In this document: in pieces, positions 1 through 44,620 of the stretch
Position numbering within the stretch: the stretch's first letter is position 1
How the letters are laid out: each line of letters opens with the position of its first letter
IMG/VR virus record: IMGVR_UViG_3300043398_000289
Span: 1 to 44,620 of that record
Reading direction: 5' to 3' (one strand)
DNA length: 44,620 nucleotides
Origin: a virus
Notes under the pieces: generated by a model
What the model was told of the DNA's origin: nothing
The model's input: only the letters and a program-made list of their open reading frames with translations
Database searches by the model: none
Made by a program: the position numbers and the translations under genes

Positions 1-90
1 CCTGGACCCCCAGAACTGTAGAACCCGGGGTCGCCATAGGCCCGTCCTGGCCTTCCTTGGTGCTTTCCTGGCCCTCTAGCACAAGACCAG

Positions 91-717
91 CTACCTATAT
101 AGCCACCCCTCCCGGTCCTGCGGACGGAAAGCCCAGGAGAGGCCGGGACGGGCCAACGCTCGCCTCATGAAGAACCGGTTCCTGACCTGAACCCCGCAGA
201 AGACCTCGACGTGACCGAGGCGAACCTGGGCTCCGGGAGCGGACCAATCATGAGCCGGCCCGTCGCAGGTTGAGCCTTGCTTGATCTCAGCTAGCGAGAG
301 GTTCATCAGATAGCTTGCCTGCTTGCGGACCTCGAGCCATCGGCGAATGTAGCGAGACCACACGGCTCGAGAAGGCCAGTGCTCGGGTTGCTCGTCGCCG
401 TCGAGTTCGGCGACCCACTGCAATCGCTCGGTGCGATCGCCGGCCCGGTTGCCGAGCAAGCGTGGCGCATAGAGCACAGCAAACTCAGCCCACGACGACT
501 GACGACGAGCCGCACCAAGCGAGATGGCCTCGTGGATCGCTCGCCCATCGACGAGCCGGAAGCAAGACCAGCCGGCCTCGGACACGCAAAGCCGAGCCAG
601 CTGCAACGCTGGGCTGATCGCTGGGTTCGGGTCGCTGGTTTGGCTTCGACCAGCACGGGGCCAGGCGAGGCAACAGACCAGCAAGCCCAGGGCAAGGCCT
701 CGCAGGGCTCGGGTCAC
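91..717 (-). CDS. secreted cell-wall-hydrolase-like protein (candidate endolysin)
   Basis: The 208-residue product starts at a GTG and has a clear signal peptide: basic start (TRALRG), hydrophobic core (LALGLLVCCLA) and a cleavage-like region near AGRSQ. The mature part begins LARLCVSEAGW and continues with a conserved Trp/Cys-rich pattern (SYLMNLSLAEI, CDGPAHDW, VEVFCG, NRFF). This loosely recalls SleB-like or transglycosylase-like phage proteins with an early catalytic Glu (SEAGW). A secreted muralytic enzyme would fit because no other endolysin is visible and the holin/spanin-like genes at 22.1-22.9 kb have none beside them. It is the only minus-strand gene at the left end; if the genome is circular it lies upstream of the small terminase. 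The family assignment is an inference and not certain. Confidence 0.55.
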   Translation of the reverse strand: MTRALRGLALGLLVCCLAWPRAGRSQTSDPNPAISPALQLARLCVSEAGWSCFRLVDGRAIHEAISLGAARRQSSWAEFAVLYAPRLLGNRAGDRTERLQWVAELDGDEQPEHWPSRAVWSRYIRRWLEVRKQASYLMNLSLAEIKQGSTCDGPAHDWSAPGAQVRLGHVEVFCGVQVRNRFFMRRALARPGLSWAFRPQDREGWLYR

Positions 718-1120
718 TAGAGCAGCTTAGCATAAACCCCACCTCAAAACCACCCACTGAACAGTCGGTCAGTCATGCGCGTAAAGGAATCTTTTTTTTC
801 CTATATAGTATCCGTGCGCAGCACCCAGAACGGTTGCCGGCAAGCAACCTTGTGATCCAAGGTTCGCGATCTAAGCCTTTATCGAAGGGGCCTTGTGACC
901 CGTTCTCGACGGGCAACGAGATATCGAGACTTCGAGATTGCCTCGCCCTAAGGCTTGTCGACCAACCTTTGCTGATCGGCATAAGGCTTATTGCGTCAGG
1001 GATCTTATCTCGCCCACCAGGTTCTTCTGCTACGTCAATCGTTCTGACCTGTGTTTCTGGACACAGCAGCCTCGGTTTAGACTTGACACGCCCTTTGACC
1101 CGTGCTCGACTGGCCCTCCG
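718..1120. promoter_or_regulatory. divergent intergenic control region
   Basis: About 400 bases without a credible gene lie between the leftward gene at 717 and the rightward primase at 1121. An imperfect direct repeat (19 of 23 bases) occurs at 891-913 and 1091-1113, a shorter related TTGTGATCC lies at 849-857, TAAGGCTT occurs at 949-956 and 982-989, and the palindrome ATAAGGCTTAT at 981-991. A T-run followed by CTATATAG at 792-808 is the most AT-rich spot. The region is a reasonable place for divergent promoters and possibly a replication origin, but only the promoter at 1083-1111 has recognisable elements. Confidence 0.5.
1083..1111 (+). promoter_or_regulatory. candidate promoter of primase-helicase, leaderless
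   Basis: TTGACA (1083-1088), a 17-base spacer and TCGACT (1106-1111) end exactly 9 bases before the ATG at 1121. The -10 match is weak (3 of 6). The spacing matches two other genes in this window that also lack a Shine-Dalgarno site, which argues for a real promoter giving an mRNA that begins at the start codon. Confidence 0.4.
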
Positions 1121-3484
1121 ATGAAAACCTCCTACTTCGACCGAGTCACCTCGACGACCCCCATCCACAAGTCGTTCGACACATGGGAAGAACTCGTTTC
1201 GTTTGTTGGGAAACACAGGTTTGACTACAAGCACAAGCGCGATGTGCCTCTGTTCTCTCCCGCCGAGTACAGACCAGGCTCGCCTCGCCTCAAGGTCAAC
1301 GTCGCACGCGTGCACTTCGGCGCAATCGACATCGATGGCGTCTCGGACGAGAACCTCGACCTGATCCTCGAGCGAGTCTCGGGTCTGCGCTTTCTCTTCT
1401 ACACGACGTGGTCTCATGCGTCCGAGAAGCCCGGAAACTCGGCTCGTCTCTTCTTTCCGCTCACAAGGCCCGTAGAGACAGTCGAGTGGTCAACGTTCTG
1501 GCCTCGCCTGCGCGCGTACTTTCTGAACCTGATCGACGAGTCTTGTTCCGATCAGTCTCGCGTCTTCTACCTGCCCTCTGCACCGGCGCACATGGCCGAT
1601 GCAGCTGTGTGGTACGAAAACGAAGGCGAGCCCTTCGACGTCGACGCGCTACTGCGAGCCTCGAGCCTCGAGCTTCCGATCTCGGTGGCACGTGTACCGG
1701 TGACCAGAGAAGCACTTTCTGAGTGGGTCCAGTCGCTTCGCAGTGGTTCGGCCAGCGACTACCGAACGTGGCTTCGCTCGTCGTTGCGCTTCCTGCTTTC
1801 TGGTGATCCGCTGGCTCAGGAAGGCGAGCGAGACAATACGATCTTTAAGCTCGTTTCGGCCATTGTGCAGCGGTTCCCACACGCGACAGCGGAATCGATC
1901 GCAGAACTCTTCGCCGATTCCTGCGTTGCGATGGGCTTCGAGCACAAGCAGGTGCTCGAGAAGGCGCAAAGGCTGCTCGATGCACAAGAGGTCGAGCAGG
2001 CGAAAGAGCAGACGCAGGCCCTCGAGCAGAAGCGCGCGCAGATCCGTTTCGCGTTTAACTCGAACAGGGAGGTTCCGTATTCGGCTGACGAGCTTGCCGC
2101 GTTCGCGAAAGACGCAGGCTGCACCGAAGCCGAGTTCGCGCGACGTTGGGTCTTGCAGAAAGACAACTCATTTTGGTTTTTCGTCAACGGGTCCTATCGT
2201 GGCCCTTACACGATCTCGGAGATCATGGGTGTTGCTCCTCTACTGCTCGCGCCTGCGTCGTCTGCTGGCGTCGACGTCAACATCGTGACGAAGACCGGCG
2301 TTCGTGTGATGACCGGTCCCGAGCTTGCGGCGAACTTCGGTCAGGTCGTGTCGCACGTCGCGCTCGACATGATAGCGCAACGCTACTCCTTCGACCAGAA
2401 GACCAGCACCTTGATCGAAGCGCCTTGTCCGAGGCGTCTGATCGACGCCGAAGACCACCCGGTTGTGGCCGAGTGGCTGCGTTTGCTCGGCGGACCCGAG
2501 CACAACGTCTTGCTCGACTGGATCGCGTCGATCACGCGCCTGTCCGAGCCCTGCTCGGCCTTGTACCTCGAGGGCTCCAAGGGTGCAGGCAAGACGCTTC
2601 TCGCACACGGGCTCGCGAGCATCTGGACCGAACATGGCCCGACGAGCCTCGAGGACGCCTTTTCTGCCTTCAACTCAACCTTGATCGGATGTCCGGTCGT
2701 CCTGGCCGACGAGGTCATGCCAACCGACTTCCAGGGGCGCGCGAGAACAGGTCCGCTGCGCCAGTTCGTGCAGGCCAGGCAGCGCACGCTCAAGCGAAAG
2801 TTCTTGCCCGATTCGACGTTGCGGGGCTGCATCCGCCTTGTGCTTGCAGCCAACAACCGCGAGATGCTCTCGAGCAACGAACAGTTGACGGTCAACGACA
2901 TCGAAGCCATCGTCGATCGGGTCCTGCACATTCACGTCACCGACGAGCCCGCGATGTTCTTGCAGCGGCACCGAATCACACCCGACGAGATCGCGTCGCA
3001 CGCGTTGTGGCTCTCGCAGACTCGCAAGGTCGACTCGAGCCACCGCTTCCTCGTCACAGGCTCGCGGACCGACCTCCACAGGTCTCTGACCACAAGTTCT
3101 GGCCTCCGTTCCGCTGTCTGCCATTGGCTCGTTGCGTACCTGCACGAGCCGCACAAGGTCGACGTCACCAAGACTCGTCTGATCCGCAAGTACGATGGCT
3201 CGCTCTACGCGACCTCGCGAGGCCTGATCCGGCACTGGCCAACCTACGAGACGAATCAGGACCCACCACCCATCGGCCCATTGTCCAAGGCTCTTTCTGG
3301 GATCTCAATCAAGAAGCGACTCCTCAAGGCAGGCGACGGTCGACCGACGTGGTTCTGGCAGGTCGATCCCGAGAACCTGTGTGCATGGGCCGAGGACAAC
3401 GGGTACGCCGAGCGCTCGCAGGTGCTCGACCTGATCCGCCAGACACAAGCCGAGGTGAACGCTGATGCAGCCGAACGAAACTGA
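1121..3484 (+). CDS. primase-helicase, primase-like N-terminus plus SF3 helicase
   Basis: A 787-residue replication protein likely to prime and unwind phage DNA. The N-terminal part carries a PrimPol-like acidic motif (HFGAIDIDG, about residues 65-73) followed by SARLFFPLTRPV. The C-terminal part is an SF3/D5-type helicase with Walker A GSKGAGKT (about residue 485), Walker B VVLADE (about 526) and motif C LVLAANN (about 573). The frame is open upstream to 938, but the ATG at 1121 is preferred: protein-like sequence begins there and a promoter is placed precisely before it. There is no Shine-Dalgarno site. It heads the rightward replication arm and its end overlaps the next small gene. Confidence 0.85.
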   Translation: MKTSYFDRVTSTTPIHKSFDTWEELVSFVGKHRFDYKHKRDVPLFSPAEYRPGSPRLKVNVARVHFGAIDIDGVSDENLDLILERVSGLRFLFYTTWSHASEKPGNSARLFFPLTRPVETVEWSTFWPRLRAYFLNLIDESCSDQSRVFYLPSAPAHMADAAVWYENEGEPFDVDALLRASSLELPISVARVPVTREALSEWVQSLRSGSASDYRTWLRSSLRFLLSGDPLAQEGERDNTIFKLVSAIVQRFPHATAESIAELFADSCVAMGFEHKQVLEKAQRLLDAQEVEQAKEQTQALEQKRAQIRFAFNSNREVPYSADELAAFAKDAGCTEAEFARRWVLQKDNSFWFFVNGSYRGPYTISEIMGVAPLLLAPASSAGVDVNIVTKTGVRVMTGPELAANFGQVVSHVALDMIAQRYSFDQKTSTLIEAPCPRRLIDAEDHPVVAEWLRLLGGPEHNVLLDWIASITRLSEPCSALYLEGSKGAGKTLLAHGLASIWTEHGPTSLEDAFSAFNSTLIGCPVVLADEVMPTDFQGRARTGPLRQFVQARQRTLKRKFLPDSTLRGCIRLVLAANNREMLSSNEQLTVNDIEAIVDRVLHIHVTDEPAMFLQRHRITPDEIASHALWLSQTRKVDSSHRFLVTGSRTDLHRSLTTSSGLRSAVCHWLVAYLHEPHKVDVTKTRLIRKYDGSLYATSRGLIRHWPTYETNQDPPPIGPLSKALSGISIKKRLLKAGDGRPTWFWQVDPENLCAWAEDNGYAERSQVLDLIRQTQAEVNADAAERN

Positions 3485-3638
3485 TCGAGTGCGCACGATC
3501 TCGACCGACGACCGCAAGAAGCTCGCGCGTTGTGCGTCCTGCGGCTCACCGATCATGTTCCTTGTCGGCGACGCCAAGGAAGACGACGTCATCGTGTGCC
3601 TCTGGTGCACGGCGGAGAAGCGAATGGTGCGCAAGTGA
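3465..3638 (+). CDS. small zinc-finger protein
   Basis: A 57-residue ORF overlapping the end of the primase gene in another frame. It contains two Cys pairs, CASC and CLWC, about 25 residues apart, the arrangement of a small zinc ribbon. Its stop overlaps the GTG of the following methyltransferase-like gene (GTGA), the stop-start overlap used throughout this arm, which supports it as real. Function is unknown; nucleic-acid binding or an accessory role with the primase is possible. Confidence 0.6.
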   Translation: MQPNETDRVRTISTDDRKKLARCASCGSPIMFLVGDAKEDDVIVCLWCTAEKRMVRK

Positions 3639-4207
3639 GCAAGTACCCTACGAAGACACCAGGGGTCAGGGAGGAAAATGACTTCTACCCGACCCCTGAT
3701 TGGGCTATTGATAGGCTGCTCGAGGAGCACGGAGACCTATTCATAGACACCGACGGTCCGATTTACGAGCCATGTGTTGGAGATGGTGCGATTGTGCGTG
3801 GCTTTCGCCGCTTTGGTATCATCCGCCCTTGGTTGGGTAGAGACATCATTCGCTACCCGTGGCAGGACGGCGGACAGCCAGAGGAATTTCAAGTCGCCTC
3901 TGCTTTGGATGACGTAGACGTTCTGGATGCAGTAACAAACCCACCTTTCTCGCTCGCCATGCCGATCGTTGAACGACTAATCGCAAATACTCGACGTTTT
4001 GTCTGTGTTTGTGTCAGGGTGACGTGGTTAGAGTCGCGAGAGCGTAACAACTTCATGCGCCTTTGTCCACCTAAGCACGTGCTGTATTTGCCACGTAGAT
4101 TCGAAGGTGGAATCAAAGGTGGATCAGACACCTGTGGTCGGGTTTGGTGTATTTGGGACACAGCCAGCAACAGCCTGGACACGTCCCTGCGCATCGCCAG
4201 ATTTTAG
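3635..4207 (+). CDS. small SAM-dependent DNA methyltransferase-like protein
   Basis: A 190-residue protein starting at a GTG that overlaps the preceding stop. The order of motifs is that of phage N6-adenine-type methyltransferases: DFYPTPDWAIDRLL at the start, a SAM-binding motif I-like YEPCVGDGAI, and the catalytic-type NPPF (TNPPFSLAMPIVERLI). A late RRFEGG segment resembles those of phage methylase-like proteins acting in this fold. Base composition is more AT-rich than its neighbours (for example 3980-4015), suggesting separate acquisition. If the phage carries Z instead of A, its target is puzzling: it may act on host DNA, act on another base, or be inactive. Confidence 0.7.
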   Translation: MSKYPTKTPGVREENDFYPTPDWAIDRLLEEHGDLFIDTDGPIYEPCVGDGAIVRGFRRFGIIRPWLGRDIIRYPWQDGGQPEEFQVASALDDVDVLDAVTNPPFSLAMPIVERLIANTRRFVCVCVRVTWLESRERNNFMRLCPPKHVLYLPRRFEGGIKGGSDTCGRVWCIWDTASNSLDTSLRIARF

Positions 4208-4298
4208 AGCGCCAACCCGCACGTGTCGTCCTGTCACAGTTAAGGCAAGCGACCACATAAGAAACCCATAAGAGACACATAAGGAGGAGTTGCCGGGG

Positions 4299-4316
4299 TC
4301 GGCACGGTTGCTGCAA
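4299..4316 (+). promoter_or_regulatory. sigma-54-like promoter core, copy 1
   Basis: CGGCACGGTTGCTGCA fits the sigma-54 consensus TGGCACG-N4-TTGCW, with GG (4301-4302) and GC (4313-4314) exactly 10 bases apart. The same GG-N10-GC recurs in the other three cassettes. A weak sigma-70 reading (TTGCCG-16-TGCAAC) is the alternative. Confidence 0.5.
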
Positions 4317-4330
4317 CAACCGAGACCGAA

Positions 4331-4345
4331 GCCGCAAGGGGCGGC
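4331..4345 (+). promoter_or_regulatory. 5'-leader hairpin (GCCGC-N5-GCGGC), copy 1
   Basis: Stem GCCGC/GCGGC with loop AAGGG, preceded by GAAG overlapping the stem and lying about 20 bases before the ATG at 4365. One of five copies in front of left-arm genes; see the finding on covariation. Confidence 0.65.
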
Positions 4346-4364
4346 CGATACAAGGAGACCCACA

Positions 4365-4547
4365 ATGACCGTTTCCCAGCTGATCGCTCTCCTCTCCACG
4401 ATGCCCGCCGACGCCGAGGTTGGCCTCTACAACGAGAACTCCGGACACGTGGTCCGCCTTCTCAACCCGCCCGTCAGCCTCGAGACCGAGGAGGGCGCGT
4501 TCGTTTGCCTCGAGGGTGACGACGGTTACGCGATCGAGGTGCTGTGA
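4365..4547 (+). CDS. small phage protein of unknown function
   Basis: A 60-residue acidic protein beginning MTVSQLIALLSTMPADAEV, a pattern common in small phage proteins of unknown role. It is the first gene after cassette 1 and has a good Shine-Dalgarno site (AAGGAG, 9 bases upstream). The stop TGA overlaps the ATG of the next gene (TGATG), so it heads a translationally coupled cluster running to 5306. No catalytic motif is visible. Confidence 0.7.
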   Translation: MTVSQLIALLSTMPADAEVGLYNENSGHVVRLLNPPVSLETEEGAFVCLEGDDGYAIEVL

Positions 4548-4834
4548 TGCACAGCCGCAAGATCATCGACGTCGCTACTGTCGTCGTCGAGCTTTTCCTC
4601 GGACCCGAGCAGCCCGTGAACCTCTTTCGTGTGGCCACAGCCTGCGGCATGAAGGTCAGGCAGGTCGAAGCCGCCGTTGCCGCCGCGCCGCACCTGTTCG
4701 TGGTCACACCTGAGGGTCTCGAGCCCTCGCGACACGCGCTCTGCAAGCTGCTCGACTGCGTCGCGTTTACCAACGGCGAGGCCATCGGCGAGGCGCTAAC
4801 GCAGTTCACCGTCAAGGGAAAGAAGCTGTCATGA
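4547..4834 (+). CDS. hypothetical protein with helix-turn-helix-like segment
   Basis: A 95-residue product. The segment VNLFRVATACGMKVRQVEAAVAAAPHLFVVTPEG reads like a degenerate helix-turn-helix followed by a wing, so DNA binding is possible but unproven. The ATG at 4547 overlaps the upstream stop (TGATG); a GTG immediately before it is an alternative. The gene ends by ATGA overlap with the next. Confidence 0.65.
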   Translation: MHSRKIIDVATVVVELFLGPEQPVNLFRVATACGMKVRQVEAAVAAAPHLFVVTPEGLEPSRHALCKLLDCVAFTNGEAIGEALTQFTVKGKKLS

Positions 4835-5049
4835 AGCTCACCCCAGCACAGATCTCGCTTCTAGGCGACGTCGAGTTCGAGATCGGCCTCATGTTCGGCG
4901 GGTACAGCCCGACAGAACGTCCATTGCGGCGCGAGCGCTGGTCAATCGTGACCGGAGAGATCACCGACGTGTTTTGGAGTGGACCCAAAGGAGCACCGGA
5001 TAACCGCGTGTCGTACTCGACGCGCCAGCAGATGAAGAAAGGAACCTGA
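4831..5049 (+). CDS. hypothetical protein
   Basis: A 72-residue protein starting MKLTPAQISLLGDVEFEIG. The ATG overlaps the preceding stop (ATGA). There are no recognisable domains; the middle is rich in aromatic and charged residues (VFWSGPKGAPDNRV). Its place within a tightly coupled four-gene cluster supports translation. Confidence 0.6.
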   Translation: MKLTPAQISLLGDVEFEIGLMFGGYSPTERPLRRERWSIVTGEITDVFWSGPKGAPDNRVSYSTRQQMKKGT

Positions 5050-5051
5050 TC

Positions 5052-5306
5052 ATGCCCAGACTCGCACGGCTCCCGAACCTCAACGACCCTCAGACCAAGG
5101 CCCTCACCCTCGCGCTGCAGGAGCGAGGTGGAGTGTACGCCGGGCACGGCACATACAGCGGAGGCAGGACGGTCAAGATCGACGCAATGACCCTGCAGGC
5201 CCTCGAGCGCCGAGGCCTCGTCGAGACCTTCATCCACCCGGACGGCGGGCTCGGCGCGAAGCCGACCCGCAAGGCGCGCGAGTTGGTCAAGACCGTCGCA
5301 GCCTGA
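5052..5306 (+). CDS. small winged-helix-like hypothetical protein
   Basis: An 84-residue basic protein. The sequence ALTLALQERGGVYAG, then ALERRGLVET and PTRKARELVKTV, resembles the C-terminal half of winged-helix proteins in which a target-like helix precedes RGLVE and a final PT-x-KARELV helix. The role is unknown; regulation or DNA binding is a guess. It is the last gene of the first accessory cluster and is followed by a strong hairpin at 5317-5358. Confidence 0.6.
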   Translation: MPRLARLPNLNDPQTKALTLALQERGGVYAGHGTYSGGRTVKIDAMTLQALERRGLVETFIHPDGGLGAKPTRKARELVKTVAA

Positions 5307-5316
5307 CGTTCACACC

Positions 5317-5358
5317 GAGCGGTCCCGCACGTGCGACTCTGGCACGGCGGGGCCGCTC
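5317..5358. terminator. long two-part hairpin, terminator-like
   Basis: A 12-bp stem (5317-5328 with 5347-5358, one G-U pair) continues after a bulged A into CGTGC/GCACG (5330-5334 with 5342-5346) around a 7-base loop. No U-tract follows on either strand, so factor-independent termination is uncertain. A homologous hairpin with different stem bases lies at 8248-8287. Confidence 0.55.
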
Positions 5359-5406
5359 AACCGTATAAGGAACCCATAAGGAACACGTCAAGCGGGGTTG
5401 CCGTGG

Positions 5407-5424
5407 TTGGCACAAGGGCTGCAT
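5407..5424 (+). promoter_or_regulatory. sigma-54-like promoter core, copy 2
   Basis: TTGGCACAAGGGCTGCA with GG at 5409-5410 and GC at 5421-5422, 10 bases apart. It overlaps the palindrome TGCC-N6-GGCA (5400-5413). It is identical in this core to copy 4. Confidence 0.5.
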
Positions 5425-5438
5425 TAGGGGAGACCGAA

Positions 5439-5453
5439 GCTGCACGGAGCAGC
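5439..5453 (+). promoter_or_regulatory. 5'-leader hairpin (GCTGC-N5-GCAGC), copy 2
   Basis: Same hairpin as copy 1, but the third stem pair is T-A instead of C-G: both sides changed together, evidence that the RNA fold matters. The loop is ACGGA and GAAG precedes it. Confidence 0.7.
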
Positions 5454-5472
5454 CGACGCAAGGAGCCACACA

Positions 5473-5832
5473 ATGACCCTCTCGATGACCGGATTCGCCT
5501 CGTTCGCCTCACTCGACAACACCCCCGCGGTGGGCATGCCCGCTACGGTGTGTGGCTGGACCGACAGGCACCCTTTCACTGTGGTCCGGGTCTCCGCCTC
5601 GGGCAAAACCTGCTGGGTCCGCGAGTGCTCCTCGAGGCGCACGGACAACAACGGCATGAGCGAGTCGCAGACTTGGGAGATCACCGAGAACCCCGGAGGG
5701 CGCGTGCTCTGCTTCAAGCTTTGCCTCGGCGGCAAGAGGAGGTCGGGTGGCTGGCGCGAGGCCGGTAGCAACGGACGCGGGAGTCGCCTCGTCCTGGGTG
5801 AGCATCGCCGCTACTTCGACTTTTCGTTCTGA
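5473..5832 (+). CDS. hypothetical protein
   Basis: A 119-residue basic protein with four Cys (VCGW, KTCWVREC, VLCFKLC region) and the N-terminus MTLSMTGFASFASLDNTPAVGMPATVCGWTD split by no known motif. It looks like a small beta-rich protein. It is the sole gene between cassette 2 and the sigma-70 promoter at 5835, with its own cassette and Shine-Dalgarno site, so it is probably expressed strongly or on a special schedule. Function is not recognised. Confidence 0.6.
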   Translation: MTLSMTGFASFASLDNTPAVGMPATVCGWTDRHPFTVVRVSASGKTCWVRECSSRRTDNNGMSESQTWEITENPGGRVLCFKLCLGGKRRSGGWREAGSNGRGSRLVLGEHRRYFDFSF

Positions 5833-5834
5833 GA

Positions 5835-5863
5835 TTGACTCGCTCCGGTTGCCGTGCTATACT
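5835..5863 (+). promoter_or_regulatory. sigma-70-type promoter
   Basis: TTGACT (5835-5840), 17-base spacer, TATACT (5858-5863). It is the best sigma-70 match in the left arm, about 48 bases before the ATG at 5911. The spacer contains GGTTGCCGTG, also present in cassettes 2 and 4. Confidence 0.8.
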
Positions 5864-5879
5864 CGATTGCCCAAGTGAA

Positions 5880-5894
5880 GCCGCACGATGCGGC
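5880..5894 (+). promoter_or_regulatory. 5'-leader hairpin (GCCGC-N5-GCGGC), copy 3
   Basis: GCCGC, loop ACGAT, GCGGC, preceded by GAAG, 17 bases before the ATG at 5911. Here it follows a sigma-70 promoter, so the hairpin travels independently of the sigma-54-like core. Confidence 0.65.
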
Positions 5895-5910
5895 AGAAAG
5901 ATAGGCCCAC

Positions 5911-6408
5911 ATGCAGACCCCGTTCGTCACTCAGATCCTCCCGACCAACCCCGACATGCCCGAGAACTCGGCCCGTCTCGCGTCCGAGGCCGTCTCGGCG
6001 TTCGTTCGTGCGGGCTCGGCTAGGTTCACGCTGCTGAACCCGCAGACCGGCAAGCGCTTCACGTACAAGGTCAGCGCGCCGAAGTCGGCCCCGGACAACC
6101 CGCAGCCCGACGACGCGAAGCCGCTCTTCGTCTCGGTCCTCACGGGCTCGGACAACGACTCCGACTACAGCTACCTCGGCGTCATCTTCGCCGACTCCGG
6201 GTTCCGCGTGACGCGCCGCTCGAAGATCTCGCCGGACGCCCCGTCGGCCCTCGCGTTCGGTTGGTTCTGGCGTCGGCTCTCGAGCGGCTCGAGCTTCGAG
6301 CCGTGCGAGGTCTGGCACATGGGCCGGTGTGGTCGTTGTGGTCGCGCCCTGACCGACCCGGAGAGCATCGCCGCTGGCATCGGCCCCAAGTGCGAGGAGA
6401 TGTCGTGA
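5911..6408 (+). CDS. DUF6011-type protein with C-terminal zinc motif
   Basis: A 165-residue protein. The C-terminal VWHMGRCGRCGRALTDPESIAAGIGPKC is typical of the DUF6011 family, with CxxC and a later GPKC Cys that could bind zinc. The N-terminal 120 residues (RFTLLNPQTGKRFTYKV, then YLGVIF) resemble the module that precedes DUF6011 in many phage proteins. Biochemical role unknown. Transcribed from the promoter at 5835; the end overlaps the next gene's GTG (GTGA), coupling it to the cyclotransferase-like gene. Confidence 0.75.
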   Translation: MQTPFVTQILPTNPDMPENSARLASEAVSAFVRAGSARFTLLNPQTGKRFTYKVSAPKSAPDNPQPDDAKPLFVSVLTGSDNDSDYSYLGVIFADSGFRVTRRSKISPDAPSALAFGWFWRRLSSGSSFEPCEVWHMGRCGRCGRALTDPESIAAGIGPKCEEMS

Positions 6409-6905
6409 GTGACCTCGTGACCTATTTCGCGTTCGGCTCGAACATGTCGACGCGACAGATGTTCAACCGGTGCCCGTCGGCCCGTCCGATGGGCACCGGA
6501 GAGCTTCGCGGCTACCACCTCGTGTTCGGCGGTCGCGGGGTCGCGAGCATCGAGCCCCACGAGAGCCGCAAGGTGCATGGCGTCCTGTACGTCATGAAGG
6601 CCGCCGACCTGCTCCAGCTCGATACCTACGAGGGTGTCCCGACCGTGTACCGCCGTTGCTTCCGAAAGGTGGTCGACAAGTTCGGGACCCGCTGGAAGGC
6701 CCACACCTACGTCCTGAACGACGCGGGCCGCTCGAGGCCAGCGGAGAGCTACCTCAGCACCATTCGCGAAGCATACGTGCGATTCAACCTCCCGATCGAG
6801 CCGCTACACCGAGCACTCGAGGACGCCAAGCCTCGCCCTGTCCTGCAGGTGCCCGAGCGCATGAACGACGAGGACATCCGGCGAATGATGATGCGCGTTC
6901 ACTAA
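6405..6905 (+). CDS. AIG2/gamma-glutamylcyclotransferase-like protein 1
   Basis: A 166-residue protein starting at GTG 6405. YFAFGSNMS near the N-terminus is the nucleotide- or substrate-loop signature of the GGCT/AIG2 fold; LDTYEGVPTVYRR supplies the Glu region (YEG) where the catalytic acid of the family lies. Family members release 5-oxoproline from gamma-glutamyl groups. A second homologue sits at 8914-9297 and an amidoligase between them, an association known for Amidoligase_2 systems. Substrate unknown; a gamma-glutamyl or isopeptide-linked product of the amidoligase is a reasonable inference. The C-terminal 50 residues are an extension. Confidence 0.8.
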   Translation: MSDLVTYFAFGSNMSTRQMFNRCPSARPMGTGELRGYHLVFGGRGVASIEPHESRKVHGVLYVMKAADLLQLDTYEGVPTVYRRCFRKVVDKFGTRWKAHTYVLNDAGRSRPAESYLSTIREAYVRFNLPIEPLHRALEDAKPRPVLQVPERMNDEDIRRMMMRVH

Positions 6906-6984
6906 CGGTCGTCTCGCCCGGCGACCGAGCACGGCGGCTCTCCCACCGTTCGTGCTCCTGAAAGCCCAGGACGTAGGCTTGACG

Positions 6985-6998
6985 GCCGGAGAGACGGC
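6985..6998 (+). promoter_or_regulatory. GAGAGA-loop hairpin, copy 1
   Basis: GCCG, loop GAGAGA, CGGC. The same hexaloop closed by a G-C pair occurs twice before the DNA polymerase gene (14666-14679 and 14711-14726) with different stem sequences. Confidence 0.5.
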
Positions 6999-7235
6999 AC
7001 TTTCTCGAGGACCCGATGCCCAGACGCCGAACCGGTCGACGTGGAGTGACGGAAAGTCGGGCCTTTCTCGAGGGCCTCGGCCCGTCGTCGACCGTGGAAC
7101 CGTCGTCCACAACGTGCGAGTCTGCACGTGCGATTCCGACACAACGGGAATCGCCGACCCCAGCCACAACACCCACGAACCCCTCAGAAGCATATAACGA
7201 AGCCATAACAACCGTGTCAAGCGGGGTTGCCGGGG

Positions 7236-7253
7236 TTGGCACCGTTCCTGCAA
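7236..7253 (+). promoter_or_regulatory. sigma-54-like promoter core, copy 3
   Basis: TTGGCACCGTTCCTGCA with GG-N10-GC spacing conserved while the intervening bases differ from copies 2 and 4, which argues for selection on the -24/-12 elements. Confidence 0.5.
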
Positions 7254-7267
7254 TAACACCTCCCGAA

Positions 7268-7282
7268 GCCGCAAGGGGCGGC
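7268..7282 (+). promoter_or_regulatory. 5'-leader hairpin (GCCGC-N5-GCGGC), copy 4
   Basis: GCCGC, loop AAGGG, GCGGC preceded by GAAG; followed by AAGGAG and the ATG at 7301. Confidence 0.65.
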
Positions 7283-7300
7283 ACAAGGAGACGACAGACC

Positions 7301-8236
7301 ATGACGACCCTCAAGGACATCCGCTTTGGCATCGAGTTGGAGACCGTCGGCCTTTCGATCGAGCGCTGCGTTTCGGTGATCGCGGCTGCGATCCCGGGCT
7401 CGCGTGGCTCGTACGACAAGGTCCGCCTCGCCGATGGTCGCAACTGGTCTTGCGTCCGCGATGGTTCGCTCACCCCGGGCCAGTCCTGCGAGGTCGTCTC
7501 GCCGATCCTCACGTACGCCGACATGGACATGCTGCAGAACATCATCCGCGCACTTCGCGAGGCAGGAGCTAGGGCGGACGATAGCTGCGGGATCCACGTG
7601 CACGTCGACGGTTCGGTGCTCGACGCGCGCTCGATGGCCAACCTCGTCAAGAGCTACAACAAGCAGGAGGATCTCCTGGTCAAGGCGCTCGCGGTCCGCA
7701 GCAATCGTCGCCGGTACTGCAACGCGGTCGATCAGGCCTTCCTTGGCCGTCTCGAGCGCCGCGCCGTCCGTTCGCTGGACGACGTGCGCACGGCTTGGTA
7801 CGGACGCCGCGAGATGCACGTGAGCCGCTACGACGTCTCGCGCTACCACGGGCTCAATCTCAACAGCTTCTTCTACCGTGGCACCGTCGAGTTTCGCCTG
7901 TTCAACGGCTCGATGCACGCTGGCGAGGTCAAGGCGTACGTGAACCTCTGCCTCGCCATGGTGGCCAAGGCCACGCAGATCAAGTCCACCCCGAGCAGCA
8001 AGCGCGAGAGCACGGACGAGACGGCCAAGTACGACATGCGGATGTTCCTCGTGTCCCTGGGCTTCATCGGCGACGAGTTCGAGAGCACGCGCCTTCACCT
8101 CCTCAAGCACCTCAAGGGCTCGGGCGCTCACCGCAACACGACCCGCAACCCCGAGCCGCGCGTGACTCCGCCCGGGATGCGCTGGGTCTTCGGCCGCCTG
8201 ATCCCGGTCGCAGGCCAGGAAGCAACCCAGGCCTGA
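7301..8236 (+). CDS. Amidoligase_2-type enzyme
   Basis: A 311-residue protein of the glutamine-synthetase-fold amidoligase family (Amidoligase_2). Visible signatures in order: FGIELET (metal-binding ExE, residues about 7-13), EVVSP, SCGIHVHVDGS (about residues 94-104) and GTVEFRLFNGSMHAGEVKAYVNL, the late GT-E-R strand with its following helix. Such enzymes use ATP to make amide or isopeptide bonds, and the phage forms often neighbour AIG2-like cyclotransferases, as here on both sides. The substrate could be glutathione-like peptides, cell-wall peptides or a protein tail; the sequence does not say. Own cassette promoter, leader hairpin and Shine-Dalgarno site fix the ATG at 7301, although the frame is open upstream. 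Confidence 0.8.
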   Translation: MTTLKDIRFGIELETVGLSIERCVSVIAAAIPGSRGSYDKVRLADGRNWSCVRDGSLTPGQSCEVVSPILTYADMDMLQNIIRALREAGARADDSCGIHVHVDGSVLDARSMANLVKSYNKQEDLLVKALAVRSNRRRYCNAVDQAFLGRLERRAVRSLDDVRTAWYGRREMHVSRYDVSRYHGLNLNSFFYRGTVEFRLFNGSMHAGEVKAYVNLCLAMVAKATQIKSTPSSKRESTDETAKYDMRMFLVSLGFIGDEFESTRLHLLKHLKGSGAHRNTTRNPEPRVTPPGMRWVFGRLIPVAGQEATQA

Positions 8237-8247
8237 GGTTCACACCG

Positions 8248-8287
8248 GGCGGTCCCGCACGTGCGCCCTTGGCACGACGGGACCGCC
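8248..8287. terminator. long two-part hairpin, terminator-like
   Basis: Perfect 10-bp stem GGCGGTCCCG/CGGGACCGCC (8248-8257 with 8278-8287) enclosing CGTGC/GCACG (8260-8264 with 8272-8276). It corresponds to 5317-5358; the outer stem bases differ but pairing is kept. Confidence 0.55.
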
Positions 8288-8346
8288 GACCCCATAACGA
8301 ACACATAAGGAACCCATAACAACCGCGTCAAGCGGGGTTGCCGTGG

Positions 8347-8364
8347 TTGGCACAAGGGCTGCAA
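8347..8364 (+). promoter_or_regulatory. sigma-54-like promoter core, copy 4
   Basis: TTGGCACAAGGGCTGCA, GG at 8349-8350 and GC at 8361-8362. Predicted transcript start (about 8374) nearly coincides with the ATG at 8376, so the message would be leaderless. Confidence 0.5.
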
Positions 8365-8375
8365 TAACGTCTCCC

Positions 8376-8537
8376 ATGACCAACCCGAACAAGTTCCTCG
8401 CCAGCCACACCCTCGGCCTTCTCGATTGGGCGCGCGAGGCCGCCCCTCGTTCCAACAAGGGCTGGGCCGTTGCTCGCCAGCCCTCCACCCGCTGGGATCA
8501 CTTCTCTCCCAGCTTTTCCGCCCCCTCTTTCAGCTGA
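8376..8537 (+). CDS. small hypothetical protein
   Basis: A 53-residue protein (MTNPNKFLASHTLGLLDWAREA then Ser/Phe-rich end FSPSFSAPSFS). There is no Shine-Dalgarno site; translation would depend on a leaderless mRNA from cassette 4. It is followed by a GC-rich hairpin at 8559-8578. Coding status rests on the promoter placement and a protein-like first 22 residues; function unknown. Confidence 0.45.
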   Translation: MTNPNKFLASHTLGLLDWAREAAPRSNKGWAVARQPSTRWDHFSPSFSAPSFS

Positions 8538-8558
8538 TCGGAAGTGGCACGACACAAT

Positions 8559-8578
8559 CCCCGGGGTCACCCCCGGGG
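8559..8578 (+). terminator. GC-rich hairpin after 8537
   Basis: CCCCGGGG, loop TCAC, CCCCGGGG: a perfect 8-bp stem 21 bases after the stop. Two smaller inverted repeats follow (TTGCC-GA-GGCAA at 8583-8594, GCGGAG-N5-CTCCGC at 8596-8612). There is no T-run, so termination is inferred from stem strength only. Confidence 0.5.
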
Positions 8579-8643
8579 GAGCTTGCCGAGGCAAGGCGGA
8601 GCGCCCCTCCGCTCGTGCGACCCCCGATCCGCTGAACCCAGAA

Positions 8644-8658
8644 GCCGCAAGAAGCGGC
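8644..8658 (+). promoter_or_regulatory. 5'-leader hairpin (GCCGC-N5-GCGGC), copy 5
   Basis: GCCGC, loop AAGAA, GCGGC preceded by GAAG, 16 bases before the GTG at 8675; the promoter for this unit is not evident. Confidence 0.65.
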
Positions 8659-8674
8659 AGAAAGACAGGACACC

Positions 8675-8917
8675 GTGACGACCGAGATCACAGACACGAG
8701 CCTTGCGGTTTTCTTGGCCTACGCTCGGGATGCCCGCAACTGGTCTGGAACCCCAATGGTGGGAGGCAACGTCGGCGGAAGCCCGGAGGAACGCGGGAAC
8801 ATCACGCAGTGCAAGCGTGCTGGGTTGTGGATCACGTGGAAGGACGAGGGCTGTACATGGATCCAGTTCACCGAGGCCGGCAAGGCGTTGGCCCTCAAGC
8901 ACGGGATCGAACTGTGA
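8675..8917 (+). CDS. small hypothetical protein
   Basis: An 80-residue protein from a GTG with AGACAGGA as ribosome site. Its C-terminal half (WITWKDEGCTWIQFTEAGKALALKHGIEL) resembles the wing and final helix of small winged-helix phage proteins, and FTEAGKALA matches the common FT-x-G-x-A ending. It overlaps the next gene by GTGA, coupling it to the second cyclotransferase homologue. Confidence 0.6.
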   Translation: MTTEITDTSLAVFLAYARDARNWSGTPMVGGNVGGSPEERGNITQCKRAGLWITWKDEGCTWIQFTEAGKALALKHGIEL

Positions 8918-9297
8918 CCCACCTCGTCTTCGTGTACGGCTCGCTGCTCTCGGGTGAGCACAACCACGGGCTCCTGGGAGGGGCCACGTTTCGCGGCATA
9001 GCGAGCACGTGGCCACACTTCCGCCTCTACGACCTGGGTTCGTTTCCAGGCGTCGTCGAGCACCACAAGGGCCGAGTCATCGTCGGCGAGGTGTATGAGG
9101 TCGACGACGCAACGCTCGCGCGCCTCGACCGGCTCGAGGGACACCCGCGCATGTACGAACGCCGCACGGTCGCGTGCGTCGGCCCGGGTCTTCGCGTGCA
9201 CAAGGCTTGGCTGTACGTCTACAAGGGCCGAGTTCTCGAGCAGGACGAGGTTCGCAGCGGCAACTGGCAACTGCACCGAATGGAGAGGGACCGATGA
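8914..9297 (+). CDS. AIG2/gamma-glutamylcyclotransferase-like protein 2
   Basis: A 127-residue, minimal-length GGCT-fold protein. VFVYGSLLSGEHN is the family YGSL loop; LDRLEGHPRMYERR contains the Glu-Gly-His-Pro motif at the position of the catalytic acid, followed by the typical Tyr-Arg strand; AWLYVYKGR is the closing strand. It is shorter than and divergent from the copy at 6405, so the two probably have different substrates. Start GTG 8914 overlaps the upstream stop. Likely a partner or counter-enzyme of the amidoligase at 7301 (inference). Confidence 0.85.
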   Translation: MTHLVFVYGSLLSGEHNHGLLGGATFRGIASTWPHFRLYDLGSFPGVVEHHKGRVIVGEVYEVDDATLARLDRLEGHPRMYERRTVACVGPGLRVHKAWLYVYKGRVLEQDEVRSGNWQLHRMERDR

Positions 9298-9515
9298 ATC
9301 TGATCATGCAGGACGGGCGCGTGTTTCGTGGCAGCAAGCGAGACATCGTGGAGCAGATGCGGTCGTCGGCGTTCTCGCCGCACGCGAGCCTCGAGGCGTA
9401 CATCGTGTGGTGCGCCGATCGTGCAGGCCTGGCCTTGCGCGAGGACACACCGGAAGCGCTGGTCGACGCGATGCTCAAGGCCGAGATCGTCGCCGAGAAG
9501 GGCAGCAAGCCGTGA
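9294..9515 (+). CDS. hypothetical protein
   Basis: A 73-residue protein with ATGA overlap to the upstream gene. It starts MNLIMQDGRVFRGSKRDIVEQM, a style seen in small phage proteins in which a beta-hairpin (DGRVFRGS) precedes helices; the remainder (LEAYIVWCADRAGLAL) is helical. Function unknown. Confidence 0.6.
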   Translation: MNLIMQDGRVFRGSKRDIVEQMRSSAFSPHASLEAYIVWCADRAGLALREDTPEALVDAMLKAEIVAEKGSKP

Positions 9516-9583
9516 GACCGAAGAGAACAGACAACGAGGTCGTCTACTCACTCGATGAGGTCCGCGACCTCGTGTGCGAATGA
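9512..9583 (+). CDS. very short ORF in coupled cluster
   Basis: A 23-residue peptide from GTG 9512 (GTGA overlap) to 9583, where its stop overlaps the next ATG (ATGA). The sequence is charged (RPKRTDNEVVYSLDEVRDL). It is kept only because it links two stop-start overlaps in the same style as its neighbours; it may be a coupling leader rather than a functional peptide. Confidence 0.35.
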   Translation: MRPKRTDNEVVYSLDEVRDLVCE

Positions 9584-9807
9584 GCCGCGGTGGACCGCCA
9601 GAGGACTTCGTGCCCTATTCGGCGAGAGTGAGGCTCTCCAAGAAGAGCATCATCATCAGCTGGAATGACGACGAATCGCTGCGTGTTGCGGCCTCTGCAC
9701 TTCGCGCAGCCTTGCGCGAACGCAGCCGACGAGGAGATCTAGACAACGAAGACAAGATCTGGGAAGCCGACGCCGCTCTTGCACTGGCCCTCGGCGAGGA
9801 ACCTTGA
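9580..9807 (+). CDS. hypothetical protein
   Basis: A 75-residue protein starting at ATG 9580 (ATGA overlap); a GTG six bases earlier is possible. A short beta segment (ARVRLSKKSIIISW) is followed by a long charged helix rich in Ala, Arg and Glu. No motif recognised. Confidence 0.55.
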   Translation: MSRGGPPEDFVPYSARVRLSKKSIIISWNDDESLRVAASALRAALRERSRRGDLDNEDKIWEADAALALALGEEP

Positions 9808-9832
9808 CACGACACGCCAAGCGTGGTAAGCA
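9804..9832 (+). promoter_or_regulatory. candidate promoter with operator-like palindrome, before nuclease gene
   Basis: TTGACA (9804-9809), 17-base spacer, TAAGCA (9827-9832), then exactly 9 bases to the GTG at 9842. Inside the spacer is the inverted repeat CACGC-CAA-GCGTG (9813-9825). The downstream gene lacks a Shine-Dalgarno site, so a leaderless transcript is predicted. Confidence 0.45.
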
Positions 9833-9841
9833 GAACGTCCC

Positions 9842-11401
9842 GTGGAGCGAGCCCTTAGCAAGACCCAACTCGAGGCCTGGAAGCTCTGCAAACGCAAATG
9901 GGGCTTTCCTTACCTCGAGGGGCTCCGAGGCTCGAACGAGTTCGCGACGTTCGGCACCCAGGTTCACGCTCAACTCGAGCGTTGGCTGGCGCGCGGTGTC
10001 CTGCCCGATCCGTACCTGCCCGAGGGCAAGGTTGCCGAAAGCGGGCTTCAACATCTGCCACCTCCGAGCACGCCCGGCTTGCTTGTCGAGACCGAGGTCT
10101 TCACGATCACGAACGAGTCGGTTTACCACGGGTTCGCCGACTGGATCGAGCCGCCCGTTGACGGTGTGCCCGTCATCGGCGATCACAAGAGCACAGTCGA
10201 CTTCAAGTGGTCCCTCACACCCGAGGACCTCGAGCAAGACATCCAGGCCAACATCTACGCGCGCGCAGCGATGCAGCTGTACGACGTCGATCGGGCCGAG
10301 GCTCGCTGGATTTACTACCGCACACGTGGAGCGCCGAAGTCTCACGTGGTCTCGCGCAGTTTGACCCGCGAAGGTGTCGAGCGTGTGTTCCTCGAGGTCA
10401 TCGACCCGCTGGCGGCAGAAATCCAGGCAGCATGGGAGCAGAGGCCGCGAGTGCTCGAACTCGAGCCGAACCCGCGAGCCTGCAACGATTTCGGTGGCTG
10501 CCCATTCCGGGAAAGCTGCTCGATGGATGCGAAAGGACGGTTGATCGCTATGGTGGCACACAGCGGACTTGCAGCGCAGATGAAGGCCAAGGCGGAGGCC
10601 AAGAAGGCGGCCGAGGCCCAGGCTTCGACCACAACCCCGAAGGCGGCCGAGGCCCAGGCTTCGACCACAACCCCGAAGGTGGCCGAGGCCGAGGCCCCGA
10701 CCGGGGGGATCAACCCTCCCGAGGGCCAGGCCTCCAAGGTGCCGCTCAAGGACCGGCTCAAGAGCCTCTCCAAGGCCGCCAAGGGCGAGACCCCGGCGAC
10801 CCCCGCCCCCGAGACGCCAAAGGCCACGGAGGACCCTCCGGAGGTCAAGATCGGGGACTTCTGGGCGCATGGCTCGGACAAGAAGCCCTCGCAGGTCGTC
10901 GCGATCGGACCCGGCGACCAGGTCGCCCTGAACGACGGGACGTCTTCGGTGACGACCTCGACCAAGTTCCTGCGGAACCCGACGACCGGATGGCGCTTCG
11001 TGCGCTCCGGAGGCGCTCCGGAGGCCTCGAGCGAGCCGACCCAGGCGAAGGCCGCCCCCGAGAAGCCGAAGGCCACGAAGACGGCTCCGGAGCCCGCCGC
11101 GAGCACCGGGTCGGGCTTCACCCTTCTGTATGGGTGTTTCCCGACCCAGGGTCCGGGGGTCACGCACGCGACCGACTACATCGGCCGAGCCAAGCACATG
11201 ATCGAGAGCGAACTCGGTCTGCAGGACTACAGGCTCGCGGAGTTCGGCAAGGGTGCAGGTCTGCTCGCAGCGGCAACCCGCCAGTGCATCGCCGACGACC
11301 CGCCGGATGGGCTCGTGTTCCTCGACTCTCGGACCGACGAGGGACGGCACACGTTCGAGGCATTCCGCGAGTCGGCGTCGATCGTCATCCGGTCGCTGTG
11401 A
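9842..11401 (+). CDS. PD-(D/E)XK nuclease, Cas4/RecB-like, with repetitive linker and extra C-terminal domain
   Basis: A 519-residue protein. The N-terminal 250 residues carry the RecB/Cas4 nuclease order: SKTQLEAWKLCKRKWGF, GTQVHAQLERWL, ETE, HGFADWIE-IGDHKST (active-site D and D-x-K), then QANIYARAA (motif Q-Y) and a Cys cluster CNDFGGCPFRESC which with the early Cys could hold an iron-sulfur cluster. It probably trims DNA ends in phage recombination with the SF2 helicase and RuvC-like gene downstream. From about residue 255 comes an Ala/Pro/Thr linker with a 12-residue repeat encoded by a 36-bp tandem repeat (10604-10675), a small beta domain (VKIGDFWAHGS) and a C-terminal alpha/beta domain of about 100 residues not recognised. 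Confidence 0.8.
   Translation: MERALSKTQLEAWKLCKRKWGFPYLEGLRGSNEFATFGTQVHAQLERWLARGVLPDPYLPEGKVAESGLQHLPPPSTPGLLVETEVFTITNESVYHGFADWIEPPVDGVPVIGDHKSTVDFKWSLTPEDLEQDIQANIYARAAMQLYDVDRAEARWIYYRTRGAPKSHVVSRSLTREGVERVFLEVIDPLAAEIQAAWEQRPRVLELEPNPRACNDFGGCPFRESCSMDAKGRLIAMVAHSGLAAQMKAKAEAKKAAEAQASTTTPKAAEAQASTTTPKVAEAEAPTGGINPPEGQASKVPLKDRLKSLSKAAKGETPATPAPETPKATEDPPEVKIGDFWAHGSDKKPSQVVAIGPGDQVALNDGTSSVTTSTKFLRNPTTGWRFVRSGGAPEASSEPTQAKAAPEKPKATKTAPEPAASTGSGFTLLYGCFPTQGPGVTHATDYIGRAKHMIESELGLQDYRLAEFGKGAGLLAAATRQCIADDPPDGLVFLDSRTDEGRHTFEAFRESASIVIRSL
10604..10675 (+). repeat. 36-bp tandem repeat inside the nuclease linker
   Basis: Two exact 36-base copies (10604-10639, 10640-10675) encoding KAAEAQASTTTP twice, with a degenerate third copy starting at 10676. 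The repeat keeps the frame and sits in the flexible linker. Confidence 0.85.
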
Positions 11402-11475
11402 TGCTCGGGTCGGCGATCTTCGTCGGGGTGGTTGTCCTTCTAGCGATCGCCATCATGATCCACGAGGACCCATGA
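11401..11475 (+). CDS. 24-residue single-span membrane peptide
   Basis: From ATG 11401, overlapping the nuclease stop (TGATG), to 11475. The peptide is almost entirely one hydrophobic segment (IFVGVVVLLAIAIMI) with the end HEDP. The stop overlaps the next ATG (ATGA). Tiny, but doubly coupled; a membrane-acting accessory peptide is plausible. Confidence 0.5.
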   Translation: MLGSAIFVGVVVLLAIAIMIHEDP

Positions 11476-11684
11476 TCTGGCCTTGCGGTCTGCATCAAAG
11501 CGAAGGCGAACCTCCGCTTGAGTGCCCGATCTGCAAGGCTGCATTGGCCGAGATCGAGGCCTCGCCGTTCGCGAATGGCGCACGTACACGAGCCCAGCAC
11601 AAGGCCTGGAAGGGCCGACGAGCAACCGGCAAGGACAACCAAGGACGACAGCTGTTCGGCAACAGCAGGAAGGCGAAGAAATGA
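11472..11684 (+). CDS. small zinc-finger protein
   Basis: A 70-residue basic protein with CGLH near the start and CPIC 14 residues later, a CxxH/CxxC zinc-binding arrangement, followed by a Lys/Arg-rich tail (KAWKGRRATGKDNQGRQLF). ATGA overlap upstream, and its stop overlaps the ATG at 11681. Nucleic-acid binding is likely but unproven. Confidence 0.6.
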   Translation: MIWPCGLHQSEGEPPLECPICKAALAEIEASPFANGARTRAQHKAWKGRRATGKDNQGRQLFGNSRKAKK

Positions 11685-11795
11685 ATCAGAAGACGATCGA
11701 AGAGCACGCGGTGGAACACCTGGACAACATCCGACTGGACGACGATCATCTCGAGCCTGCAGTCCGACATCGACGCGATGGGAGACGACGAGTGA
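11681..11795 (+). pseudogene. short acidic ORF apparently broken by a +1 frame change
   Basis: The reading frame from ATG 11681 (good AGGAAGG ribosome site) gives MNQKTIEEHAVEHLDNIRLDDD and then turns into Arg-rich, unnatural sequence. Moving by one base near 11744 gives IISSLQSDIDAMGDDE and a stop at 11793-11795 that overlaps the GTG of the next gene (GTGA). Either an extra base lies here (assembly or sequencing error, or a real mutation) or the ribosome shifts frame. Without the shift, 11681-11992 would be one 103-residue ORF. Confidence 0.5.
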
Positions 11796-11992
11796 ACGAC
11801 AACGAACGAGAGGAGCGCGAGCGCCAGAAGCTCGCCGCTGGCCTGCGAGGGACGCACCGACAGAAGGTGAAGCGCTGCTTCAACGACGCGCGGCTCGCAG
11901 TCGCGGCTCGTGTGTACGGGAACCGTCGTCAGCGTCGCGCCGCACAGCGTGCGATCGCGCTTCACGAGAAAGGCAGGAAGCACGTTCCGTGA
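11792..11992 (+). CDS. small basic hypothetical protein
   Basis: A 66-residue Arg/Lys-rich protein (NDNEREERERQKLAAGLRG, then NRRQRRAAQRAIALHEKGRK). GTG 11792 is preferred over the in-frame ATG at 11681 because GGGAGA lies at a good distance and because of the GTGA overlap with the broken ORF upstream. It overlaps the helicase start by GTGA. A nucleic-acid-binding role is likely from charge alone. Confidence 0.6.
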   Translation: MNDNEREERERQKLAAGLRGTHRQKVKRCFNDARLAVAARVYGNRRQRRAAQRAIALHEKGRKHVP

Positions 11993-13797
11993 CGAGTCTC
12001 GCCGATCGCCTTCTCGCCAAGGTCGGAAAGACCCGGGCCGACGTCAACCCGAGATCGGGTGTCGGTCAGGCTTTCCGCCGAAAGGGTGTGGAACGGACAC
12101 CGGATTTCGTCCGTGTGTTGACGCTTCCTCGCATCGACTGGCGAGAAGGCGCGAGCGAGCTTGCGGACATGCTGACCGACGAGTTCGGTAGACCAGCGGG
12201 CAAGTGCAACGAGGACTGCATCTGTCGCGGTGTTGGGCACATGCGGCTCCGGCCCGTGCAGGCTGCGTCGCTGGCCGCGTTGCACGACTTCGGTGGCTTG
12301 TTCGCACCGATCGTCGTCGGCGGAGGGAAAACGCTGGTCTCGTTCCTGTCGGCTCGTGTGATCGACGCCAAGCGTCCGCTGTGTCTCGTTCCCGCGAAGC
12401 TGCGCGGAAAGACCGAGGCCGAATGGTGGAAGCTCTCGGTCCACTGGAAGCTCCCACAGATTCGCGTCGAGTCGTACGAGCGCCTCGGTCGCGCCGAAAA
12501 CGCGAAGCTACTCGAGCAGTACCGGCCCGATTTCATATTCGCCGACGAGGCACATCGCCTAAAGAACACCAAGGCTGCAGTCACTCGACGCGTGCACCGG
12601 TACCTGCAGAGCCAATGGAAGGACAACAAGCGAGTCGTCGTCGCGCTCGCGTCGGGTACGCTGACCACGCAGTCAATCCGCGACTACTGGCACCTTCTGC
12701 GCTGGACGCACGGCACCGATCGGATGCCGCTCCCGCGCGAATGGGCCGAAATGATGGAATGGGCGTCGGCCCTCGACGTCCTGGGCTCGAGTGTCATCCG
12801 CACAGCACCGGGAGCGCTGTCCGAGTTCTGCACGACCAAGACGCCGGACCTTGAGACCGTGCGCGACGGATACCGCAAGCGCATCGTCGAGACTCCCGGT
12901 GTCGTCTCCACCTCGACCAAGCACGTTGGCTGCTCGCTCCTGATCACAGGACAAGACCTGCCCACACTCGACAAGCTCGCGCCACACTACGAGCGGCTGC
13001 GCACCGAGTGGCAGACGCCGGATGGTTGGGACTTCTCCGAAGCTATCGAACTCTGGCGACACGCGCGCGAACTCGTAAATGGTTTCTTCAATGTCTGGGA
13101 TCCTCGGCCGCCCGAAGAGTGGATGCGCAAGCGCAAGGCGTGGCACCGATTCGTGCGTGTCGTGCTCAAGCACTCGCGCCAATACGACACCGAGTTTCAG
13201 GTCGCGACTGCTTGTCATCAGGGCAAGATCTCGCCGATGGTCGACGGCGTCGACGTCTACCGCGAGTGGAAGACGATCAAACCCACGTTCGAGCCTAACG
13301 CGATTCCGGTGTGGGTCGACGACACAACGCTCCGCTTCGCTCAGAAATGGCTCGAGGAGGACGCCGGGATCTGCTGGGTCGAGCACCCGTGCTTTGGCGA
13401 GAAGCTCGCGAAGATGAGCGGCTTTCCCTACTACGGGCGAAAGGGCCTCAACAGCAAAGGCGAGGCGATCGAAGACGCGAAGGGACCGATCATCGCGTCG
13501 GTGCTCGCGAACGGAGAAGGCCGGAACCTGCAGCGCTGGAATCGCAATCTCGTTGTGTCTTGTCCGCCGAACGGCAAGACAATCGAGCAGCTTCTCGGGC
13601 GCACGCACCGAGATGGGCAGGAAGCGGACGAGGTGTGCTATAGTTTCGTGATCGCCTGCAAGGAGCAGCTGGACGGATTCCACAAGGCCGTGCGCGAGGC
13701 GCAGTTTATCGAGCAGACACTCGGACAGCCGCAGAAGCTTGTATACGCAGACAAGGACCTCGGGTCGTTCGAGGAGAAGAGAGGACCGAGATGGTAG
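11989..13797 (+). CDS. SF2 helicase, SNF2/DEAH-like
   Basis: A 602-residue superfamily 2 ATPase. Walker A-type VVGGGKTLVSF (about residue 109), motif II ADEAHRLKN (about 185), motif III-like LASGT, and motif VI QLLGRTHRDGQEAD (about residue 534) are all present. A Cys cluster CNEDCICRG lies before the helicase core (about residues 70-78) and may bind zinc. Phage relatives act in replication or recombination; the flanking Cas4-like nuclease and RuvC-like gene suggest a recombination/repair set. Start GTG 11989 overlaps the preceding stop. Confidence 0.85.
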   Translation: MTSLADRLLAKVGKTRADVNPRSGVGQAFRRKGVERTPDFVRVLTLPRIDWREGASELADMLTDEFGRPAGKCNEDCICRGVGHMRLRPVQAASLAALHDFGGLFAPIVVGGGKTLVSFLSARVIDAKRPLCLVPAKLRGKTEAEWWKLSVHWKLPQIRVESYERLGRAENAKLLEQYRPDFIFADEAHRLKNTKAAVTRRVHRYLQSQWKDNKRVVVALASGTLTTQSIRDYWHLLRWTHGTDRMPLPREWAEMMEWASALDVLGSSVIRTAPGALSEFCTTKTPDLETVRDGYRKRIVETPGVVSTSTKHVGCSLLITGQDLPTLDKLAPHYERLRTEWQTPDGWDFSEAIELWRHARELVNGFFNVWDPRPPEEWMRKRKAWHRFVRVVLKHSRQYDTEFQVATACHQGKISPMVDGVDVYREWKTIKPTFEPNAIPVWVDDTTLRFAQKWLEEDAGICWVEHPCFGEKLAKMSGFPYYGRKGLNSKGEAIEDAKGPIIASVLANGEGRNLQRWNRNLVVSCPPNGKTIEQLLGRTHRDGQEADEVCYSFVIACKEQLDGFHKAVREAQFIEQTLGQPQKLVYADKDLGSFEEKRGPRW

Positions 13798-13979
13798 CGA
13801 AGCGAAAGAGCCTCGGGCAGATCGCATTCGAGGCGTACAACGAGGCCAAGGGCGGAGTTACGTACGATGGAAAGCCGATCCCACCTTGGGAGGACGTCGG
13901 CGACGCTGTGCGCAGCGCATGGGAAGCAGCGGCCCGTGCCGTGTGGGAGAGGTCGACGGCGGATGTGTTCGCCAAGTGA
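13791..13979 (+). CDS. small conserved-type phage protein
   Basis: A 62-residue protein: IAFEAYNEAKGGVTYDGKPIPPWEDVGDAVRSAWEAAARA. This helix-loop-helix pattern (AYNEA, PPWEDVGDAVRSAW) is frequent among small phage proteins of unknown function. The ATG lies within the last codons of the helicase gene. Confidence 0.65.
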   Translation: MVAKRKSLGQIAFEAYNEAKGGVTYDGKPIPPWEDVGDAVRSAWEAAARAVWERSTADVFAK

Positions 13980-13983
13980 ACGT

Positions 13984-14056
13984 GCCTGCAAAGCTCAAGC
14001 GGTAGAGCACCTGTTTTGTAAACAGGAGGAAGCGAGTTCGAGTCTCGCTGCAGGCT
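13984..14056 (+). tRNA. tRNA-Thr (anticodon TGT)
   Basis: 73 bases fold as a complete tRNA: acceptor GCCTGCA/TGCAGGC, D-stem GCTC/GAGC with GCGGTA loop, anticodon stem CCTGT/ACAGG with loop TTTGTAA (anticodon TGT, reads ACA), variable AGGAA, T-arm GCGAG-TTCGAGT-CTCGC. CCA is not encoded. It begins 5 bases after the preceding stop. ACA codons would be rare in a GC-rich host, so the tRNA may supplement translation. Confidence 0.9.
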
Positions 14057-14100
14057 TGCGGAGCGTGTTGCTCTGCTAGTAGAGAAAGAGAAGGCAAATC

Positions 14101-14589
14101 ATGGGATTCTTCAAGAACATCGAGAGCGCGAAGGTCGGACTCGGCGGAATCTACTTCCTCGCCAACAAGGGCGAGGGCCACACCGAGAAGGAGCCGAAGT
14201 GGATCCCGGCGTCGTACGACCTCGAGATCCTCAAGATTACGACGATGACCTCGCGCAAGAAGGACGACCTGTTCATCGTCGAGTGCAAGATCATCAAGTC
14301 GGACTGTCCCGAGCGCAAGGCGGGCATCTCGGCTTCGTGGGTCGTGAACCTCAAGCAGGACGCCGCGATGGGCAACATCAAGGGCTTCATCGCAGCGGCG
14401 AACGGCATCGACCCCAGCGACGAGGAGGCCGTCAACGAGGCCGTGACGGAGGAAGTCTGCGAACTCGCGGTCTCGAACGATCAGCCGCTCGCGGGCAACA
14501 AGATCCACCTCGAGTGCATCATGATCAAGACGCGCGAGAACAAGGACTTCACGCTCCATCGCTGGTCGCCTGCGGCCGAGGCTGCGTGA
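14101..14589 (+). CDS. DUF669-like putative single-strand DNA-binding protein
   Basis: A 162-residue protein starting MGFFKNIESAKVGLGGIYF, with an OB-like strand pattern (YDLEILKITTM, DLFIVECKII, SASWVVNL) and HRW near the C-terminus. This layout resembles DUF669-type proteins that phages encode beside DNA polymerases and which are thought to bind single-stranded DNA. AGAAGG gives the ribosome site. It is flanked by the tRNA-Thr and the polymerase leader. Assignment is by resemblance. Confidence 0.55.
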   Translation: MGFFKNIESAKVGLGGIYFLANKGEGHTEKEPKWIPASYDLEILKITTMTSRKKDDLFIVECKIIKSDCPERKAGISASWVVNLKQDAAMGNIKGFIAAANGIDPSDEEAVNEAVTEEVCELAVSNDQPLAGNKIHLECIMIKTRENKDFTLHRWSPAAEAA

Positions 14590-14593
14590 CTCT

Positions 14594-14617
14594 CGAGGCC
14601 GCGCGAAACCGTGGCCT
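14594..14617 (+). terminator. hairpin after 14589
   Basis: GAGGCC/GGCCTC stem with a 12-base interior, five bases after the stop. No T-run. It may limit read-through or mark the start of the polymerase leader. Confidence 0.35.
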
Positions 14618-14665
14618 CGCTCGGAACGCCTCGGGGCGGTGAAGCCTGCAGATGACGGCGTGACA

Positions 14666-14679
14666 GTTGGAGAGACAAC
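14666..14679 (+). promoter_or_regulatory. GAGAGA-loop hairpin, copy 2
   Basis: GTTG, loop GAGAGA, CAAC, immediately before the tRNA-like fold and about 80 bases before the DNA polymerase start. Confidence 0.5.
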
Positions 14680-14680
14680 G

Positions 14681-14754
14681 AGATCCGTAGCTCAACTGGA
14701 AGAGCGCAGAGCCCGGAGAGACGGGCGGTGTCGGTTCGAATCCGGCCGGATCTG
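14681..14754 (+). ncRNA. tRNA-like structure with non-canonical anticodon arm, polymerase leader
   Basis: Acceptor AGATCCG/CGGATCT (7 bp), D-arm GCTC-AACTGGAA-GAGC and T-arm GTCGG-TTCGAAT-CCGGC are fully tRNA-like. The 24 bases where the anticodon arm should be give no 5+7+5 stem with T33. Instead they form GCCCG-GAGAGA-CGGGC (14711-14726), displaced by about 4 bases. The 3' end lies 3 bases before the polymerase ATG, so the fold occupies the place of the ribosome-binding site. It may be a decayed tRNA or a regulatory tRNA mimic. Confidence 0.65.
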
Positions 14755-14757
14755 TAG

Positions 14758-16725
14758 ATGACGCTCGCATTCGACAACGAAACATTCCTGATCGGCCAAG
14801 CGCAGGTTGCGCCTCCGCTCGTCTGTGTGTCGTTCACCGATGGCGAAGAGGTCGACGTCGTGCACCGACGCGACCCTGCCGCGTACAGGTTCGCGCGATT
14901 CGCGCTCGAGTCGGAGCACGAGCTTGTTGGGCAGAACGTGCCCTTTGATCTCGCTGTATGGTGCAACGAGTGGCCGGACCTGCTCGATCTTGTGTTCGCG
15001 GCTTACGACGCAGACCGAGTCGTCGACACGATGGTCCGGCAGAAGCTCCTGGACATCGCGCACGGCTGCTATCGTGGCTTCCGCTCCGGATTGACTGGCG
15101 TGTGGATCGAGCACAAGTATCACCTCGCCGACCTCGCGAAGAGACACACGTATCCGGTCGACCTGGACAAAGACACGTGGCGGTTGCGCTACAACGAACT
15201 CGTCGACCTCGACGTAGCCGATTGGCCAGAGGGTGCAGTTGACTACAGCGCACACGATGCGTTGTCGACTTTTCATGTGTGGCGAGCACAAGAAGCCGAA
15301 CGGCGGCTGCTCGATGACCAGTACCGCCAGTGCCGAGCCCATTGGGCTTTGCACCTGATGAGCGCCTGGGGTGTGCGTACTGATCCGGCCATGGTCGACC
15401 GGCTCGAGAAGCTCACGCGCGCCATGCTCGCCGACCACGAGGCGACGCTACTCGAACACAAGCTCATCGAGCCCAAGAAAGCCGGTGGCTTCACCAAGAA
15501 GGTCAAGCGTGCACAGGAGTTCGCGAAGGCCGCTTGGGAGCGCCGAGGCGGAGAGATGGTGCTAACCGACGGCAAGCAGGTCTCGCTGTCAGAGGACGCA
15601 GCCGAGAGGCTCGGAGACCCGGTCATCACGGCGTTTCAGCAGTTCGGCTCCGCGTCGACCATCCTGGCTCGTGTCGAAGAGCTTCGACCGGGGCTCCTGC
15701 ACACGAGGTTTGATGAACTCATGCAGTCTGGCCGGACCTCGAGCAGCAAGCCCAACATCCAGAACCGAGCGGTCGACATCATGGTGCGTCCGCGTTGCGG
15801 ACACAAGGTCAACAAGAAGAAGACTTCTTGTCCCGAGTGCAAGACGCCTTATGAGGTCGCAGGCGACAGAGAGGCGTTCGTGCCTCGCGAGGGCTGTGTG
15901 CTCCTCATGTCCGATGTGCCCGGCCTCGAGCTTCGCACGATAGCCCAGACGTGCGTCAAGATCGTTGGCTACTCGCGCCTCGGCGAGATCTTGAACGCCG
16001 GCCGCGATCCACACATCGAGGTTGCGGCGACGCTGCGCGGAATCTCGCTCGAGGAAGCCTACCGACGCAAGACCGACCCGAACGACACAGACATCTATCT
16101 TGCTCGGCAGACCGGCAAAGTCGTCAACTTCGGTCTCAACGCGCGTCTGGGATGGCGTGGCCTGATCGAGCAGGCTCGCACCAAGTATGGCGTGCTGCTC
16201 AACGAGTACGAGTCGAAGCAAGCCATCGAAGCTTACTACGCGACGCTACCTGAGATGCGCGAGTTCCACAGCTGGGTCGACGGCGAGTGTGCGAACGGCA
16301 TGGGACAAGCGATTCACCTGTTCTCCGGTCGGGTGCAAGGTCTGTTGTCGCCGACCATGATGTCGAATACCTTCTCGCAGGGGCTCGGCGCGGACGCGAC
16401 CAAGGCCGCCCTCTACGAACTCGCCCGCGTGTGCTACGTCGGCAGAGGCCAACCGCTATACGGCTCGCGCTCCGTCAACTACGTGCACGACGATTATCAC
16501 GTCGAGACGCTCGAGGAGAACCTCGACGCCAAGAGCGAGCAGATGGCCGATGTGATCTGCACCGAGATCAACAAGTGGCTGCCTGACGTTCCCGTGCCGC
16601 GTGACGAGATGCGGCCAATCGCGGCTCGCCGTTGGAGCAAGAAGGCCAAGCGCGAACTGAACCCTAACGGCACACTCGCCGTATGGGAGTGGCAAGAGTG
16701 GATCAGACAGCAGGAGGAACGATGA
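14758..16725 (+). CDS. dpoZ: family A DNA polymerase with 3'-5' exonuclease (candidate DpoZ)
   Basis: A 655-residue replicative polymerase. Exonuclease motifs: FDNETF (residues 5-10), GQNVPFDLAV (about 58-67) and DYSAHDAL (about 162). Polymerase motifs: SDVPGLELRTIAQ (motif A, about 385), RQTGKVVNFGLNARLG (motif B/O-helix, about 450) and VHDDYH (motif C, about 576). There is no 5' nuclease domain. A four-Cys insert (CGHK then CPEC, about residues 346-361) sits between the template-binding QSGRTSSSKPNIQN motif and motif A. PurZ-type phages commonly carry a PolA-like DpoZ that accepts dZTP, and PurZ/MazZ-like genes lie 0.8-3.6 kb downstream; the DpoZ label rests on that context. No Shine-Dalgarno site: the start abuts the tRNA-like fold. 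Confidence 0.85.
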   Translation: MTLAFDNETFLIGQAQVAPPLVCVSFTDGEEVDVVHRRDPAAYRFARFALESEHELVGQNVPFDLAVWCNEWPDLLDLVFAAYDADRVVDTMVRQKLLDIAHGCYRGFRSGLTGVWIEHKYHLADLAKRHTYPVDLDKDTWRLRYNELVDLDVADWPEGAVDYSAHDALSTFHVWRAQEAERRLLDDQYRQCRAHWALHLMSAWGVRTDPAMVDRLEKLTRAMLADHEATLLEHKLIEPKKAGGFTKKVKRAQEFAKAAWERRGGEMVLTDGKQVSLSEDAAERLGDPVITAFQQFGSASTILARVEELRPGLLHTRFDELMQSGRTSSSKPNIQNRAVDIMVRPRCGHKVNKKKTSCPECKTPYEVAGDREAFVPREGCVLLMSDVPGLELRTIAQTCVKIVGYSRLGEILNAGRDPHIEVAATLRGISLEEAYRRKTDPNDTDIYLARQTGKVVNFGLNARLGWRGLIEQARTKYGVLLNEYESKQAIEAYYATLPEMREFHSWVDGECANGMGQAIHLFSGRVQGLLSPTMMSNTFSQGLGADATKAALYELARVCYVGRGQPLYGSRSVNYVHDDYHVETLEENLDAKSEQMADVICTEINKWLPDVPVPRDEMRPIAARRWSKKAKRELNPNGTLAVWEWQEWIRQQEER

Positions 16726-16856
16726 CCAGGGACGACCTCGAGAAGCTCGCACGAGAGACACGGGACCGGGTGTTGCGAGAGCAGCGCGACGAGTTCCAGA
16801 AGCGCTGGCCGCACTACACGCCACCACCGGCTCCTCCGGCTCCGCCGTGCTCCTAG
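16722..16856 (+). CDS. small charged hypothetical protein
   Basis: A 44-residue peptide: a charged amphipathic helix (MTRDDLEKLARETRDRVL) ending in a Pro-rich tail (PPPAPPAPPCS). ATGA overlap with the polymerase stop; GGAGG upstream gives a strong ribosome site. The last codons overlap the RuvC-like start. A polymerase-associated or coupling role is a guess. Confidence 0.55.
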   Translation: MTRDDLEKLARETRDRVLREQRDEFQKRWPHYTPPPAPPAPPCS

Positions 16857-17293
16857 CGATCGACCCGGGCAAGCGTGCCGTGGGCTGGTCTTTGTGGACA
16901 GGCGAGGCCCTCTACGGAGCCGGATACCAGCCTTTCGACAACCTGTGCGTGCTTCGCTCGTGGTTGGTGGCCAAGTTCCCGTCGAAGATCGTCATCGAGA
17001 AACCGCAGGTATATCCGGGCGCGCGAGCGAAAGGCGACCCCAACGACATCGTCGACCTCGCGATCATCGTCGGTGCTTGTGCCTCTATCTTGTCCGACGC
17101 ACGGGTTGTGTATCCCGGACAGTGGAAGGGACAAGTCCCAAAAACCGTTCATCACGCACGGGCCATCAGCAAGCTCGGTACGATCGAACGAGACTTCTTC
17201 GTGAAGACCCTTCAAGACGTCCACAAGACCAAGCAACACAACGTCTACGATGCGGTAGCCCTGGGGCTTTGGGCTTTGGGCAGGCTCGGTTGA
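16847..17293 (+). CDS. RuvC-like Holliday junction resolvase
   Basis: A 148-residue RNase-H-fold nuclease. Acidic residues fall at the expected places: AIDPG (D6) on strand 1, VIEKP (E51), and HNVYDAVALGLWA (His131, Asp135) on the last helix. Length and motif order match phage and poxvirus RuvC-type resolvases that cut branched DNA before packaging. It starts at GTG 16847 inside the end of the preceding gene. Confidence 0.85.
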   Translation: MLLAIDPGKRAVGWSLWTGEALYGAGYQPFDNLCVLRSWLVAKFPSKIVIEKPQVYPGARAKGDPNDIVDLAIIVGACASILSDARVVYPGQWKGQVPKTVHHARAISKLGTIERDFFVKTLQDVHKTKQHNVYDAVALGLWALGRLG

Positions 17294-17318
17294 CACGACG
17301 ACCATGTCGTGCTAGGCT
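17290..17318 (+). promoter_or_regulatory. promoter with operator palindrome for Cro-like gene
   Basis: TTGACA (17290-17295), 17-base spacer, TAGGCT (17313-17318). The spacer contains a perfect inverted repeat CACGAC-N6-GTCGTG (17294-17311), placed where a bound repressor would block RNA polymerase. The downstream gene encodes a helix-turn-helix protein, so autoregulation is likely. Confidence 0.6.
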
Positions 17319-17338
17319 CGTTCGTACAGGAGGTTCAA

Positions 17339-17527
17339 GTGACACTCGATGGATATCTGAGCAGGAAGGACGCACCGACAGCCGAGGAACTCGCCAAGGC
17401 TGCAGGTGTCTCGTACACGACCATCAAGGCCGTGAGGCGAGGCATGAAGGTCAAGATGTACTCGGTCGCGAAAGCGATCTCGGACGCCACAGGCGGAAAG
17501 GTCAAGGTCGAGGAACTCTGCGAGTGA
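17339..17527 (+). CDS. small Cro/XRE-type helix-turn-helix regulator
   Basis: A 62-residue protein from GTG 17339 with a strong AGGAGG 5 bases upstream; the GTG at 17309 lies inside the promoter and is rejected. The segment PTAEELAKAAGVSYTTIKAVRRGMKVKMYSVAKAISDATGGKV is a compact XRE helix-turn-helix. It is probably a Cro-like repressor binding the palindrome in its own promoter and perhaps the related one at 9813-9825. There is no partner repressor of lysogeny. Confidence 0.8.
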   Translation: MTLDGYLSRKDAPTAEELAKAAGVSYTTIKAVRRGMKVKMYSVAKAISDATGGKVKVEELCE

Positions 17528-17566
17528 GCGGTTCGGGTCGGGGCACCAACACAGACGAGGTGAGAG

Positions 17567-19150
17567 ATGCTGATTGTTCTTTCGGGTGAGATCGCGTCGG
17601 GCAAGTCGACGCTCGCGCAGACAATGAGCCAGCGAGGCTGGACGGTCATCAAGACACGCGAGGTCATCGAGGCCATGTTCGCCCAGCGCAACGGCGGGCG
17701 AGCGCCGAAGGATCGACCCGAGTTCCAGGCGTTCGGCGACCACCTCGACGAGAACGTCCCGACGTGGCTCTCGACGGCTGCGATCGCCCAATCCCTCACA
17801 GGTGCGAACCTCGTCATCGACTCGGTGCGCCGAGAGGACCAGATCGAGTCACTGCGCGAGGTCTTCGGTCGCGTGGTCCACGTGCACCTCGAGGCGGAGC
17901 CCGGATCGCTGCGCGAGCGGTTCGAGAAGCGCGGAGACATCGACAACTACGAGCGCATCAAGGCCCAGCGCACCGAAGCCCAGGTCAACAACCTGCGGTC
18001 GATCGCCGATCTCGTCGTCAACACCTCGAGGAGCGAACCGCGCGACGTAGAGGTCAGACTCGATGCGTTCCTGAACCGCTCCGAGGTCACGCCGTGCGTT
18101 GACGTGGTCATCGGTGGCCAGTACGGCTCGGAGGGCAAGGGCCACGTGGTCTCGCACATCGCGCACGAGTACGATGCTCTCGTTCGCGTCGGCGGACCGA
18201 ACGCAGGGCACACGGTACTGCGCCCGGACAACGGCGAGAAGGTGAGCTTCTACCACATCCCGTCCGGAGCGCTGCACAGCCCACGAGCCATCCTGATCCT
18301 CGGCCCGGGAGCGGTCATCAACCCCAAGGTCCTCGAGAAGGAAGCGCAGTACCTCGGAGGGCTCGAGAAGCTGCGCGGACGACTCATGATCGACCCGCAG
18401 GCCAACGTGATCTCGGAGGACGACATCGCGAACGAGGCGGGCCTCGTGGCGTCGGTCGGTTCGACTGGTCAGGGCGTCGGAGTCGCAACCGCACGCAAGA
18501 TCGTGGAGCGCGGAACGCGCAAGCTCGCTCGCGACTGCGAGATGCTCAAGCCCTTCATGCGGCCCTCGCTCGAGATCCTCGACTACGCGTACAGGACAGG
18601 CGTCCGCGTGATGCTCGAGGGAACACAGGGAACCGGTCTGTCGCTGCACCATGGCCACTACCCGTATGTGACCTCGAGGGACACGACGGCGTCCGGAACG
18701 GCAGGCGAGGCGGGCATCCCGCCGCGTCGGATCCGCAAGGTGATCGTGGTCGTCAGGACCAACCCGATCCGCGTGCAGAGCCCGCCCGGTGGAACGAGCG
18801 GACCGATGGGTCGCGAGACGACGTGGGAGGAGATCAGCAAGCGAGCCGGTGTGCCCGCCGACGAGCTTCGCCTCAAGGAGATGACCACAACGACGAAGAG
18901 GCAGCGTCGCGTGGCCGAGTTCAACTGGCAGGACCTCCACAGGGCGACGATGCTGAACGGACCCACCGACATCGCGTTGACCTTCGTCGATTACATCGAC
19001 CACGCGAATCAGAGCGCGCGCCGCTACGAGCAACTGACCCCCGAGACGCTGCGGTTCATCGAGGAGGTCGAGCGCGTCGCTGCGTGCCCGGTCTCGCTCA
19101 TCACGACCCGCTTCCACAAGCGCTCAATCATCGATCGGAGGGCCTGGTGA
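17567..19150 (+). CDS. purZ: nucleotide-kinase-like domain fused to PurZ (N6-succino-2-amino-2'-deoxyadenylate synthase)
   Basis: A 527-residue fusion. Residues 1 to about 170 are a P-loop kinase-like domain (LSGEIASGKST at 6-15, LVIDSVRRE, LRERFEKRG lid-like segment). Residues about 178-527 are adenylosuccinate-synthetase-like: GGQYGSEGKG (Ser188 replaces the catalytic Asp of PurA), GGPNAGHT (His215 kept), GSTGQGVG, EGTQGTGLSLHHGHYPYVTSRDTT, GGTSGPMGRET and the C-terminal ITTRFHKR. Known PurZ enzymes join Asp to dGMP, giving the precursor that host PurB converts to dZMP. The fused kinase could act on dGMP or dZMP (inference). Ribosome site GAGGTGAG; it is followed by a GTGA-coupled pair of genes. 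Confidence 0.9.
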   Translation: MLIVLSGEIASGKSTLAQTMSQRGWTVIKTREVIEAMFAQRNGGRAPKDRPEFQAFGDHLDENVPTWLSTAAIAQSLTGANLVIDSVRREDQIESLREVFGRVVHVHLEAEPGSLRERFEKRGDIDNYERIKAQRTEAQVNNLRSIADLVVNTSRSEPRDVEVRLDAFLNRSEVTPCVDVVIGGQYGSEGKGHVVSHIAHEYDALVRVGGPNAGHTVLRPDNGEKVSFYHIPSGALHSPRAILILGPGAVINPKVLEKEAQYLGGLEKLRGRLMIDPQANVISEDDIANEAGLVASVGSTGQGVGVATARKIVERGTRKLARDCEMLKPFMRPSLEILDYAYRTGVRVMLEGTQGTGLSLHHGHYPYVTSRDTTASGTAGEAGIPPRRIRKVIVVVRTNPIRVQSPPGGTSGPMGRETTWEEISKRAGVPADELRLKEMTTTTKRQRRVAEFNWQDLHRATMLNGPTDIALTFVDYIDHANQSARRYEQLTPETLRFIEEVERVAACPVSLITTRFHKRSIIDRRAW

Positions 19151-19521
19151 GCAGCATCAAGGACTTGGTCGCGAAGATCAACGGGCTCGAAGCCGACGTC
19201 AACGAGAAGGGCGAGAGGCTCAGGCTCGCGGCAACGCGGAAAGAGCAGGCGGAGAGCCTGATCCGCAGAAATGACCTCGCGCTCTCGAACGCCTGCGAGA
19301 AGCTGCGTAAGAGCCTTTCCGAGGGCAAAGAGCCCGAGGAGCGGCTCGAGATCGCGGCGGAGATCGAGGCCGCCGAGAAGTGCAAGGGCGAGCTTGCTCT
19401 CGACCTGCAGCGCGCACGCGCCGAGTACGGAACGGCGGAATCGCTGGTCACCAAGGCGCGCGAGGCGTACACAGAGGCAACGGCGCTGCTCGAGAAGCGG
19501 CTCGCAGGAGGCGGCAAGTGA
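19147..19521 (+). CDS. coiled-coil hypothetical protein
   Basis: A 124-residue, highly charged, almost wholly helical protein (KINGLEADVNEKGERLRLAATRKEQAESL through LEKRLAGGGK) with heptad-like spacing throughout. Overlaps the purZ stop and the start of the MazZ-like gene (GTGA on both sides), so it is made with them. It may be a scaffold for the nucleotide enzymes or be unrelated; no motif indicates function. Confidence 0.6.
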   Translation: MSSIKDLVAKINGLEADVNEKGERLRLAATRKEQAESLIRRNDLALSNACEKLRKSLSEGKEPEERLEIAAEIEAAEKCKGELALDLQRARAEYGTAESLVTKAREAYTEATALLEKRLAGGGK

Positions 19522-20288
19522 AGGGGCTTCGCGTCTACGTCGCCGGTCCGGTCAACGGATCCGGCAAGCAGAACGGCAACGCGGCTCGCGCGCTCGAGGC
19601 CGCACATCTCCTGCAGGCTCGCGGCTTCGTGCCGTTCGTGCCGCACCTGTACTGGCTGTGGAGCTTCGCTCATCCCGAGTACACGGAGGAGTTCTGGCTC
19701 TCGCAGTGCAAGTCGTGGCTGCTGATGTGCGACGCCATGATCAGACTTCCGGGAGCGAGCCCCGGTTCCGACTTCGAAGAGAGCATCGCGCTCGAGGCCG
19801 GAATCCCGGTGTTCAAGGTGCAGCCGAACGAGCCCGGCGATCACCTCGTCCCGGCCCGCAACTTCATCGCCTGGGCCGAGCACAGGGGTGCGAAGCGCTT
19901 GGTTGGTCCGGAGCGGAACCGCGTTGACTACGCCGCACTCGACGTGTTCCAGGCGAGCGTGTCCGAGTGGCTCAAGAAGCAGCCCTTCTACCCGCAGAAG
20001 CCACATCAGCCGCTCATCGGGATCCAGGAGGAGCTCGGGGAGCTTTCGCACGCTCACCTCAAGAGCGAGCAGGGCATTCGAGGGACGGCGGAAGAGCACC
20101 ATGAGGCCAAGCGAGACGCGATCGGCGACATCCTCGTGTACATCGCCGGGTACTGCGAGGCGAACGGGCTGCAGATGGGCCAGTGCCTCGAACGAGCCTG
20201 GGAAGAGGTCCGCCAGAGGGATTGGAACAAGAACCGCTCGACCGGTGCTGTGTCCGCCCCTGGCCCGTACTCGGAGAAGAGCAAGTGA
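19518..20288 (+). CDS. mazZ: deoxyribosyltransferase-like domain fused to MazG-like (MazZ-type) pyrophosphatase
   Basis: A 256-residue fusion. Residues 1-105 match the nucleoside 2-deoxyribosyltransferase / DUF4406 fold: VYVAGPVNG at the start, MIRLPGASPGSDFEESIALEAGIPVF with the acid-rich helix. Residues about 165-236 are an all-alpha NTP pyrophosphohydrolase: IQEELGELSHA (Glu171, 172, 175), then EAKRDAIGDILVYI (Glu196, Asp200, Asp204) for Mg binding. In Z-genome phages MazZ turns dGTP into dGMP, the PurZ substrate. The N-terminal domain could cleave dNMP glycosidic bonds, as relatives of the DNPH1 type do; removing dAMP would help exclude A, but this is inference. Confidence 0.8.
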   Translation: MKGLRVYVAGPVNGSGKQNGNAARALEAAHLLQARGFVPFVPHLYWLWSFAHPEYTEEFWLSQCKSWLLMCDAMIRLPGASPGSDFEESIALEAGIPVFKVQPNEPGDHLVPARNFIAWAEHRGAKRLVGPERNRVDYAALDVFQASVSEWLKKQPFYPQKPHQPLIGIQEELGELSHAHLKSEQGIRGTAEEHHEAKRDAIGDILVYIAGYCEANGLQMGQCLERAWEEVRQRDWNKNRSTGAVSAPGPYSEKSK

Positions 20289-21076
20289 CGCTGGCCCTCA
20301 AGCGCAAGATCGAGATCCCCCGAGGCCAGTGTGCGGCGCAAGGCTGCCAACGCAAGACCGGACTATCGCCGGTCGATGTCGAGCATCGTGGGAAGAGCAC
20401 AACACTCGACGTCTGCGACAAGCACATTCTCGAGGTCGTCTCTCCTGATCTACGAGGCCCCGGCATCCTCGAGGGTGATCGAGACGGCCGAGGGCCAGAC
20501 GCCACCGAACCGGTGCAGGCAGCTGCACAGGCAGAAGTGGCCGAGGCCAACGAAGCTCTCACTGTGGCTCGCGACGTCGAGATCTCGTCAGCAGAAGACG
20601 AGGCTTTCGTCGCCGAGCTTCTCGCAGAAGTCAAGGGCAAGAACAAGCGCCTCGAGGAGATGAAGCAAGCCGCGCTTCGCCCGATGCGCGAGACGATCAA
20701 GACGATCCAGTCTTGGTTCGAGCCTGCACAAGCTGCGTACGCGCAGATGGAGTCGCTGCTCAAGGGGCGCGTCATCGAGTACCGAGCCAAGCTCGAGGAT
20801 CAGCGACGCGCCGCACTTCGCGCGATGCAGGCAGGAGAGACGCCGCAAGAAGTCTCCGTTGCCATCGTCGCGCTCAAGCAGGCACAAGCTCCCACGACCG
20901 AGGGAATCTCGGTCCGCAGGGTGTGGTCGTTCGAGATCGTCGACGCGTCGAAGGTCCCGGTCGACTTCATGTCGGTTGACTCTGGCAAGATCCGAGCGGC
21001 TGTGTCGTCCGGAGTCCGAGAGATCAACGGAGTTCGGATCTTCGAGCAGGAGATCGTCGCCTCGAGGTCGTCATGA
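20285..21076 (+). CDS. coiled-coil protein with N-terminal Cys/His motif
   Basis: A 263-residue protein. CAAQGC ... CDKH within the first 45 residues could bind zinc (C-x4-C and C-x2-H). The centre (EVAEANEALTVARDVEIS to LKGRVIEYRAKLEDQRRAALRAMQAG) is a long coiled coil; the end (EGISVRRVWSFEIVDASKVPVDFMSVDSGKIRAAVSSG) is the pattern seen in phage DUF1351-like or recombination-associated proteins. The role is probably DNA metabolism. GTGA overlap with mazZ; ATGA overlap with the next gene. Confidence 0.6.
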   Translation: MTLALKRKIEIPRGQCAAQGCQRKTGLSPVDVEHRGKSTTLDVCDKHILEVVSPDLRGPGILEGDRDGRGPDATEPVQAAAQAEVAEANEALTVARDVEISSAEDEAFVAELLAEVKGKNKRLEEMKQAALRPMRETIKTIQSWFEPAQAAYAQMESLLKGRVIEYRAKLEDQRRAALRAMQAGETPQEVSVAIVALKQAQAPTTEGISVRRVWSFEIVDASKVPVDFMSVDSGKIRAAVSSGVREINGVRIFEQEIVASRSS

Positions 21077-21789
21077 GCAGAATCCTGATCCTCACACCCG
21101 ATCGCAACAGTCCTCCAAAGCGAGACTTCGACGGAGCCTTCAAACCCGAATCGGTCCGCCTATCTGGTGGGCTCGTGGCGAAGGGACACCAAACCAAGAT
21201 CGAGCGTGTTTCGGTTCCGGTCGTCGACCCGAAGACACTGCAGATCGACTCGATCGAGAAGCAACGGCAGTTCTCGGAAGCGGCGTTCACCGTGAACCGA
21301 TCGATTCAAGACTTCAAGCCAAACATCGTCGTCATGATGTGCCATGGGTGGGCAACAGGCCTGCAGCTTGGTTTCAGGTCGGCGAAGCAGCGCGGGTTCG
21401 ACAAACAGGCATTCAATTCGCTGTGCGTGTCGCTGACGGCGGCCAACGTCGACCACGTGGTTTTGTTTGCTTGTTCGGCCGGTGACGAGCCAGGCAGCGA
21501 CAAGACAAGCCCCGGGACCGGTGACGACTCAATCGCAGACAAGATTCGTGACCTGGCGGACGTCTCAGTGCTCTCGCACTGGACGGTCGGACACACGACG
21601 CGAAACCCGGACCTGATTTTCTTCGAGCAGGGCCGCACAGCCGGGGGGATCGCGTTTCCCTCCCGGGGGACGCAGGCGTACCGGAATGCCTTGTCCTTGC
21701 TCAAGACCCCGGCCGGCCTCGCCGATGTCGTGTTGTGTCGGTCGGTCCTCGAACTCCGGGAGTTGTTCGCAGGGACACAACAGACCTGA
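21073..21789 (+). CDS. caspase/CHAT-like putative cysteine peptidase
   Basis: A 238-residue alpha/beta protein. VVMMCHGWATG (His91) and HVVLFACSAGDEPG (Cys134) reproduce the His-Gly and Cys of clan CD peptidases; the LFACSAG strand and the preceding ACHG-like strand closely resemble CHAT and caspase-like folds. Between Cys134 and the C-terminus, DDSIADKIRDLADVSVLSHWTVG is a typical helix-strand unit. It is the last gene of the rightward arm, just before the terminator. A peptidase acting on host or phage proteins (anti-defence, or maturation) is possible; activity is not established. Confidence 0.6.
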   Translation: MSRILILTPDRNSPPKRDFDGAFKPESVRLSGGLVAKGHQTKIERVSVPVVDPKTLQIDSIEKQRQFSEAAFTVNRSIQDFKPNIVVMMCHGWATGLQLGFRSAKQRGFDKQAFNSLCVSLTAANVDHVVLFACSAGDEPGSDKTSPGTGDDSIADKIRDLADVSVLSHWTVGHTTRNPDLIFFEQGRTAGGIAFPSRGTQAYRNALSLLKTPAGLADVVLCRSVLELRELFAGTQQT

Positions 21790-21850
21790 CAGCGCCTCGC
21801 CGATCCGCGACCAGATCGGGGCTCTAGAAGGACCGGGTCCTCTAAGACCT

Positions 21851-21885
21851 TTGAAGCCGCCTCGGAAACTCCGGGGCGGCTTCAA
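21851..21885. terminator. intrinsic terminator between convergent arms
   Basis: TTGAAGCCGCC/GGCGGCTTCAA (11 bp, 21851-21861 with 21875-21885) extends inward by four more pairs (one G-U) to a 5-base loop AAACT. GCTGTTTT follows on the plus strand. It lies between the end of the rightward arm (21789) and the end of the leftward arm (21929). A shorter palindrome AGGACC-G-GGTCCT lies at 21829-21841. Confidence 0.85.
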
Positions 21886-21928
21886 GCTGTTTTGGTAGCG
21901 ACCAGCCGGTCAGAAGGCCAAGGAAAGG

Positions 21929-22132
21929 CTACGGAGAGCCGTCCTGGCCATGCTTCTTGTCGAGATCCGCGTCGGTCTTCTTGCGGGCGGTCTCGAGGGT
22001 CGCGTCGAGAGCCACGAGGAAGGCGTCCCTCGAGCCTGCAGCGCGAAAGAGCGCGAAGAGCCGGGGGCCTGCGGCGAGAAGCGCCTCGAGGAACTCGAGC
22101 GCGAGCTTGACGGCGATCTGTTCGGGTGTCAT
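21929..22132 (-). CDS. small helical protein at end of late operon
   Basis: A 67-residue protein: MTPEQIAVKLALEFLEALLAAGPRLFALFRAAGSRDAFLVALDATLETARKKTDAD. Two amphipathic helices and a charged tail; the hydrophobic stretch AVKLALEFLEALLAAGPRLFALF is not a clean membrane span. Last gene of the leftward arm, ATGA-coupled to the holin-like gene, so a lysis-associated role is possible. Confidence 0.6.
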   Translation of the reverse strand: MTPEQIAVKLALEFLEALLAAGPRLFALFRAAGSRDAFLVALDATLETARKKTDADLDKKHGQDGSP

Positions 22133-22569
22133 GGCGTCTCCTCGATGGCATGTAGTGCGGTGTCACATCTCGTGCGCTCCGAGGCGAGATCGGTCTCGTC
22201 CTGCTCTCGGGTCGAGCCCTGCCTGTCGACGATCGCCCGTTCGTTCGCGACGCAGCGCGCGACCTCGACCGCATAGGCGGTCCGGACTTCGGCAGAAACT
22301 CCACCACAGCCGGTGAGTGAAGCGAGCGAGAGGGCCATCAGGAACGCGATCGCCGGAGGCGGTGGCTGCCTCATCCACGCGCCGCGTAGCGTCGTGATCG
22401 CGCCTGCGATCAGGCTGACGGCCACAGCCGCACCCGCCGGGTCCTCGACGATCCTCTCGAGGAGAACGCCGAGCTTTTCCCATCGAGCCTCCGGAACGAA
22501 GATCGCGGCGACGACGGCGAGAGCCGCGAAGCCCATCGCGATCAGTGCGTGCTTTGTTGTCGTGTTCAT
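22129..22569 (-). CDS. holin-like membrane protein with nested lipoprotein (spanin-like)
   Basis: A 146-residue protein. Residues 8-26 (ALIAMGFAALAVVAAIFVP) and about 45-62 (GAAVAVSLIAGAITTLRG) are two membrane spans, like a small holin. From Met66 the sequence restarts as a lipoprotein signal: MRQPPPPAIAFLMALSLAS then lipobox LTGC, followed by a soluble Glu/Arg-rich tail. The nested ATG is at 22374-22372. The tail resembles an outer-membrane spanin more than a holin, so two products (full-length and internal start) are plausible. Position within a lysis cluster supports this. Confidence 0.6.
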   Translation of the reverse strand: MNTTTKHALIAMGFAALAVVAAIFVPEARWEKLGVLLERIVEDPAGAAVAVSLIAGAITTLRGAWMRQPPPPAIAFLMALSLASLTGCGGVSAEVRTAYAVEVARCVANERAIVDRQGSTREQDETDLASERTRCDTALHAIEETP

Positions 22570-22871
22570 CTTGTCCCCTCAAGCCTTTCGACTCGTTGCG
22601 AGAGTGTATCGATCGCCTCGAGCCTGCGACCGAGGATGTAGCTCGCGCCGAGTAGTCCGCCGAACACGGACACGACGACAGAGAACGAGCCCACGGCGAC
22701 GGTCGCGATCATCCAGACACCGATCCGCTCCATGCGACGGAGTCTGTGGTCGGTCAGGAGCGAAACCACGTTGAGCTTGCGGATCGAGTTCTCGGGGCTC
22801 GAAACCGGCTCGCTCATCGCGTTACGGACTTGGCCCGTGAGGTCGTCGTCGAGGTCAAGTGTCGTACTCAT
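22566..22871 (-). CDS. single-span membrane protein, lysis-associated
   Basis: A 101-residue protein: charged N-terminal half ([26 protein letters not shown]), one membrane span ([29 protein letters not shown]) and a short C-terminal coiled-coil helix ([15 protein letters not shown]). This resembles XhlA-like or inner-membrane spanin/antiholin proteins. ATGA overlap with the next gene. Confidence 0.55.
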
Positions 22872-23446
22872 GGGATCGGCCCTCCGTTGAGCGAGACGAG
22901 GAGAGCAGCCATCCTGAGTAGGCAGTCCTCCATGTTCGACGGGTCATTCGTCGCCCATGTCCCACCGGGCCAGTTGGACGGGAGCGCGCCAGGTTCGCCC
23001 TGCGGTCCCTGCGGACCATCCGGGCCGATCGCACCCGCTGGGCCTTCTGGGCCTGGATCACCCTGCGGCCCCGGAGGTCCGCCCGGATCGCCCTGTGGTC
23101 CCTGCGGCCCCGCCGGACCCTCTGGACCCTGTGGGCCCTCGGGACCCTGTGGACCTGGCGGTCCTTCTGGTCCGCCCGGGGGGCCTTGAGGCCCCTCGGG
23201 GCCTTGAGGCCCCTCGGGGCCTTGCGGTCCCCCCGGTCCTTCGGGGCCAGGGTTGCCATCGGGACCTTGTGGCCCCTGCGGACCATCCGGGCCGATCGGA
23301 CCCTGTGGCCCCTGCGCTCCGATGTCGACGAAACGCGCCGCGTCGTTGGGTCCGACAGGGGCGGCGAGGTTCGCGATCGGTTGGCCGCCGAGATCGAGCG
23401 GAGCGGTCATCGGCCATGCGCCGTCTGTGCGTAGAGCGCGGGGCAT
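22868..23446 (-). CDS. collagen-like tail fibre protein
   Basis: A 192-residue protein. The N-terminus [26 protein letters not shown] is the usual attachment motif of phage fibres; residues about 44-155 are collagen-type Gly-X-Y triplets ([10 protein letters not shown] style) expected to form a trimeric rod. The C-terminal 38 residues ([29 protein letters not shown]) match the end of the neighbouring fibre gene. The DNA is strongly repetitive here (about 22980-23320), a possible site of slippage between strains. Confidence 0.85.
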
Positions 23447-23454
23447 CGTTCACC

Positions 23455-24549
23455 TCACGGGATGGGAGTACCGAGAAGCCCGGCGACGGCGTTGGCGAGT
23501 CGATCGAGTGCATCACGCACGTTCGTGGGATCGCTCGTGTCCCAATCGCCCGCATAGGCAGGCGCGTAGAGCAACCCCTGCGCGTTGTTCTTCGTCGCGT
23601 TCTTGAGAGCATCGAGCGACGCCTGCACGCTCGTCGCGCCCAATGGCGGCGTGATGTAGAGATCGTCGTAGGGCAGCACGAGCGGGTTTGCGACGGCGTA
23701 GGAGAACACCACCGTCCCGGTGAAGCTCGGTTGCCAGAGCGCCATGTTCGGCGTGAGCGGGTTGGCGCAGATGTCGTAGATCACGATCGCGACGTTCGCT
23801 GCGCCGCTGTTCTCCACGCAGTCGGTCGGGAGTCCGCCGAGCGCGCTCTGACCCTGCACGAGCACGATGCCGTCCGCGTTCTGCCCGCCGTCTGCGCTCA
23901 GGTGGACGAGCTTGGCTCCGGCCGGAACGGGCGGGTCGGCGACCGCGAACGCTGACGAGAACGCGACGAGGACGTGCGTCGTGCCTCCGGGCTGGTCGCC
24001 CTTGGAGCGCATGAGCGCGCCTGCGTCGTTGTTGCGAATGTAGCAGCCATCGCCGACCTGGAAGATGCGCGGAGCCTGCGCCGGGAGCGCGGTCCACTCG
24101 AGCACGCCGGTTCCCGCTCCCGGCTCGATGGTGAGTACAAGCCCGTCGTCGATGCCGAAGCAGTTGTTGAGCTTGACCCCTGCAGGAAGTTCAAGGACGA
24201 CGGCACCTGTGGCTCGATAGAACGAACGAAGCGTGCCGCCACGAAGATCCCAACCGTCCACAGGCATCCCAGCAAGTGGTACGACGAAAGGACCCACAGT
24301 GAGTGCGACCACGATGACCGGAGCCGCACCGATCTGAACCGTCGCGAGCTTTGCCATGAGGTCGGCCCATGACGTGTAACGACCGGCTGCCACGTCTTGT
24401 GTACCTGAGTCGGCGAAGACGAAAGAGGGCTGCTGAATGAGGCTTCCGGCGAGGACCCTGCGGTTCCCGCCCTGGTCAACAGGGATGCTCTCGTTGCCTG
24501 TGAGAGGCAACGTGGCCAGCGTCATCGCGGAGATCTTCTGATTGGACAT
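23455..24549 (-). CDS. tail fibre/appendage protein
   Basis: A 364-residue protein: [32 protein letters not shown] is a standard phage fibre N-terminus. The middle contains Gly-rich beta-structure repeats ([45 protein letters not shown]). The C-terminal module ([28 protein letters not shown] ending GTPIP) is shared with the collagen-like fibre. Probable host-contact appendage. Confidence 0.75.
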
Positions 24550-24551
24550 CG

Positions 24552-24710
24552 TTACTCCAACTCGATGAAGCCTGAGCCGTCCTCGAGTTCGATGAAGCCT
24601 GAGCCGTCCTCGAGTTCGATGAAGCCTGAGCCTGCAGGTGTGCTTGACTCACCCCCGTCTGTGAAGACGGGGACATGAGGATCTGAATGCACCGGGGGGT
24701 GTGCGTTCAC
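24552..24710 (-). CDS. small protein with three GSGFIELED-type repeats
   Basis: A 52-residue protein from a GTG overlapping the upstream stop (GTGA). After a His/Pro-rich start (NAHPPVHSDPHVPVF) the C-terminus is three tandem copies of GSGFIELED, encoded by a 27-bp repeat (24552-24630 region), the last ending at the terminal ELE. The repeats are acidic and Phe/Ile-bearing, suited to beta-stacking or to binding a partner. Function unknown. Confidence 0.65.
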   Translation of the reverse strand: MNAHPPVHSDPHVPVFTDGGESSTPAGSGFIELEDGSGFIELEDGSGFIELE

Positions 24711-25207
24711 GTGCAAGAGAGCCCCACACGCAGGATTCCGGGAGCGCCGACGTTGCCAATCTCGGCAGCCTCGACGTACAACCATCGGGCAGCTGGCGCG
24801 CGAACGTGCACGCACTGCGCGTTGACGGCTGCGACCCCCGTTGGAGGCAGCCGGACCAAGTCACCCTGCACGAGCACCTGGCCCATGACGGCGGGGCCAC
24901 CAGCGAACGCCGTTGAAGCCGTGACCGTTCCGTCCGTGACGGCGACGTCGTGCCACGAATCGTCTGTGTCGTCGGCAGGCACGGTGGCCTTGGCCGAGAT
25001 GCGCATCCGCACGTGCGGAGCGCCAGCGGCACCGGCTCCGGTGTAGCGAAGCCAGACCGCAAACATGTCACGAGAGACATATGTCGGCTCGAGGGCCACG
25101 ATCTCGCTCTTGCGCGCGACACCAGCTGCGGGCAGTGGGGCCGCGTCGAATGCAGCCCCAACTGTATCGTTGAGGTACTGCGTCGTCGTGCTGATCTGCT
25201 TCGTCAT
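24707..25207 (-). CDS. tail-associated protein of unknown function
   Basis: A 166-residue beta-rich protein: N-terminal TKQISTTTQYLNDTVGAAFDAAPLPAAG, then alternating strands (MFAVWLRYTG, VRMRISAKATVPADD, QVLVQGDLVRL, WLYVEAAEIG). Sits between fibre genes in the leftward late operon with a GAGGA ribosome site. Probably a virion appendage or base protein; no specific family recognised. Confidence 0.6.
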   Translation of the reverse strand: MTKQISTTTQYLNDTVGAAFDAAPLPAAGVARKSEIVALEPTYVSRDMFAVWLRYTGAGAAGAPHVRMRISAKATVPADDTDDSWHDVAVTDGTVTASTAFAGGPAVMGQVLVQGDLVRLPPTGVAAVNAQCVHVRAPAARWLYVEAAEIGNVGAPGILRVGLSCT

Positions 25208-25232
25208 GGGTCCTCAATTCTAGCACACTGGG

Positions 25233-25883
25233 TCACGCGTTGCGAGGCCCGCCGTCGTCAAACGACACGCGAACTGCGATCAGCTGGTCATTCGCACCAA
25301 GTGCGCCGGTCGGGCCGGTGACGACGATGTGCGCCGTGTACTCGTTCACCCTGATGAACGGGGTTAGCGAGCCGACCGTGATCACGCTGTAGCCAGCAGC
25401 TAAGCCGCCCTCGGTCGTACTGCCCTGCTGTGTTGCCGTTGCAGCTGCGGGAGCGCCCCAGGGCTCGCTCTGCTCGTACACGCGAACGAACCACCCGTTC
25501 GGCGTGACGCGAAGACCGCTAGACCGAACGAGCACCTCGACCGCAGTGATCGTGCAGCCGCTCGGGATGTCGATCGGGAACACCGCGAATGGTGCGTTCA
25601 CGATCGGCACGAGATACGGCACACCCGACGCGAGCGAAAGATACCAGTCGAGAACACCAGCGCCGCTCGCGCTCGCGTGTGCATCCGTCGCCTCGATCGT
25701 TCGCTTGCGCGTCGTCGGTGTGAGATACACGAACTCCGGGTCGATCGCGCCCTTGAGAGTCGCGGTTCTGTCCGCCAGCTGGTCAAGCGGCGTGGAGAAG
25801 CTCGCCCGATTCTGCAGGTCGGTACCGGCAGGTAAGTCGATGTTGGCGGGGTATGGCGGAGATCCGGGTGTGGGAATCGGCAT
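25233..25883 (-). CDS. tail protein, probable fibre or baseplate component
   Basis: A 216-residue protein with a Pro-rich N-terminus (PTPGSPPYPANIDLPAG), a linker typical of fibre attachment (LDQLADRTATLKGAI), and a beta-sandwich-like body (GWFVRVYEQSEPWG, YTAHIVVTGPTG, LIAVRVSFDDGG). GAGGAG ribosome site. Lies directly downstream of the gpI-like tail gene. Confidence 0.6.
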   Translation of the reverse strand: MPIPTPGSPPYPANIDLPAGTDLQNRASFSTPLDQLADRTATLKGAIDPEFVYLTPTTRKRTIEATDAHASASGAGVLDWYLSLASGVPYLVPIVNAPFAVFPIDIPSGCTITAVEVLVRSSGLRVTPNGWFVRVYEQSEPWGAPAAATATQQGSTTEGGLAAGYSVITVGSLTPFIRVNEYTAHIVVTGPTGALGANDQLIAVRVSFDDGGPRNA

Positions 25884-25886
25884 CGA

Positions 25887-26651
25887 TCAGGTCTCCTCGT
25901 GTGTGAGGACGTATGGTGCTTGAGCATCCCAAGCGTCCCACGTCAAGCCAGAAGCCCAAGCGTCCCAATCGCCAACGGGCGGAGGGAAATCCCACATCGG
26001 GCAGAAGCCCCACAACAGCACGACATGCTCTCGCAGGATGTGCGCAGCGCTCCACTCGATCGGGATCATCAGGAAGTTGGCTTCCTGCTCGGGAGTCAAC
26101 GGTCCGGGGTCAGAGGTCAGGTGGAAGAAAACCCAGAATTGAGCCCACTCGCCGGACGCGTCGGGTGTCCACGTGATCTGGTCTCGAGTGATGACTCCGT
26201 TGGTGTCGATCGAGTGCCTGAGCCCGTTGTACGAGACCACGTCGATCTGCACGTTGTACGTGTCCAGCCAGAACGCGCGAAGCTGCCTCAGGAGCGCGTA
26301 AGGCCCGCCCCGGCCCCGATGGTCGTCCCACCAAGACAAGAGCCGACGAGAATACGTCCCGGCGTTTTCCGCTGGCCCTCTCCGGATCCTGCGCTCACGC
26401 CCGATTTGTGGCAGCGCGTCGTTGGTCGCGTTAGGAAATCGAGCCTTGATCGAATCGACGGTCTTGTCTGCGAGCGCGTCGAACGGAACCATCATCGCGG
26501 ACAGAATCCGAACGGCCATCGTGCGCTGCAGCCACGGAGGACCGATACGCCACACGTAGTCAGAGAACCGAGCACGCAGCGACGACACATACACGTCGCC
26601 GAAGGCGAACGGTAGCGACGTGGGTAGGCTCGGTGTTGTGACCGTGGGCAC
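25887..26651 (-). CDS. phage tail protein I-like baseplate protein
   Basis: A 254-residue protein occupying the position of gpI after gpJ, as in Mu and P2 baseplates, with an intervening fibre gene. Segment PFDALADKTVDSIKARFPNATNDALPQIGRERRIRRGPAENAGTYSRRLLSWWDDHRGRGG is characteristic of tail proteins that link baseplate to fibres. A curious Trp-rich C-terminus repeats WDAW (DWDAWASGLTWDAWDAQ). Assignment by position and style. Confidence 0.65.
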   Translation of the reverse strand: MPTVTTPSLPTSLPFAFGDVYVSSLRARFSDYVWRIGPPWLQRTMAVRILSAMMVPFDALADKTVDSIKARFPNATNDALPQIGRERRIRRGPAENAGTYSRRLLSWWDDHRGRGGPYALLRQLRAFWLDTYNVQIDVVSYNGLRHSIDTNGVITRDQITWTPDASGEWAQFWVFFHLTSDPGPLTPEQEANFLMIPIEWSAAHILREHVVLLWGFCPMWDFPPPVGDWDAWASGLTWDAWDAQAPYVLTHEET

Positions 26652-26654
26652 GAA

Positions 26655-26813
26655 TCAATCCTTCTCGTCCTCGTCCCGCTTCTTGCGTTCCGCCTCGGTG
26701 CGCTCCCGCATCGCTTCCTTCATCGCACGCGACCGCTCCCGAGCCGCAGCGAGCGACGCCTCTGCCTTCGCGCGCAGCTTCTCGACCTCATCCTTGTTGA
26801 GCTTCTCGTTCAT
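26655..26813 (-). CDS. short charged coiled-coil protein
   Basis: A 52-residue single helix of charged residues: MNEKLNKDEVEKLRAKAEASL continuing to EAERKKRDEDEKD. No other domain. Embedded between two tail genes; a chaperone or stabiliser for fibre folding is possible. Confidence 0.65.
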   Translation of the reverse strand: MNEKLNKDEVEKLRAKAEASLAAARERSRAMKEAMRERTEAERKKRDEDEKD

Positions 26814-26815
26814 GG

Positions 26816-28555
26816 TCAGTACCCGTTCGTCCAGCGGAAGGTCGCGTCGCCGTTCGAGCCGCCGACCGTCGCATCGATCGTGAAACCGAGCGCGTTGGTC
26901 GCAGTCACCGCGAGCGTCTCACCCGCCGTCAAGGGCGAGACGGTTGCAGCGTTCGGACCGAATCCGGCGGCTCCCCAAGGCCACAGGAAGGCGTTGGGGC
27001 CGGCCGCGAGCACGCCCGTGAACCCGGCAGGGACGGTGTAGACGCCCGGCGTGAAGGTGCCGTCGGGCACGATGGGGACGACGGCGGGCATGAGAGAGAC
27101 GCCGAACAACTGCATGTCCACGCCGAGCCCCGGGGCAAGGGCCGAGAAGCCAGCCGCCAAGTTGTCGATGTCCGACATGAAGACTGTCTGCCGGGTCGCG
27201 TTGCCGGTGCGCTCGATCGAGACGCCGGTAGGCCCAGCCCACACCGCCCGAGAGAACGCGAACGTGGGAACCACCGGCAGGTCGGTGATCGCCTGGGGCC
27301 CGGTGAAGTCGATGAACGCGAAGCCGCCATCGGCGTCCGCGATGCAATCCCGCTCCCACCACTTCGCCGCGACGCCAGAGACGCTGTTCCCGAGCGGGTT
27401 GGCGGACGTGAGCCCGCGGTAGGTGCATCGCTCCGGGTAAACGATGGGCTGCGTGTCGAGGACGACGTTCGCGAGCGCGCACTCGCGGAAGCGCATCGGC
27501 TCGCGCGTGATCGGGAAGCCGAACGCCTGCGCGATGTCGTCGTCCCACGCGATGCTCGTGCTCCCCGTCACGCGGAGATTGTTCACGAACGACGGGTCGA
27601 TGCTGAGATTCGGCTGCGCCCACGACGTGTCGAAGACGCAGTCGAACAGCACGGTCACGTCTTGCAGCGCGATGCGGTTGCACGCGGTAAGGATGAACGC
27701 GGTCGAGCCGCCGGAACCCGGCGTGCGCGTCCACTCCACGTCGGTCATCTCGATGCCGCCGATCGACATGAACGTCCCGCCCGCGAGCAGTCCGTTCGCG
27801 ACGAGCCCGATCGTGCTCACGTTCTGCGCGATGGTGAGCCCGCGCAGCGTGAAGCGGACCGTCACCGCGTTCTGGCAGGTGAACAGGACGTCGCCTACGC
27901 CTCCGAGGAAGTCGATGCGCGTGACACCGGAGCCGTAGCCGACGACCGAGACCTCCGACCACACGGGCTCGGCGATCGGCGCGAGGACCGTGTGCACGCC
28001 AGGCGAGAGCACGATGGTGTCCCCTGCTGCCGCGATGGCACCGAACGCCGCCGCGATCGTCAGGAACGGGAGGTCGGCGCGCCCGCGCGTACCCGTGCCG
28101 TCGTTGCCCGCCGTCGAGTCCACGAAGATGCACACGGCAGGGCCGACCGGGTTCGCTCCGACAGGCGCGACCGGAGCCCACGCTGCGCCGTTCCATGCAA
28201 GAACATCGTTGAGCGCCGGTGCTGCGGCGCTCACTGGCCGAGTCTGGATGCGTGCGACGGTGGCCGCCTGAGACCCGGAGCCAGGCCCCGCAGTCACGTC
28301 GCCAGTGAGTTCGTTGATACCGGCACCAGCAGACTCGAGCGCGACCACTCGAGCCACGAGCGAGCCCGCTGTGCTCCCGTCGTTGAGACCGACCTCGGCG
28401 CACACGTCGACGACCGCCGTCTTTTCGCGCTCGAACTCGTCGCGCGTCACGTAATAGTCGAGATCTGGGCTCGGGTTGCTGCCTGGAAGCGTCGTCTTCA
28501 CGCGCCCGATCGAGCCGTCTGTCTTGGTGGGTAGGACTGTCAGGCCCATGATCAA
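26816..28555 (-). CDS. tailspike/fibre with beta-helix
   Basis: A 579-residue protein. An N-terminal anchor segment (LPTKTDGSIGRVKTTLPGSNPSPDLDYYVTRDEFER) and a short linker lead to CIFVDSTAGNDGTGTRGRADLPFLTIAAAFGAI, the start signature of right-handed parallel beta-helix (pectate-lyase-like) domains, followed by many short strands. A C-terminal beta module follows. Such proteins bind or degrade surface polysaccharide; whether it is enzymatic cannot be told. ATGA overlap with gpJ. Confidence 0.75.
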   Translation of the reverse strand: MIMGLTVLPTKTDGSIGRVKTTLPGSNPSPDLDYYVTRDEFEREKTAVVDVCAEVGLNDGSTAGSLVARVVALESAGAGINELTGDVTAGPGSGSQAATVARIQTRPVSAAAPALNDVLAWNGAAWAPVAPVGANPVGPAVCIFVDSTAGNDGTGTRGRADLPFLTIAAAFGAIAAAGDTIVLSPGVHTVLAPIAEPVWSEVSVVGYGSGVTRIDFLGGVGDVLFTCQNAVTVRFTLRGLTIAQNVSTIGLVANGLLAGGTFMSIGGIEMTDVEWTRTPGSGGSTAFILTACNRIALQDVTVLFDCVFDTSWAQPNLSIDPSFVNNLRVTGSTSIAWDDDIAQAFGFPITREPMRFRECALANVVLDTQPIVYPERCTYRGLTSANPLGNSVSGVAAKWWERDCIADADGGFAFIDFTGPQAITDLPVVPTFAFSRAVWAGPTGVSIERTGNATRQTVFMSDIDNLAAGFSALAPGLGVDMQLFGVSLMPAVVPIVPDGTFTPGVYTVPAGFTGVLAAGPNAFLWPWGAAGFGPNAATVSPLTAGETLAVTATNALGFTIDATVGGSNGDATFRWTNGY

Positions 28556-29715
28556 GGCTCCAAAATGTGAATGGCCGTAGCCGTGATGACGCCAGCAACT
28601 GGAGCATTGGCAACAAGCAGCGCGGAGTCGCCAGCAGGCAGAGTCACGTCGACGCGCACGGTGTCAGGACGCACCGACCCGATGAGAGACACGATGGCTG
28701 ACTTGAAGATATATCCGGGCGGAGCCCCGATCACGTCTCCACCAATCGGCACGTTCGCGAAATACTCGACCAAGGCATCCGACACAGCCTGTTCGATCTG
28801 TACCTCGGTCATGCCCCCGGGCTCTCTCACCCAAAGCTCGTACGTAACAGGTACGACGTACGGCGTAGCACTCGAGATGTACGCCGTGATCGCGAGGGGC
28901 TCGACCTGTTCCCAAATGGCCTTCGCCACAGCACCAAGTGGGGTCGCCGGATTCGTGTCGACTCCGGACACAGAACCCGAAGCCGTGGCCACGTACACGT
29001 TGACTCCGCCGACGCCGTCTGGAATCGTACGAACACGGTTCACGCCGACGGGCGAGCCGTCTTCGTTGACAGCACTCTTGGCGATGAACTCGTACGCGTC
29101 TCGAGCCCCCGATGGGCTCAACGTTCCAAGCTTCGCGGCACAACGCGAACGGAGGTCAGGATCACTCTCCGCGTCGAGACCCACGAGCGCTGTGGGGTTT
29201 GCCACGGTCACGCCGATCAAAGGCGTGGCCATCGCGTCGATCGCGCCCGGTGTGGCTGTGCTCTCTGAACCAAGCTCGACAGCCTGGAAAGGAATCAACA
29301 CGTTGGTCGCGAGAGCGCCGATCGTGTATGGTGCTGTGTTGCGATAGGTCTTGCCAGTCGTCGAGTTCGTGACGATCAAGTCACCGGCAACACCCGAATA
29401 CACGTTGCCAGACGCGTTGTCGAACTCGACGTCGCCGGAAGCGAACGAACCCGTGCTCCTGGTGACGTTGTACACGTACAGCGCAACCAGCGTGAGCCAG
29501 TCTGCCTCGGCCAACTCGAGAAAGCCGCTCTTGGCCAGGAGTGCCTGCAGACGGGAGAAGGCCGCGAGAATGATCGCAAGGCACGTGATGATCGTGCGAA
29601 CGACAGCACCCGGCTTCCACGTGGTTGTGGAGACCCCGGACGCCTCGAGAGACGCATAGATCGAGGCCTTCGCCTCGTCCACGGTCATCGGTGTTGTCAG
29701 TTCGTCGAGTGTCAT
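28552..29715 (-). CDS. baseplate J-like protein
   Basis: A 387-residue wedge protein of the gpJ type: LTTPMTVDEAKASIYASLEASG at the N-terminus, GFLELAEADWLTLVALYVYNVTR, DPDLRSRCAAKLGTLSPSGARDAYEFIAKSA (the usual D-x-D-x-R-R signature region) and GVGGVNVYVA. Connects the hub to the fibres in contractile baseplates. Coupled (ATGA) to the wedge gene upstream. Confidence 0.85.
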   Translation of the reverse strand: MTLDELTTPMTVDEAKASIYASLEASGVSTTTWKPGAVVRTIITCLAIILAAFSRLQALLAKSGFLELAEADWLTLVALYVYNVTRSTGSFASGDVEFDNASGNVYSGVAGDLIVTNSTTGKTYRNTAPYTIGALATNVLIPFQAVELGSESTATPGAIDAMATPLIGVTVANPTALVGLDAESDPDLRSRCAAKLGTLSPSGARDAYEFIAKSAVNEDGSPVGVNRVRTIPDGVGGVNVYVATASGSVSGVDTNPATPLGAVAKAIWEQVEPLAITAYISSATPYVVPVTYELWVREPGGMTEVQIEQAVSDALVEYFANVPIGGDVIGAPPGYIFKSAIVSLIGSVRPDTVRVDVTLPAGDSALLVANAPVAGVITATAIHILEP

Positions 29716-30191
29716 TTGTTCATCTCGGCCAGTAGGACCGAAGCGCTCGTCACGGCGAGGGTCAGCGAGAAGCCGCCGATCTCAGGGTTTTTGGGCGTCA
29801 CCGCCAGCTGCACCGTGATTGTACCACCGTCTGGGCTTGGTGTCACGGTGACGGAAAGCATGTCGATCCGGTCGTCCTTGAGAAGCTCGTTCCGGATCTG
29901 CGCAGCCAACGATCGGATGTCGTCGGCGACCGTGCCACGGTTGCAGCGCTGGCGCAAGTCGATGCCATAGTCGGCGTCGTCCGGCAGAGCCCCTCGGGGA
30001 CAGTCGAGGCGACGCACGATGGCCTCGGCCAGTGCTCGAGTCGTGTTGCCTGGGATCTCATCCATCGTCTCCACGAGGTCAGTCACACAGGTAACATCGG
30101 AGCCGAAGTAGAACGGCGCAACGGGTGTGGACACGACCCGAGGCAGAGCCGCGATCTCTGCTGTGATGAACTCTGAAAGCGTCGTGTTCAT
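29712..30191 (-). CDS. baseplate wedge protein, gpW/gp25-like
   Basis: A 159-residue protein with the gp25/gpW arrangement: RRLDCPRGALPDDADYGIDLRQRCNRGTVADDIRSLAAQIRNELLKDDRIDMLSVTVTPSPDGGTITVQLAV, i.e. G-x-Y-G-D-L before helices then a terminal strand pair. Acts with gpJ in the baseplate wedge and precedes it directly, as in Mu-like and P2-like operons. Confidence 0.75.
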   Translation of the reverse strand: MNTTLSEFITAEIAALPRVVSTPVAPFYFGSDVTCVTDLVETMDEIPGNTTRALAEAIVRRLDCPRGALPDDADYGIDLRQRCNRGTVADDIRSLAAQIRNELLKDDRIDMLSVTVTPSPDGGTITVQLAVTPKNPEIGGFSLTLAVTSASVLLAEMNK

Positions 30192-31423
30192 TCAGCCCTG
30201 ACCTTCGTCGCACCGACGTCAGAAGGCGGCTTCGGCGGAGCACCAGGGCCCCAAACAAGCTTGAATGCCGCCTGGATCGCGGCTCCGCCATCGTTGGGTA
30301 CAGGGACAGCCGCAGCGAACGCATCAAGCGCTGAGTTGATGTCGTCGAACTGCGAGTCCGTTGGTGGCGCAAGCCCCACAGCATCAGTCGCATTCTGTCC
30401 AAGCTTGATCAACGTTGTTGCGTCAAGCGTGAGGTTGACCGGGGTCCAGCCCGTGCCGTCCTTGCCCGCAAAGTGTGTGGCGATTGGTTGCGTGCGCTTG
30501 CCCTCGATGAACTGCACAAGCACGGTCGCACCGACTGTGAGTTCAGCATGTGTACCGGCGACACCCGGGAACATCGAGATCGGGAGCATGTCGGGTAGCC
30601 CCGGGTCAGCGCTCACAGCCTGCAGTTCGATTCGATCGGAGGACATCCTCATGAACCGATATCGATAGAGACCAAATAGCCTCTGATCTGTCAGCCTTTC
30701 GACGATTCTCTGCATCGCACCTGCGAGCCTGCCGCGTGTGGCCTCGCCACACCAGGCCATCACACGGAGACCTTCATCCTTGACGATGATCTCGAGTTCG
30801 CGCACGGTCTGCGGCTCGGCGAACCGGTCCGAAGCTGGGAGAATCGAACCGATGCGCACAACGGACACGTCGTCTGTCGCGATTGTGACGAGCCTCTGCT
30901 TCGGGTCGTAGTCAAGGATCTCGTAGCGAGACGCGTCGGCTTGTCCCGTGGCTCGAGTGCCAACATGTGTTTCTCCTCGCTCGTCGACCCACCAAGAAGA
31001 GGTGCCGATCGTCTCCTCGAGTGAACGAGACGCAAGGCCCGCCTGCCTCACGTAGTCGATGCCGACCCGCTCCTGCGTCACCGCGAAGCTTCCGAGGGTC
31101 TCTCCTGCCTCTCTCACGAGGTCCTCGACCACAAGCCGCGCACGGACGCCAGCGTCGTTGTGATAGTTCCTCGCACCAAGAAGCCGACCCCAGCCGTTCG
31201 CGCCTCCGACGATTCGTGTGCGGGTTTGCAGCCCGAATGCGCCCGTGTACCGATCGATCACGGTACCGCGAAAAGACACCCTGCCGATCAAGCATTCCAC
31301 CGATCCGGAGAGATCGGGGTCCTGCTCAAGTTCGGCGTCGATAAACCAGGGGCCGACGCTAGGCATGTGCAACACAGCCGACGTCGCCGGGTTTCCCGCA
31401 ATCGTGAGGAAGGCCTGCGTCAT
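30188..31423 (-). CDS. baseplate hub/spike protein
   Basis: A 411-residue protein in the hub position. The N-terminal 200 residues have the strand-rich pattern of gpD/gp44-type hubs (GRVSFRGTVIDRYTGAFGLQTRTRI). Around residue 290 a spike-like OB segment appears (GTHAELTVGATVLVQFIEGKRTQPIATHFAG), as in gpV/gp45. The combination suggests a hub-spike fusion, or a hub with an OB insertion. ATGA overlap with the wedge gene. Confidence 0.65.
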   Translation of the reverse strand: MTQAFLTIAGNPATSAVLHMPSVGPWFIDAELEQDPDLSGSVECLIGRVSFRGTVIDRYTGAFGLQTRTRIVGGANGWGRLLGARNYHNDAGVRARLVVEDLVREAGETLGSFAVTQERVGIDYVRQAGLASRSLEETIGTSSWWVDERGETHVGTRATGQADASRYEILDYDPKQRLVTIATDDVSVVRIGSILPASDRFAEPQTVRELEIIVKDEGLRVMAWCGEATRGRLAGAMQRIVERLTDQRLFGLYRYRFMRMSSDRIELQAVSADPGLPDMLPISMFPGVAGTHAELTVGATVLVQFIEGKRTQPIATHFAGKDGTGWTPVNLTLDATTLIKLGQNATDAVGLAPPTDSQFDDINSALDAFAAAVPVPNDGGAAIQAAFKLVWGPGAPPKPPSDVGATKVRAE

Positions 31424-31941
31424 GGCGGACCTGCCAGTTCTTGCAGCTGGCCAGTCAGCGCTTCGATTCGGGCGTCGATCGGATCCACGCTCTGCTGTTG
31501 TGTGTCGGAGCCATCAGGCCTCGCGAGCGCGAGCGTTGGACGCCGGTATTCGATCAGGCCGATCTCGACAGCCCACTCGCCATCCGCGACCTGCTTTGGC
31601 TGCTCGACGTATTCGACCACAACCGAGTGGATGTTGAGCATGTCGAGCAGCGGGTGCGAGATGTCGAGGGCTCTCGGTCTCTGGCCATCCGGCGGTCTGT
31701 CTACGAGAGGCCGCCAAGCGTCCCAATCGGCCCAATGCTCGACCGTGATCAGCCTCAATGTGAGCTTGAAGTGCGACAGCTGATTCCCTCGGAACACAAC
31801 TGTAGCGCCAGACAGCCCGTAGCCTCGGCGTTCGTCCCAGCGGCGCGAACTCGTGGCGTCTTCGACCACAGCGAGGCCCGGCGATCGCTGTCCAGCGAGT
31901 GTCACGTAGTCAACGGGCGACTCTAGCGGATTCCAGGGCAT
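31420..31941 (-). CDS. baseplate-tail connector-like protein
   Basis: A 173-residue protein from ATG 31941 (overlapping the tape-measure stop). Its sequence VDYVTLAGQRSPGLAVVEDATSSRRWDERRGYGLSGATVVFRGNQLSHFKLTLRLITVEHWADWDAWRPL is typical of proteins located between tape measure and hub (Mu gp43/gp53-like role). Longer upstream ORF extensions run through the tape-measure gene and are rejected. Confidence 0.55.
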   Translation of the reverse strand: MPWNPLESPVDYVTLAGQRSPGLAVVEDATSSRRWDERRGYGLSGATVVFRGNQLSHFKLTLRLITVEHWADWDAWRPLVDRPPDGQRPRALDISHPLLDMLNIHSVVVEYVEQPKQVADGEWAVEIGLIEYRRPTLALARPDGSDTQQQSVDPIDARIEALTGQLQELAGPP

Positions 31942-33740
31942 CACTCGGCTCCAAGCTGCACAGAGAGGCCCTCGAGGACCTGCGCCAACTGGTCGCGGAA
32001 CGACTCTGCCTGCTCTCGAGGGTCGTTCGAGCCCGCCGAGATCTCGATGTAGAACGGACCGATGGTCGTCGCACCCCTCGGAGCGCCTCTCGACGCCCCT
32101 CCCTGGGCCTCGTCGGTCGCAAACCCTGCCATGGTAGCCGTGGAGTCGGAAACGACCGAGGAACCCTCCTCTACGCCCTGCGCGAGGCCCCTTGGAATCT
32201 CGAGACCGAGTGAGGCGAACACCCGAGAGGGTGACTGGATGCCGAGAGCCTGTGAAAGAGCATCCGTGGCACTCGTCGCGATGCCGTGGATGGCACTCTG
32301 GACCTGATCGTAGCGGCTCGTAATGCCCTGGGCCAGCCCATCGACGATCGAACGGCCCAAACCAGCCCAATCGGTGCCAGAGATTGCCCTCCCGAGGGTC
32401 TGGCCAAGCTGCAGGATTGGCTGGATCGCGCGATACAACATGTAGAAGCCCGCGACGACCACGCCGATCGCGGCTGCAGCGGTCACGAGGGACACAGCAA
32501 TCGCCCCGAACACGACGAGGCCGCCCATCAAGGCAAGCTCGAGTGCGTCGATGTTGCCGAAAAGCTCGGAGTCGCCGAACGTGTCGCGCAAGAGGTTTCT
32601 CACGCGCAAGATCCCAATCGAGAAAAGCAGCGCGCCAATCACGAGACCCTGAAAAAACCTACGCATGACAGGCCCAGCAGCCCCCGCACCTTGCAGGAGT
32701 GGGTTGAACAGGCTTGTGATAATCGTGCGCAGGGCTCGACTGCTTGCCGTGCTCTCGGCGAACATGGTCGTTACCTCGTTGAGGCCCTCGAGGAACGGCT
32801 CGATGTTGAGCCCGTCGAACAAGCGGCTCAGGCCTTCACGAAGACGACGCGCCTGCACGTCCAGCGAGAGAAGTTGACGCCGAGCGATGCCGCCAAGGCG
32901 TGTCCGCACACGATCCGCGAGCACCTGCACAGAACCGCCAGTGCGGATCAGGCCAGCTGCAAGACCGGCGACACGGTCGCCCATCTGTTCGCCCTGCACG
33001 GAAGCTGTGATCGTGACCGCCTCAAGAGCAGATGAGAGGTCTCGGCCACGCAGGCCCATTCGATACAAGCGCTCCGTATAGCGCTGAATCTCGCCTCGAC
33101 CAAGAGCCGACGATCGAGACACACGGTCGATCGCCCCTTGAAGCTCGGTTGCGCTTCCAGCGGCGAGCCCGTAGTACCTGCGGATCGTTGTGAGACCCTC
33201 GAGGTGCAGAAGCTCTGATCGGCGCGCGTCTGCCTGTGCGATCGCGTACTGCGCGAGCGAGATCGACGCGTTGACGACAGCCGCAGTCAGCGAAACGATG
33301 GCTCCGACCAAAGCCACGACCCCGATCACACCAACTGCAGCCGCTCCGGCGAACCCGACGAGACCAGACGACATGCCCTGCAGCTTGCCTGCGAATTGGC
33401 CCAGCGGACCAGGCGCAGCCGCAAGCGACGCAAGGAAACCCTGCGATTCCTTCTTGGCCTCGTTGAACGAGCCACCGAGTGCGAGGAAACGCGCCTGCGC
33501 CGACGCGATCGACGCCTTCTGCGCCGAGATCTGCGCCGAAAGCTGTCTTGCTGCCTGCGACGAGGCCTGCGTTCCTCCCTTGAGGTTCCTCATGGCCTTC
33601 TGCATAGCCGCAAGCGCCTTTGTGTCGGCGTCGAGCTTGGTCTTTAGGCGACCCAGGGCACTTGCAGCCTGTTCGGCCGGACCAGAGGTCTCGTCCACAA
33701 GCTCGACAGCGAATGTCGATCTATCTGCGGACGAGGCCAC
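31941..33740 (-). CDS. tape measure protein
   Basis: A 599-residue protein: coiled-coil N-terminus (ASALGRLKTKLDADTKALAAMQKAMRNLKG), strongly hydrophobic centre (SSGLVGFAGAAAVGVIGVVALVGAIVSLTAAVVNASIS and a second set near residue 380), and GIQSPSRVFASLGLEIPRGLAQGVEEG at the C-terminus, the usual tape-measure ending. At about 1.5 angstrom per residue the tail would be near 90 nm. Preceded by the frameshifted chaperone genes. Confidence 0.9.
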   Translation of the reverse strand: MASSADRSTFAVELVDETSGPAEQAASALGRLKTKLDADTKALAAMQKAMRNLKGGTQASSQAARQLSAQISAQKASIASAQARFLALGGSFNEAKKESQGFLASLAAAPGPLGQFAGKLQGMSSGLVGFAGAAAVGVIGVVALVGAIVSLTAAVVNASISLAQYAIAQADARRSELLHLEGLTTIRRYYGLAAGSATELQGAIDRVSRSSALGRGEIQRYTERLYRMGLRGRDLSSALEAVTITASVQGEQMGDRVAGLAAGLIRTGGSVQVLADRVRTRLGGIARRQLLSLDVQARRLREGLSRLFDGLNIEPFLEGLNEVTTMFAESTASSRALRTIITSLFNPLLQGAGAAGPVMRRFFQGLVIGALLFSIGILRVRNLLRDTFGDSELFGNIDALELALMGGLVVFGAIAVSLVTAAAAIGVVVAGFYMLYRAIQPILQLGQTLGRAISGTDWAGLGRSIVDGLAQGITSRYDQVQSAIHGIATSATDALSQALGIQSPSRVFASLGLEIPRGLAQGVEEGSSVVSDSTATMAGFATDEAQGGASRGAPRGATTIGPFYIEISAGSNDPREQAESFRDQLAQVLEGLSVQLGAE

Positions 33741-33746
33741 TTTGGT

Positions 33747-33935
33747 TCACTCCTTGGGCGTCAACAGTCGGCGGATCTGTCTCAGGTCGAACATGGCCTC
33801 GGCCATCAACATCGAGCCTACGGTGGCTCGAACCTGCTGTGCCTCGGTCTCGTGGTCTTCATTCCCCAGCGCTGCAAGAAGGCATGCGGACCACTTCCCG
33901 AGGTCGTGTCTCGCTTCCTTGTGCAGCGCTAGTAT
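33747..33935 (-). CDS. tail assembly chaperone, -1 frameshift extension
   Basis: The 62-residue extension reached by slipping one base back on GGGAAAA (minus strand, 33941-33935). It reads ILALHKEARHDLGKWSACLLAALGNEDHETEA and ends LRQIRRLLTPKE. It has no credible start codon of its own. Joined to the upstream frame it gives a product of about 205 residues, analogous to the G-GT pair of lambda and gp41/42 of Mu. Located as usual between tube and tape-measure genes. Confidence 0.8.
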   Translation of the reverse strand: MLALHKEARHDLGKWSACLLAALGNEDHETEAQQVRATVGSMLMAEAMFDLRQIRRLLTPKE

Positions 33936-34363
33936 TTTCCCGAGACCTCCTCGGTGCTCACACCTGCGAGGACCGAGACTGCGTTCGCACACCGCAGCAA
34001 CGTTGCGGGCAGCATGTCGAGGATCTTGTCGAGTGAGGCTGCGTCCGGGAACACGACACACGGCCGAACGAGCTTCTCGAGGTCCTGGGTCTTCATCGTG
34101 CCCTGGTCCTGAAACCGCTTGAACAGCGGGGCCGGAGCCCTCTTCACGATGACCACGCCAAGCGACGTGTGCACCGCGAGAATGTTCTTGCCGACCGGCC
34201 CGTGTTCCTTCTCGGCTGCCTCGAGGGCCTGCTCAGCTGCGAACGCCAAGCGTTCCTTCTCGAGTTCCTCGAGGACCGACTGCTCCTCTGCCTTCTGTGC
34301 GCGACGGGCCGCGATTGCGGCTCTCTCGGCGCGGACCTTCGCGAGTTCGTCAGCTGCGCTCAT
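33929..34363 (-). CDS. tail assembly chaperone (short form)
   Basis: A 144-residue helical protein: charged N-terminal coiled coil (DELAKVRAERAAIAARRAQKAEEQSVLEELEKERLAFAAEQALEAAEKEHG) and a C-terminal domain (VRPCVVFPDAASLDKILDMLPATLLRCANAVSVLAGV). Its last codons contain the slippery heptamer G-GGA-AAA, followed by TAC and the stop TAG, so most ribosomes would end here and some shift to the extension. It chaperones the tape measure during tail assembly. Confidence 0.8.
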   Translation of the reverse strand: MSAADELAKVRAERAAIAARRAQKAEEQSVLEELEKERLAFAAEQALEAAEKEHGPVGKNILAVHTSLGVVIVKRAPAPLFKRFQDQGTMKTQDLEKLVRPCVVFPDAASLDKILDMLPATLLRCANAVSVLAGVSTEEVSGKY

Positions 34364-34839
34364 GGCGTGCCGCTCCCCTCGTCGAACAAGACCTTGCCGT
34401 TGCGGCGGATCCGCATGCAGTCGATCTCGATCTCTTCCGACAGCGGATCCGGGCCTTCCTCATCGGACGTCGTGTTCTTGGTCCATACGCAGTCCTCGAG
34501 TTCGACCGTGATCGACGTGTCGTCATCTTCGACGTACTGCACGACGACCTGGAACACGACGTCGCCGTACGAGTTCCCGTCGGATGCCTGCTGTGCGAGC
34601 GCCTCGCGAAGCGCCTGCACGGACGACTTCCAGCCCGTGAGGCCCACGGGCTCGACCTGGTACTTGCCGCGCGACCGGCCACGCGGTGCATGGTGCCTGC
34701 CCATGCCATACGCCTTGACTCGCTCGCGCGAGTCCGCGAACTTCACCGCTGTGAATCCGGTGTAGCGCTCGTTCGCGATCTTCACGATGATGGATCCCCA
34801 GCTGTGCTGGTTTCCGTTCACGCGGATCTGGTCGGACAT
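34360..34839 (-). CDS. tail tube protein
   Basis: A 159-residue protein following the sheath gene: MSDQIRVNGNQHSWGSIIVKIANERYTGFTAVKFADSRERVKAYGMGRHHAPRGRSRGKYQVEPVGLTGWKSSVQALREAL. The order sheath-tube-chaperone-tape measure and the strand pattern fit the contractile-tail tube. Strong ribosome site (GAGGAGAA). ATGA overlap with the chaperone. Confidence 0.8.
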   Translation of the reverse strand: MSDQIRVNGNQHSWGSIIVKIANERYTGFTAVKFADSRERVKAYGMGRHHAPRGRSRGKYQVEPVGLTGWKSSVQALREALAQQASDGNSYGDVVFQVVVQYVEDDDTSITVELEDCVWTKNTTSDEEGPDPLSEEIEIDCMRIRRNGKVLFDEGSGTP

Positions 34840-34867
34840 GTTGGTTCTCCTCGAGGATCAGACGCGA

Positions 34868-36319
34868 TCAGACCGTGACGACCTGCAGCGCGGGGTTCAG
34901 GAAGCCGAGCGAGAGTTCGATGAACTCCGGGTACGCGAGCGGGATCACACGGGCTGTGCCCGTCATGGTCTGCGTCGAAAGCAGGTTGTCCGTGCGGGAC
35001 AGCACGAACTGGATGCCGGACGCCTTCGGCTTCGCGAGCAGCGCTGCACGCATGACGGCGCGCGCTCCACTCTCGATCTCGAGCGCCTCGCTCTCGAGGA
35101 TGAAGCCGGTTGTGGCGTCGACCTGCACGGGCTGGTTGAGCCTGCGGATGAAGTACGTGCGCAGCGCAGCATGCGCGATGTTGAGCACGCGCCGATGCGG
35201 CATCAGGCGGAAGTCGGAGCCGTCCGCCGAGAAGATCCGAGGCCGGTTCACGAACACACCCGCGACGCCGTCCCACGTACGCAGGACGGTGAACCGCGCG
35301 TCGTCGAGGCCCGGGTTCACGCTCTCGTCGTGCTCGTCGACGTTGCCGTTCGCGTCCCGGATCGCGACACCGGGTAGCGTCCCGAGGTTGACGTCGGCGA
35401 TGTCGATCTCCTCGGACACGAACGCGTTGCGCGACGCGATCGCGAACGACACCGGACGCCGGTACTTGCGGCCAGACACGCTCGAGGTGAGCTTGCACGC
35501 ACCCGCGCACAATTCGCCGAAGATCGTCGCCTTGGTCGCGAACGCAGCGGACAGCGACGAGAGATACGTCGCCTCACTCTCACCGGGGTCGGGGATCCGC
35601 ACACTGCCAACCCATGCGTGGTACTTGCCCGCGTTCAGCATGCCCGAGAACTTGGGGTCGATCACGTCGAACGTTGTGGCGTCGATCGGACCGACGATCT
35701 CGGCAAGCTCCCACGAGACGGCGGAGGCCGCGAGTGCGTCGAGCGCATCGCCGATCTCGGTGCCGTTCCAGTTCGGGGCTTCGCCAAGCGCCGTCCAGTA
35801 GTCGCCCGCGACGAGTGTCCCTGCGGCGAAGTTGAAGCGCACACCACCCGAGTTCGGGATGATGTAGAACACGGCGGTCCCGAGCGCGGTCGTTGGCGAG
35901 TACGTGCGTCCGCCGTCGAGCGAATACTGGAACGTGATTCCAGTCACGCCGATCGTGCCGCCCATGATCACGCGGACCTTGAACTCGTAGTCGTCCCACG
36001 GCAGGGTGCCCGCATGCACGGTGACGACCGACGTTCCGGTTCCTGTGAACGTCACGGCCGAAATCGTTGCGGCGACGGTCTGGCCTGTGCGCACGAGGAC
36101 CACGGGTCGCCCGTACTTCTCGATGTGGTGTGCAGCTGCCTCGACGAGCGGCCCGTAGCCGAAATCGGACTGGATGTCCTGGATTCGTGCGTACGTGGCC
36201 GGTGTGTCGGTCGGCCCCTGCGACGAGACGCCGAGCAGGGCGAAGAGACGACCAGCACTCGGCGGCAGGATGCCAAGGGCTCCGTCGAGTTCGGTGATCG
36301 TCACGCTGGGCTGTGTCAT
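34868..36319 (-). CDS. tail sheath protein
   Basis: A 483-residue protein with the sheath layout: N-terminal SVTITELDGALGILPPSAGRLFALLGVSSQGP, central insertion rich in beta strands, and C-terminal RVLNIAHAALRTYFIRRLNQPVQVDATTGFILESEALEIESGARAVMRAALLAKPKASGIQFVLSRTDNLLST, the conserved sheath core. Defines the phage as contractile (myovirus). Ribosome site GAGGAC just upstream. Confidence 0.9.
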   Translation of the reverse strand: MTQPSVTITELDGALGILPPSAGRLFALLGVSSQGPTDTPATYARIQDIQSDFGYGPLVEAAAHHIEKYGRPVVLVRTGQTVAATISAVTFTGTGTSVVTVHAGTLPWDDYEFKVRVIMGGTIGVTGITFQYSLDGGRTYSPTTALGTAVFYIIPNSGGVRFNFAAGTLVAGDYWTALGEAPNWNGTEIGDALDALAASAVSWELAEIVGPIDATTFDVIDPKFSGMLNAGKYHAWVGSVRIPDPGESEATYLSSLSAAFATKATIFGELCAGACKLTSSVSGRKYRRPVSFAIASRNAFVSEEIDIADVNLGTLPGVAIRDANGNVDEHDESVNPGLDDARFTVLRTWDGVAGVFVNRPRIFSADGSDFRLMPHRRVLNIAHAALRTYFIRRLNQPVQVDATTGFILESEALEIESGARAVMRAALLAKPKASGIQFVLSRTDNLLSTQTMTGTARVIPLAYPEFIELSLGFLNPALQVVTV

Positions 36320-36326
36320 GATGTCC

Positions 36327-36869
36327 TCACTCCGAAGTTGTCGTCTCGGTCACGTCGAGTTCGGAAGTCTCGATTTCAGCATGCGCCGGGGTCGAAGCCA
36401 AGGCCTGCGGCAGGTCGGGCACCATCGCCTCGATCGCACCGACGACCCTGATCGTAGCACCGAAGCGGCGCGTTGTCTTGTCGTCGACCCAACGGGTCGA
36501 CCGGATGGCGAAGGTGCCGTGTGCGGCGAGGTACACAGCGCGAACCCAAGCGTCGTAGAGCAGACGAGCCGCGATGTACTGCTTGAGTTCGTTCTCGGGT
36601 TCGCTCGGGTCTTGAGCCTCGAGGTACACGGTGAAGAGTTCGCGCAGGGTCGCGAGCGGCCTCGGGTTGCGTCCTGGGTTTCTGGCCGGATCGAGCGGAC
36701 CCATCTCGCCGTCGTCTCCGGGGACCCACACGACGCGCGGCATCGTCCCGGCCCGCTTTGCCGGTTCTCTCCAACCGAAGACGCTCGAAGCGGTTGGCAC
36801 CGTGGCTTCGGTGTCGAGACGCGAGGAGACGTCTTCGAAGAGCTTCGGAAGTGCTAGGACGATGCTCAT
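36327..36869 (-). CDS. tail terminator/completion protein
   Basis: A 180-residue protein of the type between head completion and sheath genes: ELKQYIAARLLYDAWVRAVYLAAHGTFAIRSTRWVDDKTTRRFGATIRVVGAIEAMVPD. Position and pattern (helix pair, then a beta strand motif FGATIRVVG) match tail terminators such as Mu gp37-like proteins. Overlaps the neighbouring gene by ATGA. Confidence 0.6.
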   Translation of the reverse strand: MSIVLALPKLFEDVSSRLDTEATVPTASSVFGWREPAKRAGTMPRVVWVPGDDGEMGPLDPARNPGRNPRPLATLRELFTVYLEAQDPSEPENELKQYIAARLLYDAWVRAVYLAAHGTFAIRSTRWVDDKTTRRFGATIRVVGAIEAMVPDLPQALASTPAHAEIETSELDVTETTTSE

Positions 36870-37258
36870 CTGCGCATCGTCCTTTCGAACTCGCGATCGC
36901 AGACCTCGGCGATCGCCTTCGACATCGGTTCGGGTAGCTTGCCCTGGGTCGGGAGGATCTGCCGCTTGACGCCACCTCGAACAGCGCCCAGGTGATGTCG
37001 CGACTCGACGCCCTCGAGAGACGCCACGACGACCTTTCCGTTGGTCGCCGTGGTCAGAGCCGCCCCAGCGTTCCTCAGGGGCACGCGACCGTCTTCCGTG
37101 AGCTTCCAGGGCTTGCCGTCCGGCCCGACGCCGGACTTGATCTGCTTGCGGATCTCCTGGTCGACAGCACGAGCGGCCCCAGGCACGACTCGGTCGACCA
37201 GGCCCGGGAGTGTCCGGAGCCGGTTGATCCGATCTTGCAGCTTGCCGCCGTCATCCAC
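36866..37258 (-). CDS. phage virion morphogenesis protein (gpG/gpS-like)
   Basis: A 130-residue protein from GTG 37258 (GAGGCGGG upstream). The sequence DQEIRKQIKSGVGPDGKPWKLTEDGRVPLRNAGAALTTATNGKVVVAS, then HHLGAVRGG and LPEPMSKAIAEVCDREFERTMRR matches the Phage_tail_S / gpG family used in tail completion. A longer upstream extension overlaps the next gene out of frame and is rejected. Confidence 0.75.
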   Translation of the reverse strand: MDDGGKLQDRINRLRTLPGLVDRVVPGAARAVDQEIRKQIKSGVGPDGKPWKLTEDGRVPLRNAGAALTTATNGKVVVASLEGVESRHHLGAVRGGVKRQILPTQGKLPEPMSKAIAEVCDREFERTMRR

Positions 37259-37736
37259 CTGACCCGCCTCGGTTCCTGTCCTCGTTTCGGCCGGTGTCGA
37301 CCTGCCTATCCATCCAGACGTACGGAGACTGCTCGGAGTACCCACGGGGCGAACCCATGACGATCCCCGAGACGTTCGATGGCAGGAGCGGTAGGTCGAA
37401 CAGTCCGACGTCGGAATCAGCCGCTTCCTTGATCTCGGCGAACGCCGAATCGGCCGTGGCCTTGATTTCGGCGAACTGCAGGTCGTTCGGATCGACGCCA
37501 CGCTTGATGAACACACGCACCGTGACGATGCGTTCGAGCCAACCCTGCACCGCAGGCGGATATGGCGTCGCGGTGAACGGCGCGTCGTACCGCTTGCGTA
37601 GCCTCGCGTCGATCCACGACGACCAGTACGCCAGCTGGTTTGCGATCCAGCCCGGATACTTGGTCTCGACGCCGTCCACGTCTGTGTCCGGCATCGTTGT
37701 CAGATTCTTGAACTCGGCCAGCGTGAGGTAGGGCAC
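37251..37736 (-). CDS. head-tail connector protein (DUF1320/gp36-like)
   Basis: A 161-residue protein from a GTG with GAGAGGAGG upstream. MPYLTLAEFKNLTTMP, then WIDARLRKRYDAPF and VQGWLERIVTVRVFIKRGVDPNDLQFAEIKA is the pattern of DUF1320/gp36-type connectors. AFAEIK and QFAEIK form an internal short repeat. Located between major capsid and tail completion genes as expected. Confidence 0.65.
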   Translation of the reverse strand: MPYLTLAEFKNLTTMPDTDVDGVETKYPGWIANQLAYWSSWIDARLRKRYDAPFTATPYPPAVQGWLERIVTVRVFIKRGVDPNDLQFAEIKATADSAFAEIKEAADSDVGLFDLPLLPSNVSGIVMGSPRGYSEQSPYVWMDRQVDTGRNEDRNRGGSGG

Positions 37737-37760
37737 AGGCCCCTCCTCTCGCTAGGCGAG

Positions 37761-37791
37761 AACCGAGGTCGAGGGGCTCCCGACCTCGGTT
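37761..37791 (-). terminator. strong hairpin after major capsid gene
   Basis: AACCGAGGTCG/CGACCTCGGTT perfect 11-bp stem with a 9-base loop, 23 bases beyond the capsid stop in the minus direction. No U-run on the minus strand, so it may be a partial terminator or an mRNA 3'-end stabiliser that keeps capsid expression above downstream genes. Confidence 0.65.
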
Positions 37792-37813
37792 CTTGTTCAC
37801 GCCGCAGGCGCGA

Positions 37814-38848
37814 TCAGGTCGCGTTGGCCTTGAACAGCAGGTACGGGTGGCCGAGGCCGACCACGTTCCGGCCCTCGGTCGTCCACTGGAACTCGCGGAT
37901 GCGCGCGAGGTCCGCGTCGGTCTGCGGCCCGTGGTACACGACCGAGAAGGGCTCGCGGTCGATGTAGAGGAGCGCGCCGAGTTCGCTCGAGGTGATCTCC
38001 TCCATCGCGAGGTAGTAGCTCGTGTCCGAGCCACCGAACGCGGAACCGAGTTCGGCGGCCTCGACAGGCTGGCCGAGGCCGAAGTTGCGGATCACCGCCT
38101 CGACGTCGCCGGAGCCTGCCGCCGCACCTGCCGCCTGCGCGATGTACTTGGCGTTCGTGATCTGCTGTGCGCGCGCCACGAGAGCGGGCGGCACGATGAT
38201 GTGCGCGAGACGCAGGAAGCGCGGGTCCTGCCCGTTCGGCATCTTGAGAGACGCCACGTAGGCGATCGCCTTCGCGATGTTCTGCACCGCCGTCTCCACG
38301 GAGACGCTGTTGTCGATCGGGAGCGCGCCCGGGTAGATGCCGGACGCGGCACCCGTGAACAGGTTCGCGTACGTCCCGGCTCCCGCGTTGAACGGGTTCA
38401 CCGGATGCGCCGAAGCGTGGAAGAACGCGACGCCGTCGTAGCCCGTGCCGTTGTTGCGGATCGCCTCGGCGATCATCTTCTGCGGCCAGTACGCGGCGTA
38501 CGCGCCCATCTGCCGAGACCAGTGCGTGGCCAGCTGAACGCCGTTGCCGTCGAGGTCCTCGAGTTGCTCCTTCTTGAGCTTGAGGCCCGCAGCTGCGTTC
38601 AGGTTCTCGTACTCGGTCGTGATCATCACGATGTCCTCGAACGAGACCTGACCGCCACCCTTGATGGTCCGCTCGATCTTGGCCGAGTCCAGGAGCCACG
38701 ACACGCGCTCCTTCTTGGCCCCTGAGGGCATGCGCTTCGCGACCTTGTCCCACCACAGCTGGCGGTTGAGGCGCTCGTACTCGCGCGAGGTGATGACGCG
38801 CATGTTCGACTCGAGGTCGAAGAGGAACGACGGTGTGAGGGCCGACAT
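37814..38848 (-). CDS. major capsid protein (Mu gpT-like)
   Basis: A 344-residue HK97-fold-type capsid protein: WWDKVAKRMPSGAKKERVSWLLDSAKIERTIKGGGQVSFEDIVMITTEYENLNAAAGLKLKKEQLEDLDGNGV with the gpT-like central stretch, and NAKYIAQAAGAAAGSGDVEAVIRNFGLGQPVEAAELGSAF later. Strong AGGAGC ribosome site. Immediately downstream of the decoration gene. Confidence 0.85.
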   Translation of the reverse strand: MSALTPSFLFDLESNMRVITSREYERLNRQLWWDKVAKRMPSGAKKERVSWLLDSAKIERTIKGGGQVSFEDIVMITTEYENLNAAAGLKLKKEQLEDLDGNGVQLATHWSRQMGAYAAYWPQKMIAEAIRNNGTGYDGVAFFHASAHPVNPFNAGAGTYANLFTGAASGIYPGALPIDNSVSVETAVQNIAKAIAYVASLKMPNGQDPRFLRLAHIIVPPALVARAQQITNAKYIAQAAGAAAGSGDVEAVIRNFGLGQPVEAAELGSAFGGSDTSYYLAMEEITSSELGALLYIDREPFSVVYHGPQTDADLARIREFQWTTEGRNVVGLGHPYLLFKANAT

Positions 38849-38895
38849 GATCTTGCTCCTGTGTCAGAGTGACGGATTGACGTTGAACGTTCGCG

Positions 38896-39303
38896 TCAGA
38901 CGGCGGGCATCGCCATCGAGACGAGCACGCCATCCGTCGTGGACAGCGCCCACACCTTGCCCGCGACCGAGCGGCCAGTGCCGTCGCTCGACACGGTCGT
39001 GTCGTCCTTGATGTAGCAGTCGGACCCGATGTCCGCAGAGACCACGGGCGCGACGCCGTCGTTGGTCCACCAGTGCAGCTTGACCTCGCGGAACAGGCGC
39101 ACGATCACCTGCGCGGTGCCGTCACCCGTCATCGTCTCGTTGAAGTAACCGACCGGGATCAGGGTCGCGCTTGCTGCACCCTTGGTCACCTTGCCGGTCG
39201 TCGTGTCGAGACAGGCCATCTTGCCCTTCTCGGCGAGGATGGCGGTTGTGAGGACGAGGCTCACGTAGCCCGCGTCGGTCTCCTTGGTCATGCGCTCGGT
39301 CAT
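38896..39303 (-). CDS. head decoration/stabilising protein (DUF2190-like)
   Basis: A 135-residue protein from ATG 39303 with GAGGAGAA upstream. DAGYVSLVLTTAILAEKGKMACLDTTTGKVTKGAASATLIPVGYFNETMTGDG is like DUF2190/gpD-type decoration proteins, which stabilise capsids. Longer in-frame extensions through the protease-scaffold gene are shadows of that gene. The order protease-scaffold, decoration, capsid is standard for Mu-like heads. Confidence 0.7.
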   Translation of the reverse strand: MTERMTKETDAGYVSLVLTTAILAEKGKMACLDTTTGKVTKGAASATLIPVGYFNETMTGDGTAQVIVRLFREVKLHWWTNDGVAPVVSADIGSDCYIKDDTTVSSDGTGRSVAGKVWALSTTDGVLVSMAMPAV

Positions 39304-39352
39304 CGTCTTCTCCTCGATGTTCGGGCGCGATGGCCCTCTTCTGACGCCTTGA

Positions 39353-39375
39353 CCCCGCGACTTGTGGTCGCGGGG
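39353..39375 (-). terminator. hairpin between protease-scaffold and decoration genes
   Basis: CCCCGCGAC/GTCGCGGGG, a perfect 9-bp stem with loop TTGTG. No U-run. Its place before the decoration-capsid pair suggests a site where upstream transcripts are trimmed or partly terminated. Confidence 0.55.
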
Positions 39376-39400
39376 CGAGGCTACAAGCTGCAGCTGCGGA

Positions 39401-40852
39401 TCAGCGCTGCGTCGGTCCCGAGCCCGCTGTCTGCACGGGCTGTGTGGGCACGCCGAGCACCAGACGGTTCCCGCGCACCTCGGCTCCGACCGCGCCCTGC
39501 GGCGCGATGCCCATGGCCTGATCGAGACGCAGCTTGTCGGACGGCGGAAGACGGCTCGCGGTGCCGTCTCCCTGGCCCTCGCCTCGCGTCGACGGCACGA
39601 CGGCCGATGCTGCCGGTGCAGCGGCACGCGCGACCTTCGGGAGGTTCGCGCACATGTCGCGCACGGTCTCGATCGAAGCGGTCGCGAGGATCTTCTGCAT
39701 CTCGGGCGCGAAGTCGGGCCTCGAGGCGAGCAGCTGCGCGCGCTCCTGCTCGACCGTGGCCTTGGCCTGCGCAGCCTCCATCGAGTGCACCTTGGCGAGG
39801 GCTCGCAGGGCGATCGCCTTCGCGTCCTCCTCTTCCTTCTTGTCGGGAGCCGGAGCGGGCGGGTCGTCGGTGGCTGCGGGCTCGTCGGAGCCGTCTCCAT
39901 CCTTGTCGTCGGCGAGTTCGGCCGCCAGCATCCGCTTGGCCTTCTTGGCCTCCTCGTCGTCGCCCTCGGCCGCCTTTCGAAGAGCCGCGATGGCGTCCTC
40001 GTAGGGCTTGCTCGCTGCCTTGGGTCCGCTCGCGTTGCTCGACGTCTTGCCCGCCATGTTGTCCTCCGTTGCGTCGCCTGCGATGATCGCTGCAAGCGTC
40101 GAATCGAACGTGCCGATCTGGTCTGCTAGTCCCATGCTGAGCGCCTCGATTCCGTGGAACATCCCGGCCTCGAGCGCCTGCACAGCTTGGACGGTTGTAC
40201 CACGGCTCTCGGCGACGTGCAAGAAGAATACTTCCGCAAGGCCGTTGACCCGCTTCTGTGTTGCCGCCAGTGCTTCCGCCGTGATCGGCGTGTGCGGATT
40301 GCCGTCCGCCTTGCGCGCTCCGGACACGACGAGCTTGTACGAGATGCCGTTGGCAACATCGTTGGCCGTCACATCGACCAAGGTGTCGATCACGCCGATC
40401 GAGCCGACGATTCCGGTCTCCGGCACGAAGATCTTGGACGCGACGCACACCAGCGCATAGGCTGCGCTCGTGGCCTGCCCATCGACGTACGCGTACAGCG
40501 GGACACCTGCCTCATCGCAGATCTTGCGGATCTCGCGCGCTGTGTCGAAGCAGCCCGACACGAGCCCGCCGGGCGAGTCAACCGACAGCAAGACCGCTTT
40601 CGGTGCGATCTCCACAGCCTTCGCGACGCGTGACTTGACCCCGTCGTAGGAGTCGAACCACCAATCGTCGTGATGCATGAGAGGACCACACACAGACACG
40701 ACAGCGACGCCATCGACGACGTCGATCTCGTCCTGCTCTTCGTGTGTCTCGAAGATCATCCCGAACGCGCGCGGCTCGAGTGCGAGCATGCCTCGAGGCT
40801 CGAACGCCTTCTGCGAGACTCGAGGAGAGGAGAGCTTCGTTCGCTTCGTCAT
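39401..40852 (-). CDS. head maturation protease (S49/SppA-like) fused to scaffold
   Basis: A 483-residue protein. Residues about 50-260 form an S49 serine peptidase: LLSVDSPGGLVSG (oxyanion loop region), DGQATSAAYALVC (catalytic Ser), and GIVGSIGVI, with YKLVVSGARKADGNPH placing the Lys. The rest is a highly charged helical scaffold (KAASKPYEDAIAALRKAAEGDDEEAKKAKR, DDPPAPAPDKKEEEDAK) ending in a Gly/Thr-rich tail. Cleaves itself and scaffold during head maturation. Confidence 0.85.
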   Translation of the reverse strand: MTKRTKLSSPRVSQKAFEPRGMLALEPRAFGMIFETHEEQDEIDVVDGVAVVSVCGPLMHHDDWWFDSYDGVKSRVAKAVEIAPKAVLLSVDSPGGLVSGCFDTAREIRKICDEAGVPLYAYVDGQATSAAYALVCVASKIFVPETGIVGSIGVIDTLVDVTANDVANGISYKLVVSGARKADGNPHTPITAEALAATQKRVNGLAEVFFLHVAESRGTTVQAVQALEAGMFHGIEALSMGLADQIGTFDSTLAAIIAGDATEDNMAGKTSSNASGPKAASKPYEDAIAALRKAAEGDDEEAKKAKRMLAAELADDKDGDGSDEPAATDDPPAPAPDKKEEEDAKAIALRALAKVHSMEAAQAKATVEQERAQLLASRPDFAPEMQKILATASIETVRDMCANLPKVARAAAPAASAVVPSTRGEGQGDGTASRLPPSDKLRLDQAMGIAPQGAVGAEVRGNRLVLGVPTQPVQTAGSGPTQR

Positions 40853-42171
40853 GCTGTTTCCTTGACGAGGGTCAGCCTCGGTGCCGGTCGAACCTCGTTC
40901 TGTGCGACGAGGGGCACCCCAAACCTCGTGGACAGCGAGTCGACGTCAAGCGTCTTTCCATGCGTCTTGAGCGCGTCGGTCAAGCCAGTGATCGCAGCTG
41001 CAATCGAAACCAAGGCCTGAGCCTCGTTGTTGCGATCCTTCGGAGGTGTGACGTCCCACTCGACGACCACCGATTCCGACAGCGATTCGACGCCGAATCG
41101 TTCCGCGACCCACGGCGGCAAGCCCTGTGTGTTGATCGTGTAGGCGAGTGCATCGGCTGTGGCCTTGATCAAGTCCGCCCGGATGCTCTTGTGAATGTCG
41201 GCGTTAGCGAAGCCAGCACCACCATCGGTCGTCACGGTCTGGCCCGCAACCGCGATGATCATTTCGGCGTTCTGATCGGCGATCGTCTTGTTGAACGAAT
41301 CGAAGCCGCGCCCGTTGCTCTCGAGAAGCTTGACGTCGTAGCCCGGCGTCATGCCAAACACGGTGTTGACTCCCCAGGCCATCACCTTCTGGAACCACGA
41401 ATCCTTCTGTTGCTCACTCGCGCCCTGTGGCGCGACGGCGACTCGAGCGGGGTTCGCCAGCTTCGCCTCCCAATTGTCCTTGTGCATCGACGCGTGATCC
41501 TTGCGGATGTACGCGCGACCCACTGCTCGCCACAACCCGTTCTGCCACGGGGCGTTTCGACCGCCGGGCGTGTGCAGGACCCAACGGCCATCGCCCGGCG
41601 TGATCGGGAGCAGACCAGCAATCGAACGGAAATACCAGCGGTTCTCGTTCCACCGGTAGATCAGGAACTCCGGGTCGAGACGCACGAACACCGGGTAATC
41701 GCGGCCCTCGACAGGAACGAGTTCGCCGACGCCGACGCCGAGCAGTTCTCCATCTCCTGCGAGCAACGCAAGCTCGGTCGCAGGGAACATCTCGTCGAAG
41801 ACCGACCGCGCGAGTTCGTGTCCGACCTCGAGCGCTGCGATGATATCCTCTCGTCCGCGAAACCTCTTGGGGAGACGAACGAGTCCCCCGGTTCGCGTGG
41901 AGAGTACACCAGCAAGGACGCCATCCTTGCGAGCCGAACGCATGAGGCGAGCCGCACTGGCGAGCCAGCCTGTGTCGGCTGCATACTCGGCCGCCTCGAG
42001 GTCCGACATATACCAACGAGTTTGTGTCGTTGGTGGGGCCTGGATCTGGCCTCCGAGTGCCTCGCGCACCTGGTCCACCTGCCCATCGCCGAGGCTCGGC
42101 AAGGGCGAGTTCGGGAGCGTGTACGCGGAGACTCCGAGTAGCGCCCGGACGGTGTCCATGAAGGATGCCAT
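40849..42171 (-). CDS. portal protein (DUF935/Mu gp29-like)
   Basis: A 440-residue protein (443 if GTG 42180 is used). Portal-like core: RLMRSARKDGVLAGVLSTRTGGLVRLPKRFRGRED, DPEFLIYRWNENRWYFRSIAG, NGLWRAVGRAYIRKDHASMHKDNWEAKLANPARVAVAPQGA and EMIIAVAGQTVTTDGGAGFANADIHKSIRADLIKATADALAYTINTQ. ATG 42171 is preferred because a promoter at 42181-42209 would start the transcript about 3 bases before it; GTG 42180 has GGAG upstream as an alternative. Confidence 0.85.
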   Translation of the reverse strand: MASFMDTVRALLGVSAYTLPNSPLPSLGDGQVDQVREALGGQIQAPPTTQTRWYMSDLEAAEYAADTGWLASAARLMRSARKDGVLAGVLSTRTGGLVRLPKRFRGREDIIAALEVGHELARSVFDEMFPATELALLAGDGELLGVGVGELVPVEGRDYPVFVRLDPEFLIYRWNENRWYFRSIAGLLPITPGDGRWVLHTPGGRNAPWQNGLWRAVGRAYIRKDHASMHKDNWEAKLANPARVAVAPQGASEQQKDSWFQKVMAWGVNTVFGMTPGYDVKLLESNGRGFDSFNKTIADQNAEMIIAVAGQTVTTDGGAGFANADIHKSIRADLIKATADALAYTINTQGLPPWVAERFGVESLSESVVVEWDVTPPKDRNNEAQALVSIAAAITGLTDALKTHGKTLDVDSLSTRFGVPLVAQNEVRPAPRLTLVKETA

Positions 42172-42180
42172 GCGAAACAC

Positions 42181-42209
42181 AGTTTACTCCGGCCGCTGTG
42201 TCCGGTCAA
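42181..42209 (-). promoter_or_regulatory. candidate promoter for portal gene, leaderless
   Basis: On the minus strand TTGACC (42209-42204), 17-base spacer, TAAACT (42186-42181), then exactly 9 bases to ATG 42171. Same geometry as promoters at 1083-1111 and 9804-9832. Confidence 0.45.
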
Positions 42210-42216
42210 ACTCCGG

Positions 42217-43893
42217 TCAGCGAAACCGTCGGTTCTGCGGTTCCCAAGCGGACATCCCAGCGTACGGGTCAAGACCTGCGTCGGGCTCGAAAACGTCGTG
42301 TGCCTTGCTGGGCCTGGTGTTGTCCACGATCGGCGCGTCGTCCCTCAACGACAGCGGTTCCCACACGCTCAGGGCGAGCGCGTCGTAGCGATCTGGCGAC
42401 CTTCCAAGATACTTCCTCGCCTCGTCTTTCGGTGAGATCTTCAAGCGCCCAGAGGTCTGTTGTTTCCACTCCCAGAAGTGCAGTTCTGCCGCGAGCTTGG
42501 AATCTTCGGGGATCGCCCCTCCTTCTCGCATCCACATCTCGAGGTTCGCCGCAAGCTCGTCACGGATTCGGTCGTACACCTGCGGCTGCCTGTGTGCCTT
42601 GTCGGACGACCGAAGACCTACAAACTCGAATGAGCCTTTGTGAAGCTCAGAATAGTTGCGCAACACGCCGAACAAACCAGCACCAACGGAACCCTCGCGA
42701 TCGAGCACAACGACAGGCGTCTCTCGAGGGAGCTTGTAGCGAGTGATGAAGTCCAGCAGGTGCGTCAGGTGTGCCTCGTCCGACAATCCTCTGAACGGAA
42801 ACAAGCCGATGCACTTGAGGCCTCGCCTCACTGCATACATGCTCTCGTCACCAAGGCCGGTTGCACCTGCAGGATCGAGCCCGATGTACAGCCGCCCCGA
42901 TTCTGCTGTCTCTGTCCACCTCTGTTCTGCCTGCTCGATCGCGTGAATTGAGAAGATCTTTCCATCTTCTCTCGTGGCGAACTCGCCCTTGATGCGCACC
43001 CTGTACAGCGGCGAGTCTTCACCCCATTCCTCTCGCTTTTCGTCGACCCACTCCTTGGTTGCGAGTCCAGGGATGACAACACGACCCTGCTTGACGTTCG
43101 GTGTCTCCTCGCTCGAGATCGTGATGTTCTTGTAGAAGCGCGACTTCTCATTGAACGCATCAAAGAACTCGCCGTCTGTGCGCGTAGGATTCGAGAAATA
43201 AACGATCTTGGCTCCGCCTGCTCGGTTGCCTTCGATTGCTTCGAAGATCGCGTCACTCACACCCGACGCTTCATCGATGATGTACAGCAGACGAGGACCG
43301 GAGATCCCAGCCACAGCCTCGGCTTCTTTTGCTGTGAACCCGACGATCTCTCGAAAGTCTCTCGACTTGAGGCCAGTTTGTGCTGTGTCTCCGATCTCGC
43401 CATCGATCAGCGTCGAGTGCTCGCATGGGCGAGGACCATCAGCCTCGATCGTTCTGCATGCGAGACAACGACCACCTCGCGACCTCATCATGCGCAGTTC
43501 ACGCCACAAAATCTGATTTACTTGTCGCGCCGTCGTCGACGACATGACAACCCGCGCGTCCTCAAAACTGCAGTAAAACCACAACGCGATGCCCGCTGCG
43601 GTATGAGACTTCGACACCTTGTGTCCGCTCTTGACAGCGACACGAGAGTTATCGCGCACGGCTTCAATGATCTCTTGCTGCTTTTCCCACGGATCGACAC
43701 CAAGGATCTCGCGAAAGAAACCTACCGGATCCTGCTGGTACTTGGGCGAAGGAAAGCGGATTCTCGTCGTCTCTTCCAGTTGCACACGTAGCGCCTCGAG
43801 GAACGAGGCTCGGAACGTGAGCCTCTTGTCCGCGTAGCGAGACACGAGCCGCCTTGTGCGTTCGGTCATCAGCTTTTCGATCGAAGCTGTCAC
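42217..43893 (-). CDS. terL: terminase large subunit
   Basis: A 558-residue packaging ATPase-nuclease from GTG 43893, which overlaps the small subunit stop (GTGA). ATPase: SGHKVSKSHTAAG (Walker A position, atypical: no Gly before KS), LLYIIDEASG (Walker B), YFSNPTRTDG. Nuclease: IGLDPAGATGLGDES, VVVLDREGSVGAGL and DRYDALALSVWE acidic motifs. A Cys pair CLACR with later C occurs near residue 137 in the ATPase. Packages DNA with TerS; related to Mu gp28-type terminases. Confidence 0.85.
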   Translation of the reverse strand: MTASIEKLMTERTRRLVSRYADKRLTFRASFLEALRVQLEETTRIRFPSPKYQQDPVGFFREILGVDPWEKQQEIIEAVRDNSRVAVKSGHKVSKSHTAAGIALWFYCSFEDARVVMSSTTARQVNQILWRELRMMRSRGGRCLACRTIEADGPRPCEHSTLIDGEIGDTAQTGLKSRDFREIVGFTAKEAEAVAGISGPRLLYIIDEASGVSDAIFEAIEGNRAGGAKIVYFSNPTRTDGEFFDAFNEKSRFYKNITISSEETPNVKQGRVVIPGLATKEWVDEKREEWGEDSPLYRVRIKGEFATREDGKIFSIHAIEQAEQRWTETAESGRLYIGLDPAGATGLGDESMYAVRRGLKCIGLFPFRGLSDEAHLTHLLDFITRYKLPRETPVVVLDREGSVGAGLFGVLRNYSELHKGSFEFVGLRSSDKAHRQPQVYDRIRDELAANLEMWMREGGAIPEDSKLAAELHFWEWKQQTSGRLKISPKDEARKYLGRSPDRYDALALSVWEPLSLRDDAPIVDNTRPSKAHDVFEPDAGLDPYAGMSAWEPQNRRFR

Positions 43894-44546
43894 GACAACG
43901 ACCTCTCGATCGCGTCGAGCACAGCCTTCGACGCAGCCGGGTACGGGCGCAAGGCTGCGAGAATCTGCGTCTGCAGCCTCTTCCACGCTGGGTGGTCCCT
44001 CACGACACGATCCTCGAGAAGCTCTCGCTCCTTCTCGAGCTTCGCGCGCAAGGCCAGCGCTGCTCGTTCCGCGTCACGTAGCCTCGAGATCTCCGATGGC
44101 AAGCGATTTCCGGCTGCTAAGTCCTCGCGAATCGACTGGATCTGCCGGTTGATCTCGTCGATTGTGTTCCCGAGAGGGGCCTTGGCAAGCTTCGGTTTGG
44201 GCTCGGAGGCACGAGACGGGGTGTCCTTTGTCTCGTCCTCGAGTGGGTCCCCCGAGCGCAGCTTTTCGGCCAGCGTCGGTTGCACCTCAACGACCTCGGG
44301 GGCCTCCGTCTCGCCCTTTCGCATCGTGCCGTTGTAGATCGGCTTTTTCGGGGGCACGTCCCAATCGCCGACGGGGATTCGGAAGCACTGTTCGAGCTTG
44401 GCTTTGTGGGCCGGGGTCGGTACTGTCGTCCCGTGCTTCCACTTGCCGATCGTCTCGGCGTTCACCCCGATCTTGTCCTTGATTATGCCAACGGACAGAT
44501 ACACCACCCTCCGCTGGCCTTCGTTTGAAATCTGCTTTACAGGCAT
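43890..44546 (-). CDS. terS: terminase small subunit-like protein with N-terminal helix-turn-helix
   Basis: A 218-residue protein. IKDKIGVNAETIGKWKHGTTVPTPAHKAKLEQCF (residues about 23-55) is a helix-turn-helix for DNA recognition; the centre is a charged linker; residues about 128-215 form a coiled coil (DEINRQIQSIREDLAAGNRL, RLRDAERAALALRAKLEKERELLEDR) suitable for ring assembly. Coupled to terL by GTGA. First gene of the late operon as seen in this window. Confidence 0.75.
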   Translation of the reverse strand: MPVKQISNEGQRRVVYLSVGIIKDKIGVNAETIGKWKHGTTVPTPAHKAKLEQCFRIPVGDWDVPPKKPIYNGTMRKGETEAPEVVEVQPTLAEKLRSGDPLEDETKDTPSRASEPKPKLAKAPLGNTIDEINRQIQSIREDLAAGNRLPSEISRLRDAERAALALRAKLEKERELLEDRVVRDHPAWKRLQTQILAALRPYPAASKAVLDAIERSLS

Positions 44547-44591
44547 CGTAACCCGTCCTTCACGGCCTTTGGTAGATATATGATACCCGGA

Positions 44592-44620
44592 GTTGACAAT
44601 ATCTCTGTCAAGCTGTCAAC
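44592..44620. promoter_or_regulatory. operator/promoter-like region before terS at window edge
   Basis: GTTGACA (44592-44598) and TGTCAAC (44614-44620) form an inverted repeat with 15 bases between, and an extra TGTCAA lies at 44606-44611. Minus-strand TTGACA followed about 20 bases later by TATCAT (44585-44580) is a possible promoter with long spacing. The window ends here, so the upstream part is unseen. Confidence 0.4.

Follow-up and report, generated by a model that had tools for sequence, protein, structure and literature searches.

The stretch of DNA analysed here (the window) is a virus record of 44,620 bases, in which an Amidoligase_2 gene has a gene for an AIG2-type protein on each side, one of the GGCT type and one of the GGACT type, and is accompanied by a small conserved gene termed SP (Table 1). 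The initial annotation had described an amidoligase between two AIG2-type proteins that diverge from each other, and this description is borne out by ORF positions and Pfam matches. The ORF coordinates of the three genes were verified and the catalytic residues are intact in all three products. Only a 36-residue stretch of the two AIG2-type proteins can be aligned, with 39% identity, and they belong to different branches, the first matching human GGCT and the second matching YtfP and GGACT/A2LD1 in the PDB. SP had been overlooked in the initial annotation. For the 80-aa protein encoded ahead of GGACT, no homologue was found in the cassette loci. The cassette sits amid the replication genes of the window, which are located on the plus strand, and the contractile-tail structural genes are located on the minus strand. 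The window also encodes a kinase-PurZ fusion, implying a 2-aminoadenine genome of this phage.

Table 1. Positions of cassette genes and candidate control elements in the window.
Feature	Position	Strand	Remarks
Sigma-70-like promoter, TTGACT-N17-TATACT	5835–5863	+	10/12 matches, TG before -10; consensus match only; ahead of DUF6011-GGCT unit
DUF6011 protein	5911–6408	+	Stop overlaps GGCT start; co-transcribed by position, cassette membership putative
GGCT-type gamma-glutamyl cyclotransferase	6405–6905	+	FAFGSN motif, catalytic Glu in LDTYEGV
Repeated intergenic element	7171–7300	+	CATAA boxes, GG-N10-GC (sigma-54-like) core, GCCGC-loop-GCGGC hairpin; ahead of amidoligase
Amidoligase_2, GS/GCS2-fold carboxylate-amine ligase	7301–8236	+	Assigned by Pfam, alignment and predicted fold
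Possible 53-aa ORF	8376–8537	+	Behind fourth copy of intergenic element; read from sequence, reality uncertain
80-aa protein	8675–8917	+	Overlaps GGACT start
GGACT/YtfP-type gamma-glutamylamine cyclotransferase	8914–9297	+	VFVYGSL motif, catalytic Glu in LDRLEGH
SP, conserved protein of ~75 aa	9294–9515	+	73 aa in the window; start overlaps GGACT stop (ATGA); three-helix fold predicted (homologue model)

The initial annotation also considered that these genes form separately controlled units. In this phage such control is plausible, as distinct elements lie upstream and units overlap. The GGCT unit is preceded by the sigma-70-like promoter and not by the element with the GG-N10-GC core, which occurs in four intergenic copies (at 4300, 5408, 7237, and 8348; chance expectation 0.04), and GGACT lies within an overlapping unit together with the genes for the 80-aa protein and SP. 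The sigma-54-like element was rejected as a general feature of such cassettes. Since relatives have these genes side by side or fused and almost entirely lack the element, separate control looks peculiar to this phage.

Active sites and predicted folds of the cassette enzymes

The amidoligase matches the Pfam profile Amidoligase_2 (PF12224) over positions 2–245 of 245 with an E value of 4.1e-54 and 184.5 bits (cut-off 22), and it retains all 19 columns that are invariant among 58 sequences, including E12, E14, E64, H99, H101, E197, and R199. A structural comparison was needed because a search against PDB sequences gave no match below E 0.045. In this comparison, the AlphaFold2 model (pLDDT 93.9) finds its top matches in YbdK/GCS2 (Z 14.5 and 14.1) and plant glutamate-cysteine ligase (Z 13.5), followed by glutamine synthetases and GmaS with Z of about 11, and Foldseek also places the model with YbdK and glutamate-cysteine ligase. 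The predicted fold is thus that of the gamma-glutamyl ligases, as in YbdK, glutamate-cysteine ligase, and glutamine synthetase.

For the GGCT-type protein, Pfam reports matches to GGACT/AIG2 (E 9.6e-13) and AIG2_2 (E 1.2e-10). When aligned to human GGCT (2pn7), its glutamate in LDTYEGV corresponds to the catalytic glutamate in LDEQEGV, and the Y/F-G-S-N motif is present. The GGACT-type protein (Pfam GGACT, E 3.9e-30) was aligned to 1xhs, 2kl2, and 1vkb, which equates the glutamate in LDRLEGH with the GGACT glutamate in LDDFED; besides this catalytic residue it has the family motif F-V-Y-G-T/S-L...G..N. Within the locus survey described below, the catalytic glutamate is invariant in 116 GGCT-type (YGSN) domains as well as in 105 GGACT-type (YGS/TL, L-type) domains.

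Distribution of the cassette in phages and bacterial genomes

The neighbourhood survey of homologues that had been proposed with the initial annotation was carried out on 80 viral amidoligase loci, obtained from IMG/VR by amidoligase alignment (best 80 of 548 by similarity), and a cyclotransferase is encoded in 68 of them. All 77 cyclotransferase genes detected in these best 80 of 548 loci are on the same strand as the amidoligase gene, downstream of it, and start within 3 kb of it, and in 11 of the 12 loci that lack a cyclotransferase the sequence ends within less than 3 kb downstream. In a set anchored on GGACT, an amidoligase is present in 43 of 80 loci and, in a reverse test, in all 24 loci that hold both cyclotransferase types. 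The positional and reverse tests stand in for a control set with unrelated anchors, and PurZ as control anchor yielded only one locus. Gene calls within the surveyed loci are mechanical, and the viral set and the genome set (best 80 of 164 by similarity) are unevenly distributed over the amidoligase tree. Six loci (L013, L065, L090, L091, L101, and L145) encode GGCT and GGACT fused in one ORF. The initial annotation had entertained mutated active sites in both cyclotransferases and an absence of co-occurrence in related genomes; the active sites are intact, co-occurrence is strong, and chance or degenerate genes are ruled out by the invariant active sites and this co-occurrence.

The exact triad of amidoligase, GGCT, and GGACT recurs in unrelated phages and in myxobacterial prophage-like loci, and it travels as a unit, because the genes that flank it are otherwise largely unrelated. 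Among the best 80 of 164 genome loci, the nearest amidoligases come from Myxococcus, Corallococcus, Archangium, Sorangium, and related bins; they show about 57–61% identity to the query L009, and the window amidoligase shares 54–55% identity with the nearest one. Practically all of these myxobacterial-type relatives carry the full quartet including SP. Several copies of the cassette exist in some genomes, as in M. xanthus AM003 with at least four contigs. Matches to integrases, virion structural and baseplate proteins, and DUF2924 in seven pooled genome loci suggest that the myxobacterial cassette loci are prophages, and there are hints that the host of the virus in the window is a myxobacterium.

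SP has not been described previously and belongs to the conserved gene set. Its homologues adjoin the cassette in many triads, and SP is the sole conserved small neighbour found around them. Among the GGACT-anchored loci, 12 of the 43 that hold an amidoligase encode SP, compared with 0 of the 37 that do not, all five loci found by an SP pattern scan are cassettes, and in bacterial genomes (best 80 of 164) it is encoded in 33 of the 36 loci that hold both cyclotransferases. This confinement to the cassette suggests a dedicated function. The window copy of SP gave no match in Pfam, PHROGs, NCBIfam, or PADLOC, and one homologue used as tblastn query found none in known phages. A homologue is modelled as a three-helix protein (pLDDT 91), for which Foldseek returned nothing from the PDB at E <= 0.001. 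The idea of a dedicated peptide or protein substrate encoded next door was rejected, since no Lys, Glu, or Gln is invariant among 11 SP sequences, so that SP is not an obvious isopeptide acceptor.

In the amidoligase tree, the clade of the window is separated with 100/98 support from a Bacillota/gut-phage clade, in which the ligase is paired with GGCT alone and in which many cassettes contain a second amidoligase paralogue, 34 of 36 of these having lost the three catalytic motifs. Other members of the wider clade of the window, from Desulfobacterota, Kiritimatiellota, and further groups, encode a class II glutamine amidotransferase (GATase) as a stand-alone protein between amidoligase and GGACT. 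In these sister cassettes the class II GATase replaces GGCT: the 129 loci whose downstream sequence spans 3.5 kb or more comprise 92 with GGCT, 28 with class II GATase, none with both, and 9 with neither, and a deeper amidoligase lineage comprises 4 with GGCT, 15 with class II GATase, and again none with both. The raw p value of this exclusion (7e-21) overstates independence: similarity decided which loci entered the sample, and about three switches between GGCT and GATase are enough to explain the tree, which leaves few independent events behind the exclusion. The GATase of the sister cassettes retains the class II residues; its best scores are to the domains of GlmS and PurF that hydrolyse glutamine, and its score against EgtC is weak.

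Possible functions of the cassette

GGCT and GGACT cleave gamma-glutamyl amides with release of 5-oxoproline, and the characterised enzymes of the GS/GCS2 fold form gamma-glutamyl phosphate and then the amide, with exceptions such as Dop. We consider the chances somewhat better than even that the genes constitute a phage-encoded cytosolic cassette for loading and unloading gamma-glutamyl groups. The amidoligase would probably activate a gamma-carboxyl group with ATP, most likely that of glutamate, and join it to an amine, and GGCT and GGACT would release the gamma-glutamyl group as 5-oxoproline, with different predicted acceptor preferences, alpha-amino-acid-like for GGCT and primary-amine-like for GGACT. 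SP would probably act within the cassette as an accessory protein or as an adaptor. The outcome might be a transient handle, a protecting group, or an editable modification. It counts against this reading that a ligase beside two undoing enzymes would run a futile cycle if no further step or separate compartment came in between. The suggestion in the initial annotation that an isopeptide-type modification is built and edited stands as far as the pathway is concerned, which is well supported by the ligase fold, the two cyclotransferase types and their invariant catalytic residues, the very strong co-occurrence, and the fusions. Computation shows these features, the gene set, and the exchange of GGCT for a class II GATase, and from them we infer which reactions take place and in what order.

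EgtC, an enzyme with the class II GATase fold, cleaves glutamate off a gamma-glutamyl intermediate (PMC9103826), and a complex that degrades glutathione has Dug3 as its central component (PMC12653102). If GGCT and GATase could both unload a gamma-glutamyl group, their exchange would be understandable. A supply of ammonia is a live rival to this explanation because GlmS and PurF are the best-scoring matches of the phage GATase. The GATase of the sister cassettes would then feed ammonia from glutamine to the amidoligase, leading to carboxamides, and GGCT would in the window supply the amine from a gamma-glutamyl compound. Retention of the class II residues and the fact that this GATase never occurs with GGCT favour such an amination pathway, but Bacillota-type cassettes need no GATase and GGCT is not known to act efficiently on glutamine, and we regard the pathway as improbable. 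The same applies to a glutathione-cycle-like auxiliary set that would serve nitrogen or thiol metabolism of the host and have no special modification target. Although the ligase fold is nearest to glutamate-cysteine-ligase-like enzymes, the restriction of SP to the cassette suggests a dedicated function, and a search of the window for ATP-grasp enzymes of the RimK type, the only ones sought, gave no match, so that a purely metabolic role seems quite unlikely.

With respect to the target of gamma-glutamyl loading and unloading, the most likely class is a precursor of the host cell envelope or some other small molecule that undergoes modification in infected cells, and the acceptor may reside in cell wall, DNA, protein, or a small molecule; among the neighbours of the cassette, no genes were found that point to an acceptor or favour one role. 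Editing of the cell envelope for superinfection exclusion, in which gamma-glutamyl or isopeptide links would be added to or removed from cytosolic peptidoglycan precursors and other phages would bind or lyse poorly, has been hypothesised for the cassettes of phiEco32, LUZ24, and RIO1-like phages (PMC5498523, PMC10580990). An exclusion function would agree with the temperate carriage of the cassette in prophage-like loci of myxobacteria, but the triad shows no consistent link to any cell-wall gene, and by inspection the cassette enzymes have no evident export signal, which makes an action on the mature wall unlikely. Peptidoglycan stems do contain gamma-D-Glu and the amines of mDAP or Lys, whereas known cyclotransferases act on small L-gamma-glutamyl compounds, and we judge envelope editing to be somewhat unlikely as the actual role. 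Amino-acid decorated bases occur in phages, and the ligase might add glutamate to an aminated or hydroxymethylated base, with the cyclotransferases trimming or proofreading, in order to confer resistance to restriction. The cassette is located among replication genes, and with a kinase-PurZ fusion the genome is probably already unusual. However, none of the 28 other records with a cassette that were tested, many of them fragments, contains PurZ/PurA, so that PurZ is not part of the system and a link of the cassette to a 2-aminoadenine genome was rejected; nor is any other base-modification enzyme consistently linked, and hypermodification of DNA or nucleotides is in our opinion unlikely. The initial annotation had also mentioned counter-defence, and a known defence or counter-defence family was rejected, as PADLOC detected none in the window.

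A more far-reaching proposal, which we advance only tentatively and consider doubtful, is that the quartet would be a self-contained gamma-glutamylation/deglutamylation system with which phages put on and take off a novel mark, be it on DNA, on a precursor of the cell wall, or on a component of a defence system. SP would then be the dedicated carrier or adaptor, and GGCT and class II GATase would be interchangeable deglutamylases. Amidoligase cassettes occur widely among phages and prophages, and in the literature found no product has been reported for them. Their chemistry is narrowed by the recurrent pairing or fusion of two cyclotransferases with one ligase, by SP, and by the strict replacement of GGCT by class II GATase, which in combination point to gamma-glutamyl amide handling. 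The minimal set of four genes is present in cultured myxobacteria, e.g., Myxococcus xanthus AM003, and its product could be sought there by mass spectrometry.

Comparison with known systems

BtrJ/BtrG and PuuA/PuuD are pairs of ligase and deglutamylase and, like EgtA/EgtC, can be seen as work-alikes of the cassette, combining a gamma-glutamyl ligase with an enzyme that removes the gamma-glutamyl group. These sets are not homologous to it, and their substrates and pathway enzymes were not seen in the window. Cassettes of Bacillota and gut phages (Ca. Heliusvirales; PHROG 2443 and 2520) employ the same amidoligase family, with 35–41% identity, and encode GGCT directly downstream. In contrast to the window, they have neither GGACT nor SP, many of them contain a degenerate second amidoligase, and their amidoligases form a separate clade. 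In Arthrobacter phages of cluster AL, the AIG2-like gene 97 adjoins the amidoligase gene 98 (PMC5513430), but only one AIG2 protein is reported and the amidoligase is far more distant, with about 28% identity.

In LUZ24-like and RIO1-like phages, amidoligases are clustered with AIG2, GATase, ATP-grasp, and second ligase genes, and it was proposed that such clusters alter peptidoglycan and block superinfection (PMC3890496, PMC5498523, PMC10580990). The proposals for phiEco32, LUZ24, and RIO1 cassettes go back to Iyer et al. (2009) and Hardies et al. (2013), as recounted in PMC5498523, PMC3890496, and PMC10580990. An association of amidoligase and AIG2 in phages, which the initial annotation took as known, is therefore indeed described. 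The window shares with those cassettes an Amidoligase_2 gene that forms a cluster with a gene for an AIG2/GGACT-type cyclotransferase in a region of early or replication genes. Those cassettes additionally encode a class II GATase together with an ATP-grasp enzyme and, as second ligase, a COOH-NH2 ligase; in the window, GGCT and SP are present. GATase_6 (PF13522) gave no match in the window record, which may be incomplete, and gave matches in control genomes; COOH-NH2_lig (PF14395) matched neither the window nor the control genomes, and of the ATP-grasp families RimK was searched for and gave no match. Because the GATase feature was absent when tested, we do not file the window under the phiEco32/LUZ24 type, although its cassette may work in a similar way. 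It is best read as a variant of the known phiEco32/LUZ24-type amidoligase cassettes, in which the association of amidoligase and AIG2 is familiar and the combination with two different cyclotransferases and the small protein SP is novel.

Repeated intergenic element and other features of the window

The intergenic element, present in four copies in the window, consists of CATAAGGAACC-like boxes in tandem and a GG-N10-GC (sigma-54-like) core, for which four matches were found versus 0.04 expected. A GCCGC/GCGGC hairpin is usual, not constant, in these copies, and upstream of the 5911 ORF (the DUF6011 gene ahead of GGCT) and the 8675 ORF (encoding an 80-aa protein overlapping the GGACT start) the hairpin occurs alone.

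Features of the window and of Bacillota/gut-phage cassettes
Feature	Position	Strand	Remarks
Intergenic element, four copies	window 4216-4375, 5324-5483, 7171-7300, 8231-8375	+	
tRNA-Thr (TGT) gene	window 13984-14056	+	within replication region
Kinase-PurZ fusion protein, 527 aa	window 17567-19150	+	PurZ part: PHROG 1211, E 2.8e-72
Collagen-like Gly-rich repeat protein, tail-fibre-type	window 22868-23446	-	within structural region
Second amidoligase paralogue	L006:7166-7906, L008:4109-4873; 34 further ORFs like these		Bacillota/gut-phage cassettes

Cassettes in other genomes

The full quartet (amidoligase, GGCT, GGACT and SP) exists in several copies in single myxobacterial genomes, i.e., Myxococcus xanthus AM003 (loci L186, L191, L196, and L247) and M. 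llanfairpwll... (loci L179, L199, L200, and L201), in prophage-like surroundings. In the separate Bacillota/gut-phage clade, all three catalytic motifs are missing in 34 of the 36 second amidoligase paralogues, and this paralogue, likely a pseudoenzyme partner, does not co-occur with a GGACT-type gene in the loci surveyed. A small conserved protein (IRKEYPxGTRVELVxMDDxQAPPIGTKGTVxGVD), which we take to resemble DUF4314, recurs near Bacillota-phage amidoligases (L007:4503-4835 and 28 other loci).

Kinase-PurZ fusion

In the fusion protein, an N-terminal P-loop kinase-like domain is joined to an adenylosuccinate-synthetase-like PurZ. This protein suggests that the window phage possesses a 2-aminoadenine (Z) genome, produced via the fusion. 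The PurZ part carries GSEGKG at the place of PurA's GDEGKG.

Follow-up and report, generated by a model that had tools for sequence, protein, structure and literature searches.

The operator of T4 gp43 is a hairpin in the leader of a phage polymerase. The boxB of lambdoid nut sites is another short hairpin of phage transcripts: its purine-rich loop is GNRA-like, it is a pentaloop, and it has a boxA partner upstream. In the put RNA of phage HK022, two stem-loops of the phage transcript act on host RNA polymerase, and no phage protein takes part (PMC9378689).

We analyzed a virus record of 44,620 bases (the window), in which a preliminary description had noticed three hairpins with the same GAGAGA loop. 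Two of them were seen as part of a DNA polymerase leader and were likened to the T4 gp43 translational operator, which made polymerase autoregulation seem plausible. All three hairpins lie where that description placed them: GCCG-GAGAGA-CGGC at 6985-6998, GTTG-GAGAGA-CAAC at 14666-14679 and GCCCG-GAGAGA-CGGGC at 14711-14726. The idea of a recurrent element whose stems differ while pairing is kept is borne out by covariation; autoregulation in the manner of T4 gp43 is not. A conserved structured RNA element, present in a very large number of unrelated phages and prophages, occurs twice in the window; its P2 helices are the hairpins at 6985 and 14666.

Taken alone, the recurrence of three hairpins in the window is a weak signal. 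GGAGAGAC occurs six times where 4.1 occurrences are expected, and 9 of 60 dinucleotide shuffles contain some hexaloop 8-mer that recurs at least three times in hairpins. The local minimum-energy fold does not contain the 6985 hairpin. The extended context GGCNTGACNGNNGGAGAGAC is common to the hairpins at 6985 and 14666. Other leads were dropped. The flanking direct repeat CTGYAGATGACG (14646 and 14752) was rejected as an insertion scar, with about one such 11/12 match per kb arising by chance (a rough count). The pattern GGAGAGAC..GGTTCGAATCC yielded five loci in viral contigs, none of them related to the window.

The element consists of a helix P1 (about 5 bp, closed by A-U or G-U), the linker GACA, a 4-bp helix P2 with the loop GAGAGA, and a final AC. 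P1 and P2 form two adjacent stem-loops, 4 nt apart, and GACA and GAGAGA are invariant within this two-helix frame. The pattern GACRGCCGGARAGACGGC is found in at least 119 viral contigs, against three for a reversed control pattern that preserves its composition and hairpin. Pairing in P2 can be judged from the stem-agnostic search GTGACANDNGGARAGACNHNAC, which leaves out the common stem (GCCG) and returns 66 distinct sites. Stems are fully complementary in 59 of these sites (58 of the 59 GAGAGA-class), whereas re-dealing the arms gives a mean of 21 and a maximum of 32 in 500 trials. The complementary stems are CTGG/CTAG (30 sites), GTCG/CGAC (15), CTCG/CGAG (4) and CTTG/CAAG (4), together with the rarer CTGG/CCAG (2), GATG/CATC (2), GAGG/CTTC (1) and ATCG/CGAT (1).

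The evidence for P1 comes from its position. In 114 of 155 GAGAGA-class sites the 3' end of P1 lies exactly at the U before GACA, while offsets of -12 to -2 give 26-39. P1 also shows a wide variety of pair types, but these were counted in an alignment that was chosen on pairing, which leaves the offset test as the unbiased evidence. Many GAGAGA-class sites have a lower stem GU/AC, mostly 2 bp long, which would turn GACA into a bulge and may compete with P1, since both use the same GU. A U-tract stands immediately 3' of P2 in 23 of the 155 sites, compared to 3-4 in control windows. In GAAAGA-class sites, P1 was not found at that place, and the GAAAGA class may be a different element. A DNA promoter with GTGACA as its -35 box was considered and rejected: a -10 box is not enriched at the right spacing, and the stem covariation is left unexplained.

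Copies in the window were located with R1, a covariance model of 41 other sequences that excludes both the window and a polymerase relative, G014. P1 loops were trimmed to 8 nt for training, and the window was searched with filters off. The top match (35 bits, E 1.7e-7; E-values of R1 are rough) is copy 1, at 6959-7002 on the plus strand. Its P1 pairs AAGCC (6962-6966) with GGCTT (6976-6980), its linker is GACG (6981-6984), and its P2 pairs GCCG (6985-6988) with CGGC (6995-6998) around the loop GAGAGA (6989-6994), followed by AC (6999-7000). The second match (27 bits, E 2.1e-5) is copy 2, at 14626-14679 on the same strand. Here P1 pairs ACGCC (14626-14630) with GGCGT (14657-14661) in the consensus context GGAACGCC, GACA follows (14662-14665), and P2 pairs GTTG (14666-14669) with CAAC (14676-14679) around GAGAGA (14670-14675). 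The third match, 14712-14725, covers the P2 part alone (15 bits, E 0.028), and the fourth-best has an E-value of 0.46. In both copies P1 ends at the U before GAC[AG], and a 4-bp P2 with the loop GAGAGA comes next. It is nearly certain that copies 1 and 2 are members of a real conserved element.

Copy 1 precedes an Amidoligase_2 gene (7016-8236, plus strand; PF12224, 8.6e-54), and copy 2 immediately precedes a tRNA-like gene. A GGACT (AIG2-like) gene comes before the amidoligase gene in the region 6261-8236, with copy 1 between the two. Elsewhere in the window, positions 17567-19150 encode a PurZ/adenylosuccinate-synthetase-like protein (PF00709) with an N-terminal kinase-like domain (CPT/AAA_18). 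The matches of this product to the NCBIfam PurZ and PurA models are below the cut-offs; a 2-aminoadenine (Z) genome is possible. The window also holds genes for a terminase large subunit (42217-43986) and a tail sheath (34868-36319), and hence belongs to a contractile-tailed phage.

The tRNA-like gene lies at 14681-14754 on the plus strand. It scores 41.9 bits against the Rfam tRNA family RF00005 (gathering score 29), and its minimum-energy fold is a cloverleaf; ARAGORN, run on the window, calls no gene at this place. Its acceptor stem is perfect and its D and T arms are intact, like those of RF00005, whereas the anticodon arm is displaced. The anticodon region consists of a 5-nt linker, a 5-bp stem, a 6-nt loop GAGAGA and a 3-nt variable region. 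There is no U33, no 7-nt anticodon loop and no readable anticodon. An ordinary neighbor, tRNA-Thr (TGT) at 13984-14056 on the plus strand, is called by ARAGORN and scores 66 bits with Rfam.

The third hairpin (14711-14726, plus strand) is the anticodon arm of this aberrant gene, with a GAGAGA-loop helix as in the motif. P1 is absent, and the linker is CAGA instead of GACA. It looks like the P2 helix of the motif placed into the anticodon arm; for this hairpin only, a chance origin of the loop identity is possible. Among the loci examined, a GAGAGA helix serves as anticodon arm only in the window (a single-sequence observation), and anticodon arms are ordinary in phage tRNAs that share the identical D arm. 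Further tRNA-like elements, in which acceptor and T arms flank a middle part that is aberrant or very long, were seen in L069 (G014:61500-62600), L038 (906-973) and L003 (~10630-11300).

The polymerase gene (14758-16725, plus strand; PF00476, 8.3e-18) begins with its ATG 3 nt after the 3' end of the tRNA-like gene. The hairpin at 14666 is cut off from the polymerase start by this gene and the one at 14711 lies within it. All three hairpins lie clear of the polymerase ribosome-binding site; 78 nt separate the end of copy 2 from the ATG, and the gene downstream of the 6985 hairpin is the amidoligase gene, not the polymerase. Unlike the T4 gp43 operator, the motif is not located at a ribosome-binding site and has no linkage to the polymerase, which is a family-A enzyme and not of the gp43 type.

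An alignment of the polymerase with that of phage ctsHD2 (MW202816) led to 35 relatives in viral contigs (best 41% identical), and the polymerase-relative leaders inspected contain no GGAGAGAC hairpins. Among 30 polymerase-relative records, G014 has clear copies of the motif, G023 has a single weak match (E 0.038), and the others have none. Because the relatives are distant, this result is weaker than loss in a close relative. G014 has two GARAGA hairpins next to odd tRNA-like elements, at a distance of about 5 kb from its polymerase; like the first two hairpins of the window, they are preceded by the context GAC[AG]G. Unrelated phages have the motif in front of tRNAs, of tmRNA, of a gene that follows the major capsid gene, and of genes of unknown function. 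The operator in the polymerase leader is rejected, since the motif is not linked to polymerase genes.

Other polymerase relatives have tRNAs or tRNA-like structures close to the gene. A canonical tRNA-Gln in a distant relative (L034, 2914-2984) has its discriminator base 1 nt before the polymerase ATG. With gaps of 1 nt in L034 and 3 nt in the window, tRNA 3'-end processing would make the polymerase mRNA nearly leaderless. About 75 nt before the polymerase ATG, L019 and L041 carry a tRNA-like structure with acceptor and T arms, one long hairpin and no D arm, which scores under the Rfam tRNA threshold.

In other genomes, 22 of 238 motif sites are followed within about 330 nt by a tRNA that ARAGORN calls; most sites are without a nearby tRNA. 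Where tRNAs do follow, the first one begins 4-13 nt after P2 in 17 of the 22 sites, and two tmRNA-like 5' ends each lie 10 nt after P2. All 32 downstream and all 11 upstream tRNAs are on the strand of the motif, and none is opposite. Over the 150 nt downstream of the motif, T-arm-like sequences occur about eight times as often as at random. Intergenic sites make up 75 of 186, compared to 13% of random positions, as judged by a crude ORF caller that is too permissive in GC-rich DNA. Other copies precede protein genes: the one in Stenotrophomonas phage phiSHP3 stands behind the major capsid gene, and those in Pseudomonas phage Itty13 and in an E. coli prophage lie within gaps of several hundred bases. 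Most annotated copies are oriented with the gene that follows, but not those in Xanthomonas phage FoX1, Vibrio phage 1.123.O and Aeromonas phage phiWae15. An upstream promoter (TATAAT) is not enriched at motif sites.

Genomes carry one or two copies of the motif. Tandem copies about 100 nt apart were seen in L125 (279 and 396), L339, L345 and L349, with a P1 of type ACACC/GGTGT in the first copy and ACGCC/GGCGT in the second. Long unannotated gaps of partly similar sequence with R1-like hairpins occur in an E. coli prophage (L322, 2803-3814) and a P1-like plasmid (L323, 2842-3297); in these two gaps, Rfam reports tRNAs alone above threshold.

According to record titles, bacterial copies occur in Pseudomonadota, Bacteroidota, Clostridia, Actinomycetota, Cyanobacteria, Planctomycetota, Verrucomicrobia and Spirochaetes, most groups outside Pseudomonadota being represented by the P2 pattern by itself. 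R1 supports the copies in 7 of 12 genomes tested. Phage genes adjoin several bacterial copies, and a single genome among 369 of one host class matched, the center genome itself. Hence the element is viral and not a housekeeping element. A search of E. coli genomes with an enterobacterial 121-nt copy gave no match.

What the element does is far less certain than that it exists. Our overall explanation joins the near-certain statement that copies 1 and 2 are a real conserved element with a function held at low certainty, and we give the two jointly a probability of about 0.5. Phages of very different hosts share one loop and linker, so the partner should be universal (RNA polymerase, a conserved ribonuclease or the ribosome) or else the RNA itself. 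By analogy to put, the element may be an antitermination or anti-polarity signal, a possible rather than probable role. It would act in cis on the nascent transcript via machinery shared by all hosts. Host RNA polymerase could thereby cross untranslated or weakly translated phage segments such as tRNA arrays, tmRNA and long leaders. In that case the element would serve to protect phage transcripts in general, rather than being an operator of DNA polymerase. R1 has no match in HK022 between 25.5 and 32.5 kb, which we take to be the region of early promoters, and homology with put is therefore not shown. Strandedness, viral distribution, proximity to tRNAs and the put precedent (PMC9378689) count for antitermination; against it count the lack of TATAAT enrichment, the missing HK022 match, the GAAAGA class without P1 and the copies that no co-oriented gene follows.

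RNA processing would account for the tight spacing to tRNAs at least as well as antitermination does. The helices and the following stretch could guide a host ribonuclease (RNase III or one of the RNase E/G/Y type) to cleavage sites immediately before the 5' ends of tRNA, tmRNA or mRNA, or could protect these ends, with RNase P finishing the tRNA. The 17 of 22 tRNAs that begin 4-13 nt after P2, the strict strandedness and the U-tract after P2 all speak for such a role. We rate it slightly below antitermination. Against it, loop and linker are constant although host ribonucleases vary between phyla, more nucleotides are conserved than a cleavage site requires, and many copies stand before protein genes at no fixed distance. 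A host-independent distribution would be natural for a new small self-cleaving ribozyme that releases the downstream tRNA or mRNA, and the invariant GACA and GAGAGA in a two-helix frame and the placement before tRNAs agree with it. It matches no Rfam ribozyme family, however, and its conserved core is small; a ribozyme is unlikely.

We consider an operator for a phage or host RNA-binding protein, polymerase autoregulation included, to be just as unlikely. A GNRA-like hexaloop with a conserved linker is a plausible protein site and one or two copies per genome would suit an operator, but polymerase genes are not linked to the motif, and the same loop and linker recur in phages of unrelated gene content. 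Thus antitermination or transcript protection ranks first, followed by processing or 5'-end definition, and then equally by ribozyme and protein operator. Finally, the three hairpins could lack any kinship and share a purine loop by chance. The window statistics are unremarkable and the third hairpin sits inside a tRNA-like gene, as chance would allow. For copies 1 and 2 this reading is contradicted by the database-wide enrichment over the control, the covariation, the exactly placed P1 and the independent model matches (1.7e-7 and 2.1e-5), and as an account of all three hairpins it is extremely improbable.

Neither in the window nor in the motif-bearing loci does the motif match a family of Rfam 15. 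A literature search by sequence, loop name and description found nothing relevant; most subscription papers were outside its scope, and an earlier description of the motif is therefore possible. Structured RNA elements so widespread in phages yet absent from Rfam are uncommon. The element is present in phages of many host groups, which argues for action via universal host machinery or by the RNA itself. With the odds somewhat against it, the motif could be an undescribed phage RNA class of this kind, an RNA-only antitermination or transcript-protection signal or a ribozyme, placed before tRNA arrays, tmRNA and operons, whose P2 replaced a tRNA anticodon arm in the window. If host-independent control of transcription or processing holds true, it would help to explain how tRNA arrays and tmRNA are expressed across very different hosts. 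The motif together with the covariance recipe makes the element directly searchable and testable.

In kind, the element is familiar: a cis-acting structured RNA of phage transcripts. With boxB it shares a purine-rich GNRA-like loop, but the loop is a hexaloop and a P1 helix stands in front of it. The put sites are promoter-proximal or in early leaders, whereas TATAAT shows no enrichment upstream of the motif. Both putL/putR and the motif form two adjacent stem-loops in a phage transcript. While put is about 70 nt long with longer, bulged stems, the motif has short helices of 5 and 4 bp around an invariant GACA/GAGAGA core.

Follow-up and report, generated by a model that had tools for sequence, protein, structure and literature searches.

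A tRNA-like element lacking the anticodon arm abuts the DNA polymerase start codon in a viral contig

The window analysed here, the whole 44,620-nucleotide stretch of IMG/VR virus record IMGVR_UViG_3300043398_000289, carries on its plus strand a tRNA-like element (14681-14754) that has no anticodon arm and ends directly before the start codon of a DNA polymerase gene. Judged by its sequence, the element is derived from a tRNA. The explanation that we prefer, with a probability of roughly 0.4, is that a non-decoding tRNA body has been kept as a processing mark for RNase P and RNase Z, which would leave a nearly leaderless polymerase mRNA.

Identification and fold of the tRNA-like element

The element was matched by the Rfam tRNA model (RF00005) at 41.9 bits, above the gathering threshold of 29, with an E-value of 6.6e-7, and a search of the whole record returned the identical match (E 2.8e-9). 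The alignment spanned model positions 1-71, the anticodon arm being the sole unaligned part. ARAGORN did not report a tRNA at 14681-14754; its single call was a tRNA-Thr(UGU) at 13984-14056 on the plus strand, an ordinary tRNA of 66 bits also identified by Rfam, so that the phage carries a canonical tRNA near the tRNA-like element as well. Folded alone, the 74 nt were predicted to form a cloverleaf of -31.5 kcal/mol (z -2.25), and only 3 of 200 shuffles were as good or better. The initial annotation had described a tRNA-like fold without a normal anticodon arm, to be checked by Infernal-type scoring, and the model score, the fold and the rejection by ARAGORN bear this description out.

The acceptor stem (14681-87/14747-53) consists of 7/7 Watson-Crick pairs, and the stem of the D arm (14690-14705; stem 14690-93/14702-05) is paired at 4/4 positions. 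The T arm (14730-14746; stem 14730-34/14742-46) has five pairs, one of them U-G, and the earlier statement that all three arms are perfect is thus correct for the first two and misses a wobble in the third. The discriminator base is a G (14754), and CCA is not encoded. Reading the element by hand with standard tRNA numbering, as opposed to tool output, we found the elbow nucleotides U8-A14, A15-U48, G18, G19, U54, U55, C56, A58 and A21, and the contacts U8-A14, A15-U48, G18-U55, G19-C56 and U54-A58 are all possible. A1-U72 and G73, together with the best annotated BLAST match (E 0.3), pointed to a tRNA-Trp ancestry, which was dropped when the outer parts of the element were scored against 883 tRNAs: tRNA-Arg and tRNA-Thr were best (22), with tRNA-Trp at 14.

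The hairpin in place of the anticodon arm

The interval between the D and T arms is 24 nt long and contains one T, which adjoins the T arm, and a U33 is therefore impossible. The place of the anticodon arm is taken by a hairpin at 14711-14726 (plus strand; stem 14711-15/14722-26), in which GCCCG and CGGGC form 5/5 pairs around the 6-nt loop GAGAGA. This arm is free of T, and it is displaced four positions from the normal start of the anticodon stem, with a 5-nt linker before the stem and a 3-nt variable region after it. The initial annotation was accurate in noting a GAGAGA hairpin and neither a T33 nor a 7-base loop. With an unrelated hairpin standing where the decoding arm should be, the element cannot read codons.

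The apex of this hairpin, GGAGAGAC, recurs in two further plus-strand hairpins. One, at 14666-14679, pairs GTTG with CAAC around GAGAGA and ends 1 nt before the tRNA-like element; the other, at 6985-6998, pairs GCCG with CGGC. Both have GGC[T/G]TGAC[G/A] before the stem, and the units, beginning at 6980 and 14661, have TGAC[G/A]G before the apex in common, while their stems differ by paired changes. The window contains six copies of GGAGAGAC, a number not above chance. Stems of 4 bp or more carry three of these copies (6985, 14666 and 14711), each on the plus strand. In 20,000 random regions, the same apex on two hairpins within 216 nt arose at a frequency of 0.0001. Apices common to at least three hairpins numbered 0.017 per random window on average, against two in the real window; this test was chosen after the apex repeat had been seen. 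The other recurring apex, CGTGGTTG, is found at 5403, 8343 and 29621, also always on the plus strand.

In 100 stretches from relatives, 3 of 36 GGAGAGAC octamers were located on stems of at least 4 bp, two of the three with TGAC. A hairpin unit in locus L186 is directly preceded by TTGAC and lies 36 nt before an ATG, and one in L139 is preceded by GTGAC and directly followed by a tRNA-Leu. A ribosome site formed by GGAG of the hairpin loop was also considered; its spacing to the ATG varies between cases, and it was retained as a weak idea only.

Start of the polymerase gene and its leader

The gene that follows (14758-16725, plus strand) encodes a 655-aa family A DNA polymerase with a 3'-5' exonuclease domain, and its ATG at 14758 is found 3 nt after the discriminator base. 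A TAG at 14755-57 is in frame with this ATG and rules out a start farther upstream. The start at 14758 is sound, because the homologue in a relative, L012, aligns from residue 1 and the exonuclease motif begins at residue 6; the spacing of 3 bases given in the initial annotation thus rests on homology and on a preceding in-frame stop. Such a distance of a few nt between the 3' end of a tRNA and an ATG is one of the features expected of a tRNA-punctuated, nearly leaderless mRNA. It had also been claimed that the gene has no separate ribosome site. The anti-Shine-Dalgarno energy 5' of the ATG is indeed weak at -3.3 kcal/mol, ranking 43rd among 48 genes tested in the window (median -6.6), but this is nothing special: ribosome sites were equally weak at 19 of 82 related polymerase starts, and so the weak site proves little alone.

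Upstream, a 162-aa protein without a Pfam or PHROGs family is encoded at 14101-14589 (plus strand), with 34% identity to its positional counterpart in L012. Just 3' of its gene is a strong plus-strand hairpin, CGAGGCCGCG/CGTGGCCTCG (14594-14619), which is terminator-like and without a T run. The leader also contains the 12-mer CTG[C/T]AGATGACG twice, 106 nt apart and identical at 11/12 positions. The first plus-strand copy, CTGCAGATGACG (14646-14657), is upstream of both hairpins, and the second, CTGTAGATGACG (14752-14763), runs from -6 to +6 relative to the start of the polymerase gene. By chance, the start 12-mer would be repeated in this way with a probability of 0.00035, and 216 nt would contain some such repeat with a probability of 0.06. 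Taken from sequence, the repeat hints that a leader with the tRNA-like element may have been inserted or duplicated at the polymerase start codon.

The first 8 nt of the upstream copy can pair with 14750-14757. For a transcript of 14640-14790, this pairing with the end of the element was predicted at 0.96, versus 0.02 for the acceptor stem, and for 14590-14790 the alternative helix was predicted to beat the cloverleaf by 2.6 kcal/mol. The cloverleaf was the predicted winner in 14660-14757 (acceptor stem 0.96) and 14590-14758 (0.87). As the RNA energy model leaves out tRNA tertiary contacts, the alternative pairing is a lead to a switch and is not counted as evidence.

Occurrence in polymerase relatives

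A first polymerase search yielded 19 loci and a second 75, some of them shared, and 78 relatives were usable. An element with an acceptor stem and a T arm ended at most 62 nt before the start of the polymerase match in three of these, a count that the density of such elements across the same loci would put at 0.128; the other 75 had no such element within 62 nt upstream. The elements of L012 and L039 are aberrant. That of L012 is 48 nt long, too short for both other arms, and lies between the same two genes as the element of the window, L012 and the window having the order helicase, small protein, element and polymerase in common. The L039 element, 86 nt long, is odd, its T stem having only three pairs. 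Neither carries the GGAGAGAC hairpin. In L091, a normal tRNA-Gln ends 27 nt upstream of the polymerase match. The initial annotation had held that an ordinary tRNA at this place in a related phage would speak for simple recent decay; this was encountered once, and only in a distant relative, the L091 polymerase being too distant (25% identity) for its tRNA-Gln to be called the ancestor. A T-arm-like stretch seen by eye in L025, which has the nearest polymerase (46%), turned out to be coding sequence before the polymerase, and in five relatives from bacterial genomes no tRNA before the polymerase was found with ARAGORN or by eye.

Searches with the polymerase or the 162-aa protein did not reveal close relatives of the window. 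The structural genes do have close relatives (capsid up to 79%), in which the replication module is different. Among the relatives of the terminase and major capsid protein (48 loci found), 31 records were checked and one had this polymerase; by eye, and unscored, no T-arm motif was seen there in the 260 nt before the exonuclease motif. At 17567-19150, the window encodes an adenylosuccinate synthetase of the PurZ-like phage family (phrog_1211, 2.8e-72) with an N-terminal kinase-like domain, and this similarity suggests a phage with modified adenine (Z) in its DNA.

Aberrant tRNAs in viral contigs

In 120 viral loci chosen by a T arm followed by an ATG, the elements combining a 7-bp acceptor stem with a 5-bp T arm numbered 714, and ARAGORN left 54 of them uncalled. 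Some of the 54 may be chance pairings and others broken or odd tRNAs. A general preference of aberrant tRNAs for start codons was considered and was not supported in viral contigs: an open frame of at least 50 aa was present for 4/18 uncalled elements versus 16/66 others, a count that covers 80 of the 120 loci.

A strict scan of the window and 35 other records found 28 elements, compared with 0.9 in random sequence, and ARAGORN left six uncalled: that of the window and those of L092 (the record of L012), L102, L129, L148 and L176. As their architecture and place differ, these six are not one family. L102 (the record of L046) has two tandem tRNA-like elements at 11342-11482, of which the second ends 1 nt short of the ATG that opens a 77-aa frame with no evident ribosome site. 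L176 has a 43-nt minihelix (15281-15323) with a 7-bp acceptor stem, a 5-bp T arm and a 12-nt joint. The L129 element (18451-18511) has a D arm, T arm and acceptor stem, wholly lacks the anticodon arm, and scores 43.3 bits with the tRNA model. Aberrant tRNA-like elements with different middles and a common acceptor, TAGTCAGG..CCTGACTACA, are present on different contigs in L206, L211 and L270. In L098, a tRNA-Gln and a Pro-like element appeared to abut starts; by eye there was a better downstream start with a ribosome site, and the case is not firm.

Interpretation of the element

Under the processing-mark explanation, a former tRNA gene that had lost decoding would have been retained in the polymerase leader since tRNA-processing enzymes still read its body. 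The acceptor-T stack and the elbow would direct an RNase P cut before 14681, and RNase Z would cut after 14754, since CCA is not encoded. The two cuts would detach the polymerase mRNA from the message upstream of it and create a new start, UAG-AUG, from which the polymerase may be translated as nearly leaderless. The anticodon arm would have been exchanged for a hairpin of the type that also stands directly in front of the element, and a protein or the ribosome probably binds the GGAGAGAC hairpin. The intact acceptor, D and T arms with their elbow, the shared apex, the elements in 3/78 relatives and the L102 case argue for such a mark; the base rate of 54/714 uncalled elements, the 19/82 equally weak ribosome sites, the 75/78 relatives without an element, the coding sequence in L025, the missing GGAGAGAC hairpin in L012 and L039, the lack of a start-codon preference among uncalled elements and the fold predicted for read-through transcripts argue against it.

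Slow decay of a tRNA is unlikely, because one arm is wholly changed while some 50 other positions show no disruptive change, so that the remaining choices are a break in one event and selection acting on the body. Of the two readings offered by the initial annotation, a decaying tRNA thus loses its gradual, point-mutational form and survives as a sudden break. A recent pseudogene that lost its anticodon arm in one deletion-insertion or template switch, with the rest undecayed and without a role for the polymerase, is a serious possibility, if one to which we give less than even odds. It remains strong given the base rate of aberrant tRNAs in viral contigs. The ordinary tRNA-Gln upstream of the related L091 polymerase also fits it, as does the direct repeat that flanks the element and runs across the start codon, a footprint expected from an insertion or duplication. 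A clean 5-bp hairpin with an apex that the phage also has on two other hairpins is not readily explained by such an accident, however, and neither are the differently built aberrant elements at the same place in L012 and L039. The other reading, a tRNA mimic recruited for control or processing, gains from the repeated apex and the three relatives, with processing itself as a prediction. Overall, the reused apex and the recurrent tRNA-type elements before the polymerase slightly favour selection, and the base rate and the absence from most relatives favour a relic.

We consider it unlikely that the tRNA body is only a scaffold and that the two leader hairpins, one free and one on the tRNA body, are an operator bound by a phage or host protein controlling polymerase translation or transcript elongation. 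One apex on different paired stems at 14666 and 14711, with a third at 6985, the shared bases before two of these stems, and the similar TGAC-hairpin units in L139 and L186 would agree with an operator, but the motif precedes genes of different kinds and few octamers of the relatives are on such stems. That the element is a working, very unusual tRNA decoding through a shifted anticodon arm is hardly credible: the intact body scores above the tRNA threshold, yet the missing U33 and 7-nt loop, the 5-nt linker, the 3-nt variable region and the lack of an ARAGORN call all speak against it. An assembly error or mosaic contig joining a tRNA to foreign sequence appears just as improbable; the record is a virus contig for which searches found no near copy for comparison, but the gene order on both sides agrees with L012.

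Relation to known systems and significance

The element resembles canonical bacterial and phage tRNAs in its acceptor, D and T arms, elbow nucleotides and length, and differs from them in lacking the anticodon arm and U33 and in going unrecognised by ARAGORN. In mammals, tRNA-like units such as mascRNA and MEN-beta RNA (RF01684) are cut by RNase P and RNase Z at a 3' end. Like mascRNA, the element is a non-decoding tRNA body beside a longer RNA, but it exceeds mascRNA in length, includes a complete D arm and is located at a 5' end, and its processing is a prediction. Among matches listed up to E 10, none to RF01684 was found in the window stretch; L012 scored 26 bits, below the threshold of 42.5, and L039 13.9 bits. 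In mitochondrial tRNA punctuation, a tRNA body between two messages frees a downstream mRNA that is almost leaderless. By analogy, the phage element could free a near-leaderless mRNA in the same manner, although mitochondrial tRNAs decode, the phage element cannot, and punctuation in the phage is a proposal.

The non-tRNA phage substrates of RNase P named in the available part of one source are M3 RNA, antisense C4 RNA and T4 gene 32 mRNA (PMC11143913). These are likewise phage RNAs potentially cut for a tRNA-like shape, and that part of the source describes none of them as a tRNA that lacks its anticodon arm and adjoins a start codon (PMC11143913). In the literature listings searched and in passages of PMC4247193 and PMC11143913, no tRNA without an anticodon arm was found in front of a phage start codon. 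New here are the recurrence of the apex GGAGAGAC in hairpins and the presence of elements with an acceptor stem and T arm before the polymerase in 3/78 relatives.

A wider proposal, which we regard as rather improbable, is that, in phages having a polymerase of this type, non-decoding tRNA bodies serve as punctuation and are cut by host RNase P and RNase Z to make nearly leaderless replication-gene mRNAs, with a phage-specific hairpin grafted at the anticodon position for control. If the element is cut as proposed, the host tRNA-processing machinery would act as a switch or punctuation for a key phage replication gene, and some aberrant tRNAs of phage genomes, easily dismissed as broken genes, would be working RNA elements.

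What the first reader, a model, noticed from the sequence alone, without database searches (positions are those of the whole stretch)
17567..20288. Gene set for a Z (2-aminoadenine) genome: PurZ and MazZ-like fusion enzymes beside a family A polymerase
Ser188 in GSEGKG replaces the PurA catalytic Asp, the hallmark of PurZ, while the rest of the adenylosuccinate synthetase core is present. A MazG-like EExxE...D...D domain follows two genes later in the same coupled operon, and a PolA-like polymerase sits 0.8 kb upstream. Together they match the known pathway: MazZ makes dGMP, PurZ makes the dZMP precursor, DpoZ incorporates Z. Sequencing usually reports Z as A, so the phage DNA itself may contain little or no adenine.
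Basis: partly seen in the sequence, partly recalled or inferred. Interest (0 to 1): 0.95.

Follow-up and report, generated by a model that had tools for sequence, protein, structure and literature searches.

The report
Kinase-fused PurZ, a third PurZ lineage
This uncultured virus carries an enzyme of the kind that makes the adenine substitute 2-aminoadenine (Z), in an undescribed form fused to a nucleotide kinase, and its closest relatives are not in the known Z-phages but in a gene cassette scattered through bacteria and archaea, so Z chemistry may not be confined to phages.

Summary
17567-19150 encodes an adenylate-kinase-like domain fused to a PurA-fold domain with GSEGKG (Ser188). Two coupled genes on, 19518-20288 fuses a nucleoside-deoxyribosyltransferase-like domain to MazG. 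A family A polymerase lies upstream.

The domain groups with Ser-type (PurZ-like) enzymes, apart from PurA, but in neither known phage group (PurZ, PurZ0). It belongs to a separate kinase-PurZ clade (support 100/100), 50-60% identical to fusions in bacteria and archaea. DpoZ is not supported: the polymerase lacks the helix-O Phe shared by both DpoZ clades, and its closest relative is in a phage without PurZ. No DatZ or DutZ was found. The MazG family is commoner in viruses without PurZ.

Best reading: a bifunctional enzyme that makes and phosphorylates Z nucleotides for phage DNA, without DpoZ. Z in the DNA is plausible, not shown.

Unexpected: in all 79 cellular loci examined, the gene is followed by DUF7002, whose model resembles the ADP-ribosyltransferase DarT, usually with an IrrE-macrodomain protein before it. 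Three actinobacterial loci add a second PurB beside a MazG-like gene. This looks like an undescribed conflict module using Z chemistry.

The parts
17567..18085 (+). N-terminal adenylate-kinase-like domain (Walker A GEIASGKST) of the kinase-PurZ fusion
   Evidence: Pfam AAA_18/AAA_33; model matches AMP-bound adenylate-kinase-related protein 3lw7, Z 19.6
18086..19150 (+). PurZ-type domain with Ser188 (GSEGKG), Ser299, Thr440; Asp475 in the nucleoside-triphosphate base site
   Evidence: clade; fold
19147..19521 (+). 124-aa protein of unknown function between the two enzymes, coupled to both by 4-base overlaps
   Evidence: no Pfam match
19518..20288 (+). Fusion of an NDT-like/DUF4406 domain (residues 1-105) and a MazG-like domain (about 141-235)
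   Evidence: PHROG 355 and 715, Pfam DUF4406; same fusion in virus L021 directly after its kinase-PurZ
14758..16725 (+). Family A DNA polymerase with exonuclease domain; not of DpoZ type by the helix-O residue
   Evidence: Pfam DNA_pol_A and DNA_pol_A_exo1; motif and kinship
20285..21789 (+). Two further coupled genes (20285-21076, PHROG exonuclease match; 21073-21789, unknown)

Best explanation
17567-19150 encodes a bifunctional enzyme. The PurZ domain joins dGMP and aspartate, probably spending GTP, to give N6-succino-2-amino-dAMP. A PurB lyase, here presumably the host's, releases dZMP, and the fused adenylate-kinase-like domain phosphorylates dZMP on the way to dZTP. The NDT-MazG fusion in the same operon adjusts the purine deoxynucleotide pool: MazG turns dGTP, perhaps dATP, into monophosphates, and the NDT domain may remove dAMP, as the unrelated DmtZ-DutZ fusion of phage Wayne does. 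The dZTP is used in replication by a polymerase that is not of DpoZ type, giving wholly or partly Z-substituted DNA. Shown here: domain identities, Ser active site, clade, operon. Inferred: every substrate and product, and Z in the DNA.
For: Ser188, Ser299 and Thr440 match the PurZ residues S23, S131 and T273 of S-2L where PurA has Asp, Thr and Gly. The domain groups with Ser-type enzymes, outside a PurA clade supported at 100/100. The N-terminal domain models as an adenylate-kinase relative. NDT-MazG fusions also occur with kinase-PurZ in viruses L021 and L023. Kinase-PurZ lies among replication genes in the window and in L024. In three actinobacteria the related fusion adjoins a dedicated second PurB and a MazG-like gene, the expected neighbouring steps. 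Phage copies lack the DUF7002 and IrrE-macro partners of the cellular cassette.
Against: No DpoZ hallmark, no DatZ or DutZ found. The MazG family and the NDT plus MazG pairing also occur in viruses without PurZ. The NDT domain has Cys64 at the position that is Asn in DmtZ and usually Asp in the superfamily (PMC12884076). Neither the PurZ nor the PurA NCBIfam model reaches its cut-off. The closest relatives are in cells whose DNA is not known to contain Z.
Confidence: 0.5

Rival explanations
1. The enzyme makes Z nucleotides, but not to build a Z genome. As may be the case in the cellular cassette, the product serves as a signal, poison or shield in conflict, for example against a host ADP-ribosyltransferase cassette or against other phages, and the phage DNA is ordinary ATGC.
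For: Nearest relatives are the cellular cassette enzymes, linked to a DarT-like fold and a macrodomain protein. No dedicated polymerase or dATP hydrolase was found in the window; three viruses with kinase-PurZ (G002, G003, G004) show no Pol A at all, though the records may be fragments and G003 is prophage-like.
Against: The phage copies lie among replication genes and lack the DUF7002 and IrrE-macro partners. NDT-MazG in the same operon points to bulk nucleotide-pool work.
Confidence: 0.3
2. The full canonical pathway: MazZ, PurZ and a Z-selective DpoZ give complete replacement of adenine.
For: A PurZ-type enzyme, a MazG domain and a family A polymerase do lie within about 5.5 kb.
Against: The polymerase has Ala at the helix-O position that is Phe in both DpoZ clades (PMC8599892) and is nearest to that of phage MW202816, which lacks PurZ. 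The MazG domain is not clearly MazZ. No DatZ.
Confidence: 0.12
3. It is an accessory PurA that makes adenylosuccinate from IMP and boosts adenine supply.
For: The best-scoring NCBIfam model is the archaeal-type PurA PRK04293 (282 bits) rather than PurZ (212), both under cut-off. Asp475 in the base site is PurA-like. Pyrococcus PurA is the closest solved structure.
Against: The catalytic Asp of PurA is Ser in every kinase-PurZ homologue whose motif was read, and the tree separates them from PurA. Canonical PurA is also present in 14 of 15 host genomes checked, so the fusion is not the housekeeping copy.
Confidence: 0.05

Closest known systems
PurZ of phages phiVC8, SH-Ab 15497 and S-2L (PMC8342488)
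   Same: PurA fold, Ser for the catalytic Asp, PurZ-type Ser and Thr at two further positions
   Different: 27-33% identity, separate clade, Asp instead of Asn/Gln in the ATP base site, N-terminal kinase domain, no DatZ
PurZ0 of Wayne-like and Ghobes-like phages (PMC12884076)
   Same: Ser active site; Asp in the base site as in PurZ0; pool enzymes in the operon
   Different: 31-38% identity, separate clade, no DutZ, NDT domain fused to MazG instead of dUTPase
Cellular kinase-PurZ with DUF7002 and IrrE-macro (L100-L178; listed in public records as adenylosuccinate synthetase)
   Same: Same two-domain architecture, GSEGKG, one clade at 100/100 with the window
   Different: Always followed by DUF7002 in the 79 loci, which the window lacks
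DmtZ-DutZ of phage Wayne (PMC12884076)
   Same: Idea: an NDT-superfamily domain fused to a dNTP pyrophosphohydrolase, next to a PurZ gene
   Different: The hydrolase is MazG, not dUTPase; a DmtZ profile does not detect the window domain; catalytic Asn is Cys
Anti-phage dCTP deaminase (AvcD-type)
   Same: N-terminal kinase-like P-loop domain, weakly similar, fused to a nucleotide-converting domain
   Different: The second domain is PurZ-like, not a deaminase

Membership tests
PurZ in the wide sense (Ser-type PurA homologues) | Ser in place of the PurA catalytic Asp | tested here: met
   Ser188
PurZ in the wide sense (Ser-type PurA homologues) | Phylogenetic separation from PurA | tested here: met
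   PurA is one clade at 100/100; the Ser side of the root has 93/70; 100 in the larger tree
PurZ in the wide sense (Ser-type PurA homologues) | Uses dGMP and Asp to make succino-dZMP | not testable with these tools
   Needs an enzyme assay
PurZ (phiVC8/S-2L group) or PurZ0 | Falls in one of the two described phage clades | tested here: not met
   Lies in a separate kinase-PurZ clade at 100/100
PurZ (NCBIfam NF038379) | Score over the curated cut-off of 300 bits | tested here: not met
   212 bits
MazZ | MazG-type EExxE plus acidic second motif | tested here: met
   EELGE and DAIGD
MazZ | Guanine-specific residues and kinship with MazZ-1 or MazZ-2 | tested here: inconclusive
   E 0.008 to S-2L MazZ, 18.7% identity; alignment too weak to place the residues
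DpoZ | Phe in helix O, the mutation shared by both DpoZ clades (PMC8599892) | tested here: not met
   Ala in NFGLNARLG
DatZ (HD dATP triphosphohydrolase) | Present in the genome | tested here: not met
   No match by tblastn or local profile; the record may be incomplete and the profile detected the distant L002 HD protein only weakly
DmtZ | NDT catalytic triad Tyr, Asn, Glu | tested here: not met
   Tyr7 and Glu87 present, Cys64 at the Asn position
Z-genome phage | 2-aminoadenine in virion DNA | not testable with these tools
   Needs LC-MS; sequence reads cannot tell Z from A

The most novel reading that the evidence does not exclude
Kinase-PurZ is the core of an undescribed conflict module of bacteria and archaea that makes 2-aminoadenine nucleotides, together with a DarT-like ADP-ribosyltransferase (DUF7002), an IrrE-macrodomain protein and sometimes its own PurB and MazG. 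Phages such as this one share the enzyme, without the toxin-like partners, to make Z for their own DNA. Z biosynthesis would then be a trait exchanged between cells and phages, not a phage-only one.
Probability: 0.4. Interest if true: 0.92.

Novelty: new variant of a known kind. Interest (0 to 1): 0.8.

Why it matters
Z is the known phage base substitution that changes the hydrogen bonding of a base pair throughout a genome. A third PurZ lineage with a built-in nucleotide kinase would supply a step so far left to host enzymes (dZMP to dZDP). The same enzyme in 13 phyla, beside DarT-like and macrodomain proteins, makes a concrete question testable: do cells themselves make 2-aminoadenine nucleotides, and what for? 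The loci give named strains in which to ask it (Terriglobus roseus DSM 18391, Sphingomonas sp. Leaf20, Sorangium cellulosum So ce26).

Tried and rejected
(1) Nucleotide search against phages: no match. (2) The kinase domain alone by tblastn in phages: no match. (3) MazG as a Z marker: rejected as specific; of 16 viral records with relatives of the window's MazG domain, 5 have a PurA/PurZ-type gene, and 2 of 13 once the three seed viruses are set aside. (4) NDT plus MazG as a Z marker: weakened by complete phage MW202554, which has both genes side by side and no PurZ. (5) Pol A as DpoZ: rejected on helix O and kinship. (6) DatZ, DutZ and DmtZ by tblastn, Pfam dUTPase and local profiles: none in the window. 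(7) NDT-MazG scans of viral contigs reached only L021, or nothing. (8) PADLOC: no match for DUF7002 (L101, L114); partial matches capP and DarG on the IrrE-macro protein, and dCTPase on the window kinase. (9) Papers: none found that describes the cassette; DUF7002 is in no held paper. The held library lacks most subscription papers, among them Tong et al. 2023 on PurZ0, cited in PMC12884076. (10) Alignment A5 contained a useless row and was not used.

Full report
WHAT IS THERE. The window is a 44,620-base uncultured virus record, with tail-sheath, portal and terminase genes on the minus strand and replication genes on the plus strand. The named ORF, 17567-19150, has two domains: an N-terminal P-loop kinase (about residues 1-172) and a PurA-fold domain (about 174-527). 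An AlphaFold model (pLDDT 92.7) matches PurA, PurZ0 and phiVC8 PurZ over the second domain (Z 46 to 41) and an AMP-bound adenylate-kinase-related protein over the first (3lw7, Z 19.6). The next genes overlap by 4 bases each: a 124-aa protein, then 19518-20288, which fuses an NDT-like/DUF4406 domain to a MazG domain.

WHICH PURA-LIKE ENZYME. Mapped on S-2L PurZ, the window has the PurZ residues Ser188 (S23; PurA Asp), Ser299 (S131; PurA Thr) and Thr440 (T273; PurA Gly), but Asp475 where the PurZ group has Gln or Asn (Q308); PurA and PurZ0 also have Asp (residue roles from PMC8342488). GTP rather than ATP as donor is therefore predicted, an inference. In two trees PurA is one clade (100), the PurZ and PurZ0 of known Z-phages are two others, and the window lies in a further clade with the cellular and viral kinase-fusion homologues (100/100). 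The window and the virus L021 are sisters with moderate support (90/77), outside the rest (92/91). Neither the PurA nor the PurZ NCBIfam model reaches its cut-off.

THE UNEXPECTED RELATIVES. A scan of one genome per species found cellular homologues at 50-60% identity. Of the 79 best loci, 74 are bacterial and 5 archaeal, over 13 phyla; in nearly all the kinase domain is detected too. In all 79, DUF7002 follows; in 58 an IrrE/M78-macrodomain protein was detected nearby. DUF7002 has no described function; its model (pLDDT 97) matches DarT1 first (Foldseek E 3e-4, probability 0.99), then other ADP-ribosyltransferases, with low TM-scores (about 0.35-0.39), so this is a fold-level hint. The macro part matches DarG weakly. 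In three actinobacteria (L155, L163, L166) the cassette adjoins a MazG/PRA-PH gene and a second PurB that scores 348-367 bits, over the purB cut-off, while the genome's main PurB scores 409-458. That is circumstantial evidence that the product is a succino-nucleotide needing a lyase. Canonical PurA is present in 14 of 15 genomes checked; in the fifteenth, a small genome, none was found. Occurrence is patchy (9 of 200 Sphingomonadaceae genomes match, 4 of them strong and full-length). It extends to conjugative rhizobial plasmids, and neighbours include restriction genes, integrases and AbiJ- or RelA/SpoT-type genes.

IS IT A Z-GENOME PHAGE? For: a PurZ-type enzyme in the replication region; NDT-MazG fusions beside or near kinase-PurZ in L021 and L023, with a looser parallel in the bacterial locus L131; kinase-PurZ among replication genes in L024; phage versions without DUF7002 or the IrrE-macro gene. 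Against: the polymerase has Ala where both DpoZ clades have Phe (PMC8599892), and its best relative is in MW202816, a complete phage with an adenine methyltransferase and no PurZ. No DatZ or DutZ was found. The MazG family is commoner in viruses without PurZ, and the NDT domain has Cys at a catalytic position. S-2L shows that a Z genome can be made with a non-selective polymerase if dATP is removed (PMC8342488), so absence of DpoZ does not exclude Z; but what removes dATP here is open. I put Z-containing DNA at about even odds, full replacement lower.

HOW IT PROBABLY WORKS. dGTP to dGMP (MazG), dGMP to succino-dZMP (PurZ domain), to dZMP (host PurB), to dZDP (fused kinase), to dZTP (host), then incorporation. 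Only the identity and arrangement of the parts are shown; all reactions are inferred from families. The parallel with Wayne, where an NDT-type DmtZ is fused to a dUTPase-type DutZ and the fusion turns dATP into adenine (PMC12884076), suggests a convergent fusion here, subject to the Cys64 caveat.

LIMITS. The record may be incomplete. Cellular loci were chosen by similarity to the window and to phage PurZ, so '79 of 79' describes the closest relatives only. Gene calls in the loci were mechanical. Nothing here shows that the cassette defends against phage.

Noticed in passing
L100-L178 (for example L114:3962-7721, L104:4012-7730): Conserved cellular cassette: IrrE/M78-macro protein, kinase-PurZ, DUF7002 (ADP-ribosyltransferase-like model), in bacteria and archaea, with patchy distribution.
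   Followed up: partly
L155:2006-3890, L163:1592-3756, L166:2029-3887: A second PurB and a MazG/PRA-PH gene, divergent, next to the cassette in actinobacteria; the PurB copies are closer to each other (39-46%) than to the main PurB (26-33%).
   Followed up: partly
L026:6426-9074: Virus with a PurB-like gene directly upstream of a non-fused PurZ. Streptomyces phage Galactica (PurZ0) also has an annotated PurB.
   Followed up: no
L036 (record G015): Virus with an early-branching PurZ, a polymerase with Phe at the DpoZ helix-O position (L179) and a MazG 46% identical to the window's MazG domain: a good Z-genome candidate.
   Followed up: partly
L005 (MW202554), 6309-7117: Complete phage with a MazG gene beside a DUF4406 gene 52% identical to the window's NDT domain, but no PurZ; the pairing is not specific to Z.
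   Followed up: yes
Genomes G109, G154, G222 (Sphingomonadaceae): More distant kinase-PurZ relatives whose match runs through one TAG in long open frames: recoding, decay or assembly error.
   Followed up: no
window:7301-8236, 6405-6905, 8914-9297: Amidoligase and two gamma-glutamyl cyclotransferase-like genes in the virus.
   Followed up: no
window:22868-23446 (minus strand): ORF with collagen-like Gly-X-Y repeats, probably part of a tail fibre.
   Followed up: no
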